NCBI RefSeq assembly: GCF_000003815.2
Contig: NC_049988.1
Coordinates: 9,198,545-9,262,544, forward strand
DNA: 64,000 bases
Direction of reading: 5' to 3'
Source of the DNA: Branchiostoma floridae
Taxonomy: Eukaryota; Chordata; Leptocardii; Amphioxiformes; Branchiostomatidae
Below are positions 1-64,000 of the stretch, piece after piece (the first letter of the stretch is position 1; each line of letters opens with the position of its first letter). The notes below the pieces were generated by a model. That model saw only the letters and a program-made list of their open reading frames with translations. It was not told the DNA's origin and did not search any database. A program made the position numbers and the translations under genes.

Positions 1-212
1 ACTTTTATCCATGTGGTAGCCTATATCCATTGTTTAAAAAAACAGGACATTTAGGGATATTGAGTTGACAGATGGTGGTTTCAAATCGCAAAACACAACT
101 TGTATTTTCAAAATAATGCAATTTGAAGCCACCGTCATAGACTCAATAACTCTTAACATCCTGTTTCTGAAAATAACAGGTAAAGGTTACTAGCGGATAA
201 ATGTGAGCTAGC
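1..212. mobile_element. Short inverted-repeat element (family B), edge copy
   Basis: The left end resembles TTTATCC..GTAGCCTATATCC and the right end GGATAAATGTGAGCTAGC. This matches two better copies at 38981-39194 and 46778-47001, about 215 bases each with about 35-base terminal inverted repeats. This copy is diverged and may begin just outside the window. No coding capacity, so a MITE-like non-autonomous element is the best description. Confidence 0.6.
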
Positions 213-463
213 ATTACTTGAATTTGGGGGGAATGCCATTATGATAACATCATCGTCTTTGTTCAACAGCATTCACATATTGGAATTGTGACAGAAGGGA
301 TAATTCAATGTTTCATTTTTAGCCACAATTAGTGCTTCCTTTTGATAAAATAACAGCGAAGACAGTTTAAGACTGTATTCTAAAAAATTCATTCCTTTTA
401 TTTTCCAGCTCTGTATTTTTCAACATTCATTTCTTGTATTTTCGTGTTTTAACTTATTTCCAG

Positions 464-2677
464 GGAGGTGGCCTACAGCAGCAGCCCACTCAGATGGCCA
501 GTTCCCCACAGGGACAGCCACGGAAAAGGATCGTCAAGCTGCCTAACAGACAGCAGTCGGAGGACAGCCAGATGGGACAGCAACAGCCACAGGGACAGCA
601 GGGAAACAATCCTAAGGTATGGGACTCGGTGGAAGTTGTCTGTCAGATTTCAGGCTATTAATTCTTAATGTTGGCAGATACAATCAAGAAATTGTTATAG
701 AATTTAGAAGTGCAATGTATTAAAGATTAGAATAACATAGTCTTACCCAAACAGAGCCATGTACACTTTTAAAAACCCTCACTTTCTCCCTCATTGGCAG
801 ACAAATAAATTATTAGAGCTATAAGTGTTGAAAAGAATCTATGAAATTGAAAAGAATAAAAGAAAGGTAAGAAAACTTTATCTCTCCAATTGAAGGGATA
901 GACTTTATGTGACTGTCATATGGTGTGGGCAATAAAACAGGTGTTGTCTTGATTACAGTGCAATTGTTAGTGATCAAAACCACCAGGCCCCTTTCAATTT
1001 AATACTGTAGTTTCTGAAAAATATGCTTACTGGCAACTCTATGACAATGTGACTTTTTGGCTATTAACAAATTCTACTGACAGCCATCAGCATTCTGATG
1101 CTGGCTTTACTGACAGTGTCTTATGATTTTCCCCCAGCGTGTGGTTCTTGGAGCAGCAAGAGGCAGGGGACGGGGGCGCGGACGGGGAGGGGTGCAGACC
1201 AGGGCAGCAGCACAGCAGGTATCCCAGCAGCCTGCGGGGGGCATGATGTCATCACATGTGGTTGCCATTGACAACCTGTCCATGTCCACGTCTGAAGACC
1301 AGCTACGGAGTATGCTGTTGTCTGTTGGTCCTGTAGAGGTCAGTCCAGTGCTGTCACACTGTTGTTAGCCCATGTATTCTTCTAAAATGCTATTTAGGGC
1401 TTGGTATATGTTTTTTTCTTATACTTTAGCAATATTGCATGTTGTAGGAAATTCACTTCAATGTAGCAATCACCTCTGCTCTACTATCGCACTGATTATT
1501 AGTTATTTGACTTTGAACCTCATTTGCATATTTGGGACATATTCTCTTTTGCCAATTTGTCCCAAATATGCAAATAGAGAATTAGTGCTGTCCCTAGTGC
1601 TGAAATGAATATTTTGTCACAATCGATAAATGTATCCGCTTGTTGCATAATATCAAGCCTAAAATTGTTTTACCATGTCAAATATCAAGCTGACTATTGA
1701 AGTTTTTTTGCTGTTTTTATGTCCTTTTGAAATTCTTCCCATCAGGTAATAATTGTTGACATTTTCATGTAGAAAATGGACCTCCTTCGCACCCAGAAGA
1801 AGGCAATCGCCAAGTTTGCCCACCCTGAGCATGCTGCTGACTTCCAGAGGAAATTCCACAGGTAGGTTCAACTCATTTGTATTTCCTGTGAGATTTATAA
1901 TTTGGATCTTCTGCTAGATATGGAAGGTTTGTCTGTGTAGTGTTTCTTCCTAATAAATTGTGAATCTAAACTGGTTAAACTTAGAACTATGACATCATCA
2001 TGGAAGCTTATCTGTGTTGGTAGTACTGTAAATGCATTTAAGTTTGCAGGGATTTAATTTGTCGGTAGCGGGAAAATGGACTTTTCGCTGTGATTTTAAT
2101 TTCGCGGTAGCACCATGCACTGTAGTCTCTTACTGTTATGGAAAAATGTTCGCGGCTGTTTTAAATTCGTGGTGAAGCGGCCGCCGCAAAAACCGCGAAC
2201 ATTAATCCACCGTGAACATTTCTGTATTTACAGTAATCATAATACAATGCTAAACTTTATTCTAACACAAGACAGAGATGATGAGCATTATAAACTTCCT
2301 GGCACATTTGACCAATCGCTGACATCATGTAATCACAAGATCATATGTTTGATAAGATCACATGTTCTCGTGAGTTTGCGTTCTGAAGTGAATGGTCATC
2401 AAGATCAATTCCGAAGAAGGCGACAGTGGTTGTTAAAAATCGGTCCGTGTATACCTTTGTGTTTAGCATTGTACTAGAACTACATGTATAACAGTTGGCT
2501 TTCACCATTCATCTTGATAGAGCAACTCAATGTATCATTTCTGTTTAACTGTCATTAAAAAATATGAGGTACATTTGTTAAATATTACATCTAATTCAAT
2601 TCCTAATCCTGATTTTTGTGGTCCACAGACACATGGTGGATCTGTCTCACATCAACGTTTCTCTCATGCCTGAGTGA
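464..2677 (+). CDS. RBM33: RBM33-like RNA-binding protein, C-terminal exons (partial gene)
   Basis: Four coding exons are supported: 464-616, 1138-1338, 1773-1861 and 2629-2677, stopping at TGA 2675-2677. Together they give 163 residues, with GT-AG borders and matching phases. The first encodes a Gln/Pro-rich stretch with a basic RKRIVKLP patch. The second begins with RVVLGAARGRG and an Arg-Gly run, then enters a C-terminal RRM-like fold (HVVAIDNLSMSTSEDQLRSM, SVGPVE). The third continues the RRM with KKAIAKFAHPEHAADF, and the protein ends in HMVDLSHINVSLMPE. RGG followed by a degenerate RRM at the very C terminus, ending in a DLSHINV-type tail, is what I recall of RBM33, a nuclear RNA-binding protein linked to mRNA export and demethylation. 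The identification is from memory of the family. Upstream exons lie outside the window. Other RRM proteins are possible but fit the tail less well. Confidence 0.72.
1522..1575. repeat. Perfect 18-base inverted repeat with octamer motifs
   Basis: Arms at 1522-1539 and 1558-1575 are exact reverse complements, separated by an 18-base spacer. Each arm carries ATTTGCAT on its own strand, the POU octamer. It lies in the intron between exons 1138-1338 and 1773-1861 of the RBM33-like gene. Confidence 0.8.
2024..2235. mobile_element. MITE-like element, family A (TA-flanked), RBM33 intron
   Basis: The ends are TA-CTGTAAATGCA and a diverged TGTATTTACAG-TA, giving inverted termini flanked by TA, the target site of Tc1/mariner-type elements. 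The interior carries repeated TTCGCGGT motifs on both strands. The same family recurs at 17279-17490, 34280-34493, 43052-43198, 46188-46399 and 52949-53104. It is non-coding. Confidence 0.75.
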
Positions 2678-3490
2678 GCTAAGCTGTCTGTCTCAGAGCA
2701 AGCCTATCAACTGTTAGAAGAAGATTGACAACTGACAGCTGAGAAGCACCTGAAGAAAGCTGTCCTCTGCCTCCACAGAGACAGCAGCTGTCCTGTATGT
2801 AGCTGTCAGCTGTATTACTGTGGTAAGACCAGACTAATGTACATGATGTGATCTGGTCCACGGGCTACATTGTGCATACAGGTGTTGGAAAATTTACCTA
2901 TTAGGTTGTGTAAAAGTGGCTGAAAAATAGACTGTGCTGCTATATTAAGTGTTACATGTAGTAGCTGTGTCTAAATGCTGGCTTCACAGCTGCCAAATGT
3001 AGACACTTCTGTATTCAGAGTAGTGTTACCAAATGCTGTCTAAAGACAGCAGAGCCTGTTTGCTGTCCAAATCAAGACATCAACATCAGAAGCGCCAAGC
3101 CTTGCTGTACAAGAGGATGCATCAATGCCAGAGCTGTGTAACAATGCTGTACAAAGTTGCTGCCCAAGTGTCCAGAGACTGAGGCCAACATCTTTGCTGT
3201 CCTGAGGTACTGTTCTGCAGAGGACGACCCACCAGAGCTGCTCTATTTTCTTTTGTGGAATGATGACCTTGACCATCTTGCTGTCCAGAATGAGCTGTTC
3301 AGTTCACAACTGTTTTGCTGTCCAAGAGTTGTTTGTCACAGAGCTTTGCCTCTGTAGGTTTCTAGCACAGACATGGGCCTAAACTGCTGTCCAATGAGCT
3401 GTGCAGCACTAGGCTGTCAGGATGGGTACAGCTTAGAGCTGTCAGATTGGACAGCAGATGGAACAGGATGGGAACAGACTTGAAAGAATT
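2678..3490 (+). other. GCTGT/TGCTGTCC-rich segment, probable 3' UTR of the RBM33-like gene
   Basis: Directly after the stop codon about 800 bases carry more than 15 GCTGT motifs. TTGCTGTCC or close variants recur near 3058, 3192, 3278 and 3311. No open frame continues and there is no fixed period, so this is a compositional cluster rather than a tandem repeat. GCUGU/CUGUC clusters in RNA are typical of CELF- or MBNL-type binding regions. A role in regulating this mRNA is inference. Confidence 0.5.
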
Positions 3491-6400
3491 TTTTTCTACT
3501 TGGACTGGAGACTGCTGCTGTTGGGAGATGCTTCATAGCTATCTTAAAGTATTATTTTTAAAGGAAAGTCAAGTTTAAGTTGCAATATTTTCTGAGACAG
3601 AAATAATGTAGATTTTTTTATCAAAGGAAGTGATACTCGCAAAACTGATCAAGACATTTTTCAGGAAATTCGTAATCATGCCAACATCCATTTCTACGCG
3701 TAAAAAGACTGCCAAATATCAGATAAAATACAAGTATATGCTAGTGTCTGGCACTAACTCAACATTTATGTAAGGAGGCGAGAATGGCAATGGTAGTGTC
3801 TGTTTCACCAAAAAAAAAAGGCTTTTTTCCTCATTTTTTTAAACGTTTCTAAACGAGTCAACAACATTAGATCAGAGAATTAGAGAAGATTATCATGAAC
3901 TTTTGTTTAAAAAAGTAAAGCAGGACAAATAGTGGTTACATAAAGTTGTAAATATTGAAAGTAATGATTGGTGTTATTAAAGTATTCATTGTTCAAGAAG
4001 AATAAATGTGTTGATATGTGTTGTAGTGGTAAACAAACTAATTTTTACTGAGTAGTTTAAGTAGTTCACAGTTACTTATTGTCTGACTTCAAGTTAATCA
4101 TGCTGTTGGTTTGTTTTTCTGTTATTTTGTGAGCTGTAATGTACTTGCATGTTATTCATTTCATTGTTTTCATATGTGTGCATGTTCTAGAAATGTGAAA
4201 AATATGACTGTGTCAAGATATCATAACAGAGGAGCGGGAATATGCAATAGTCTTTGTGGTAAGTGAAAGGGACAATATGGTCTTTTTCAAAACCAGTGGT
4301 GCTGTTGTTGATAAAGAAGATCATTTGTGTGTCAAAAGTTAGTCTCTAAGGCATTTTATCAGGGATAAGCCATAGGTAGCTGAGCTACCCTACAACGGCA
4401 ACTGTGGACTTTTTATCTAAAATTGGAACTGGTCAAAGAGAGCATCAAAGATGAGTTTGAATCTATGTTGCACCGTCATAGGGCACACCCAAAGTTGCAG
4501 AATGAAAATGTGGGACTTAGTGGTAAAGGACTATTTGTAATGTTGCATGCCTGGTCCATGGGTTATGTCTGGGTTTCCAGCAAGTGCTGTTGTCTTTAAT
4601 GGGGTACATGTACCTGTGAAGGACTGGTGATGGTACTTAAACTTTTTTGTATGGGCAGTATCAAAGGTTCCTAAGCATCTCTCAGGAAGTCAATTTCCTT
4701 AGATTTCTGTAGAACTGTGTAGAACATTGTGAAGACTGAAGAAAATGCATGGAGACAAATACCAAGTTGGCATGGAGGAAAAATGTCTCTGAAGTTCACT
4801 TAATAGTTATTTTGGAACCATGTTCTTGCATCTGAGGTATAATGTAGTAGCCTTGGTCCAGTGCAGTGCTAGGGGAGCACATGGTTCAGATTAGGAGTTT
4901 GGGAAGTTTTGGTTGGTGACAGTAGGGGTTCCTTTGATATTTCATCATAGTTTGATCTTTGAGTGTGGCTCCGACATATGTTTGGAATCAGACTCATCAT
5001 TCTTTGAGGATACCTTTTATCAAATACCGTGTAAGAGCCGTTAGGTGGTGATAAAATCTGCTCTTCGAATCTGCATCATGGATGTTTGAAAGTTGTTGGG
5101 CAATGCTGGTGATATTGATCAGAGTTTTTAATGTATATTTGTGCAGGTCATCATGACATGTAGTTGCATATTAATCAGCATCTCAAAAGAAAGGTTTAAT
5201 TTTGTCTAGTAGCAGATCTTAAAAGTCAATTTGTCTCAGTACCAAGTGGTGAATTACTAGTGTCACATGGGAATCATAATGGTTGCATGCGTCAGTTAGG
5301 CCCAAAGAATTAACTGCAGACAACAAGAGAAGGAAGTGAGCATGTGTAGTTGTTACTACTTATGTTGGGACATTGTTGCAAAGTTACATATCTGTCATTG
5401 CTTCAAGTACTCCTGGATAGGTAGTCTTGTTGGAGTTACGTGGTCTGCTTCTGCTAGCATATACATTCACTTGGCCCAGTTCTACCCATTGTTCCATTGC
5501 ACTGGGGTACCCTTCTTTGGTTACATTATACCACATGTATGGGAGAACAGGAATCCATCTTAGGAACTTGAGTCTAGATGTTAGCGGCCCTTTACTGTCT
5601 TCATCACAGTCAAAGCTTGGGTAACATGATTGTAGTGCAGAAAGTTCATATGCTGGTACAATGAGACAACATTTAGACTTACAATCCATCTGTCAGGACC
5701 ACTTCACTGTTTCAGGTTATAATGACTGGTTATTTCTGTGTAATGAATAATGCTGATATCTTATGAACTTATTATCATTTTGGTTTTAATTGGGAATTTT
5801 TCTTCAGAAATTAGACAATGGTGTTACCAGTTGGGCTAAGATAAAGTCATTATGATGGTGGGGCAAACTTGAAATTAAGGCCACACCACATAAACCTCCC
5901 TCTCAGTGAATCAAGAGCAAGATAAACGTCAACAATTGGATACATTTGTTTGTTATTGTCTTGAAATCGCGGTAGAATGAGAAGGTAGAAAGTTCAGTTG
6001 GAGTGGCCTTAGTACATGTTCCTCACAGAAATGCTGGAGTTGTCCTGGCAAGATGAAGTCTTCCACTGTTCACCTCTTTTAAGTGTCCATGTATTGAGGT
6101 TGGGGGGTTGGTACACCTGCATTTCAATGCATTTCTGTCACCACTCCACTGACTACACTGATGAAGATGTGACTTAATCTGTAGAGACTGAAATTTCATC
6201 ATACAGCACACAGTTAACCTTTAGAACACTGAAGCAGCCATTTGCTACCTATTCTCTATTGGTTTTGTGGTTATGCAGCAGGGGGAAAGTTAAGCGGGTA
6301 TGTCACTTGACTGTGCGCTTGTTTGCACCAGTTTGTGCCCATGTTCAAAATACCTGGCACAATTTGGTGCAGTCTTGTGAGACACCTGCTTAAAATGTTC

Positions 6401-9400
6401 TTAGACTATCCTAATCTTTCAGTTTGACAGGGAATGAGTAAAATCTCCGAGATATTTATTTGAAGGAAAGTAGTTTCAAACATTTACTCACCCGGATACG
6501 TGTCACCTGGACACCACCATGGGAAATAAGTGCCTAAACATTTATCTGGAAAAAGTTATCTTCTGTTGTTCATTGGATACATTGAATACTGGTGGAACAT
6601 GAAGGAAGTTTACATTGTTTGACCAAGAGAGTGAGCCTGATGGGATGACTTTTCATTGGACAGTACTCGACCAGTCAGCACTTTATGTACTAAATATTCC
6701 AATCAGATTCAAAACACATGGCTAGATTGGTGCAAGATTTCTGAAAGAACTAACAAGAAATGATAAAGGAACTTTCTTTCATACAAGACTTCCACTTCAA
6801 GACCAGCATTCTTCTAAGGCACTGCTTTAACATTATGGCTCTCATACTGTGATTCCTGGATTGTATAAAAGCTATAATGTTATTGTTGGTTGATGACATC
6901 TTTTGAAAAACCTTTGAAATAGATATTTTGTCTGATTTGTTGAGAATTCTATTTGATGCCTTTATGACTTGTTTGCTTTAACTAAATTTGACAGCCTTAG
7001 AATAATGTTGGTCCTTTCATTAAATTGTTGGTGTGACAGTCAAGTTGTTGAGGGGAGAAGAAGAACTTAAAGAAAATAACATTTCCATGGGGCACTTTGT
7101 CTGGAGATTGTCTGGAATGCAGGCCAGTTCCAGACATAAAATTAATGGTGAAGAGATGGGTGTTATTCTGAAGAAGATGGCATCACTATGGCATCCATGC
7201 AGACCAAGGATCAACAAGTTAAAAGAAACTTGATAAGAAACATGTAGGAATAGGGACATCTTATATATGCTATGTGTATCAAATGTGAAACATTTCATTC
7301 CAATTATAACATTGTTGATTCAAATGGTAGAGAAGTTTAAGATGAAGTTGGACCATGCAAAATATAAGCATCTTACTGTTGTATACTGTAATGATCTATT
7401 GGCAATGTTCTGACATGTGTTACAAGTGTGTCATTCTATTTAAGCCATGAATTCTAGACACGATTGACTTTACTGCTGTGCAATAAACTGTCAAAATGTT
7501 TGTTATACATGAATTTGATAAATACCTTTTGTACTTGTATTGCATTCAGATATGTGCATCAAGGTATGCAAATTGAGGAGTACAATCCATCTGAATATTG
7601 TTTATCATTGAAAGTATACTAGTAGAAAATGAAAAAATGATGTTCAGATTGAGTGGAAAGTTAATAGTGCACTATGTGCACACTGTGGACAACACCTGCC
7701 TCAAATTGTAGGCCAAAGTCTGATGTCACCAAGATGACTTCTTATAAAGTACTGAGTATCTCAGTCTGAATTGTGTCAATTTTAAATTATGCATGATAAA
7801 CTTTTATTATTGTGTATGATATATATTATATATGCGTGACAATCATATGATTGCATTGAAGGTAGAAAGTATTTCCATGAAGAAATTAGTTGCAGTAGTG
7901 TTAGTTGTAGTAGTAGTCTTGATATTGAAAGTGTAACTGTGAAGTTTTATACATAACTACTAATATTAATGATCATTGTAGCATTCCTGGAGTGTAACAA
8001 ACATAGCAAGTTTAACAATTACAATGGCTGATATTTTGTAATAGTTGTAGGATAGAAGCAAATACTTAAAACTGAAAAGACCAGCAGACCAGAAAGATAG
8101 TCTACAATAACACCACATTTCATATCTTTGCAGGGATACCCATGTCATGTCCGGTATATTTCAACAATTGTGCTGGTGAAAAAAGACCACAATTTGTTAC
8201 AGACTGAGTACATTATTATTGTAACTATGGAATGTACAGTTGATATGTGCAGGAACAGGAAATCAGTGAAGCAGGTGAAATTATTGTAACCCTATTTTTT
8301 CAGTCTTTTTAAATTTATATACCATTCTGATGTTGGTATTGCAAAATCTATTTGACACATGTTAGTTTGCGTTGTAAAAAGACTAAATTTGTTTTGTTCA
8401 TAATCATATGGTAGGGCATACAATGGAACTTGGATTCTCATTTTGGTTCGGATAAGGTCATTGCATCCCTGCTTCCTGAACACTTCCCTGTCTGCTACCC
8501 CACAATTTCTTTCAACAGGGCAGTAGTTACCTGAGGAGGAACTTGCCACCAGTTTCCAATTTTCCCCACCAAAGTCACACTGGCCGTAACTACTTACCTG
8601 CAGTTTGTTTCAATTGTAGGGGACAAGCATAATACAGTTGTACTGGCATTCTGTGGATGGAAATGTGATCCAAGCTTGATGTTCTTTGTGGAGCAGTAGC
8701 TGAGATACTAGTAATAGGATTGTATGCTAACAACATACTGACATTTTGTTGTTTCAGGCAGCTTCTAAAGCATTATAACTGGACAGTTATGATGCTGAAA
8801 AGTACAAGGTGTAGAAGTTACTAACTGGCATTTTTTTAAACTCTCTAGTTGCATCAAGTGTCAGGACGTTTCTACCAAACGGATTCTGGAGTAACAAATG
8901 TATTTCTGGTCTGCTGGTCTAAATGTTAATCTCAGCTGTGTCCTGTAGTACTAGTAGTGGTATTTGACATTTTGCTAATGTAGCAAATAGTATGTGGTAT
9001 ACATCTAAAGGTCTTACACTACTGTGCATAATCAGTGGCTTAGATTTAAAGAGGAAGAATTGTGAATAATATGTCAACTTCTATCTCACACTGTTTACAA
9101 TTTGCATATCTAATAATACACTGTACTCGGATGCTGATATGTCCAGTTTTGGTTTTATTGCAAAGCTTTGTAATAAATGAACTTGTGAAATGTCCAGAGC
9201 TGTGTTGGTTTATTTTCTGGTATGATTTTTTACAACATCAAAGCCTCATCAGAAATTTCAGCCAAATTTGGTACTAAAATGGTTGAGGGGTGAGAAGAAT
9301 TTAAATATTATGTGACCTGGATAGTAAGGCTCTTGATCAGTATGTACATTGTAAGGAAGAGCTCCACAAACTTTGAATAACACACCAGACACTTCATTGG

Positions 9401-9949
9401 GCAGAAAGCAACACATCTTGTTTATTCTTTGAAGCAAAGTAAGAGTACGCAAGAAATGTATCACAACAATCTTCATGCACACAGCAGAATGTAATGTAAT
9501 TTCGAAAACCATCACGACATCAGTTGTAATGATAGAATCATGGAATTTACCACACCAGTAGTAATGATGGTAACTTGATACCATTGAACAGTTCACTAAA
9601 GCAATCTATGGCCAAAAATGAACTGAAACAGTAACACTTTGCTAACATATGGTAAACTATAATGGTAAACAATGTTAAATTTCTACCATCGTTGTAATTC
9701 TTGAACATTAGGTGCCGGGGTACTGCTGTTTAGCCACACTTTATGTTATAGACAGTATCGTAAGTAATAGATACCAACCAAAATCCTCTAACACACAAAG
9801 TGTATTTTACGGATGACATTTTTCACACACTGATTATGGTATGTTTGTTTAACACATCAATTCCTAAAATATCACTACAAACACCACCATCCTCATGGGC
9901 ACTGTTGTTAAAGGCTGTCAGCTGTGATGTGGCCGTAATATTGCACAAT
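3491..9949. other. Gene-free stretch between RBM33-like gene and hairpin array
   Basis: No exon-like open frame with homology is visible on either strand; the longest open frames are about 110 codons and have no recognisable family. AATAAA motifs on the plus strand at about 3999, 7482 and 9172 could end alternative 3' UTRs of the RBM33-like gene. The composition is AT-rich. I see no recognisable transposon. Confidence 0.4.
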
Positions 9950-12263
9950 AAGTAAGGCACTCTTGACCTTGACTTATAAAGGTGGGCACATTCCACTGTA
10001 CAAACTATAACAACAGAACCTATAGGTATATAAAATGACATCAACTTCCAGTTGTATTGCACATAAGTAAAGCCTTCTTGGCCTTGACTTACATATCATC
10101 TTGTCTCTAACCAATCCCAATAGAATTTTCAAACATCTAGTAAGTAAAGCTCTATTGTCTCCTGACTAACATAAACTACAAATAGATACATCTATCTCAT
10201 GAAAATCTACAGCGTCCTTCGAACTAACTTTATCTCGCTGAAATGCCAACAAACATTATTATGTTTTCAGTGATACTGGGCACACAGAACAAAGCTGTTA
10301 CTTTAACAACTTAAAGTAAGGCCTTCTAGGCCCTGACTTTGGTCTCCTCATTACAAATGCATGGCTATAGCATATACTGGCTATAGCACATGGTAATGTA
10401 GTATCAAATTTGAATATTATTGCATAGAAAGTAAGGCCTTCTTAGCCCTGACAATCTTGATTACTTAAGAAGTATTTCTCAGATTGCTGTTACTGAAAGA
10501 CATATAAGAAAGCTACAAGAAAAACATTCTTGCCATGACTATTGGAATCCCAACAATATAACAAGAAAGCTTGAAGTAAGGCCTTCTCAGCCCTGACTTT
10601 TTTGGTCTCTTCATGACAAATACATGGCTATAGCATATGCTGGCTATAGCATATGGTATATGTAGTAACAATATTCAGTGTCAGTTCAGTTCAGTGATCC
10701 ATCAAGTGACAATATTATTGCATAGAAAGTAAGGCCTTCTAAGCCCTGACAATCTTGATTACTTAAAGAATATTTATCAGATTACAGTTACTTAAAGACA
10801 TACACATGTGTAAGAAAGCTACAAAAAATTATTGGCCTTGCCTACTGGAATCCCTACAATTCCTATAACAAGAAAGCAACAATCTTACTGCACAAATAAA
10901 CATACATACAGAAAATTGCACAAAAAGTAAAGCTTTCTAAGCTTTGACTTTCTTTGTTATTATACACACAGTCATAATAACTCAATGAACATTTTGAGGC
11001 CTTGAGTAAGCATTAACCAATGGTTGAACACAAAATCACATTGCTTGTTTTTCCAAGGTTGAGGCATTTAGTCACTGGCCAACAGGAATTTAATCAGTGG
11101 CATTAGGTAGGACCTACATGTACGTAATCAGTCTCCAACCAAGGCACATTACTCAGATCAAATGGAGAACGACTGTAGAATGTAGACCTAACAACTAGAA
11201 ATGCTATGTCCTTACCAACAAATTTGTAAGACCACAAATTACAGGAATACATACTTATCTGTTTGATAGAGTTGACACTTTCAAGAAAATTTCTAAAGTA
11301 AATAATCTTACACATTACTAAAGCCAATAACACATGGCTGAGCAGTGTTTGACCAAGGAGCTTTTATCAAGCTCCTTGGTTTCACAGAGGTATTCTCTAT
11401 CTTCTGGGTCTTTTAAAACAACGAGAAAGTTCACAGCTGGAGCACAAATAAGCACAGAAAGTAAGGCCATCTTAGCCCTGACTTCCACAGGAAGTGTAAA
11501 TATTCCAGAGTTTTCTAAACTGCAGAAAGTTTTCGCTAATATCGAACACATCACAAAGACCAGCACACACAGTGTGAGTTAAAATACTGCAATAAGTAAG
11601 GCCTTCTTGGCCCTGACTTACAAAAATATTGCCATCTCTCTTGGATACACATAAATGTTTTCATTCACAATATAATCACCGCATATAAAAGTAAGGCCAT
11701 CTTAGCCCTGACTCCTATAAAAACCCTGTATTGGGCAGCCAGCACTTAACCCAAATATAACTTGTTTCCTTAACAATAAGTAAAGCCTTCTCGGCCTTGA
11801 CTTATAAAAATATAGATGTCTTCATAAAATAACTCTTGGAAATAATTCTGCATAGGAAGTAAGGCCATCTAGGCCCTGACTTACATCGAAGATATTGTGA
11901 GCACAACAATCAGTAATGAACAAGAAATATTTGGTCAGTTTGATATGATAAATGCACCTAAGGTAAAAACAGAACTATCTACACAGACAAAAAGGATTTT
12001 AACAAAAACTCAGCTCAGGACAGAGTAGCAAGTTCAACTGTTTCAGCTCTGATTCCTAACTATCTATTGCTTTTGACCTGGTACAAACTTTCAAATGCAC
12101 TATCTGAGTAATACAACACCAACATCACAGAAGTATAATAAGTAAGGCCCTCTTAGCCCTGACTTATGAAAATATAACATCTTTCATATATGTACAGTAA
12201 AACAACATCTCTTCTTCACATCAGATATACTTTTCAAAAGTAGAGCCTTCTTAGCTCTGACTG
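9950..12263. repeat. Array of 15 dispersed 26-base imperfect hairpins
   Basis: Copies start at about 9950, 10065, 10142, 10314, 10429, 10574, 10727, 10925, 11459, 11594, 11689, 11778, 11857, 12140 and 12238, with a sixteenth at 13433. The consensus is an AAGTAAGGCC arm, a short TTCTT loop and a GGCCCTGACTT arm. The arms pair as AAGT/ACTT and AAGGCC/GGCCCT with one mismatch and one bulge. Spacing is irregular (about 77 to 530 bases) and the sequence between copies is mostly unrelated, so this is neither a simple satellite nor a CRISPR array. Arm changes are compensated (see findings). The array is downstream of the VWA gene stop in that gene's sense direction, so it may lie in a long 3' UTR. 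Confidence 0.85.
10312..10830. repeat. Tandem duplication of a ~260-base block inside the hairpin array
   Basis: Two consecutive blocks share the same order: hairpin, CATGGCTATAGCATA-type text, TTGCATAGAAAG, a second hairpin, then AATCTTGATTACTTAA and GAAAGCTACAA. Block one runs from about 10312 to 10570 and block two from about 10572 to 10830. The hairpins are among the best-conserved parts. Confidence 0.7.
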
Positions 12264-12699
12264 ATAAAAATATACAATTTTCATACCACAGACTGAACAG
12301 AACAAAAGGACTTGACACTTGCCATTTCCCTGATTTTTCCCTAAAATGTAGCAATGTTTACGGACACAGAAAGAAATGAAAGCAAAGTCACAACAGGGAC
12401 AAAAATGTCAGTATGGTCAAAAAGACACCAGTACACAGACACAATAGTTCACACATTTAGAGGTAAGCAGCTATCCCTTAATATTCCTTACAATTTGAAG
12501 GCAGTGAAAACAGACAGTTTAGATATAGCAGCATAAGTAACATCTATTATCATAATACCGGTACGTTTACGACGATTTCTCTAGCCATACTGATTTGACA
12601 AATTGTCAATGCATCATTTTCTCCAGTTACATGTTGCTGTTATAGGTTACCCTTGCCACTTCTTCTGTGTAACTTTTCTGCCACTCTTGTCCTGCTAAA

Positions 12700-13120
12700 A
12701 GCATAATATTGTAATTGTAACACGCCGCGGAATTACACGGCGAACGGGCGCGTGGTTGGGAGGGGGTACAAAATACCGGTAGGAAGAAACACGGCACAAT
12801 TAACTGCCGCTATGTACATTTATACATCCACTGATGTTCCTTCCTTTTCTGTCAGTAAATGCATAAAACATAAACCTGCATGAGCATACAAAATGTTATG
12901 AGAAAACGGACGTATACTGTCAAGAATTTTCATTTAACTTCTGTCCGTCACAACCGCTATGACGTAACACTTCACTGCTAGCGTAGATATAAAAATGGCG
13001 GGAAAATGGCTGCGTACGTTCAATTTTGCCCATTCAGTCGTAGATCCGGGCTATTATGCAACGGTTCTTCACACTTTTACATGAGTTGTAGGTCACCAAC
13101 AGAAATTCAAGATTGTTGTT
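12700..13120. promoter_or_regulatory. CpG-rich promoter-like block between hairpin array and VWA gene
   Basis: CpG density rises sharply (ACGCCGCGG, GGGCGCGTGG near 12721-12755) in otherwise CpG-poor DNA. At 12958-13020 there is a TGACGTAA CRE-like site, a GATATAAAAA TATA-like motif and GGCGGGAAAA, an E2F-like motif. A 30-codon open frame follows on the plus strand. No annotated gene starts here, so an unrecognised, perhaps non-coding, transcript is possible. The evidence is motif-level only. Confidence 0.35.
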
Positions 13121-13432
13121 GAATCATGTTCGTCTTGTGCCGTGAGCATGTGTAATTATTATCTATATAAATTTGGCAATGAATGTGACAGTGTGTTCGT
13201 CCCACGACGAGCTGCCTACCCCGAAATTTAAAAAAAAGTATACTGAAAACTTTTGGCCTTGTTGTCTTCGAATGCATTGTTATCGATGCTTTGTAAATGG
13301 TGTATTGGACACCCAGATGTCTGAAGTGTGCACACCTCAGAAATAACTATTGTTGCATGTGTAGATCTCTTTAAGTTCCAGTATTTTTAATCTACCGGTA
13401 TAAGTCTTACTACCGGTATTATGCCAATGCAT

Positions 13433-13458
13433 GTTAAGGCCTTCTTGGCCCTGACTTA
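13433..13458. repeat. Outlying sixteenth hairpin copy
   Basis: GTTAAGGCC, then TTCTT, then GGCCCTGACTT matches the array consensus closely. It sits about 1.2 kb from the other copies and only about 315 bases past the stop codon of the minus-strand VWA gene. Confidence 0.8.
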
Positions 13459-13772
13459 TCTCTTATACAAGATTCTAGCAGCAGTTACAGAAGTGAAGTA
13501 ACAATTCCCAAGAACATGCTGTCATACTATGTAGTTCGTCATCAAATTCAAGATTCAGTGATACCTACAAGACTGTAGAGTAATACAGCACTTCATGGGG
13601 GAGAGTAGACATACAGGGATCCCATCTCAAATCTGGCAGTGCTTAAAGCAATGAAGGATTTCCATTGGTCATTTTGGCTTTGTGATTTGCATGGAATCAG
13701 GAGTGATACAGCATGTCAAGCTGCTGCATTTTTCTGTGGCATCTTGTTTCATTTTGTTTACAACTGTGCATT

Positions 13773-16700
13773 TTATATAAGGTAAGCACTGATACCGGTA
13801 GTAGATGCGAGATACACAAACAGGCACCAGAACAGGGGCCCACTCTTTGGGTCCAGCTTGAATGATGATGCTGTAGAGGAGTGGCCATGGGCAGCAGTCT
13901 GCTGTTGGGAGGGGGGCGTTGTCGTCGTGTTTCCCTCGGTGGTGCGGAGTGTGAAGCTGGAATCATCAGACAGGCCATACACAGACACATACAAGGTTGT
14001 ACGGGCGTCCTGGCTAGGAACTGACACTGGAGGGAGGAACAAGTCCTGAAAGGAAGAAAGAAGTAAGGGTAAGAGTAATGATCCTCTTTCCAAAACACAT
14101 GGCTTTCTTAACATATTCTATATAGGGATTTTATTTGAGTAAAAATGGACATTTCGAACCTTCAGCCAAAGAACCTACTGGTATATTCTCTAACAAGTGC
14201 TTTTAAAAAAAGCTGGCGTTTCGTCTACGTTTATGAGTGTGAACTGTCTTTTTCTTGAAGTAAAATCTGTTAGAAAAAGTCACTCAAGGGCTGTTGCGTC
14301 TATAAGAAAAATTGTTATTTTGGAAAGGAGTACTGTTTAATAGCTGGTCTTGGCTTACAACTTTATTTTAAATGTACAATAAGTTCATTATAAAATCTAT
14401 CAATATACTCAGGTACTTATGTACACTTGAAAAAGCACCATCAGCACTGTGACAAGATTCTATCTAAATTGACTACCAAATGTCAAACAAATATCCAAAC
14501 CAATTAACAGCTACCTCATCTCTATTATACTGGTTTCCGCATTTACAACATTTCTTCCTTGTTTTCCTGGATAATTTTGATAATATTCATGAAAATTTCC
14601 ATACTTTTGTGTCGAGCGGTGTGACTTTCCACATCCGTGTTGTCTGAAAACTTCTGAATGAAGTCGATACTGAACAATGAAGCATTTGCTACTGTAAGAA
14701 AGGATCGCTGTTTTTGATGGAGTTTCATGCAAACAACATCAAGAGCCTCTGTTTACATCATGAATAGTAGTTTAGTGGCGAGTGTTTTGTGAGAATCATC
14801 TTACCGCGCATAGGAGCCGCTGTACGGTATTTTCCATTACCATGAACAGAAAAATTCGAATGCTGGGTTTGGAATCTATGAAATCCTGTTCATAAGACAA
14901 AGGCCTTGCATACATGAAATGAATACTAAAATAAAATAAAAAATGATACATAAAAATATAATATCAATAAATAAATAGAATATTTATATATTATCTTCAA
15001 TATTTAAAAAGAAAAAATCCACTCTCGGTTTCGAACCAGGGACTTTCGGATCCGAAGGCGTATGACTTTACCGATTGAACTAAGTTGTTACGTGTATTGT
15101 ATATGAGTGTAGTCGATACTGAACATTTGCTACTGTAAGAAAGGATCGCTGTTTTTGATGGAGTTTCATGCAAACAACATCAAGAGCCTCTGTTTACATC
15201 ATGAATACTAGTTTAGTGGCGAGTGTTTTGCGAGAATCATCTTACCGCGCATAGGAGCCGCTGCACGGTATTTCCATTACCATGAACAGAAAAATTCGAA
15301 TGCCGGGTTTGGAATCTATGAAGTCCTGTTCATAAGACAAAGGCCTTGCATATATAAAATGAATACTAGAATAAATAAAAAATGATATATACAAGTATAA
15401 TATCAATAAATAAATAGAATATTTATATATTATCTTCAATATTTAAAAAGAAAAAAATCCACTTTTTCCACTTCAATATTTAAAAAGAAAAAAATCCACT
15501 CTCGGTTTCGAACCAGGGACTTTCGGATCTGAAGGAGTATGACTTTACCGATTGAGCTAAGTTGTCACGTGTCTTACATCTGAATGTACATTATGCTTTA
15601 ACCTCACTACATAGTATTATTTATGTCGATTTTCGGTCGCTTTCTTGATAAAATCATTTTTTTTCTTGTGCAATCTTGTGGAATAGATGTTATATGGCCA
15701 TTTTCCAGGATATTGAAGTCCGAAACCACAATGCAATGGTATTTCCGAACATACAGTTGTAGCAGTTGCATGCGGTCGTGTTGAACGAGGGTCTGCATGC
15801 TCTTTTACGTAAGGCGTAGGCAGCCAATTTTATTTCCCGTAATTCGTAGGGAAAACCATCTTATCTACGTAATTCGTAGCGAGGCGACCAAATTTAGCGT
15901 AATTGCCTTCCTTGATTTAGCGTAATACGTAGGGGGTTCTTTTAAATTCAGCGTAAATCGTTGTCGGAACTCCCCATGCAGACCCTCGTTGAACCAAAAC
16001 CAAGCACCATCGAAGCACCCACTGAAGGTAAAACCCAATACATTGCGTTTCGTCGCCAGAGGGCGACGAAACGCAAAAAATTGAGTATAATAGTTTCTTA
16101 CCCCTGATGTCAGTGTAAAGTTATAGATTGCTTCGTTTGGAGTTGTCACCACAGATGAACCGTACATGGCCACCTGACCTCTGTTCAAGGTCAGTTTGAA
16201 GGTCATCCCCACATCAGGGACAATGAAGGACAAATGTCGGACAGCATCCCTGTCAAGGTCGGCACTAACAGGACTTCCAACTGGAACAGCAGCCACAGCT
16301 GACAAAACAGAAAAACTCTATCAAATTCTAGATCCCTTCAAGTATACCTCCTACAGAAACAGTATCTACACTATGCTTTCTTGAGACCTTTACCAAAATC
16401 AAAAGACATTAAAAATACTTTCATATACATCATCGTACCCCTACACAGAGATTCCTCCATGTCAGTCAGAATCTTCTCAAGGTCACGGAACCATCCGACC
16501 CTGTAAACCTTCCCAGCATGCCCTGCCATGGTCTCCAGCTCCTGCTGATCCACGTTGTTCGTCACGCCGACAGGAAACACCGTGATGCCGGCCTCCTGCG
16601 CTCGCTGCGACCACACCGTCACGTCATGGTAGTCTCCAGACTCCCCATCCGTCAGTAGTATACTCACCTATAAGCAAGAATATAAGATTAATTCATTTTG

Positions 16701-19700
16701 GTAATGCTGTTTTCTCTTTTGTTCTGCAATCCTTCAAGTGGCATGATGTTGATTTTCTAACCGCATAAATCCTCAAAAGTAACAATTGCTTGTTGGGGAT
16801 TGATACAGAAAGTATATTAAAACAATGTAACACTTTTTCTAATATATGACGATACTTTTAACTTCGCAACAAAATTGGAACTCAAAGCTATACATCACGA
16901 GTCATAAAGTTTTTAGAAAATTGCTTTAAATTTGTAATAATGCAGAACAAAGTAAAAAGCTTTAAAATTTATGACAACAAAACAAGTGCACATCACAAAG
17001 AAAATTCCATTGGAAACATGCTATGTTTATAGAACAAGCTTACCTTTGGGACACCCTTGCGGACCTCCCGTGCTCCATTCTCTACAGCAAAGCTGTGTGT
17101 TGTGATGTACTGTAGGGCCTCCCCCGTGTGTGTGAACAAACCTTCATCATACTCTATCTCCTCCACTGCCTGGATAAGGGGGGCTGCACTTAGGTGATCC
17201 TTCAGTTCAAGCTCAAGATTGACTGAAAAACTATAAGTAAATGTATATTCTGGTCAAAAAATTTTGTAGAATATAGTATACTGTAAATGCAGAAACCTTC
17301 ACGGTGGTTTAATGTTCGCGGTTTTCGCGGTGGCCGCTTCACCGCGAAATTAAAACCACCTCAAACATTTTTCAATGGCAGTAAGAGACTACAGTGCATG
17401 GTGATACCGCGAACTTAAAACCACCGCGAAAAGTCCTTTTTCCCGCTACCGTGTAATTAAATCCTCGCAAAGTTAAATGCATTTACAGTATTTCATGATG
17501 TGGTAGTAATTCAAAGTTGATATTCCCTTCTGTGACTTCTATTGACTTGTCTCAGGATCACTAAAAATGACTGATACAAAATGGCAACTTTCTTGTTCAA
17601 CTTGCTACTTTTGAGGTTAAACTGACCTGTACTGTACGACTCCCACCCTAGTTAGGTCTGGTCCAATGGTGAAAGACTGTATGATGGTGTTGATAAAGTC
17701 CTTGGACAGTTGGAAGTTGTTATCTCCGACGCTTGCTGAACCATCCAGCGCAAAAACTAGGTCCAGGCTGGTTGCTTGGCAACCTGCAGCAAAACAAAAG
17801 AAACAGAAACTAGATAAACAAAAGAAACCAGTTTGACAACATATTTCTGAAATCTTATACATAAATGAAATTTGCAACATCTGTGTCAACATTGCAGATT
17901 ATTATCCTGTATATATGGTACAAGGCAAAAAAGCCAATACCCCTGTAAGTGTTTTGAGTCTCAATAAAAATGAGCCATGTTATCTTCCATGGAAACTTAT
18001 CTCCTAGGAGACCTAGGCTGTAGCTTGGACAGATGTGGAAGTTCCCAGCTGCAGGGCAGGACCCATCCCTCTATCCTGGGACAGAAATTTGCTTGTTGGA
18101 ACAGACAGAAATTTGCTTGTTGGACAATGGACAGACATTAAAATTTCACTCCATCCATCCGAAAATCTGAACTTCATGACATGAAACTGTTGAAAATGTA
18201 TTTTAGTATGTTTAACATGACAGATTTAAAGAAGAAAATTTACAACATGGGCTCCTAAATGATGAGCAGGATGTAAAAACATTAAAGCTGGAGACAGCCC
18301 ATAGTCTCTGGCAGGAGTTTTCATTGCAAACAAGTTCCCTCTGAAGTTTGAGAGCAGCCAGCAATGTATATTTTTGAGTACTGGGGCATTTTTGTTACTT
18401 ACTAGTATTTCTTCCTATAGCTATGTGACATCAACCTTTCACATTCCATTGACCTACTCTAGTATAGTAGTATGTCCTTGACAGTAAATAGGTGTGTTAC
18501 TGGCAAACATTGAGGAAAGGACTTCAGAGGATCAAACATTCCTGACAAATATTAGGGAACTAAATATACATGTGCACATTTACACATTCTTGTTGATCTA
18601 CAGTGAGATGGGAAATATGATAAGTTAAAACCTTGAATGAAAATTACCCAATCATTAATTGAGTTGGATTTAACTCATGTATCAACCTGTATTCTTTGCT
18701 ATAATTAAATATAATTATGTAAAATTAATCCCAAGATTTTCCCTGCTATAGGGTCATAAAAGTATTACGTACAAATAACAGAGCATGTCACCATAAATTG
18801 TTAGAAATTATACAATGTGGAAGAACATTGAAAAATTATAAGTGAAGAGAAAATCAAAGTTGAGCTCCAGACAAAATGTGTAGATCAGATCCTTGTACTT
18901 GTAATGTATCTAGCAAATGTGGATGTCTGGTTGGTATAGTCGTAGTGCTCAAAAGGGATGTGATCAGGGACTACAGTTTGGACTCCAGCTGGTAAAAATG
19001 GTACTTACAACTAAGTAACATGTTTTTGAACTGTTTGGCAATACGCCAAACCTCTAGTCTGTAAACAAAAGTTACGTGCTGCAGGACATGTCGGTATGAT
19101 ACCAGTCTTCACAGAGCCACCGCTAATGTTAGAAATAGCTGGAGACCAACCCCTAGACCTTAACATTCAACTTCACCAAGTTTATCTGGCCCTCCTCAGG
19201 CGGAAAATATGGAAATCAAACACCAAGGTTAGAAATAGCTGTCGATCAGCTCAAATTCAAACCATTGATCAACATTGAACTCCACACATGTCTGGCTCTT
19301 GCAAGCCTGGAATAGTGATGAATTCTAAGGCAGAAATAGCTGTCCATCAGACAGTATGCCTCAACATTGGACTAGGTCACAAAAGGGTCAAAAAGGATAG
19401 AAATGCTCAAAATAGCTGTCCATCAGTCATCAGACCTCGACATTACACTGCAATCTAGAATCTAATGATGGAAATCTGTTTTGACAGTCCCTTTCCATGA
19501 ATCTTCTGTTAGACCCTATTCATACCAAGATCCGCAAATCTTGAAAAAATTCACCTACATTTGTAAGCATGTTTTTTTTATCTGCTGAATCCACCTTAGG
19601 AGATTAATTGGTACTAAAACCCATAAGAGCTGGATATGGACTGTTCAAACGAGCATTTGTGCACCAGTACTAGTTCTGTGCCTAACGGAATCCTTGTAGC

Positions 19701-22238
19701 AAGCCTCATTATTACGTTGGGCGGTCCAGGGGTTGTCTGAACAGGAATTTAGTCTACTCATATAAAAATAATCTACTCATAAATTCATCTTCCACTACCT
19801 AAAAAGAAGAAGTCAAACCCAACAAAACTAGCAGCATGTACACTTTAGTAGCACATCAACATGGAATCTAGTTCTTAGCATCAGTGTACTTTTCTTTACC
19901 ATACATGTTGTTTGTATTTGCTATTAGCCCTTGGGCATGAACTTGCAATAAACATTATTATCATTATCATAAAGACCAATGCTGACCTGCTACTTCTTCC
20001 ACTGCAGTGACATAGTCATTTGGACTCTTGTCCAGCGCGCTGTTACAGTAGTTCTTCCAGAAGGCGGCCTGTGCGGGGATACTGGGCGGGATCTCGTGAG
20101 GAACAGTCAGAATTTTCATACCTGCCACAAGGGACGAGTACAGCGGCTTCCTGCAGATAGGATTAATGACAATTATTAGTGTATTTACAAGTTGTCGTGG
20201 AAGCAAAATTCATAATTGCAGAAAAACATACCTCATTTAGTCTTAAGTGGATGCATTGTTTACAGTGTCCAATACACACATAGCTAATAAAATCAGTCAA
20301 ATTCCTACAGTAAATTGATATGGTCCCACTAACTAATCTTTAACATAACAAAAGTTGTGAATGTAACTTTATTTTTAGATGGCAAAAAAAGGACATGTAT
20401 TTTCATGGCTATCTATACCAGTAAACAACATAACTAGAATGTACTTGTCCAGTGGGCCTTAGATTTAGTTTGCTCATGATCCAAAAGGATATTTTAACTT
20501 TCATACATTGTGTATTTTAATATTCAGCTTTCATGTTTTTCTGACTGTTCCCTAGACCACAACATTAACTGAAATGTAAGTCACAAAGATAGAACACATT
20601 AAAATCCACTGCATTTAGTAGTGCCAATTGTTAAGTAACTGTAGGTATTGGACTGTAGAAACTTTCTGTATGAAAGCTTTTTCCTGACTTCTTGATTCAG
20701 GTCACTTGGCATTTGGGTACCTTGGAGGGGCACTCGGAATTTTCCAATCAAAGGAAAAAGCAGTCATGCTAACGCTGTTCTTTAAGAAACCTGAGTAGGC
20801 AAAACCTGACCTGAATATATGCTATCCAGCTACAATTCAGAAGCAAGCCTTGTTACCTCAGGTCTTTCCAGCGTATGGAAACCTTGTGAATACCAAACTG
20901 TGCCCTGATGCTGTCCCATATAGGCAGGAGTTGGGGGTAGGTCCTGGTATCCAAGGTGTCTCGAAAATCACTATAGTCAACCTGCAACAAAAAACACACA
21001 ACTGTTAACAGCAACAACACTGATCCTTGGATAACAGATAAATATTCCCCTACCATTAGGCCACCAAAGCATAAATGAAGACAATTCATTCCAGCAGAAT
21101 TGACCAAGAGTAAATAATCTTGAGAAAATACCAATTACCAGACAGATGACTTGCGAACGTAAGTAGTTTCATCAGGATGGTTGATCAATTGAATTAAACA
21201 CAGTTTTCTTATATACACAGTGTATATCACTACCTTACTTTTCTGCTATACAAATGTTCCAACAGTCTTCTCTGCTGTCGTAAAACTACAAAACTACGTT
21301 AAGGTGACTTGCAAGTTTGAGTCTAATGGAGCATGACATTTTCAAGCATGAGTCCCAGCATTGTTTAGTTTTTAACCACTCCTACTGTTGGTTGTTGGGG
21401 AGCGACCATTGAAGTGAAATCAACATTTAGCACGCCAAGATTTAGGTCTGGTATTTTCAGTTCAATATTAGACAGGTAAACACATCACCAAGTAACTGGT
21501 GAAAGGGTGAAATTTCTATGGTAAATACCGTTAACTGATTTCAGAAGTACTGTGTGTAAAAAGATTTTCATACTGCGAAATAGATAGCACTAACAGCCAA
21601 AGGCACAATCATTCAGTAACTATATGCTAGGCGCATTTCAGTCAAATAAAATAGAGTTACCATCTTACCACAAATCTTATCTTATCTTAATCCCTAGATC
21701 TACCGTACTATTAATAGGCTTAATTTCCCAGAGGAATATAGGAAAACAGTTTGGCTTCTTCATAAAAGTAGTGCGTGTAATTAAAATGATAGTCTTTTGA
21801 ATCAACAGGTATCTACAGCTTTTAGTAAAGAATAATGAACACAAAATCATTGATATCTAGGATAGATAATTATTATTGATTTTGAATGTTGTTGATCAAA
21901 TCAAATTGTGTTCTGACCTGCCAAATCCCCCCATGGTACTCGGGGCTGTACGTCCTGTCCTCCCGCCCGTCCTCGGTGGCTGCCCGGGCCATCCTCCGTA
22001 ACATCGGGAACAGCAGCCGGTGGGACTCAAACACTTTGGAGTCGTGAATCTTCGCCATGCAGGCCATCACCACAGCAGTACCCCGTGCTTCTTCCTGTAG
22101 GGTTAGATCTACCGGGCGTCCCGGGACAACCCCTCGGTGGAGGGTGCCGGTCGGCCCGACCACAGCCGCGGCGACGATCCCCTTGTAACACAGCGCGAAC
22201 AGGGAGACAAGCATGAGGATCCACGGGAAAGGGCACAT
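13773..22238 (-). CDS. Secreted or anchored von Willebrand A protein with lysozyme-like N-terminal segment
   Basis: Eight exons, in reading order: 22238-21918, 20981-20857, 20150-19987, 17783-17627, 17230-17044, 16667-16439, 16298-16102 and 14045-13773. They give 550 residues with phases closing at each junction. Residues 1-23 or so are a signal peptide. Residues 55-200 contain HGGIWQVD (about 102-109) and a Trp-rich region, resembling the GLMQVD-type loop of transglycosylase/goose-lysozyme folds. Residues 210-390 are a VWA domain with MIDAS residues DGSAS (217-221), Thr291 in FTHTGEAL and Asp325 in LLTDGES. Residues 395-510 look like two beta-sandwich segments. A Thr/Ser-rich stretch then leads to a hydrophobic C terminus (about 527-550) fitting a GPI signal or membrane anchor. 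An extracellular adhesion or matrix role follows from the VWA domain. The ligand is unknown, and the N-terminal family name is from memory. Confidence 0.85.
15019..15090 (-). pseudogene. tRNA-like sequence, copy 1
   Basis: On the minus strand it reads as a D-arm-like TTAGTTCAATCGGTAAAG, an anticodon-like CTTCGGATCCGAA and a T-loop GGTTCGAAACC. This order and spacing suggest a tRNA. Stem pairing is imperfect and the acceptor stem is not convincing, so a tRNA-derived repeat or pseudogene is more likely than a working tRNA. Confidence 0.45.
15498..15572 (-). pseudogene. tRNA-like sequence, copy 2
   Basis: This is the duplicate of the tRNA-like segment at 15019-15090, with TTAGCTCAATCGGTAAAG (a better A box) and GGTTCGAAACC. 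It differs in the anticodon-like loop (CTTCAGATCC). It lies at the end of the second tandem copy. Confidence 0.45.
15787..15987. mobile_element. 201-base inverted-repeat element with 7-base target-site duplication
   Basis: The termini are GAGGGTCTGCATG and CATGCAGACCCTC, exact reverse complements. They are flanked by direct repeats GTTGAAC at 15780-15786 and 15988-15994. The interior repeats GTAATTCGTAG-type motifs. It is non-coding and lies in intron 7 of the VWA gene. Related termini occur at 31143-31762 and near 54059. Confidence 0.8.
17279..17490. mobile_element. MITE-like element, family A, in VWA intron 4
   Basis: It begins CTGTAAATGCAGAAAC after TA and ends GCATTTACAG before TA, with internal TTCGCGG/CCGCGAA motifs. 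It lies between VWA-domain exons 17627-17783 and 17044-17230. Confidence 0.75.
19128..19430. repeat. Four degenerate AGAAATAGCTG repeats in VWA intron 3
   Basis: AGAAATAGCTG or AAAATAGCTG recurs at about 19130, 19230, 19332 and 19408. The last three continue GTC-ATCAG and are followed at varying distance by ACATT-type text. Spacing is about 75-100 bases. It looks like an old tandem array. Confidence 0.5.
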
Positions 22239-22500
22239 CTTGGCAGCAGTGTGGAAACCTTCTGGGCTGTTTGTACAGTCATGGGAGTTTTAACGTTTAA
22301 CTGGGCCGGTGAAGTGGCGAGAGGAGACGACAGCATGTATAATAGCACACACACGAGGATCGGACGTTCTCGCTGTGACCCTTTGCCCTTCCGACTACTT
22401 CCGAACCGGTTCGAGCACTATCAGATCCTATCACGCGGCCGATCTTTTACGGAAACAAAGGAAAGGGCTTTACGAAGTAAAAACCAATAGCCTGGCTACG
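22239..22500 (-). promoter_or_regulatory. Probable promoter region of the VWA gene
   Basis: CpG-rich sequence immediately precedes the minus-strand start codon at 22238. It includes ACGCGGCCGATC near 22432 and ACCGGTTCGAGC near 22405. No clear TATA box is seen. The assignment rests on position and composition. Confidence 0.4.
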
Positions 22501-24379
22501 TGACGGCCTACCTTGCAGCGATGGAGAGGAATGTGACACAGTGCCAAGGCAAAATATGCAACTCTTTCGGCGTGCCGCTTTCTTTCCTTGACCTTAGCTT
22601 TCCCAGAATCGCTTGCGTGAAAGTGTTTTCTTCAAGCAGATGTGCGGTTGACGTTTGGCACTGCAGTTATTTGGTGGGGCAATTAATTAATCGCTCCACA
22701 CCAAAGACATAGAAAACTGAGCCATCACTACAAATTTGCCTGTAAGTTAGAAACAGTATCAAAGAGACTTTAATTCGTTAAATGTCAGTTGAAGTGGTCA
22801 CTTCAAAAGGAAAAGGAGCATGCATGCTATGTTAATGTGATAAACTTTTCTTTTGTTTAACGTTACATACTTTGATACATGTATTCGACAAAACAGTAAA
22901 ATATAAAACTTTGGAAACTTCAGTCAGCCCATCTTTTTGTGGAAAAACAATATATTTTCCCAAACCCAACAGAAAGTTTTATCTCAACCTGTGATATGAG
23001 AAATTTCATGAAGTTTGGTATTATGCACTACCTTGGATAATCAGTGGGGGCGCTGTTGCATGATCCTCTGGTAAATGAGAAAGATTACATTCTCTTTTTA
23101 CCTACCCTAAGGCTTACAACAAAAATACAACTACAGGTTATAGAGACAAAGGAACAAGACAGACAATGTCCCATTAGAATTCAACAAATAAAATGATTTC
23201 AATTTCAATTTATTCTTATCTTCATTACAGAGTTCATCAAATTTTGGATTCCATCCATAAAAATCAGTTGGCCACATGCACAATAAAATGCCTTGGCCAT
23301 AGTAAGCTCGCACTACTAAAACGGGTAAAAAACTAAAATCTAGAATTATCATATTCATTGGAGCATATGCTCAACTGCATCCTGCAACAGATGCCAGATT
23401 AAACAAAATATACAGTAACATATGGCACTTAACAGTGGTAGCTATTGCACCATATTAGAATTTCACCACTTAATTTTTCTCTCAACATTACGAATCTGTG
23501 ATAATTGTTCCACCATATTTGAATGGCACTCCTTAATTTCCTTGCCAACATTACCAGATATATGTACAAATTAGTGTATCTGTGATACCTTGTGTTTCAG
23601 AATGACCTGCTAACTGTGTTGGCACAAATACACCCTCTTTAATATTTGACACAGACGAAAGATTGCTGCACTAGTGAACACTGCATCAATAGTAGTGCTG
23701 ACATCCTCGAGTGTCCATAAACCATTTTCAAATGTCCATCATAATTTGCAGTTCAACCAATGAGAGAATGGCAGTTCAACAAAGGAGAGTGGTTTACATG
23801 TCCATGAAACATTTTCATTTTCATTTTGCATTTCTATGATTTCACGTACAATGTAGGTGGGCAAGGTTATTAGTCCTGTGATTCTTTTTAAAATCAATGT
23901 CATATAAGGAATTCTTGAGCACGCTAAAAGGACCATACTTATTGAAAAGAGTAGGGGTGTACGAGTGGATCAAATCTATCAGTCTTATACAGCTCGTACC
24001 TATGATACAAAAGGTATGCTATGCCTTTAGGTAATTAACCAGTTATTCAGAATGAAAGAAAACTTCAGCTTTCAACTTAACCATAATTTCAAGTACTTTT
24101 CTGGTTATTCTGTCATCAAAGAAGAAAGGTTCCTCCTGTTTCTCTGAGTTTGCAGTGGTGAATCTGTCAGGTATGCTAGCCTAGGTGCCAGCCTTTTTAG
24201 CTTTAGCTTATTCTCTCTGTTGCTCCTGGGAGACAGAGAGAACATGCTAAAGCTGATAAGGCGGACATCCAGGCTAGCGGTATGTTCAGTACTGTATTTA
24301 TTGCTGCAATTTGTTTTGTCAGACTTGTTTGTTACAAAGACTTTTAATAGCAAGTTTGATGAGACTTATCACAAATCAG
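22501..24379. other. Intergenic stretch between VWA gene and ST3Gal gene
   Basis: No homologous open frame is visible. A minus-strand AATAAA at about 24296-24301 lies some 80 bases past the ST3Gal stop and is a plausible poly(A) signal. An imperfect inverted repeat of about 105 bases at 24174-24279 has CTAGCCT/AGGCTAG ends and arms with TTCTCTCTG/CAGAGAGAA. Confidence 0.45.
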
Positions 24380-27300
24380 CTAGTCCTCATATCCATGCGT
24401 TAAGTCATTGACGACTGCATTCCTAACCAAGTCCTTGATGTACTCTTTCTCTTTTGCAAAGTCATGGATCAGGGTAAAGTAGGAAAATAATCCCTCAAAT
24501 TCCCCTTCAATTGTCTTATTCTCGTAGTAGTGGTACAGCTTGTCATGTCGGAAGCCAAACCCGACGATGTCCACCATGTCACAGAAGTGGAAAGCTGTGA
24601 TGATGGAGATGGTACCAATTGTTGGGATGTTCTGGAGAACAAAACAGAAGCTGTTAGAAACTGGTACTATTGAGTTTATTGGGATGCCCTTTAAATAGCT
24701 CAGATTGAGCTAATCTTCCAGTGCTCATACAACAAAAAACATACAGTATATACTACTACATGTAATACTAAACAGTTACAATAACATACAGATACAGATC
24801 AGACATACATGCAAATACGTACATAAAGTCTAACATCAAGAGGTGAGGTCAGAGGGCATACTAAGATATACACTAAAAACCATTATGATCCGTAAAATTG
24901 TTCTATCATCCTCTTGAAAGCCAACATCATTTTGCAAAAAAGTCACTAGAAAGCGAACATCTTCTTCCACATTCTCACAAATATTACCATATATTGACAA
25001 TGGCCCCTAAAAATGAAATGGTCCAAGGACACTTAATACATACATAAGTGTCTTCATTCCACGCAGATCACATAATAATGAACATAAAGTAAAAGCTCTC
25101 AGTATCATAAATACAAAAATAGCATAGTTGCTATTCTGATTTCTTCAGATATCCCAAAGATAATGTGTTTTGCTTACGATCATTCCAACATGTTCATATG
25201 ACGTACTGCGGGCAATCTGGGGGTTCAAGATGTGGATGTGGCTGGAATCAACATTTAAAGTCTCCCCGATCTCCTTCCAGAATGATCCTTCAGGCTTTTC
25301 CTATGACAAGAAAACAACAGGAATCAATCAAATACATCAAAAGTTATGTACAGTCAAACCTGCCCAAGACGACCACCTGGGGGACCGGAGAAAAGCGGTC
25401 GATTTGGACAGGTGGTCGCTGAGAAGAGTATCGACTCAAAACATGCCCAATGCAAAGTATAAATGGTTTCCGTTGTGTTTAATGGCAAATAGCAAGCACA
25501 CTGCACGCACGTAAAGAAGCAAGGTCTTTAATGTCAAATACAACACGCACATTGTAGATTGTAAATTTAACCCCAAGCTTGTATCGAGCTTTTATATGAT
25601 ACAGTGTTTTAAAGCTCAATATTTGTACCCTAACGTTTTAGACAGAAAGGGAACTTTGATGTTGTCAGTTACCATACAAGCCATGCGTCGCTGTGTTCTT
25701 GATCGCCGTATCTGAAATAGCTACGGTGCACCTTTCGAATTCGATGCCCGGTACGTCCCGATAGCGTACTAACTTAACCACGGGTGAATGTACAGTACAG
25801 TTGGACAAAAGCACTCACACAGATCTTTCTTAAAAAGGTATGAGCTACACAGATCTTTCTTAAAAAAGTATAAGGCTATATACGTTTCAGCATTCGTTCA
25901 CTTTATAATGATAGTCTATAGATTTAAAAGAAAACTTCTGCAACAACTAAATTCGGATTTTCTTACAACGAAATTTCCTCCCATATTACAGTAGACTGCC
26001 CCATTGATCCACCCATTCACCGCCGTCATCTTTATTCTAAACATAACATCGTAATGACAGTCAAAATCCGACGCAAACTGGCCGATTTCAGCACAACATC
26101 GCGCTAGTTATCATAAAAAAATCGGTGAAAACCTCAATTTTGAAAATGATGCGGTCGTTATGGGTCCCAATTTGAGCCGGTCGCGGTCGCGTTGGCCAGG
26201 TGGTCGTTGAGTAAAGGTCGCTTAATGCTTACGTCAATGGGAAAAAAAATCGGGACCGAGAAAAAGCGGTCGAAATGGCCAGGTGGTCGCTGAGAAGAGG
26301 TGGTCGCTCGGGCAGGTTTGACTGTATTACTATTAGTAAGTACAGAGGGGAAAGAGACCAAGGCACAAGGTAAACAATGTGATCTGAAAATCTCTTCAAT
26401 ATGCATTCCTTTTAATGTAAATGTCTTTAAGTTTCCAAGCTTAAGGATTTCATTTCACAGTAGAGTGTTCACAGTGGTTTTAGCTGTATGGTGGTACACG
26501 GTGGTAGGCAGAACAAGCATTTTCAAGTTTGCATGAAGAGGTTACTGTAAAAACTGCAAACATTAAACCACAATGAAAAGTTCCAAATTTACAGTATGGC
26601 TAAAGGTGTTGGAATACAGGTCCAGGACTAGTATAACACAACATCATTAAGAAGATATTACCAAAGAGTAGAGAGAGTTTTGGTAAATGCAAATATTCTT
26701 ACTTTTTTTCATGATTGCACTGATACTGCAGAAGAAAGTGTGATTCAATAAATGATCCCACCTTTTGAACAACTGCCAACAGCCAGGCCAAGTCGTCAGT
26801 CTTGTATGGCACAATGATATAATCTGCATCAGGGTCAACTTCTTTAGATGTGGCACTCTCAGGGTACAGGAAACGAAAGGTCGTTTTGGACCCAATATCC
26901 TTCTCGTACCCATGGACAGGAGCCTCGTTCATTCTGTAGACAAAATTGCATTTACTCTTTTTTTGTGTTTTCACACTATAGCACTATTCTTATGGTGGTT
27001 TATCTGTGATGGTAACTCACAAACAAGCTTTCATTGAGATGTCAGCAAGGGGTCAAAGCAGTGTTCTAGCTAGCCTGAAATTTTTTCAGTCCTTTGGGTT
27101 TTGAATGGAAATCTAGTCGAGAGTGGTGAAGGGCGCATTATCCCCGGGAAAATTGTGAAATGTAGACACTCTAAAATGCTCTTTCCTGCATTCTGCAGGG
27201 AAAATTTTGCTAGTAGATTCAGCTAGGTTCAATGACATCTGTTTGGGTGAAAAAATCCAAAAGGGTTTTAGCTAACAGAGGACAGAATGGGCAAAATTTG

Positions 27301-30300
27301 TTTCTGTCCAGAGTGGCAAAATTCCGTCAAATGACCAAAGGACGGATGCTGGGTAGAACCCTTGGTCAAAGGTACCCGGCAGACGGGGGCCGATACAGAC
27401 TGCCAGCCACCTTTCACCTAACATCTCACTTCCGTTAAGGATATGTAAGCCTTTGGGTCATTTCAACTTGAGAAGGGTCAGAGAACTAACTGAAAGCTTT
27501 ATAGGGTGTACAAAAGTTAGGTATAAAACTTTTACTGGTACTATTTAAACTTATACAATTTTCCAGTATGCAGCTAGAAAACGTTTCTAAAACTATCTGG
27601 AAACAGCTGCAAATGACAGGATACAGGGATCTATCTGCTGTCTCCTCTTACCTCATGACGATGTCATACTTGTCTATCGTTGACCCAAGATTCTCACCGC
27701 TGACAAGTCCAGAGCTGCCAACAACAATACATCTGCGACACTTGCCTCCTCTGTACAACAACATAACATGTTTGTTAACATCTCAACTCTGCGGCCATGT
27801 TTTATTTGTTACGTGTTATTTTTGGTCCTGCTTGTATTGTGTCATGTTCAGGTCACCTTGCTCAGCAATGAACTGATCCAGCCACATACAGTGTAATATT
27901 ATACCAGGTAGGAGAGATGATGTTATGGTGACACAATGGTAGGCAAAAATCTTTAAAGCAGGCAATTGGCAAAAGATAAAAGTTCACAGGTCCATTAGTA
28001 ATCTGATCTGCTAATTTTGAATTCTATTTACATGTAGTAATCTAATTTGATAACATTCTCTTACTTACCAATCACTGCGTACCCTGGATGTTTACAAAAA
28101 ACAGCGACTAGTTGTATTGCAAACTCTCATTTAAGTCACAGTTCCTTTTCTGGCTTCAAGGATGAAGTAGTAACTCAATGATAATAATACAAATGGTTCT
28201 CTACAACATAGTTAACTTCCAGGACAGCCTTCATGCTGAGGCTGATTGTTGTGGCTCACTTACCCTGTTAAGAGTGCGGGTTCAGAATTAGGCAGCAAAT
28301 CTAGAAGCTGGTCTATCTTCTTACCTGAAATGTACAAAAAGATATACAGTTTTATTCTTTCATTAAGTACAAATGCAGATGGAATGGTAGAATCGGAAAC
28401 AAATGAACTGTTTGAATATCAATACAATCTTTTACAGAATACAATGAAAGATGGTTATACTGGCTATACTGATACAGAAGTCATGTAAGATCCTGACAAG
28501 TAAGAGCAGAAGTAACTCAGACTGTGATCTTAATGATATAAAGAAAAGCAAAGTGCTTACAGTCCTGGTCTGATAAATAAAAAGGAAGTTTGTCATGTCC
28601 ATCATCCATCATTCCCTTCCACTCTCTGAAGCCTTTCTTAACAAACAGTGGTAAGTTGGTGTTAAACCTGTGTCGGGATACAGCATAACCAGTATTAGAG
28701 CAAACATCATATATTGCGCAAAATAACTGTATAACATCAACTTGACTCATCCTGCTATAGAATTGTATCGTTCGTAAATCACATTTAGTGATAGCATGTG
28801 GGACTGTTATTGCTCTTCAGTTGAATCTCAAAACCTGCTTTGACGAAAAATTTTATCAAAGAAGGTTAGATCATAAGACTCAAATCATATTACAGTCAAA
28901 CCTTTATCAACAGCCACCTTTGCATAGCAGCCACCTGGCCATAGTGGGCACTTTTTTTCGGTCCCTTGGATTCGTAATGATTAAGAAATACGCTAAGCGG
29001 CCACCTGTCCAACGCCGCCATGGCCACACGATTTCCGGTCCCCTTGATACAGAAACACTGCCTATTGCAACCATACTGCAGCCTTATGTCACTTTGCACC
29101 AAGTTTGAAATTGTAGTTTGCGAGGATTTTGAGTTCCTGACAGGGTCATTTTGGCGGTAGCAGAAGGTATGCATGCCTTGAGCATTAAAGTAGAAGTCTT
29201 TGTCGGTGAATTTACCGATCAAGACAATGTTACTTGGTGAGAAAGATTAGTGGGAACTGAAATCATGTGTAGCTTGCTCATGGTCAATTGATCAACATTT
29301 TCTCTATAGTGGCCACTTGTCTACAGTGGCCATACCGGTATTTATCCAGTCCCTTGAGTGGCCGCTATAGACAGGTTTGACTGTATACATAGCACTGCAA
29401 TGCCAAGTCACATAGAAATTTAAATCAAATTTAAATTCAACCATGTGGTAGCAGGACAGTCATCATGGCTAGTAGTCTTTAACTCTTACTTTGGATTCAT
29501 CTCTGTAACCTTACTCCTGGCATATCCTGGTACACAGGTGTCACCTTCTGGATACCTGAAAAAACAAGTAAGCTTTTAGTGTCCAAAGTACAATAAAACT
29601 GTAATGCAAACCGTCCTGCAAATTGAATGTTAAAGTGTTATCAGCTACCATGCAATTTGCTGTTATAGCAATTGGCATAACTTCAGTCTACCCTGGGATG
29701 GAGAATTTAGAATACATGTACTATGAAACAGATACAGTCAATTCAATACCAAGCCAGGCTTTTTTAGTGACAATAGTCAAAAGTATGAAGAACTAAGAAG
29801 TTCTGTTATCACAGAAAAGAGAAGAAATATACAACATAATAGACAGACACATGCATATACAATATATTGCTACATGAATGAATTGATTGTATATTGTGCG
29901 TGAATCATTACCAACAAAAGTAGTCCACATTGTCAATGAAATACCACACACTCCATCACATACTCACTTAATAGGGTGAGAGAATTTTGGTCCAGGTGGT
30001 CTGTGAAGTGTGCAAGAATATCAAATTAAATTGTGTGCATCCAAGTTAAACAAAATCTGTTGAAAACGCTCTGTAACCATATAAAAATGTAGGCATTTCA
30101 AAGTAGCTGAAGCATGCAAAAAATGTCAACACGAATAAGAAGAGTAACTTACCTTATCCCTATTCTTTTTAGAAACACTTCATCTGAAATGTAAGAGGAG
30201 AAACACTTAGATTGCCTTAAAAAAATGATACCTTCCTTTAACTGATGTATCAAACTATAACTATATAATAATTCATCACTCAAAGCTACACACCCAAACA

Positions 30301-30554
30301 TTATGCATATATCATTGAGCAGTGGCTACAGTGACATAATTGTGAGTACACATAGTATTATGAGATTGCTGACAACACTTACCCGTATAATTGAGTGAAC
30401 GGTAATATTCTTGCAGACTCGGGCCTTCTCTTTGCTGAATCTTGTGGCTAAGATAACTGTAGAAAACATTGATCATGATGACCCCAGCTCCAAGCAGGAA
30501 GACAAAAAGTCTCATAGCCAGCTCCATGGTTCTCATGGTGACACGTCTTTTCAT
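24380..30554 (-). CDS. ST3Gal-type beta-galactoside alpha-2,3-sialyltransferase (GT29)
   Basis: Ten exons in reading order: 30554-30383, 30183-30153, 30000-29968, 29555-29490, 28667-28561, 28324-28264, 27750-27652, 26933-26762, 25300-25178 and 24631-24380. They give 371 residues, the usual length for the family. Residues 1-12 are a basic cytosolic tail and about 13-32 a signal-anchor, as in type II Golgi enzymes. Motif L runs from about 160 (CRRCIVVGSSG) through YDIVMRMNEAP to KTTFRFLYPESA. Motif S has NIPTIGTISI and HFCD (289-306), with the Cys expected to pair with motif L. Motif III is HYYE (322-325) and motif VS is HDFAKE (344-349), holding the catalytic His and Glu. It would transfer sialic acid from CMP-Neu5Ac to terminal galactose. 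Motifs place it with ST3GAL3/4/6 rather than ST8Sia or ST6Gal; the exact orthologue is undecided. Position 168 is Ser where family members usually have Asn. Confidence 0.92.
25351..26324. mobile_element. DNA transposon remnant with CAGTCAAACCTG termini (TA target site)
   Basis: The left end is CAGTCAAACCTGCCC and the right end GGGCAGGTTTGACTG, each flanked by TA. The arms include repeated GGTGGTCGCTGAGAAGAG-type motifs. At 974 bases it has no transposase-length frame. TA duplication and CAGT-type ends fit the Tc1/mariner/pogo group. It lies in the ST3Gal intron between exons 26933-26762 and 25300-25178. Confidence 0.8.
26543..26596. mobile_element. Decayed fragment of family A element
   Basis: TACTGTAAAAACTGCAAAC and AAATTTACAGTA bound a short stretch containing CATTAAACCAC. 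This matches the inner and outer parts of family A elements elsewhere in the window. Confidence 0.4.
28893..29383. mobile_element. Second TA-flanked element with CAGTCAAACCT termini
   Basis: The left end is CAGTCAAACCTTTATC and the right end ATAGACAGGTTTGACTG, both flanked by TA, 491 bases. Subterminal GGCCAC/GTGGCC motifs repeat. Its outer termini match the element at 25351-26324 but the interior differs. It is non-coding and lies in the ST3Gal intron between exons 29555-29490 and 28667-28561. Confidence 0.78.
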
Positions 30555-31142
30555 TACGTCTTTATGTCATCTTCTGTCGCCGTGTAGTGGAAATACATGT
30601 CATTGTTGTTTAAAATGTTGGCACTTGTTATAGTTGCTCTCATCATGTTAGCCTGTAGACACTATGACGTGACATTCAGCACTTCCAGTCTTGTGTCTGA
30701 CATTCAGCACTTCCACAAAGTCTTGTGTCTGACTTGAATCTTGTGGGTCCATCAAGAACAAGTCATAATTTAGGAAAAGTAGTAGACAAATCTTGAACTT
30801 GCTCAGGACAGCAAGGCTGTACAGCTGTGATCACACAGATGTCATCAAGACTTCTCACACTGCTGACAACATCTTCTGTTCTGCGTGGGCTCTGAGGAAA
30901 AAAAAGGAAAAAGAATTATGTAGGTAATGTTGTATGTCATTTTCTTTTGTATATGGTGTCTATAGCGCTATACAATGCAGGCTTTTCATATGAGTGATGA
31001 CATCATTTGTTGTCATGGTCACAAGGGGCACTAATTATAGTTATCATATTATGACATCAATGAAAATTGGATATTTATAGAAGGAAAGCCTTACGGCATT
31101 TTCGACAACAAGGCCATCATGATATTGTAACAACATAAACTT

Positions 31143-31762
31143 ATTAGGGTCTGCATGTCCTTTCCGTTTAAGCGATTCATGCTATTTTACTGTACCATTT
31201 ATTGCAGCCGGACCATTCTAATTCAACGTTAATTGTTATCTTCGTGAAGCATTCTTGAACGTTTTAATTCTACGTTATTTGTTATCTGAATTCAATGTTA
31301 AGCTTTACATTGAAACATTCTTTGTGACGAACAGACCAGTGGAAGCAATGTCAGATAACTCTTGAAGATCATACTGGGTCCAAGACGATATAATTATCAC
31401 TGGCTCCACACGCAATAAGCCAGCAGTTTTGACACAAAAGTTCCGCCACTTCATGCAGAGTCTTGCTGAACAAGTTAGGCTTCCGAACTTACTATTAAAC
31501 GTTGTTGGTTTTAAGTTAAGCGTTACCTGTACTCTTCAATTTACCATTTACGTTGCCAGTGTAACAGTGGGGTTCAACAAGTACCGCCTACCGTCCTTGC
31601 CAAGTAGCTCTGAGCTTTTGTAGCGACAGCGGTAGCGTGCTTGCTTTGTAATCTGCCGACCCGGGATCGATCCCGGGTGTTGGCATGTTTGTTTCTTTCT
31701 GTTCTTACTCGCCCCTCTAAATTTATAATTCTACACCAGCATCCCCCCATGCAGACCCTCTT
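31143..31762. mobile_element. ~620-base element with GGGTCTGCATG inverted ends and tRNA-like insert
   Basis: The left end GGGTCTGCATG and right end CATGCAGACCC match the 201-base element at 15787-15987. The left 250 bases resemble 54059-54345. At 31620-31690 a tRNA-like stretch has an A-box-like TAGCGACAGCGGTAG and a B-box-like GGGATCGATCCC. Confidence 0.65.
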
Positions 31763-32991
31763 TATACCAAGTTGCATATCCAGCACCAAAATTATGTTAG
31801 CACACCCCATCGAATCTGGAAACCGTATAATATATTCTTTAACAGAATTCGTCACCTTCAAACCTTCAAGACTTAAACAAAGTTCGCGTCTGATTTTGCA
31901 GTTACACTGCAAATTATGTTGTACACAAACAAGTTACACAAGCACATGGTATTTTGATTCACCCTGGGCTTGGTGAGTTAAAAAATAACCCACGATTACA
32001 TTGCGTATAGCTATAGATAATGTGTTATTCGCTCTCAAACCTGGCAAACATATGGAAACCTTTACCTTGGCCTTGGCTGTTGCGTTATAAAATCACATCC
32101 ATCATCAACACCCCCTCCCCTCGAACAACAATCTCAGCATGTGTGACCTCTAACCTTCATGGCATCCACACGCTTATTGCTTCGTTATAACCATTACAAA
32201 CTACACCATGCACTATCATTTGCTATAATTCTAGCTTATTTCGATATTGTTCATTCACAATAAAAAGGCCCCAGTTGAATAAAATTGATATTTATGCATT
32301 TTCATTTAGATATTCATTCGATCTGCTGCGGTACTCCTTGTCCGATGATGTCACCATGGCGATGTTGCTAGGCCGTTTCACCGCTACTTGTTTATTCCCA
32401 TTCCGCAATCTTCTTTTAAAGCATAACTGATATCCTATACTGCCTTAAGATATTCTATGATTAGTCTATATTATATTTAATGTAATCAATGTTGCTTTAT
32501 TTCGTTTTCGTGAATTTAAACACATCTTCTACAAGCGAACTACTTTCGGCGGATGGACTCGTGTCATTAGCACCCCCAAAAATAGATCCCAATCAAAGAT
32601 GGCGGGCAGTGTCAAGAATATTTGTGGGTTCGTTGGGTTTTCTTTACATTTCTGTAACGGAATCGCAATGGTAATCAGATATCATATCGCTAAAGCGTGT
32701 TTAGGGATGTACCAAGTTATGTAGTGTTAGCTAAGTTTGTTGTCTCTCGCTTTATTTCAAACACAACTGGTTTTAGTTGACAGTGTTGTCACACGTTGGT
32801 TGCGACAACAGACTGGATCAGTCCCAAACGTGTTGAGCTGGCTGCCAAAAAATGTTGGTACAAATGTATTACATTTTGTCGTGCATGCATTTTCTTTTCT
32901 GATAATGATAGCCTGCTGTAAGTCTAGAACTCATCAGAAACTTCGAGAATCACGATCTGCTCATCTCAGCTGACAATGACTTGATTGTTGT

Positions 32992-33022
32992 TGTTTACCG
33001 TCTGAAGAAATAATTTGTTTAC
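32992..33022 (+). promoter_or_regulatory. Paired forkhead motifs upstream of CFAP221
   Basis: TGTTTAC occurs at 32992-32998 and again at 33016-33022, about 90-115 bases before the CFAP221 start codon. Forkhead factors such as FOXJ1 bind RYAAAYA and drive motile-cilium genes. The motif is short and could occur by chance. Confidence 0.35.
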
Positions 33023-33107
33023 CATTCGAAGGTACTTGACGCAACGGTGTGATGGTTTAACGTAAACTTTCCCATCTTAGGTAAACTGAGGTGTGAGTAA
33101 GAAGAAA

Positions 33108-36100
33108 ATGGCCATGGCAGCTAAGCCTTTAAACAAGAACTTCAATAGGAACGGGATGCGAACCAACGGGGTGGTGATACCGGACACTCTGGTCGCACCT
33201 CGGGCCAGCCAACCAGTTCCCAACCACCTTCTGGATACCAGTAAGTTTTGATACCGAATACAGGAGAGAAGGCACCTGCCTGTTGTGTCCTGATCTTCAC
33301 TCTTCACATGACATACCTGTGACTCTCCCAGTATCTATCTAGCCTAGACTTGAACTTGTTGATACTAACTATGAGCCGCAACTACTGCATCTGGTAAAGA
33401 GTTCAAGTTGGCCTGACAGGCTTTAGCCATGGCAACTAGACATGGAAAGACGAATTTAATTTATATTAATATGCAGTGTATCCTCATGTAACCTGTTATA
33501 TAAAATACATCCTTCCATCATACCTTAGTAGTTACCTCGGCCAGACAGGTTTGTCTTCAGAATCAGAACAAAATATTTCAAAGCCCCCAATACGTTTATT
33601 TATTGTACATGAATATTAAATCACACACAAGTGGGACAGCGTGGCGCAATCGGCAGCATGTTTGACTCAGGTCCAGAAGGTCCTGAGTTCGAACCCCGCC
33701 ATGTCACCGATCTTGTGCCCTTGGGAAAAGCACTTAACACGACTTTCCTCATTTCACTCAAGTGAAAAATGAGTAAATAGGCTACAAAGGTGTTCAGTAA
33801 GTTGAAGTTGGTAGCGTCAAAACAAAAGAAGAAGAAGAAGACACATAATACAACATTTTTCAAGGTCATTGCTGAGTACTATACTAGTAGTTGTTCAAAA
33901 CGATAATCTGTAATTAAAAAAACAAAACTACTAGTACTACTAGTAGTAAGCCTTGTAATGGTGGTGGTTTAATTTTTGCATTTTTCTTGGTGACTTCTCC
34001 ACTGCCAATTCATGACATTGTAAATATTTGTTTCCATCGTTTCCAATGTAAGCCAGATAGTGACTACTACAAAATTATTTCAACCACTTACTGAAAATCA
34101 TCTTTCCCTTTCAATACAAAGCAAAGACTTGATACAAAGTTAACTTTCATGAAAATTGAATTTACAGTATATCAGAAGAGCTTGTTGATTCCTGATCCCA
34201 AATTTCATACCTTGACTTTCAATTAACAGATGGATAACAGCACAGTTTTGGTGCTTTGTCACGGTATGTATCACTGATATACTATAAATGCAGAAACTTT
34301 TGCGGTGGTTTAATGTTCGCAGTTTTTGCGGTGGCCCCTTCACCGCAAGTTCAATACCACCGCAAACATTTTTCCATGGCAGTAAGAGACTACGGTGCAT
34401 GGTGCTACCGTGAACTTAAAACCACTGCGAAAAGTCCATTTTTCCCTGCTACCGCGAAATTAAATCCCCGCGAACTTAAATGCATTTACAGTAGTGTCCT
34501 TGCCCTCAAACCCCAGATGTCAGTTTAAGAATGAATGAAGTGCCCTTGGTGGGATGTCACATTCTCTCCATGTCCCAACCCTGACCCTTACCTTGCTCCC
34601 TGTTGTACCATTATTCATGTTTTATTCAGATCAGGTTGTGACCCTTTCTTTCTGCACACTCTATCATGTCCCTGCAAAAGGTCCAATACAGTATGGCTTT
34701 CCTCTAAGGGCTAGAAACCTTTATTACGTCTACGAACCAGANNNNNNNNNNNNNNNNNNNNNNNNNNNNNNNNNNNNNNNNNNNNNNNNNNNNNNNNNNN
34801 NNNNNNNNNNNNNNNNNNNNNNNNNNNNNNNNNNNNNNNNNNNNNNNNNNNNNNNNNNNNNNNNNNNNNNNNNNNNNNNNNNNNNNNNNNNNNNNNNNNN
34901 NNNNNNNNNNNNNNNNNNNNNNNNNNNNNNNNNNNNNNNNNNNNNNNNNNNNNNNNNNNNNNNNNNNNNNNNNNNNNNNNNNNNNNNNNNNNNNNNNNNN
35001 NNNNNNNNNNNNNNNNNNNNNNNNNNNNNNNNNNNNNNNNNNNNNNACACAAATAGACACACACACACACAGCTGTCATCCACTTTGCAGGCTTTGAGCT
35101 GAACAAGACACAGAAACAGATCATGGTGGGTCTGTCTGTCTGTCTGTGTATGTATGTAGGTGTGTCCATCTGTGTGTGTGTGTGTCTATTTGTGTGTGTC
35201 TGTATGTGTCTGTGTGTGTGTGTGTGTTTGTGCATTTCTGTGTTTGTGTGTGTCCATCTCTGTGTGTTTGTGTGTCTGTGTGTGCATGTGTGTATGTCTG
35301 TGTGTGTATTTGTGTGTGTGTGTCTGTCTCTGTGTGTGTTTGTGTGCGTGCATGTGTGTGTCTGTATGTGTGTCTGTCTGTGTTTGTCACTGTGTGTTTG
35401 TGTTTTTGTGTGTGTGTGTGTCTCTGTGTGTGTGTGTCCCAGACTCAGAGTTATTTCTGCATCTGTGTGCATTTGTGTATGTCGTTTGTTTTTTCTTCAT
35501 CTGTGTATGTAGTCTGTGAAAGGCAGGCCATTTGACCACTTTTCGGCAATGAAATAAGTTGATGGCTGAGGAAATGTTCACTGACTAATTACAAGGCATC
35601 GATAGAATAACTTGATTTAAGTCCTATTTTTCCCCCACCAGAGAGTCGCTAACGTGTCTGGTGACATCCAGAGGATGCACATCCTCCCCCCGGCCACCTC
35701 CTACTTCAAACTGCACTACACAAAGCCTGATCGCCTGGTCCCCGGGCTGACCATGGATGTACAGGTGGAGTTCACTCCTGATGAGTGGAGGTACTACTAC
35801 GACTGTATCAGGATCCACTGCAAGGTAGGGATCATGTTAATGGTTTCAGCGTTTGTTTGTTTGGATTACATATACGTAAACTGCCTGTAGGTACTCAATT
35901 TCAATTTTCTTTGTGGTAAGGAAATTGGTGCCTTTCCCAAGGGTACAACATAGGGACTTAGTAGGGAATTAAACCCAGAACTTTTAGATTATGACTCAGC
36001 AACGCTAATCACTAGGGGTTGGCACCGGTTCAAAACCATTTTTTTTAAACGCTGGTGGGAGTTGGATACTCTACCAAACAGATTCATTTGTAATAGTGAA

Positions 36101-39100
36101 ATGGACCATTGTTTTTGAGCATCGCCCATTTACAACTTTTCTCAGACAATTACTAATTAGGTCCAGGTTCAGGTCCGGACCTGTACCTGATCCTCTAGAC
36201 CTGAACCGTACCGTACCTGAATTTTCTGTACCACACCTTAATCACCATGTCACCATCTGAAGTTTGTGATATGTAATGGTATATAAAGAATTTGATTAAT
36301 TTTTGAAAATTTTCCCCAGGATGATGAGAACCTGCTGATCCCCATCCATGCCTACCCTGTGATGAACACAGCAGACTTCCCTTCACAGGTCACCTTCCCA
36401 CCAACACCCATCGGACAGATGTAAGCTGCAACCTTACCCACTGCAGACACAACAGTAAACAAAGAGAGATTGCTCTTATGGCACAGCCATTGAATGTCCT
36501 TTTGTTCCATGACATAACCTTTCAAATATCTCTTAATGGTTGTCGATAAACAGAAGTTGGGATGAACTCAGGATTTATCCTCTGTCAAAAGTTATTTTGG
36601 TATGTGTTAATTGATATTTTGAAGATGCAGGACACATTTTCTATGGTTATTGATTATATTATATTGTATATTGTTATTGTACTGCTTATCGTAATGAATT
36701 CTTCGTCAGAATTTTTGTGTGTCAGCCGTTACCAGTGCGAGCTGTCAAGGCTGACCCGTCTAATGAGTTTTGTCAATAAAGAAAGAAAGAACATGTGCTT
36801 AGATGTACTGTATTGATGATGATATCATGTGTGTTATTCCAGTCGTGTGAAGAAGATCCCCCTGAGGTGTAACGCACCCATCGACTTCGAGTTCCAGATC
36901 TCCTTCATCCAGCCCCACCCAGCTTTCAAGGTCGAACCGCAAACAGGTAAGGGTCATCCGAAGGTCAGGGGTCACAGACCCCTTTTCCTTTTTTTCCCAG
37001 TCAAGTTTGTTTGAAACCTTTTAAATGATGTAGTTCTTGCATTTCCACAATGTTATTTAGTGGTAGAGGCAAAATTCAAGTGAAACAGAAATAGCCAGAA
37101 GAAGACGTAAAATTTCTTTTGCTATCCAAAGTATTTTATGACTTGTCTATTTGGGAATGTCTCTGTGGCACAAGCGGTAACACAACCCCACTGCTGGGAT
37201 CCAAATCTATCTGGATCCAAATCCGTAGATCCGTGGGTCTGAGTTAGATCTCCCAGTCGGCTTAGCTCGGACATGTTGTAAAGAATTGTATTTGTCTTTA
37301 GAAGGGGATGTAAAATGGAGGTCCCGTGTTCACAGAAGTGTCTCGAGTACCTACGCAGCCTCATTACTCAGATTGGGTACCTACTGGCTGCAATGATACA
37401 CCAAGGTGAATAAAGATATTCATGCTGACTCGTTTATAGGCACAGTCCCAGCCAATGGGGAAGCTGTAATCACGGTGACGTTCTCCCCGTCGGAGTTCAT
37501 CACAGCGAACATGAAGATCCAGGTGACAGTGTCCCAGTTCAACTCCAAACCTCTGCTGTGCAGCTTCGTGGGCACCTCTCAGCCTGGGCTGTCCGCAAAG
37601 TAGGGACCATTACCAATGGTTTAGATTAATCATATGGATTTCACTTTGTACTGATCACTAAAAAGTTGCATATATCAATTCATAGTTAGGATATAACAGC
37701 TGCTCTCCAACAAAGTATCTTCATTGACATTGATGAAAGATAAGAAATGTTATCTAAAACGTCTGACTGTTTCCAAAATCATATCCAGTTGCTTGAGTAA
37801 TTGCTATTTCAGTATTTGTATTGTGCTGAAGTTAGGGATTTTCTCTCAGTCTCCCCTAAACTTTTCTCAGTGATTTAGACTTGAAATACAGGTAGTATTT
37901 TCCTATGACTAACAATATGTTTTTATGAATTTGAGTTTATAGTAAATGTATGCCTTTCTTGTTTTCTGTGCATTAAGCATATTTATAATTATGTATCCAG
38001 TTGTATCAGCATATCAAAATCTAAAGCAACAAGCACATCATATTCATTCTTTGGGCATTTTATTCTTATAGTCAATTATCAACACCAGAAATAAAAGAAA
38101 AATGCTGTATTTTACACTTTGTCTTGAGAATAAATGTAAGTATCAGTTCCCAAAATCATGTCTTAAGCTTGTCAGCCTTAAATGTTTGACTCATTATGAC
38201 CCTAAACTCTTTGTTGGTCACAATGTAAGCCTCCAAAAATGTCAGTAGGTTTTTTGTTATCTATGCTGTGCTAGAAATGATACTGTTTAGTTTCGCATTG
38301 AGCCTGCTATGATTTGCATATCTACTTCTAGACTATTCCTGCCAGTTGTAATAATAGAGTCATGACAGATAGGTTATATATTGGTGGGGATATTATTAGA
38401 AGGATGCACTTGGCCCTTGCCAATCATTAGTTGTCCTTGAGCATTATTTTGCAACCCAACATTAATCAAAAGTGTCATCGTAATCTTCAAGCAGATGTTG
38501 GGTTGGAAGGTCATACCATTTTTGACTGCTGGCCTCCTCTAAAGTCATACAATCCAACTGGCTGTGAGATTACCCAACATCTGCTTGGAGCTTAGTGTCA
38601 ACGACTTATAAGTTGCAGTATGACGTGTTGTTAACAACAAAATTAATTATACCCCTAACAGCTTTTCATTATCATGTGAAAAGTGATTTTGTTCTTCTTA
38701 AAACTACTGGTACAATGTAGAAATATTGATAGATATGATTACACAACAATATTTGTGAAATTTCATGATTCAGGGGTACTTTTTTCAGAATAATCTATTC
38801 ATACCCTTTCTTGTGTAAGTTCAATATCATAGTTTTGCAAATGAGATTAAACCAAAATTGTTCTTGATTTTCAACTAACAACTAAATGAATATGAAACAG
38901 TGGCATGTGGAGAAAAACCTCAAGAAGCATTAAATTTACAAAGGTCTGAGTAATCCTTTTTTTCATGTAACGTTAGATCACCTTTATCCATAGGGTAACC
39001 TATATCCGTTGTATATTAAAATAGGGTGTTTTGGTGATCGTAAAGTCGTTTGGATGTAGTTTCACATTGCAATATCTTGGAAATGTTAACATTTAAAACC

Positions 39101-42100
39101 CATGTCGTTGATCGGAAATCTCTAAATACCCATTTTTTTTAAAACAACGAATCTAGGTTACCCCACGGATTAAGGTGAACTAGCGCTAGCGTTATGTGTT
39201 GTGCCTAAGATTGTTCAGCAGTGTTAACGACTAATGTTTTGACATGGCAGGACCATGATGAACGGCCATGGTGCTGATGACAGTGATGACATGATCAAGG
39301 CAGGAGAACCGCTGGACCCACACTGCATCTCTCCCATCCACATGGCGCGCAGGAAGAAACGCAACAAGACACGAGAGAGGACGCGATCGGGGGGAGCCAC
39401 CGCACAGCCGGTAAGATCTGTTTTACTGTCTAATTGTTTTATTCATGGACATACAAATGATAACATTATCCTAATTATCGGTCATCCTCTTGTAAGGTGG
39501 AGAAAGTTAAGTTCCATCTCCAGCAGGACTGTCTCCAGCAATTTTTCCTCACTGTTTGGGAGCCCATATTGTTGATTGTCCCATAAAATGTATCATTTTC
39601 AGCTTTTGAAAACACATTTTCATCAATTCTATGTACTGAAGGTTAGATTTTTTTATGGATGGGGTGAAAGTTTGTCCGTTCAAACAAGCACATTTCTGTC
39701 CCAGGACGGAGGGATGGGTCCTGGTGACAGTCCTGATCTCCAGAACTGTTGTCCTTCTTCGTGTCCCTCTAGATTTGTTCCTGTTTCTATGAGTGTCATT
39801 AGTGTTGTGGTAGTCGTCCAATCTTTCTCTTTTTTGTCAGGAGTCCAGAGCAGGAGATTCCTGGCTGGTTCTCTGCTCCATGCCACGTGACCCGCAAGAC
39901 TCGGCCATGACTGTAGTGATATATGCAATGTTCTATATAATTGTTTGTTGATAACAATGACAACATTGACCATGTATAGGTGACAACATTCCACTAGCAA
40001 TTAAGTGTATGGCAATGGATAAGAGACAACTTCAGATCGCTATGCTATCATAACTGGTGACCAGTTCCTACAATACTATTTATAACATGGAGCTTTGATC
40101 CTGGTTTCAGCCACAGGACATTGAGTATGAAGGCCTGAGATTTCCCCCCAACCTGAACACCCCGTACGCTGTCTCCAGTGTTCTGAACCAGACTCCCGGC
40201 AAACTCAGGACTAAGGACCTGAGGGAAGGTAGGAAGAACCAGCTATAGAAAACATATAGCTGAATTGTCATCAGAAATCATAGTCATCTAGGAACTTAGG
40301 AATAGGTCTGTAGAAATCATAGTCATCTAGGAACTTAGTAACAGGTCTGTAGAAATCATAGTCATCTAGGAACTTAGTAATAGGTCTGTAGAAATCATAG
40401 TCATCTAGGAACTTAGTAATAGGTCTGTAGAAATCACAGTCATCTAGGAACTTAGTAACAGGTCTGTAGAAATCATAGTCATCTAGGAACTTAGTAACAG
40501 GTCTGTAGAAATCATAGTCATCTAGGAACTTAGTAACAGATCTGTAGCAATCATAGTCATCTAGGAACTTAGTAACAGATCTGTAGCAATCATAGTCATC
40601 TAGGAACTTAGTAATAGGTCTGTAGACTCTAAAGGTGGTTCCTAGTTAAACAGCATTTTAACAATAGCCCAATCCCATAGCCATGTCCACCTCCATCAAA
40701 ACATAGAAATGCAAAATGAATTACAAGAAAATGCAACTATTTGATGGGCATGGAGCACTCTCTCCTTGGTTGAACCACTGATCGTCTTGTTGGTCTTTGG
40801 TTGAACTGTTGATTGTGATGGGCATTCAGGATAAGTCTATTGAATGGTGACATGGAAGAAGTTTGTAATTCATCTCTAATTGTTTTCAGACACAAATAAT
40901 TCTGTACGCGGCATATGTTAGAATAAATACTTAACATATTTCTTAAACTGACTATTCTGCTGTGACGCTGAATGGTTTGTTGGAACATATAGTTCATGTT
41001 GAGTTGTGTTCCTATCAGCCATCACCTCTAAGAAGGACCTGGCCCCCAACACCAGACAGATGAAGGAGGCCCTGTTTGAGTACCAGGTACAGCAGGACGT
41101 CATGGCCGAGAGGAAAAACCAGCTCAGATGGTCAGTCATTAGTCAGGAATCTTATTTGTAATATTATGTTTCTTGATGCCCAATAAGTGAATAAAAATAG
41201 GTCTCAGTTCACTAAAACTAGACAAGGATGTTTTCCTTTCCCTCAAACCCTTAAATTATTGACCGTGATATTAAATAGATTTACAGTACTTAAAGCACAA
41301 GAAGAAACTCTGTAATTCTGGCAGTTGTAATTTTCATGTTGAAGGTGTACTTCCCTATTGTAAAGTCACATCAGTGACCAAATGGTCAGAAATGAAAGTT
41401 ACAAGAGTCATTCCTACTGTGTGAGAGCTAGCTGTCCTTACAAATATTTCAGTGTGAGTTAAAACTGATATACCTGTTGTTACTGCAGGCAAGTCCATCC
41501 AGGCAAGGACCAGCTGACAGCAACAGAGAGGATGGAGATTCTGGCCAATAGGGAGGAGGCTGTGAAAGAGTATAGGGTGCGTATGACTTTACTACATACT
41601 GGCTCTAGTAGGTTCAGAATACAATGCATAGAATGCCTAATGTAGTACTACTGGATAAAGATGTTTCTGTGCATTGCATTAGAACTGGGAACAAGCAGCC
41701 CCACCTATCTTACTGAGGGATGACTGCAATGTTCAGAATTCAATTCACAGAATACCTAATGTAGTGCTTAAAGGATCCGATGTTTTTGTGCATTGCATTA
41801 AAATTGGGAATGATATGTAGCTCCACCTGTCTTACTGAGGGATAACTGCAATGTAAGAGATGTCAGTTAGCTGCAGGATTAGTCCTCTCCTTTCATTTAG
41901 TACAAACTGAATAAGTGTAAAACTTTGTTCCTTCACTATTTTCCAGTTTCAGAGAGGCGACCCTTTACCAGACATAGAGTTCAACAGAGCCTGCACGGCA
42001 TGTTCGTTACGGCGAACATGGAGGGTAGCTGGAGAGGTAAGTCTGGAATTCTGTTTTCTCTAACACATGTCTCAGAAAGATATGATAACTGTATGATATG

Positions 42101-45100
42101 TAATCGTGTACATGTTCTTGCAATGACAAAAATGTTCAACATACTTGTAATATGTTGATGAAGTCTGACTGTTTCCAAAATCATATCCAGTTGCTTGAGT
42201 TGAGTAACTGGGCAAGTGAAAGTGCCAATCGGGCAAGCACATGTTTAACTTGCTGGATTGGGCAAGAAAGATGTTTCCATCAGTCAGATCTTGATACACT
42301 TGTTACTTTTCACAATCATGACATCATGCGTTGGTCAACACAGAAAAATAGAGCCAAATAAAAAAGAATTCTACTGCTAGTAGTGAATTACATTTAAAAA
42401 ATTCAAATTATTTGATGATTTGAATGATGATGATGAATTTTGGGTAGGTGAAAAGTTTGTACAGAAAAGCAAATCTTTTATGTACTTGCCCGATAAGACT
42501 AGTGAATTTTAGAAAACTTGTCTAACCCTAAAGTACTATTATACATGAAGTATGTGTGTTTTTCCCTGTACAGTACCCAGAAGTGTCGCCCCAGTTTGAC
42601 CTGTATAAGAATGACCCCTGGGCCATGAGACACCAGGCGCTCGGCAGGTTTGCACAGGCTGCTAGAAAGGTCAGTTCTCTTCAGGCTTTTCCAAATTATT
42701 CTTTGATTTTCTGGATCAATTTTCGTGTTACCCTTCTATTTCTTATCACTATGGTTCTGTAATGATGCCCCCTCTCCGTGTTTTCAGTATGCAATAACGT
42801 TCAACAATTAATTCTATAATTTGAGCAATTATCATAACAGATCCCCCTCAAATTTTTCATTATACAGAAGTCAATTGCTTTCTTTAACAATAACAGTATT
42901 GCTAGATTTAGTTGTAGATGACAGTATTTCATCAGCAAGTTATCAATATCAATAAAATCATTACAGATTGCTCAGATTTTACCAATACTAGTAATACTGT
43001 GAGTCTTACATAGTGCAACAACAATACATATAAGACAGCCAATACATGTAGTACTGTAAATGCAGAAATGTTCGCGATGGATTAATGTTCGCGGTTTTCG
43101 TGGTGACCACTTCACCGCGAATTTAAATCCACCGCAAAGATTCCTTTTTCCCGCTACCACGAAATTAAATCCCCGCGAACTTAAATGCATTTACAGTATA
43201 CTCCATTCACTTGAATCCTTTGTAACTTTAACACTGAGTTTCGCTCTCTTACCTTCCATCAGGTTATTGTTAGGCAAAGAGTACATAAAAAGTTAGGTTC
43301 TTTGAAGACGTTTATTACGGACTGGCGAAAGGGAAAGTACGCTGTGCAGGAAGTCACTGATGTCAAGTTCAAGGGCGAGGATGATGAGATAAAGATTCCG
43401 CTGGAGATGACCGCACCGCAAGTGAAAGTGGAGTCTTTCCCGTCATACGTTCCCCCTGATGTCAAGGATGATATGGTGAGTGAAAATTTTCCGGGTACCT
43501 CCGTGAAAACGGAGGTATTGTTTTTGATCAGTGTGTTTGATTGTCTTGTCTGTAGTTTGTTAGTTGAATAATGCAGAGTGACAGGATGAAGATGGTGTAA
43601 CCTAGGACTGGCAGGATGGGAAGGTTGGCTTGGCCTGGGTCCAAAGTTGTTCACTTAGGCTGGCAGGAAAATGCATAGACGGACCGTGAGAAATACACAA
43701 CAGTAACAAAACCAAGAAATTCACAAAATCTTTGATTTCATCACTGATTTTGACCATTTGTTTTTTTATCTTCTTGTTTAATCCGTGCTTATGATCAATG
43801 TTGCATTGGATAAGTAAGACTTTTTTTTAAATCATTTGTACACACATGTATCATTTGTGCATAGTCCTTTTACAAATAGTTCAAGAAGTTCACAAATACA
43901 CTTGTTAGATATCTTATATTGAGTATTGAGTACTGATGATGTGGTTCTATTGCAGGCTCCAGATGCACTTGGTCCTGTTCCCGCCAAAAATGATGATGTT
44001 TTTGTCAAGAGGAAAGTGCCATACTTCAGTCTGAAGGTAGGTGGCACTGCTGCACACCCAGTAACCATTATAGTAACTTTTCATTGTCTCTCATTGTTTC
44101 ATTGTTAAGTTTGACTTTAAACTTATGTAAATACATTTTCATCAATTTCATGTCATGAAGCTCATATTTTTTTGGACAGACTGGGTAAAATTTTTTGCGT
44201 TCCAAGAAGCAAATTTCTGTCCCAAGACGGAGGGACGGGTCCTGGAGACAGCCCTAATTATAACATTTTACTAAGACTGTTACAGTAATATTAGTCAGCT
44301 CGTATGTTTATTCTTCAATAATGAAGAAAAGGATAGCTTAACAGGAGATGTCTGTTTTTTCCAGGTTCCAAAGCAGTATGATCTGATGGGATACAGCCAG
44401 CACGGCGTGCACGACTCGTCCAGGGGTTACGTCACGCCCAGACTGGCCCGGCCGCTCAGGACGGGAGCCGAGGACGAGATCATCGTCCTGCCGCCCCCCC
44501 TAGTGGAGGAGGAGGAAACTGCAGGGGCAGAGGGCGAGGAGGAGCTTGTAGAAGACAGGATGTCCAGAATAGAACTGCGGGAGGAGACCGACAGGCCTGC
44601 CGGGCCCAGCACCATGACTCTGGTGCCACCTGAAGCCTTGTTCCACCCTCCTGACTACCACCCACTGCATATCTTTGTAAGTATCTCTCTTAGGGGATAA
44701 AAGGTGGATACAGATTATTGTGAGATACTCTTAAGTATATTCATCCATGCACATAGATTACCACACACTGTATATCTTTGTAAGTATTGTTCTTCCCGGA
44801 TAGAAGGTTTTTGTGAGATACTTTTAAGTTTATTCATCCATGCACATTAGACTACCACCCACTGCATATCTTTGTAAGTTAGACCAAAGTGCAGTGAAGT
44901 GAAAAGTTGTATTGTTTTTTCTTTATACCAATAACGATAACCTTTATCACACTGTAAGATGGCTATAGAAAATTTGTTCTCTTTTCCTAAAGATAGTTGA
45001 ACTACATTTTCCTCATATTTGCTAAGATATGCTCCCGGACCAGTCTTTGCAGTTGTTGTAAAAGTTGACTTTTTTCTTAGATAGTATGATGTTACAGTAT

Positions 45101-48100
45101 TCTGGTCAACTCCAGAAAAGAGTTCTAATTCATAGTTTTATCACGCTTCTTGTCTCCTGTTTTCACAGAACCCAGCACCTGGTCTGCAGGTGTTCATGGC
45201 TCCCATGCCGTACGCGGAGACGGACCCAGACTTCCACCTGTGTCCGCTGCCCAGGTACACGGTACCCAAGGACTCCCCCTACTGGACACAGCACCTCGCT
45301 ACACAGAAGAAGTTCTTAGACAGAGAGGTGAGATTGTCTAGCATATATGTTTGTGTTGTTGTCTTTTATAGTATCAAAATATAGGGAATGACAAGAGAAA
45401 ATATTGCTAGTTATGACATAGCAAACAGTATATACATGTACTTAGGCTATAAGAAAGTGCCTGACAGGTATTTTCTCCATGAAGCTGATCCTCATGCTTT
45501 GCTTGCATAATGTTTTGACAGTAAAACAATCATATTTTTCTTTAAAAATACATGATACATGTCGAAACAAAATACAAAAATGCAAAGTACATATCAAAAC
45601 ATAATATAAAACCCAATCCTTTTTGTATCTTCATATAACAGGCATTTTAAAGGAGATTTTTAAAAAATACACTTTACTGAAAAGTTAGTTATTGTGTTGA
45701 GCATGTCAGTAGAAGTGCTTTTAGGAAAACAATCATACATCTTGTCTGCTTGTGTCATAGCCTTGGATTCCTTTTATGTGTATGTACATTTTTGTACTAG
45801 AACTTAATAATATACACTGTACATGTACATGTAGTCTTTTTATGCCTTTGTATAAATCTGCTCAACTGTTTATCCCATTGCAGGATGTAATCAAAGGCAT
45901 CATGTCGTGGAAGAAGTTCCCATCCCAAGGGCTGATGTCCCTGGCCAACACCCCCACCCTCACTAATGTCTGGGTACCCAGATGGTGAGAACAACGTTAC
46001 TCTTCCTTTCAATAGACTTTTACTGTATGGTTTACTATGACTTATTTTGTTCATCTGTTCATTTGTTCATTTTGTCCAAGGTTGAAATATGTAAGAATCT
46101 TTAGGGCTTGAAATTCATCTTTGGGATTAGATGCACTGGCGCACCCAACATAAAACTCCCAAAAAAATTTGAGTGCCCCACATAGAATAATGTAAATGCA
46201 TTTAAGTTCACGGGGATTTAATTTCGCGTTAGCGGGAAAAAGGACTTTTCGCGGTAGTTTTAATTTCGCGGTAACACCATCGACTACTGTGTAATACCAT
46301 AATAGAAAAATGTTTGCGGTGGTTTTAATTTCGCGGTGAAGTGGTCACCGCGAAAACCGCGAACATTAATCCACCGAGAACATTTCTGCATTTACAGTAA
46401 GGTAGAATTTCAGAAAAGATAATCACAAACCTTTCTGAGCTTGAATCTATTTTGGAGTATCAAAAATTTTGATGAACCCAAATTCCAACTTCAAATTGTT
46501 AAACAAATACTATGACATACATTTTGTTATCTTTCTAACACAAACCTTTACATATGTGAATATTTGGGTGCACCTGTGTAATGCACAGCTTCAATTTTGG
46601 CTGCTCCAAGATGCACCCAGTATTTCAAGCCCTAATTTTAACGAGAGTCGTTCTCCCTGCCTCCTGTCTCCAGGTCGGACCCGTTCAGTTCAGACCTGCT
46701 GCCAGATGAGCCCCCACCCCTGCTGAACAGTCTCCCTGAGGAGGACAGACAGGCCATCGAGGTGGCAGCGTAAGTATCGCTAGTTCACTTTTATCCGTGG
46801 GGTAACCTATATCCGTCGTTTTTTTAAACAGGTCGTTTATCATGGATATCATGTCGACGGACGATGGTTTCAATTTGCCATATTTTCAATACATAATTTT
46901 CAGTTTAAAAACACCGTCCCTTTACTTCATATCCCAGAATACCCTGCTTTTATACACAACGGATATAGGTTACCCCGCGAATAAAGGTTCAGTAGCGTTA
47001 CCTGCTAGGGTCACTAGTGTGGCATCAGATTACACACTTCAGGGTTGGACAAGTTTTCTGAAATTCAGTTGTCCTATTGGGCAAGTACATGCAAAATTTA
47101 CTTGCCCGAACCAACTTTTCACTTGCCCAAAATTTAAAGGACATTTTTCTATGGGTTTTCATTTCTGGCAATGGAATTCTTTTTTTCATTGGCTCTGTTT
47201 TTCTGTGTTGGCCAATGCTTGATGCCGTGACTGTGAAAGGTAAAAAGTATATCAAAATGTTACTCATGGAAAAATCTTACATGTCCGATCGGACAAGTGG
47301 TGCAGGTCATGCACTTGCCCGGGACAATCGGGCTAATGAACTTGTCCAACCCTGCACTTTTAGCTGGACAATGGGTTATGTGCCAGTTGATTTTTGGGAC
47401 ATGAACAAAATATGTCGAAAATTTTCATGGGCTCTTCTGTATGAGTAAAATCATTTGTGACTCAATTTACAACCCATGAAAATGTTTTGTAGTCACAATC
47501 ATTATCATATTAAAATCATGATGTTGTCTCCTGAAACCTCTTGTTGTCAGGCAGACTCATGACTGTAGGCGTAATTTTTACCATCTCCCATGCCTGATCC
47601 TAACCAAGCAATTACAATTGGACTTCTTATTCATTACAAATGTGGGAATGAAAATTCTCAATGCTGTAGTGCAGTAGTTGTAAGCACCTTGCTGATCATG
47701 ACTGAGTTGTGATGTTATGTTTTTCCTCAGTGCGGAGGAGGAGGGAGCCACAGGACCTGAGCTGACCCCAGAGATGGTGAACGCTCAGTTCAGCACCAGT
47801 CTGGAACAGATCCCAGAGGAACCTGCCAAACTGGAAGGGTGGGTACAGTTTAGTCTCTACCAGACCGACTAAGCTGGCTGTTATAGGGAGAATAATTTGC
47901 CAGGAGAGTTTTGGTACCAGAGTGACTATTGTCCATATAGCTAGTAGTTGTTATTGGTTGCCATACATTGTACCTTGTGTGATTGTAGAGCAATAAAATT
48001 CATTCATTCATTTCCACTGTATTTATTTTTAATTATTGACTAACCTAAAACATGTACACGTACACTGTTGCAGGTCTGAGTTCCCCCATGCAGGAAAACT

Positions 48101-49211
48101 GCCCTCTACAAACAACCCAGTATCAGCTGCAGGCCCTATCACCAGGTGGGAAGATTTCTATCTTAGTTCCTATCATCTAGTACCGAATTAGTTTTCACGT
48201 CCTGACAAGGAGAAACAAAAGCCAACTTGAATTGGTAACCAAACAGTTTCATTGTAATATTGCCTTAAAAACAACTGTTTTTTTAGTGCTTAAATGCTCA
48301 TCAGGCTAAAGTATCCTTATAATATTACTATTATGATGATAGCTAAAACCTGATGCCACTTCTTGTTTTCTGCATGTGGCTATATTTTTGTTGGCCAGGC
48401 TGTATTTTGTGTGTTTAAGCTGTTATTGTGCCATTTCTGACAGTTTTCCATTTGTTGTTTTCTGTGTCACCATGCCATTCGTGATATTTGTTCTCTGTGT
48501 CATTGTGCATTCCTGACAGTTTTTCTTCTGTATCACTGCGCCATTCCTGATACTAGTGATAGTTTTTCTCAATGTTACTGTGCCATTTCTGACAGTTTTC
48601 TGTCTGTTGTTTTCTGTGTCACTGTGCCATTCCTGATAGTTGTTCTCTGTGTCACTGTGCCATTCCTGACAGTTGTTCTCTGTGTCACTGTGCCATTCCT
48701 GACAGTTGTTCTCTGTGTCACTGTGCCATTCCTGACAGTTGTTCTCTGTGTCACTGTGCCATTCCTGACAGTTGTTCTCTGTGTCACTGTGCCATTCCTG
48801 ACAGTTGTTCTCCATATCACTGTGCCATTCCTGACAGTTTCCCATCTGTCTGTTGTTCTCTGTGTCACTGTGCCATTCCTGATAGTTTTCTGACTGTTGT
48901 TCTCTGTGTCACTGTGCCATTCCTGACAGTTTCCCATCTGTCTGTTGTTCTCTGTGTCACTGTGCCATTCCTGACAGTTTCCCATCTGTCTGTTGTTCTC
49001 TGTGTCACTGTGCCATTCCTGATAGTTGTTCTCTTTGTCACTGTGCCATTCCTGACAGTTTCCCATCTGTCTGTTGTTCCCCAGGGAACAGCGTGAGCAG
49101 GAGTTAGAGCTGTATCTCCAGCAGAGGTACAACAGGCTGGGCTCGCGGGTTCAGACCAAGGTGGACGACATGGAGCGCCTGGTCACCAACAAGGACCTAC
49201 TGCTGAAATAG
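33108..49211 (+). CDS. CFAP221: Cilia- and flagella-associated protein 221 (PCDP1), one exon broken by an assembly gap
   Basis: Exons: 33108-33240, [gap]-35125, 35642-35824, 36320-36420, 36843-36946, 37440-37599, 39251-39410, 40111-40228, 41019-41130, 41489-41576, 41947-42036, 42574-42669, 43263-43475, 43956-44036, 44365-44676, 45169-45327, 45884-45984, 46674-46769, 47731-47838, 48074-48145 and 49085-49211 (TAG). From 35642 onward they give 826 residues; with the N-terminal exons about 900 are expected, against about 840 in human. The N-terminal half is an MSP/ASH-like immunoglobulin fold: VPNHLL, HFAGFELNKTQ, HILPPATSYF, FTPDEWRYYYDCIRIHCK, PIHAYPV, DFEFQISFIQ, VSQFNSKPLLCSFVGT. Then come FPPNLNTPYAVSSVLNQ and a charged coiled region, and the protein ends in an Asp/Lys-rich tail. 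The family is part of the C1d projection of the motile-cilium central pair and binds calmodulin. Confidence 0.93.
33631..33842 (+). mobile_element. tRNA-derived SINE in CFAP221 intron 1
   Basis: A head with A-box TGGCGCAATCGG and B-box GAGTTCGAACCCC is followed by a CTTGGGAAAAGCACTTAAC-type body. It ends in a (GAA)n tail near 33828-33840. This order of head, conserved body and simple tail is typical of deuterostome SINEs. The orientation is the same as the gene. Confidence 0.75.
34280..34493. mobile_element. MITE-like element, family A, CFAP221 intron 1
   Basis: It begins TACTATAAATGCAG and ends TGCATTTACAGTA. The interior has CCGCGAA and TTCGCGG-derived motifs, matching the copy at 17279-17490 in the same orientation. 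Confidence 0.72.
34742..35046. other. Assembly gap (305 N)
   Basis: Every base is N. The missing DNA should hold the splice acceptor and first part of CFAP221 exon 2, since 33108-33240 ends in phase 1 and the visible part of the next exon starts in mid-domain. It is bordered by a (CA)n tract. Confidence 0.95.
35126..35445 (+). repeat. TG-rich microsatellite after CFAP221 exon 2
   Basis: About 320 bases of TGTG interspersed with TCTG, TATG and TTTG follow the exon's donor site (GTGGGT at 35126). A (CA)n stretch at 35047-35071 precedes the exon. Open frames on both strands here are low-complexity artefacts. Confidence 0.9.
37155..37415 (+). mobile_element. SINE-like repeat abutting CFAP221 exon 6
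   Basis: A tRNA-like head (A-box-like TGGCACAAGCGGTAACAC) is followed by a body with GGGGATGTAAAATGGAGGTC and CCCGTGTTC, a pattern seen in many SINE bodies. It ends just before the acceptor at 37438-37439. The B box is poor. Confidence 0.5.
38465..38605. mobile_element. Short inverted-repeat element, AAGCAGATGTTGGGT ends
   Basis: AAGCAGATGTTGGGT at about 38490 is matched by ACCCAACATCTGCTT at about 38573 on the opposite arm, with flanking TGTCATCG/AGTGTCAACGA text also related. A cognate pair lies at 63336-63485. It is non-coding and sits in CFAP221 intron 6. Confidence 0.55.
38981..39194. mobile_element. MITE-like element, family B, CFAP221 intron 6
   Basis: The left end has CACCTTTATCC..GGGTAACCTATATCCGTTG and the right end AACGAATCTAGGTTACCCC followed by GGATTAAGGTGAACTAG, forming long inverted termini. 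It ends about 55 bases before exon 39251-39410. Confidence 0.75.
39600..39745 (+). repeat. Dispersed repeat, copy 1 (CFAP221 intron 7)
   Basis: ACATTTTCATCAATT, TTTCTGTCCCA-GACGGAGGGA and GGGTCCTGG-GACAG occur in the same order and spacing at 44125-44260. A related antisense stretch lies near 18055-18115. The family is not recognised. Confidence 0.6.
40274..40626 (+). repeat. 39-base minisatellite, about nine copies, CFAP221 intron 8
   Basis: The unit contains AATCATAGTCATCTAGGAAC then TTAGTAA-AGGTCTGTAG, repeated head to tail about nine times with few substitutions. It lies just after exon 40111-40228. Confidence 0.92.
42160..42530 (+). repeat. Dispersed repeat with GGGCAAG/CTTGCCC arms, copy 1
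   Basis: GGGCAAGTGAAAG, CGGGCAAGCACATG and CTTGCCCGATAAG occur across about 370 bases of CFAP221 intron 11. A related block at 47040-47356 in intron 18 has GGGCAAGTACATG, CTTGCCCG and GACAAG. A short direct match to 37770-37800 (CTGTTTCCAAAATCATATCC) sits at its left end. Confidence 0.55.
43052..43198. mobile_element. MITE-like element, family A, short form, CFAP221 intron 12
   Basis: It has TA-CTGTAAATGCAG and GCATTTACAG-TA ends but only 147 bases. The middle TTCGCGG block present in 212-base copies is deleted. It lies about 65 bases before exon 43263-43475. Confidence 0.72.
44110..44260 (+). repeat. Dispersed repeat, copy 2 (CFAP221 intron 14)
   Basis: This is the counterpart of 39600-39745: it shares TACATTTTCATCAATTTC and TTTCTGTCCCAAGACGGAGG, then GACGGGTCCTGGAGACAG. 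Confidence 0.6.
46188..46399. mobile_element. MITE-like element, family A, CFAP221 intron 17
   Basis: It starts TGTAAATGCATTTAAG, ends TGCATTTACAGTA, and has CGCGGTAGTTTTAATTTCGC inside. Orientation is as in 2024-2235. Confidence 0.75.
46778..47001. mobile_element. MITE-like element, family B, inserted next to a splice donor
   Basis: CGCTAGTTCACTTTTATCCG and GGGTAACCTATATCCG at the left are mirrored by CGGATATAGGTTACCCCGCG and AAAGGTTCAGTAGCG at the right. It begins only about eight bases after the end of CFAP221 exon 46674-46769, so nearly the whole intron start is element-derived. Confidence 0.8.
47040..47356 (+). repeat. Dispersed repeat with GGGCAAG/CTTGCCC arms, copy 2
   Basis: It contains GGTTGGACAAGTTTTCTGAA at the left and CTTGTCCAACCCTGCA at the right, a partial inverted pair. 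GGGCAAGTACATG and CTTGCCCG lie inside. It is related to 42160-42530. Confidence 0.55.
48600..49083 (+). repeat. 33-base minisatellite ending at the last CFAP221 splice acceptor
   Basis: The unit has CACTGTGCCATTCCTGACAG then TTGTTCTCTGTGT. It repeats from about 48600, with some 48-base variants carrying TTTCCCATCTGTCTG. Degenerate relatives begin near 48425. The last variant unit supplies the CTGTCTGTTGTTCCCCAG tract directly before exon 49085. Long open frames in it on both strands (such as the 185-codon minus frame) exist only because the unit length is a multiple of three. Confidence 0.93.
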
Positions 49212-50340
49212 AGCAGCTACTTCTTCTGTACACCCCAAGACAATCAAGTTCACATCTCACATCCTGTTACAAAATATTCCCAAAGTCTTTTGTCTGCCCC
49301 CCTCCCCCACTCATGCACCTGTCTGCTGTTATTGTTCAGGTCAATATATAGATAAATCTCATTATAGATCATATTGTCATTTTCAATAAAATACAAAATT
49401 TTCAATGAATACTACATAGGGAGTCCCTTATGACTGTTAAAAATGTTTAGGACTCTACAGGAATACTGTGACTATACTGTAAGTGCTTAGTTGGTCTGAA
49501 CTACAGTATCAAAGCTTCACATAGCTCTATGGAAATACAGTTCAATGTGTTGGCACGATGCATTAGAAGTGTCTAATCTGCTGCAGGTAGACCATGATTA
49601 ATTAACTGTTTCATTGCTTTAAAAGAAAACTGACTTCTTAAAAAAGAAGACCTACTATCAGACATGTACAAATGTAGACACAGTCTGAAGCTTCAAGCTG
49701 TTTCCTCTGCAGATGGGGTATCTATACCTTTAGAGTTGTTTTATTGAAAGTCCTTTATATGGGTGAATTCTTCTTGTCAATAAGTATTGGTGAGAAGTCA
49801 TTGCTTGAAGTGCTTGGCACACATGCTGAAACATACAAACACAGACGGTTGGTGAATTTCACTCGCACATGTGCACCCTTATGGTTAAGGTACCTTTCCC
49901 TGTCAACCCATGTTCAAAATGGTGCATCAAGAGTTATAAAAACACAGTTTTAACAGTGTGAAGGATAAGTTATTTCTTCAGAATGTAGATTGTGGGCCAA
50001 TATTATCATGTTATCCATGTTATCTGTTGTCTTATGTCTAAATTGCATACTTTCTTTACATATTTGAACTTTGTACACCTTATATGATTATATGAATAGT
50101 TTTTCATTGCACAGTGTTTTTAAATGAGCTCATGTTGAGTGATCTTGTGTGATGCTGTAGAAATAAATTTAAAAGTGTAAAGTTAAGATAAATGATGAAA
50201 TATGTGTGTAAAGACTTGGCTTTATCAACTGTACAATGTTGGCTTCCACTGGGGAATTTTGTACATACTGCTGTAGATAACAAAAAGAGCTATTGTCTTC
50301 TCGAAACTTTCTAAAATAAAATTTTCTACACAGTTAAATC
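49212..50340 (+). other. CFAP221 3' UTR candidates
   Basis: AATAAA occurs at 49385-49390, about 50162-50167 and 50315-50320 after the stop at 49211. The last is followed by a T-rich tract. No coding sequence is apparent. Confidence 0.5.
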
Positions 50341-50919
50341 TGGATTCTTTTTTTACATCTGGCATGTGCCTGATAGGGGAAAACAGACAATAAACCAGGT
50401 TGAAATGGATAATGAGTAAATGTGTGTGTTCAAGGAGGTCATATTATTAAACCTCTTTCTGTGGGATAATACATTTATGTATAGTACGAAGTTGTGAACC
50501 TCGTGTTGAAATGGTAAGACTGAAAGGGATATAACTTTGCTCACGGGTAGCAAATGCCTGGAGCGGACAAGGCTGGATTCAAAAACATGTTATGATGAAG
50601 GTGAGGCCAAATATCACAGGCTGAGAGTAGGGATCATGTCTCAAGTACATGAATAATTGGTGGTAAGGTTTCACAGGCCAATTAGTCAAAATTTGCGCTT
50701 TAAACAAAGCCACAGAACTATGCAGTTGACTCGCAACCACAGAATTCTGAGGTTAGTACTTGTAGTATCGCGTAAATACGCAATCACTTGGCTTAGAAAA
50801 AAGGCCAAATCAACTCACATGTCAATGAGGACCTCTAGCGATCTCTGTAATAATTGCAGCACACTGACCGCAATTTGCTGCAGTGATATTTTTATCCGCT
50901 AGTCGGAGCTTTTGATCCA

Positions 50920-51185
50920 TGAAGAAAATCGTTCTGGAGTGACGTCACAGTGACGTTGCTAAGACGTCACGTCCGGTCGGTTTCATCACTGTACAGTCAT
51001 TCTTTCCTTTCACATGTGTTCCTGTGTTGTAGCGACAGTTCCAACCGGCTTTTTGTCCCACCGACTACAGTAAGGAAAAGTCCCCCGTAAAAACGCCACA
51101 AAAAGACACCAAAGCATCTTATCTTTCATTCTGCGGGAACAGACCGGTCGATTCGGGACGATTTTTGCATTCCAAGGACGAAAAG
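50920..51185 (+). promoter_or_regulatory. ABCF2 promoter with CRE cluster and probable non-coding first exon
   Basis: TGACGTCA at 50940-50947, TGACGT at 50951-50956 and GACGTCA at 50963-50969 lie within 30 bases. About 200 bases later a GTAGGAG donor at 51186 could end an untranslated exon. Its likely partner is the acceptor at 52070-52071, which begins the exon carrying the ABCF2 start codon. The spacing suits a CREB/ATF-type TATA-less housekeeping promoter. Confidence 0.55.
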
Positions 51186-52125
51186 GTAGGAGTTGTGCCA
51201 GTAGGGAAAATGTGTCGTTGCGACATCTTTACAAAGAACTCGCGCCAAATTTTGGGATCTCATTTCGAAAATTTGCCACAATCGGTGCCAGTTGGGCTAT
51301 CTCATTTATTTTTTCTGTACCCCGACTAAGCCTTCCATCTTTCAATGTTTGTAAGCTGCATTTGTATAGATAAATCCGTAGTAAGTTACTTTGAGACTGA
51401 TTTTTGTATCGACTTGCGCCCCCCTCCCCACCTTAATTTTTCAGATCAATGTTTCCTTGATCTCACCCAACAGTTACGCAGCGAGAATCTTACCAGTCGA
51501 AAAATCGTTTTTTACTCAATTTATGACCCATGAAAATGTCGTTTTCCAGTCGCAATCGTTATTACATTCAGTTCGCAGTTCAGCGACCTGAAGAATGCTT
51601 TTGTCAGCTGTGAGTTTCTATATTTATGTCCCTGCGTGTCAGAGAATATCGTATGGTGCGCTATTTTTGCGGCTCCACACATGCATACATGGTCAATACG
51701 GGAGTGTTTCCTGGAAAAACTCCTTGGCAGAGACACAGACATAACTAGATAAAGTAATTACTGCTCATATCTGTCAAATTTATGAAATATGATGTCTGAC
51801 GCCTGACAACTCCATTTATCACATCATTGGTTTCCATAGAATCACGATTATATTCAATACTGGAGCAATCCAAGATCAATTTGCAAGTGTCTAGTTTATT
51901 ATCACCATCAGTGTTGGACCGAAAGAAGCCGAACACCACTGAAAATACTTTGAGACATAACAGAGTGAATATGACTTCTCTTACTTTCCATGACTTGATG
52001 GTCTTTTTTTTTTTTTTTGTATAAAAATCTGAGGAAAAGTACTGAAGACACATTTTATTGTCATCACACAGACCAGATCCAGTGAGTTACAATTTACAAA
52101 AGACATTCTCTCTCAGTTACCCACA

Positions 52126-55100
52126 ATGCCCTCTGACGCTGCCAAGAAGCGCGCTGCGAGGAAGAAGGAGGCAGCGAAGCAGAAGGGCGGGAAAAAAGCC
52201 GAACCCAAACCTGAGCAGAACGGCACGGCTAACGGGGTAGAGACCAACGGTGTAGCCAATGGGGGTGAGTAGATCAACTTCTTTTTGTGTTTTCATGTAC
52301 AAGAAAGTGTACCCTGGTTGCCAGAGAACAGCGCTCAGTGGCTAAAAGTTTTTTCCAAGCCCCTAGCAACATGCCCCGTAAATCAAATTAGCCAGCCCAA
52401 AGAGTTATGCTGCGTAACTCCCTTGGCCAACTGTACTCTGATGACAAGGGTGAATAAACTGTTGCCAACACAAAAAGCTGTTTTAGAACATGAGCCATGA
52501 CTGTTTACCAAACAATATGAATTTGAAAGTGTCACAATATTAAAGACTTTAAAAGCCTGCCATAGACTTTAAAAATTTGTATATTTCAAATGCAACAATT
52601 AGATAAATCCTGTCATAAGACACCTGTAGGTTTCTTTTTATTTGTAAAAAGTTATGATATGAAGGAAGCTAATACTTTGCTGCCTTCACTATAGTCATGG
52701 ATGACCTGAGCGCGACCATGGACAAGTTGGACATCGAAGCCCAGGCCGCCGCAGCTGCACGCTCGTGTACCGGCGTCCTGTCCTCCCATCCGATGGGGCG
52801 GGACATCAAGTTCGAGAGTTTCACACTCACGTTCCACGGGCACGAGCTGTTCCATGACACCAAGGTTGAGCTGAACACAGGCCGGAGGTACGGGCTGGTC
52901 GGACTCAACGGATGTGGTGAGTACACAATGTGTTCAGTTTGTGTGAGTTACTGTAAATACATTTAAGTTTGTGAGTATTTACGGTAGCGGGAAAAAATGG
53001 CTGTTCGTGGTGGTTTTAAGTTTGCAGTAGCACCATTCGCTGTAGCCTGTTGCTGCCATAAAAAAATGTTTGCGGTGGTTTTAAGTTTATAAGCATTTAC
53101 AGTATTCCGATTGTTACTTAACATTTTCTATCCAAGAAAAGACTTGAGTTGCGCTGCCCATACTTGTAGCCTAGGTTTACGTCCCAAATTTGGAAATGAT
53201 TGTGATCGTTTCATCTTATAATTTTTGTGAATATGCGTTTCTATCAAGCATTTAGTACTGTACATATATTACAGAACTGTTTGAAAACAAAAGGAAAACC
53301 TCCTTTGCCACTCAACTGCAGAGTTGAGTCCCCTTAAAAATAAAACAATATTTTATTCAGGTTTATGAAGGAATGAATGAAAGACCTTTATAATTAGTTT
53401 ATTGTACATTTATGCTCCAACAAGCTAAGTGCAGGTCGTAGCGATAAGGCACAAATTCATCTACCGAGACTACTATGTGCTAGTATGTACAGGTTCAACT
53501 TCTTCTCGCTTCTTAAGACAGTTGTAATCATAAGGGCAGATGTAATCAATAATACAGGATTCATCTAGTTGCACAAAGAATATGAATTTTTCCTTATTAT
53601 TTATATAACGGAAATTAGGAAACATATCTTGCATGCAATCGAAGAGGACGTTTCTTTCGTTGGTGTATAAAGTATAATGTATAAGCAGCTAATGACTGAG
53701 ACACAAAAGAAAAATGTGGTATGTGATTCCGTTCCCCAGGAAAGTCGATGTTGCTGAGCGCCCTGGGGAACAGGGAAGTGGACATCCCGAGTCACATCGA
53801 CATCTTCCACCTGACACGGGAGATGCCCGCCAGCGACAAGACAGCGCTGCAGTGCGTGATGGAAGTGGACGCAGAGCGCGTACGGTTAGAAACGGAGATG
53901 GAACATTTACAAGGCAAAGCAGACGAAGGTGAGAAACATCATCCAAATCTTTAAACATTCTCCCTGCTACATGTACCTAACCTCATATCATAACGATAGA
54001 GAATGATTTGGAAATCACGTGGCTACTTCAGTGTTCTTGAGCCAATAATGAATAAAGAGGGTCTGCATGTCCTTTTCTATCAAGCGATACGAGCCATTTT
54101 AGGTCACTGTTACTTGTAACCAACCCACTCTGATTCAACGTTATTTGTATGTTACTCCCACGCAGGTTGAAAAGAGTCTTTTCAACCTCCTTGGTTACTC
54201 CTGAAGCATTATTGGATGTTTTTATTCTATGTAAAACATTATTTCATATTTGTTATCCTGAATCCATCGTTGACCATAATTGAGACATTTCATGAGTAGA
54301 CCTGTGAAGGCAACGTCAGATAACACTCAGAGATCATAGTCCTGAATACACGCAGTGACTGGATTCAAGAGGATGTTATTGTCACCAGCTTTGTTACTTT
54401 CATATTCAAGCAAATTTTGTGGGACTATCTTCAATTCCAGCACATGTATTATGTACATGTATTATGCTCTGTGCATGTGTAAACTTCAGGTTATCAGATG
54501 GAAATTAATACATAATCGTATGAAACAAATCAAACAAATACACCAATAAACTCACACCCAGAATGCAGTGAGAATTGACCTGCAGTGTTTGCCCCCCTCC
54601 CCCAGAATCAGCAGAGAGACTAATGGACATCTACGAGCGGCTGGAAGAGCTGGACGCTGACAAGGCAGAGATGAGGGCTGCTGCCATCCTGCACGGTCTC
54701 GGCTTCTCACATAAAATGACGGTGAGAAATAAAAAAATTTTGTCATACAGTAGAAGCCAGTCAATTGCACAATGGATGACCGCACACTTCTGTTAATTGC
54801 AAAGAATCCCCAAATCCAAAACTAGTGCAGTCCAGCTGTATAACTTCGTATTATTGCACCAGCAGGATAAATGCATGGAATACGCTGGCAAATGGTGTAT
54901 GCAATTAAACGGCTTCTACTGTTCTTTCTTTCAAACAGGACTCAGTTAACCGTACACACGGATTCCACATGGTACTTGCAGAAACTTTCCCCAGCATTTA
55001 CTTTGTACCGTACATAACCCTGCCTGTCCACTCCACAGCAAACCAAGGTGAAAGACTTCTCAGGAGGCTGGCGGATGAGAATAGCACTGGCTCGAGCCCT

Positions 55101-58100
55101 GTTTGTCAAACCTTCCCTCCTCATGCTGGACGAACCCACCAACCACCTGGACCTGGACGCCTGCGTCTGGCTGGAGGAAGAGCTCAAGAAGTAAGCATGT
55201 TAGATGTCTTAGACTAACCATTCCTGGTAGTAATGTTTGTTAGGTAGTAATGTTAGCTATATACATCAGGGCACTCCAGCCATCACTGAACAGAGACGGT
55301 TCCTGGCACATTTGACCAATTGCTGACCTGACGTATCTGCAAGATCACGTGTTGATGAGATCACGTGTCTGTAACTCTTGTGAGTTTCATCCTAAAGTGA
55401 TTGGTCATCAGTATTGATCATGTGTGCGTGAGTATGCGTGTGCGTATGTGTGTTTTGGACCTACATGAGGGGTGTGAAGTCTACCATCTCTGTTTGCCTT
55501 CTGGTAACTTTGCTATATCATGGAGTCAGTAAATACCTGAGTTAACATACACCAAAGGAATACCTGTTTGCATCAACAAGACGATAAAACAAAAAAAACT
55601 GTGATACCATTGTAAAACCAAACAATCTAACATGTATTCCCAATTCTTTATCCAGCTACAAGAGAATCCTGGTGCTGGTGTCCCACTCCCAGGACTTCCT
55701 GAACGGTGTCTGTACCAACATCATCCATGTGAACAACTGTAAACTGCACTACTATGGTGTAAGTACTGTACCAACATCATCCATGTTAACAACTGTAAAC
55801 TGCACTACTATGGTGTTAGTACTGTACCAACATCATCCATGTTAACAACTGTAAACTGCACTACTATGGTGTAAGTACTGTACCAACATCATCCATGTTA
55901 ACAACTGTAAACTGCACTACTATGGTGTAAGTACTGTACCAACATCATCCATGTTAACAACTGTAAACTGCACTACTATGGTGTAAGTACTGTACCAACA
56001 TCATCCATGTTAACAACTGTAAACTGCACTACTATGGTGTAAGTACTGTACCAACATCATCCATGTTAACAAATGTAAACTGCACTACTATGGTGTAAGT
56101 ACTGTACCAACATCATCCATGTTAACAACTGTAAACTGCACTACTATGGTGTAAGTACTGTACCAACATCATCCATGTTAACAACTGTAAACTGCACTAC
56201 TATGGTGTAAGTACTGTACCAACATCATCCATGTTAACAACTGTAAACTGCACTACTATGGTGTAAGTACAGTACCAACATCATCCATGTTAACAACTGT
56301 AAACTGCACTACTATGGTGTAAGTACAGTCTTTTGTCTCCAGTTAGCATACAATATGCTTCCCTAGGAAAAAATACTTTTCATGTAGTATTCTTATACTG
56401 TAAATCCATTTATTTTCATGGGGCTTAATTTTATGACAAAAGGGAAAATGAGGTTTTTGCTGTGCTGTTATACAGTAGTAATACATTAGAAACATGTATT
56501 GTCATTGTCGTGAACTTGAGAAGAAGTTAACGATGGTGTGCATAGTCCAGTAGTTAGAGGCCTTGACTCTGGAACTAGGAGCCGTGCGTTCGATTCTGGC
56601 TGTGTCGCTCACACGACATGCACGCTACCGGAAAGGGTTGCAGTCCTTCGGATGGGACGTCAAGCCATTGTCCACTGTTCATTGTGCTTGCCGAAAAGAG
56701 CTTGGGGAATTTCCCAGCACATTGAACCTGTAAATACTGTACATAGCGTCTTTCAGTAGTATGTAAGACAAACCTAGTATGTGACATTCTAATAACCTAT
56801 GTAAGAGACAGTATCATGGTAAGCACAATATTCTTTATATTCAAATTGATGGCCTGCATCCCTGTGACCTGACCTTTAATCTTTGACCTTTAGGGTAACT
56901 ACGACGTGTACGTGCGTACACGGCTGGAACAGCTGGAGAACCAGGCGAAGCGGTACAAGTGGGAACAGGACCAGATCAAACACATGAAGGTGAGGTCTTA
57001 CTTCACCTGTATGTCACTTGTCCTGCACAGTTTCATTATCCACTCCTCTTTCCGAGTTTGTTTGTGTTGGCGTGTGTCTGTAGTTGTTTGTCAGTAGAGT
57101 GTCAGGAAGTCTTGTCGTAAATGCAAGAAGTAGAGGAGGTAGAACTAGGTAGAACTAGAACATTTGGTATGTGTTTGTTTTTTTACCATTTTCTGTTGTA
57201 CTTTCAGAGTTACATTGCCAGATTCGGCCACGGTAGTGCCAAGCTTGCCAGACAAGCACAGAGCAAAGAGAAGACCCTGAAGAAAATGGTGGACGGAGGA
57301 CTGACAGAAAAAGTTGTTCTAGATCAGGTGAGAGTCTTTTTATCCCTAGTAGTTGAAGTTTAACTGTTGGAGGGTGTTGGAGAATTGTTATAATAAGTTG
57401 TAAAAGATTTTCAAAGCCATACTACAATAACATCATTTCCAAAGCCAGAATCCAGTATTCAATATTTTGACTGCGGTGTTTGAATTACATTTTGTGGAAG
57501 CGCGCCTGATACAAATAGAAGCCCGTGGGGTGCCTTAGGTTACAGATTGGTCCTGAGTACTCATATTGAATGTTAATATTACAGCATATGCATGACATTC
57601 TGAAGCGGGTTTAGAATATAAGTTAACTGAAATGGTTTGTGTTCCCCCCACAGACGCTGACCTTCTACTTCCCTGAATGCGGAAAGGTCCCGCCGCCCGT
57701 CATGCAGGTTCAGGATGTCAGCTTCAGATACGCCGATGATCTGGTAAGTCATCATCATCATTGTCATCTTGTCACCTAGTCTCGTGAGGGCGTGTCAATA
57801 ACTTTGACAAATTGTCTTGGTAACATTGGAAAGTTGCTCATTTTTACTATGGTCTGCAGCTTAGAAAGTGATTTACCAGTACTAGCGATGATGAAAATGT
57901 TGATGCTGCATTCTGTATTTAGCGAAATGCTAAGTGCTACTTCTTTCTTTCCCTAAACACAAGCAATGTTACAGTAAGAAAACCACATCTTTGCTAAGCA
58001 TAGATAACTTTCGTACTATTTCTTGACTACATACAGGTATGGCACTTTTATGTGTAAATAATATAGAGAGACACTGTAGGGTAATATTTTTTTCTGTAAA

Positions 58101-60632
58101 AATGTATGCAAAAAGCAAAAGTTTGTCTCATGGCTGAAAACACTCTTTTGACACTTTTGCAGCCATGGATCTACCGTAATCTGGAATTCGGAGTGGATCT
58201 GGACTCTCGGATCGCTCTGGTGGGGCCAAATGGCGCAGGAAAATCCACGCTGATGAAACTCCTGGATGGAGAGCTGGTGCCGACAGACGGACTGATCAGG
58301 AGAAACTCTCACCTGCGCATCGGCAGGTTCCACCAGGTGGGTACCAGGAGGTGTTACAGGTTACAGGTGGGCTGGAGTGGATGGGGTTTTAGGGCACAGT
58401 CCAATGTTCCAACACATTTATGTCCCGACACCCCTGGGGGATAGTTTGTGTTATGTAGTGCCAAAACATAGGGGTGTCAGAACATAGGGTGTATATGTTA
58501 CTTTCTTGTGTTTGACTAGAGACAATAACTGCAGAATTTATGTTTTTGTTATGTACACTTGTAAGTTGTTACCTTTCCAATAGCATCTACAAATCATATA
58601 GTCTTTCATAGATATTGTGATGCATGGTATAGCTGTTTTTGCCTGGAGTTTATAAATTCTGTTGAAGGCTTCTGCTGAGAGGCCTTTATTTGTAGGTGCA
58701 TGCTAAGTTTAATTGCTGCCTATTAGTATGATTTTATCATCTTAATAACTGAACTTCCAGTCTTGGGGCCAAGCTTCGTCATGCTTGACTTTAGGCTCCA
58801 ACGATGTAAGTGTGGCTCGCCACGCCTGCACTGGTTCTCGGTAGAGGTCACAAGTACATGTAGTCTCACAAGATTCCGAAACATAACAAAGGAAAAAGTC
58901 AAAACTCTTAAGAAACTCATTGAGGACGAAACAGGGCTGGAAGGGAAAGGGCTTCTCTCTGCAATAAAGACAAGCAGTTCTGGAGGATTAACTTCATCTG
59001 CTCCACCTCACAAGAGGATGAAAGATGATGATGATGAATAACTGAACAATGTCTTTCTTGTAGCATCTTCAAGAGAAGCTGGACCTGAACCAGTCTGCAG
59101 TGGAGTTCCTGATGGCGAGTTACCCTGAAGTGAAGGAGATTGAAGAGATGCGTTCCATCGTGGGGAAGTACGGGCTCACAGGCAGGCAACAGGTCAGGAT
59201 TTCTGCCTTATAACTCATGATCATAGTTGTCTCACTCTGTGGAAGTAGTTTTATTCATGTGTGTGTTTGTAAATACTGAGGTTGGAGGTTTGATGTATTA
59301 ACCCTGTAGCGTGCGCAGTCCAGTGGTTAGTGGCCCTGCCTCTGGAACTAGAAGCCGTGAGTTTGATTCTGGCTGTGTCGCTACATGCACACTACTGAAA
59401 AGAATTGCAGTCCTTAGGACAGAACATTAAGCTGTGGTTCACTGTTCATTGTGCTTGTCGAAAAGAGCTACATGTACGAGAATTTCTCTGGTACAATAAA
59501 CCTGTAAATACTGTACATAGCATCTGTCACGACCTGTAGAAGACTTCACTGAGCTTAAGCTGGATCGAGATCACTTTCCTTTCGCTGTGCTAACATCTCC
59601 TTCCCCTCCCCCCAGATGTGTCCGCTGAAGAACCTGTCCGACGGACAGCGAGCGCGGGTGATCTTCGCGTGGCTGGCGTGGCGGGCGCCACACCTCCTGC
59701 TACTGGACGAACCCACCAACCATCTGGACCTGGAGACCATCGACGCGCTCGCCGACGCCATCAACGCCTTCGAGGGCGGCTTGGTACTCATCAGCCACGA
59801 CTTCCGACTCATCAACCAGGTTAGTTAACGAGTTATTGATTAGCCAAACTTAACAAGTTCTACATTTATCTGGTTAAGTTATCTATCAACCTGATCAAGT
59901 TAATAAGTTATCCATTAAACTGGTTACATAAGACTCACTGGGGCTGATCAGACATGACTCAACTATCAGCCAGGTTATCTATTAACCGTAACAAGTTAAT
60001 AGGTTAAGTGGAACATGATTGCTGCTCATTAAACAGTTTTAAACTCATGAACCATGTTAGTAAGAAGTTATCTATTAACAAGATCCAGTTAACAAATTAT
60101 CCATTAACCTAGCAAAGTTAACATGCTTAGTGGAACATTACACTCACTTATGATCAGACATTACTTCAGACTAGATTAGTTTACAAGTTACTCATAAACC
60201 AGTTTAGGACGTTAACTCATCAAACTGGTTAAGTTTGCAAGCTAATATCATTCTCACTGCTGCTGAGTGACCACAACAATTTGTCCTTACCGTTGATGTA
60301 ATCGGAACAGATTGTTTTCAGTTAAATGAACTTGCTGAAGCTCAATGTTTCTGACTTAGGGACAAGAGATGCTGCTACAGTGAGCGTAGTTCGGTGCCCA
60401 AAAGTGGTCAATGGCCTTGCACTGAGCAAACTTGTTAAAAAAGATACTTTGCACCGAGGACTGTTCTAACCGTAGAACCAATATTTTCCCCCAGGTTGCG
60501 GAGGAAATCTGGGTGTGTGAACACGGCACGGTGCGGAAGTGGAAGGGAGACATCCTGTCCTACAAGCTGGACCTGAAGGAGAAGATCATGAAGGAAAACT
60601 CCAGGTTTAACAAGATCAAGTCTGTCATCTAA
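52126..60632 (+). CDS. ABCF2: ATP-binding cassette sub-family F member 2
   Basis: Thirteen coding exons: 52126-52264, 52695-52916, 53740-53928, 54606-54721, 55039-55190, 55656-55758, 56894-56989, 57208-57327, 57654-57743, 58163-58336, 59064-59192, 59616-59819 and 60495-60632. They give 623 residues, the length I recall for human ABCF2. MPSDAAKK starts a Lys/Ala-rich tail, as in the human protein. ABC1: Walker A GLNGCGKS (about 116-123, split by an intron), signature FSGGW (229-233), Walker [14 protein letters not shown] linker has [10 protein letters not shown] and [21 protein letters not shown]2: GPNGAGKST (430-438), signature LSDGQ (517-521), [12 protein letters not shown], and an ISHDFRL switch His. 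There are no membrane segments; ABCF proteins are cytosolic ATPases tied to ribosomes and translation. Both ATP sites look intact. Confidence 0.96.
52949..53104. mobile_element. MITE-like element, family A, ABCF2 intron 2
   Basis: TACTGTAAATACATTTAAG and AAGCATTTACAGTA ends enclose a GTAGCGGGAAAAAATGG block. It begins about 30 bases after the donor of exon 52695-52916. At 156 bases it lacks the far inner arm. Confidence 0.68.
54059..54350 (+). mobile_element. Truncated copy related to the GGGTCTGCATG element
   Basis: It starts GAGGGTCTGCATGTCC and follows the left part of 31143-31762 (CAACGTTATTTGT, GAAGCATT, GGCAACGTCAGATAACACTC). No right-hand CATGCAGACCC end is found, so it seems truncated. 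It lies in ABCF2 intron 3. Confidence 0.55.
55290..55425 (+). repeat. Dispersed repeat shared with 2298-2405
   Basis: CCTGGCACATTTGACCAAT, GATCACGTG, GTGAGTTT and TGGTCATCA occur here and, in the same order, at 2298-2405 in the RBM33-like intron. Family not recognised. Confidence 0.55.
55712..56327 (+). repeat. 56-base minisatellite, 11 copies, made of an exon end plus its 5' splice site
   Basis: The first unit starts at 55712 inside ABCF2 exon 55656-55758 and spans the exon end, GGT-GTAAGT and seven intron bases. Ten further units start every 56 bases (55768 to 56272). Nearly all keep CTATGGTGTAAGTAC, a good 5' splice site; the second unit has GTTAGT. Units 2-11 share GTTAAC where the exon has GTGAAC, so they expanded after that change. 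Confidence 0.95.
56530..56762 (+). mobile_element. tRNA-derived SINE, ABCF2 intron 6 copy
   Basis: It begins GTGTGCATAGTCCAGTAG, then GGAACTAGGAGCCGTG, a B-box-like GCGTTCGATTCTGG, and a body with TCCACTGTTCATTGTGCTTG. It ends AACCTGTAAATACTGTACAT. A second copy at 59306-59530 has the same order. Confidence 0.75.
58763..59041 (+). pseudogene. Intronic open frame with acidic C-terminal tail, possible retroposed gene fragment
   Basis: Between ABCF2 exons 58163-58336 and 59064-59192 an open frame runs to a stop at 59041. Its last 50 codons read like real protein: a Lys-rich helix ([18 protein letters not shown]), a Gly/Ser stretch, then [12 protein letters not shown]. The frame is not in phase with the preceding ABCF2 exon from the AG at 58759-58760. 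I do not recognise the parent gene. It could be a processed fragment or chance. Confidence 0.35.
59306..59530 (+). mobile_element. tRNA-derived SINE, ABCF2 intron 11 copy
   Basis: GCGCAGTCCAGTGGTTAG, GGAACTAGAAGCCGTG, GAGTTTGATTCTGGCTG, then TTCACTGTTCATTGTGCTTG and CCTGTAAATACTGTACAT match the copy at 56530-56762 with moderate divergence. Confidence 0.75.
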
Positions 60633-63600
60633 ATATCCCACCATCTCAGGGCCTTCCCTCCAAACTGTGGTCATAGCAATTGGGGTTTATATTTGACATC
60701 CTTATGCATGTGAATTTCCTCATAAAAAAAGGTAGAAATGGCCATTTGATATATACATCCATTTTTAATAGAAAGTTGCAAGGAATCGAAAGATTGAACC
60801 ATATATTGATGTCTGCGAAGTTGTGAATCCTTCAGAAAACTGCTGTAAAATGAGAGAAAAGACAGAAAACTGAGTTTTGAATGATTTTCACCAAAAATTT
60901 TGGATCTTCAAACTAAGAAGAATGTCACCTATAAAACCAAGCTATTTGACCTAATCAGTATTATAGAATGCTAAATACTGTAATCATAAATGTTACACCT
61001 ACGTATGAAACAAAGAAGTACTAAATTAAAAGACTACCATTAAAATTCCTACGGAATTTGCAGCCACCACCACTCAGGTTTAGTCGGGATAGAGTAGAAT
61101 TAGAATGTAAGGGTTAATATTATCAAGGATGTAATATATAATGTCCTTGATATTATTATGCCAAGGTTACACAGTTAAGGATACTCACTCACTTCTACCA
61201 AGCTGCAATACCATGTATTACAGAATGGGGGCAGTGTTACACACAGTCAATGATGCACTATTCACCTGAAATGTTTTTGTGGCCTATGATAACCACTGCT
61301 TTTTGCAAAAGTATAGCCAAACACTAGCATTAAAGTCACGCAAGACAGCAAATATATTATAATAGAATGCTGCAGATAGATGTGCAAAGGTTAGCTGTGA
61401 CAGGTCACTCAGTAGTATAACCAGCTGCTGTCACATGCCTGTGAAGCTGTTACGCTGAAGGGCGGGTATACTGGCTATACAGACACAGACACAGAATGGG
61501 GTAATTACAGTAAGTTATCTAAAGAGGGTCAGGCAAGATAATTTTTCCTCCCACTGTGTCAGTTACATAAAATAGATTCTTCCCTTTAGCATGTATATTG
61601 AAATAGCCCTTAGAGGCAACATGTATAAGGAACATTATAGACACACTACATTACAAATTTAAAGCAGGCTTATTCAGACAAGCAGAGATACTAACTGTAA
61701 ACTTTGCCCATTCAATTGCCTTAAGGTATTGAAGTCAATGAGTAGATTTTTTTCTATATGTAATTAGTGTCAGAAAATGTCAGAAAAGGAAATGTCGTCA
61801 GTTCTGTATGTATAATGCCCGTTGTAATATTTCCTTCCTTCTAAAGTTGTGGACTCAGCTGGTATAATGCAGTAGGGGCTGTCCATTATATATATTAGGA
61901 GGGTACAGAACAATTGATGACGAGACGGACAGGCCAGTACCTTATTTGGTCATTTGGGGAATGGTTCGTGCAGTGTTGAAATGTTTGTAGTTTATCGTGA
62001 ATATTTTAACATTTTTTTACATACAATTCACACTTTGTACAGTCTTGAAAAAAGATGACAGAATAAGTGAAGTATGTTCTCTCCATGTGTATAATTGCTA
62101 TGTGTAAGTTTAGAGTATTTAACTTTGTTATATCTGGACTTTGAATTTACCCATGTAAACTGATATATGTTGCATTAATGTACATCTATTGGGTAACTGC
62201 CATCAAGTCCTCTATATTTCAATGTTATTTATTTATATACTGGTTACTGATAAATTAGTCTACATGAAAACGCATACATGTGTATTATTAGTCTGGTATA
62301 TTTTCTTTGTGTCACATGTTTTCTTCATAGAAGGATTTATGGAAGGTGTGTTGTGAAAAGGCAGAATAAAAAGGAAAAAAAGTCTTTGTTGCTGTCTTTG
62401 TTAAGGTTTCTTCACGAATTGAAGTGTGCCCAGAGAACACACGTGTATTTGTATGCCAAAGATGCCAATATCTGCACATTTGACACCGAAAGCCATCAAT
62501 TTTATCTTCACTAAGCCATATTGATTTGATTACTAGTATATGGATGACATCAGTATGCGCATCAATATTTGGCTGTTTCCAAAGAAAAAAAAAATCCCTG
62601 CTGAAAATTGTACAAAGCAGCTGCAAAATGAGCAAATATATACCATACATTTTTTTAAAAATATATCGGAAAGCATATACTACCATCATAGAATGGCAAC
62701 TGTTCAGTGTACCGTACTCTGTGTCTTTGTTCAACCTTCCTGACCACATTGAAGGCAACCATCCGTTTTGGGATTCCATCATCCATATAACAATGTAATC
62801 TGAATGTTTATGGACATGTGTGTACAACACATGAGAATGTACACACTACCAGATAGATGTTAGGCAAATCAGTTCAATGTTTAGAGCTAGAGAATTCTCT
62901 GAAAGAACAGTACTGCAAACACGTATCTCGGAAAAAAATGTTGTGTTTCCTGACCTACCCTGGAAAAAAAACTGGCAACCCTAGACTTTTTTGTCACATA
63001 GCTATAACGTTAGTTTCCAATTAGAATTTTTATTCAGTCTGCTTAGTATTGAAGTAAAGTTACTTCCTGTCTTATCTAATGAAGGATAAATGTCTCCATT
63101 ATGCACAGAATGAAAGTTTGACATTGAAAGATACATGTAAGTGTCCTCATGCATTTCAGTTCAACAAGACCTTTGGCCAGTCTTTATAAAACTACAAGAG
63201 AAAAAGATAATCTCTACCTACCGACCCTAATTTTTTCAGGATTTTTTTTCCTCGGTATTTTGGGTTGGAGATAACGTTAACGTCACCAAAACGTTTCAAC
63301 GGATCAATCAGAAAACGGCACAACGTTCCCTCCCAACATCTGCTTGGAAGCCAGTGTTAATGACCTCATCTTGTGGTCTTGTCCAGGTGTTAATTACATG
63401 ATAAGTAGAGGAACATTTCAGTAAAAGATCAAAGTTGTCATATACTAGTATAGTATAGCGGATAAGGTCTCCAAGCAGACGTCTGGTGTGAGAGATCTTA
63501 ATGTTTCTGTGACGGCTGGGCTTCTCTGACAGTTCCTTACTCCACAAAAGAAGATGAACAGTTAAGTTAAAGGTTAAACTCGTGAATGGAAAACTGTTGA

Positions 63601-64000
63601 CATGTCCGCGTTCCCCATAACTTACTCAAAACGTAAAAGATATGATGTATACAGTAATGTAGGTGGCGCTTCGACGGGCGGACATGGTGTAACATGGGCT
63701 CCTCGCGTAGCACCTGGAATCGATCCTTTTTATGTCAACTTATGTTTTAAAGGTCATTCTAGATGTATGTAAAGATGTCAGGGCCTATTTGGGAAGGTTT
63801 TTATCTGCTTTAAGTCTAATTTCTAGCATATCTTTACATTTTCAAGTCAGGACTATAAACCCTATCATAGCCTTTTCTGCAGTACCGCTCCCGGCCGTCC
63901 CTGAAAAGTGGCTAAGACGACCGTCAAATTGCCAAATTTCCCTCTTTTCGGGAATTTGGAAATCATGAAAGGCTCGCAAAGGGGTTTGAATTTTAAGGCT
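60633..64000. other. ABCF2 3' side and intergenic DNA
   Basis: No homologous exon is seen. The longest open frame, 62312-62830 on the minus strand (172 codons), has no recognisable domain and an AT-rich, biased composition. AATAAA at about 62365 is one possible late poly(A) signal. An inverted-repeat pair (CCCAACATCTGCTTGGA near 63336 and TCCAAGCAGACGTCTGG near 63470) matches the element at 38465-38605. Confidence 0.45.
63336..63490. mobile_element. Second AAGCAGATGTTGGG inverted-repeat element
   Basis: CCCAACATCTGCTTGGAAGC at the left and GTCTCCAAGCAGACGTCTGG at the right are partial inverted complements. Both match the arms at 38490 and 38573, including the nearby GTTAATGAC/GTCAACGAC text. 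Confidence 0.5.

Follow-up and report, generated by a model that had tools for sequence, protein, structure and literature searches.

Does a cluster of short palindromes lying beyond the end of a gene in the lancelet Branchiostoma floridae represent hairpins that act in RNA, and if so, in which RNA and for what purpose? In order to answer this question we analyzed a window of 64,000 nucleotides (C10:9198545-9262544 in an assembly of 431 contigs and 513,431,437 bases), where the original prediction had reported sixteen dispersed hairpins with coupled changes in their arms between positions 9950 and 13458. Fifteen of them were recovered as strong matches at the places where they had been reported, and the sixteenth was recognized as a decayed copy. 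The set consists of 28-nt imperfect palindromes within 9949-13458, and all 15 strong copies are oriented alike (Table 1; copies are named below by their first position). A search with a 26-mer allowing up to three mismatches found 11 places, against a mean of 0.00 in 100 dinucleotide shuffles, and the best matches in ten sequences from a first-order Markov model, scored on one strand, reached 17-19 of 28 positions, against 20-28 for the copies. A covariance model assigned 36-51 bits to the strong copies, although these scores are not independent because the same 15 copies built the model; the decayed copy scored 17.1 bits and was excluded from all counts of pairing and structure. Start-to-start distances of the strong copies are 79-534 bases when the insertion in the 13431 copy is left out.

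Table 1. Positions of the hairpin copies, the host gene and associated features within the window.
Feature	Position	Strand	Score or remark
Predicted poly(A) signal, first minus-strand AATAAA past the VWA stop	9421-9426	-	
Hairpin copy, last in the RNA	9949-9976	-	42.2 bits; one inner mismatch C.U
Hairpin copy	10064-10091	-	45.4 bits
Decayed hairpin copy	10139-10171	-	17.1 bits, E 0.049
Tandem duplication, two hairpins per unit	10304-10877		Units 10304-10570 and 10559-10877
Hairpin copy, tandem duplication unit A	10313-10340	-	43.4 bits
Hairpin copy, unit A	10428-10455	-	44.0 bits; poor fold with 60-nt context
Hairpin copy, tandem duplication unit B	10573-10600	-	43.7 bits
Hairpin copy, unit B	10726-10753	-	42.9 bits; predicted to misfold in context
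Hairpin copy	10924-10951	-	43.5 bits; 11:23 is A-U (both sides changed), 14:20 is U-A
Hairpin copy	11458-11485	-	46.7 bits
Hairpin copy, top score	11593-11620	-	50.9 bits
Hairpin copy	11688-11715	-	44.0 bits
Hairpin copy	11777-11804	-	45.4 bits
Hairpin copy	11856-11883	-	44.4 bits
Hairpin copy	12139-12166	-	47.6 bits
Hairpin copy	12237-12264	-	40.8 bits; 11:23 is A-U (both sides changed), 10:24 is G-C
Terminal-inverted-repeat element within a hairpin	12540-13434		895 bp; TA on both sides
Hairpin copy interrupted by the insertion	13431-13458	-	36.2 bits
Predicted stop codon of the VWA gene; predicted 3' UTR begins	13773-13775	-	
Host gene, VWA-domain protein	13776-22238	-	ATG exon at 22238; PF00092

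The host gene is encoded on the minus strand. From the ATG to the stop we traced eight exon stretches by hand, which when joined yield a protein with a match to the VWA domain (PF00092, E 2.4e-43) and a start that looks signal-like by eye. When part of this protein was compared with the genome, pieces of 93-98% identity were found at its own locus and matches of no more than 59% identity away from it (135 matches scored). There is no AATAAA on the minus strand between the stop and position 9421, which places the whole array, located 3' of the VWA stop as had been claimed, within the predicted 3' UTR. Such a 3' UTR would measure about 4.35 kb with the 895-bp insertion counted in, and the array would span from about 315 to 3800 nt past the stop; the very long 3' UTR suggested earlier is therefore probable. 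GC skew, which is positive over 0-9 kb and negative over 10-13 kb, was counted in favor of the minus-strand 3' UTR reading. A plus-strand gene carrying an RRM domain (PF00076, E 4.3e-05, exons joined by hand) has a reading frame that closes near 2.7 kb and likely continues into a long 3' UTR reaching a plus-strand AATAAA at 9172. The two genes are convergent, and their ends seem to lie about 250 bases apart (plus-strand AATAAA at 9172, minus-strand AATAAA at 9421).

In order to determine how the copies are distributed, we compared them with their flanks and searched the genome for further members. The hairpins form a single cluster and are more alike than their flanks: mean identity is 80% within the 28 nt and 23-36% outside (91 pairs from 14 copies; ten-base bins to 80 nt on each side, compared without gaps, so that indels exaggerate the drop). 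The statement that the copies are separated by mostly unrelated DNA holds on average but not everywhere. Four copies belong to a tandem duplication and for that reason are not independent, and the 11593-11688 and 12139-12237 pairs show a weak alignment across both hairpins, which may reflect an older duplication of a pair. The tandem duplicates differ at 3 of 52 sites within hairpins and at 16 of 210 within flanks (Fisher p 0.77), and slower change of the hairpins was not found in this comparison; 12 of the 13 gaps fall outside the 26-nt cores, and the thirteenth, as aligned, lies in a T run at a core edge.

The first pattern searched in the genome gave five matches, all five in the array. A strict pattern composed of the invariant letters and three near-invariant ones gave 12 matches, again all in the array (missing the 10428, 10726 and 13431 copies), with none for the control. 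A looser pattern allowing one mismatch gave 21 matches, 15 in the array and 6 elsewhere, with one for the control. The six outside matches are all isolated, although one of them, on C9, has no mismatch; when the covariance model was run on 16,893 bases around them, four scored 12-16 bits, two gave nothing up to E 10, and no neighboring hairpin was found up to that threshold. A 481-bp stretch matched only one place in the genome. Match counts may be lower bounds, and by these pattern searches we found no second hairpin cluster in the 513-Mb assembly. The copy-number check proposed with the original prediction therefore came out in its favor, with no dispersed family. Of the two origins it had left possible, gene conversion or a transposon, the latter (a MITE, for example) is disfavored by the genome searches, and local duplication is evident for four copies.

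On the minus strand the copies share the consensus UAAGU-C-AGGGCY-NAGAN-RGCCUU-ACUUA, which folds into an outer helix of up to 5 bp, a bulged C on the 5' side, an inner helix of six pairs (9-14:20-25) and a 5-nt loop, NAGAN. Columns G6, T7, C8, A9, G12, A16, G17, A18, G21, C22, T25 and A26 are fixed in all 15 strong copies, so that each carries both C8, bulged by prediction, and the AGA of the loop. The inner helix shows a strand polarity. Read on the minus strand, 89 of its 90 cells are paired, with 20 G.U and no A.C; read on the plus strand, 69 of 90 are paired, with no G.U and 20 A.C. The same is seen (71/72 on minus, 56/72 on plus) when 3 of the 15 rows, namely the cut copy and one hairpin from each duplicated pair, are dropped to leave 12 copies. 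The outer helix has no such polarity (63/75 and 62/75 cells). The RNAalifold consensus energy is -7.9 kcal/mol on the minus strand and -2.66 kcal/mol on the plus strand, and the energy of single copies is lower on the minus strand in 13 of 15, equal in one and higher in one, the cut copy. Mean inner-helix probability on the minus strand is 0.80 with either 60-nt or 150-nt flanks, and on the plus strand it is 0.50 and 0.43, respectively; 12 of 15 copies have a minus-strand value of at least 0.75 with both. The 10428, 10573 and 10726 copies fold poorly in context, and at 10726 the plus strand outperforms the minus strand.

We assign the hairpin to the minus strand, which is the sense strand of the VWA gene. 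The small stem-loops first described were upheld, but the strand had to be changed: the minus strand pairs better, with a bulged C and with G.U where the plus strand has A.C. This strand assignment, the G.U polarity, the invariant bulged C and AGA, and the insertion in the 13431 copy are features that the original prediction had not noted. Plus-strand RNA produced by read-through of the RRM gene is disfavored by the pairing.

The coupled arm changes on which the prediction was built are real and are seen at three pairs. Pair 11:23 is G-C in 11 copies, A-U in two and G-U in two; pair 10:24 is G-U in ten, A-U in four and G-C in one; pair 14:20 is U-G in seven, C-G in six, U-A in one and unpaired in one. 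Among all 11 pairs on the minus strand, three are constant, four changed on one side, two changed on both sides, and two depart by unpaired cells only. In 500 column shuffles of the minus-strand reading, the covariation score was reached once and the paired share twice, but two of the five measures taken, the numbers of both-sided changes (reached in 333) and of pair types (reached in 134), were ordinary. The plus-strand reading has four pairs changed on both sides, compared with two on minus, because one-sided G.U steps on the minus strand become mismatches on the plus strand; its covariation score was reached in 6 of 500 shuffles. Permutation of the inner helix reached the observed value in 459/20000 cases (629/20000 with the 12 copies). 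Out of 2000 tree-aware simulations, which relied on a poor tree of copies built from 32 columns, the pairing and the covariation score were reached in 91 and 184, respectively, for the inner helix, and in 156 and 72 for the full set of 11 pairs. Covariation is therefore borderline once shared ancestry is allowed for. The claim that pairing keeps the copies alike stands insofar as they are stem-loops alike in their pairing, but the support from covariation is weaker than stated, and we let polarity, orientation and the likeness of the copies, rather than covariation alone, carry the case for RNA.

Borderline covariation also fits a reading in which the copies are a functionless small repeat or a side effect of duplication and gene conversion at the locus, their likeness being due to recent copying. 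The tandem duplication of four copies, the partly shared flanks and the finding that hairpin substitutions are not significantly rarer than those in the flanks all agree with this possibility. Nevertheless, it appears unlikely given the sharp drop of (ungapped) identity at the hairpin edges, the maintenance of inner-helix pairing on one strand among the variants, and the lack of a second cluster in 513 Mb, where the looser pattern found only the 6 isolated matches. It is quite unlikely that the copies are imperfect palindromes bound as double-stranded DNA, for example as an enhancer or insulator near the convergent gene ends. A DNA palindrome would have no reason to show the polarity of the inner helix (20 G.U and no A.C on the minus strand), to have all 15 strong copies in a single orientation, or to keep its bulge constantly on one side and its AGA invariant, even though near-palindromes clustered between two convergent genes and an outer helix without polarity are in line with DNA sites.

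Slightly less probable again is the use of the hairpins by an independent non-coding or small RNA, such as an RNA scaffold, and not by the 3' UTR. ATTAAA is present on the minus strand at 13386 and 11089, and shorter transcripts could end there, before many of the copies. These sites and the insertion could part the array from the VWA gene, and arrays of repeats are also found in long non-coding RNAs. However, the minus strand has no AATAAA from the VWA stop to 9421, no Rfam family matched at the gathering score anywhere in the window, and hairpins of 28 nt are too short for microRNA precursors, which counts against a separate small RNA. We consider it likely that the copies constitute an RNA hairpin array in the predicted 3' UTR of the VWA gene.

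The insertion itself provides a further view of the array. The ends of the element (12540-12563 and 13411-13434) are 24-bp inverted repeats alike at 20 of 24 positions. Bases 13431-13434 are element sequence, and the lost outer arm of the cut hairpin is found at 12534-12539; when the flanks are rejoined, the empty site matches the 11593 copy at 28 of 28 positions. Of the 40 places scored out of 1185 candidates, 39 are other copies 99% identical to this one, and at all ten loci examined (this locus included) the element is flanked by TA at each end and measures 895-896 bases. The intact empty site together with the near-identical copies suggests an apparently recent insertion into a formerly good hairpin, and the 39 copies indicate that the element was probably active recently. 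The element supplies a CpG-rich stretch (observed/expected 1.04, compared with 0.20 in 9400-12539). The minus-strand ATTAAA at 13386 sits within it and might cause early transcript ends.

What could such an array do? Iron-responsive elements (IREs) are known RNA hairpins that occur in several copies in the 3' UTR of the transferrin receptor. A published account describes their recognition through a bulged C and a loop triplet, which are kept apart by the upper helix (PMC8466369). Our hairpins resemble IREs in that all 15 strong copies have a C, bulged by prediction, separating two helices. They differ in that the inner helix has 6 bp whereas the IRE upper helix has 5 bp, the loop has AGA in all 15 where the IRE has AGU, and the C-G cross-loop pair (positions 15 and 19) is present in none of the 15; cross-loop A-U or U-A is possible there in 5 of 15. 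Additionally, the 8 Rfam matches that 9900-13800 gave up to E 10 did not include an IRE, and we know of no tie between the host VWA gene and iron. On the grounds of loop, helix length, cross-loop pair and lack of an Rfam match, we reject IRE membership. Another comparison is offered by repeat A of XIST, described as 8.5 copies with a conserved palindromic core and variable spacers within an RNA, whose monomers act additively and have undergone compensatory changes during evolution (PMC3734131). The copies studied here likewise are hairpins with a conserved palindromic core and variable spacers, but XIST is a non-coding RNA with T-rich spacers and another core, and the two are likened by description, not by sequence.

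A bulge and loop that stay fixed while the letters of the stem vary resemble hairpins that are read by proteins. By analogy with the IRE and XIST repeat A, we propose a locus-private multivalent array that docks a putative RNA-binding protein and controls the VWA mRNA, a reading that we consider somewhat likely. We infer three of its parts: transcription of the array as one 3' UTR, a docking protein, and a regulatory output. The array would have grown through local duplication, evident for four copies and presumed for the rest, with the hairpins retained as the spacers diverged. Most likely, the invariant bulge and loop would serve as a two-point contact for the putative protein, and copy number would give multivalent, graded control of the stability, translation or localization of the VWA mRNA, stability or translation being our first guess.

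Arrays of the MS2 coat-protein hairpin are artificial RNA tags of repeated hairpins, each with a bulged A and a fixed loop, that recruit a protein multivalently. Our array likewise repeats a hairpin in which a single base bulges out and the loop is constant, and would likewise recruit a protein multivalently; it differs in its bulged C and in not being artificial; the comparison is one of form, not of sequence. Tentatively, and with more doubt than we attach to docking itself, the array might be a natural multi-copy counterpart of the MS2 tag: a lineage-specific hairpin family of one gene with a dedicated protein, where copy number tunes or assembles (e.g., into granules) one mRNA. To our knowledge, regulatory hairpins are spread over many genes or are present in one or a few copies per mRNA, while in this case a single gene carries some sixteen copies of the same hairpin and we found no second cluster in the assembly. 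Such an array was not described in the titles and abstract openings of the open-access literature, among the matches listed. If true, our proposal would represent a clean case of a multivalent RNA code arising via local duplication and would yield a prediction that can be tested in related lancelets; the two fixed features of the hairpin could be used as bait for finding its protein.

Several other features were observed in the window. GUGCAAU, which we take to be a seed match of the miR-92/25 family, lies directly downstream, in the RNA, of three hairpins (9940-9946, 10056-10062 and 10915-10921 in plus-strand coordinates), followed by A in two cases; there are three occurrences in the predicted 3' UTR and nine on the minus strand of the whole window, which does not establish enrichment. 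At 11352-11380 the same predicted 3' UTR contains a hairpin unrelated to the array, with a perfect 12-bp stem and a loop of 5 nt. At 14630-15600 a segment of a few hundred bases is directly duplicated and includes a stretch that by eye resembles a tRNA B-box; ARAGORN (bacterial code) found no tRNA genes in the window, this region included. Finally, tandem repeats are present at 55710-56326 (a 56-nt unit in 11 copies, 98%), at 40273-40626 (a 39-nt unit in 9 copies, 96%) and at 48427-49083, the last being a family with 33- and 48-nt periods.
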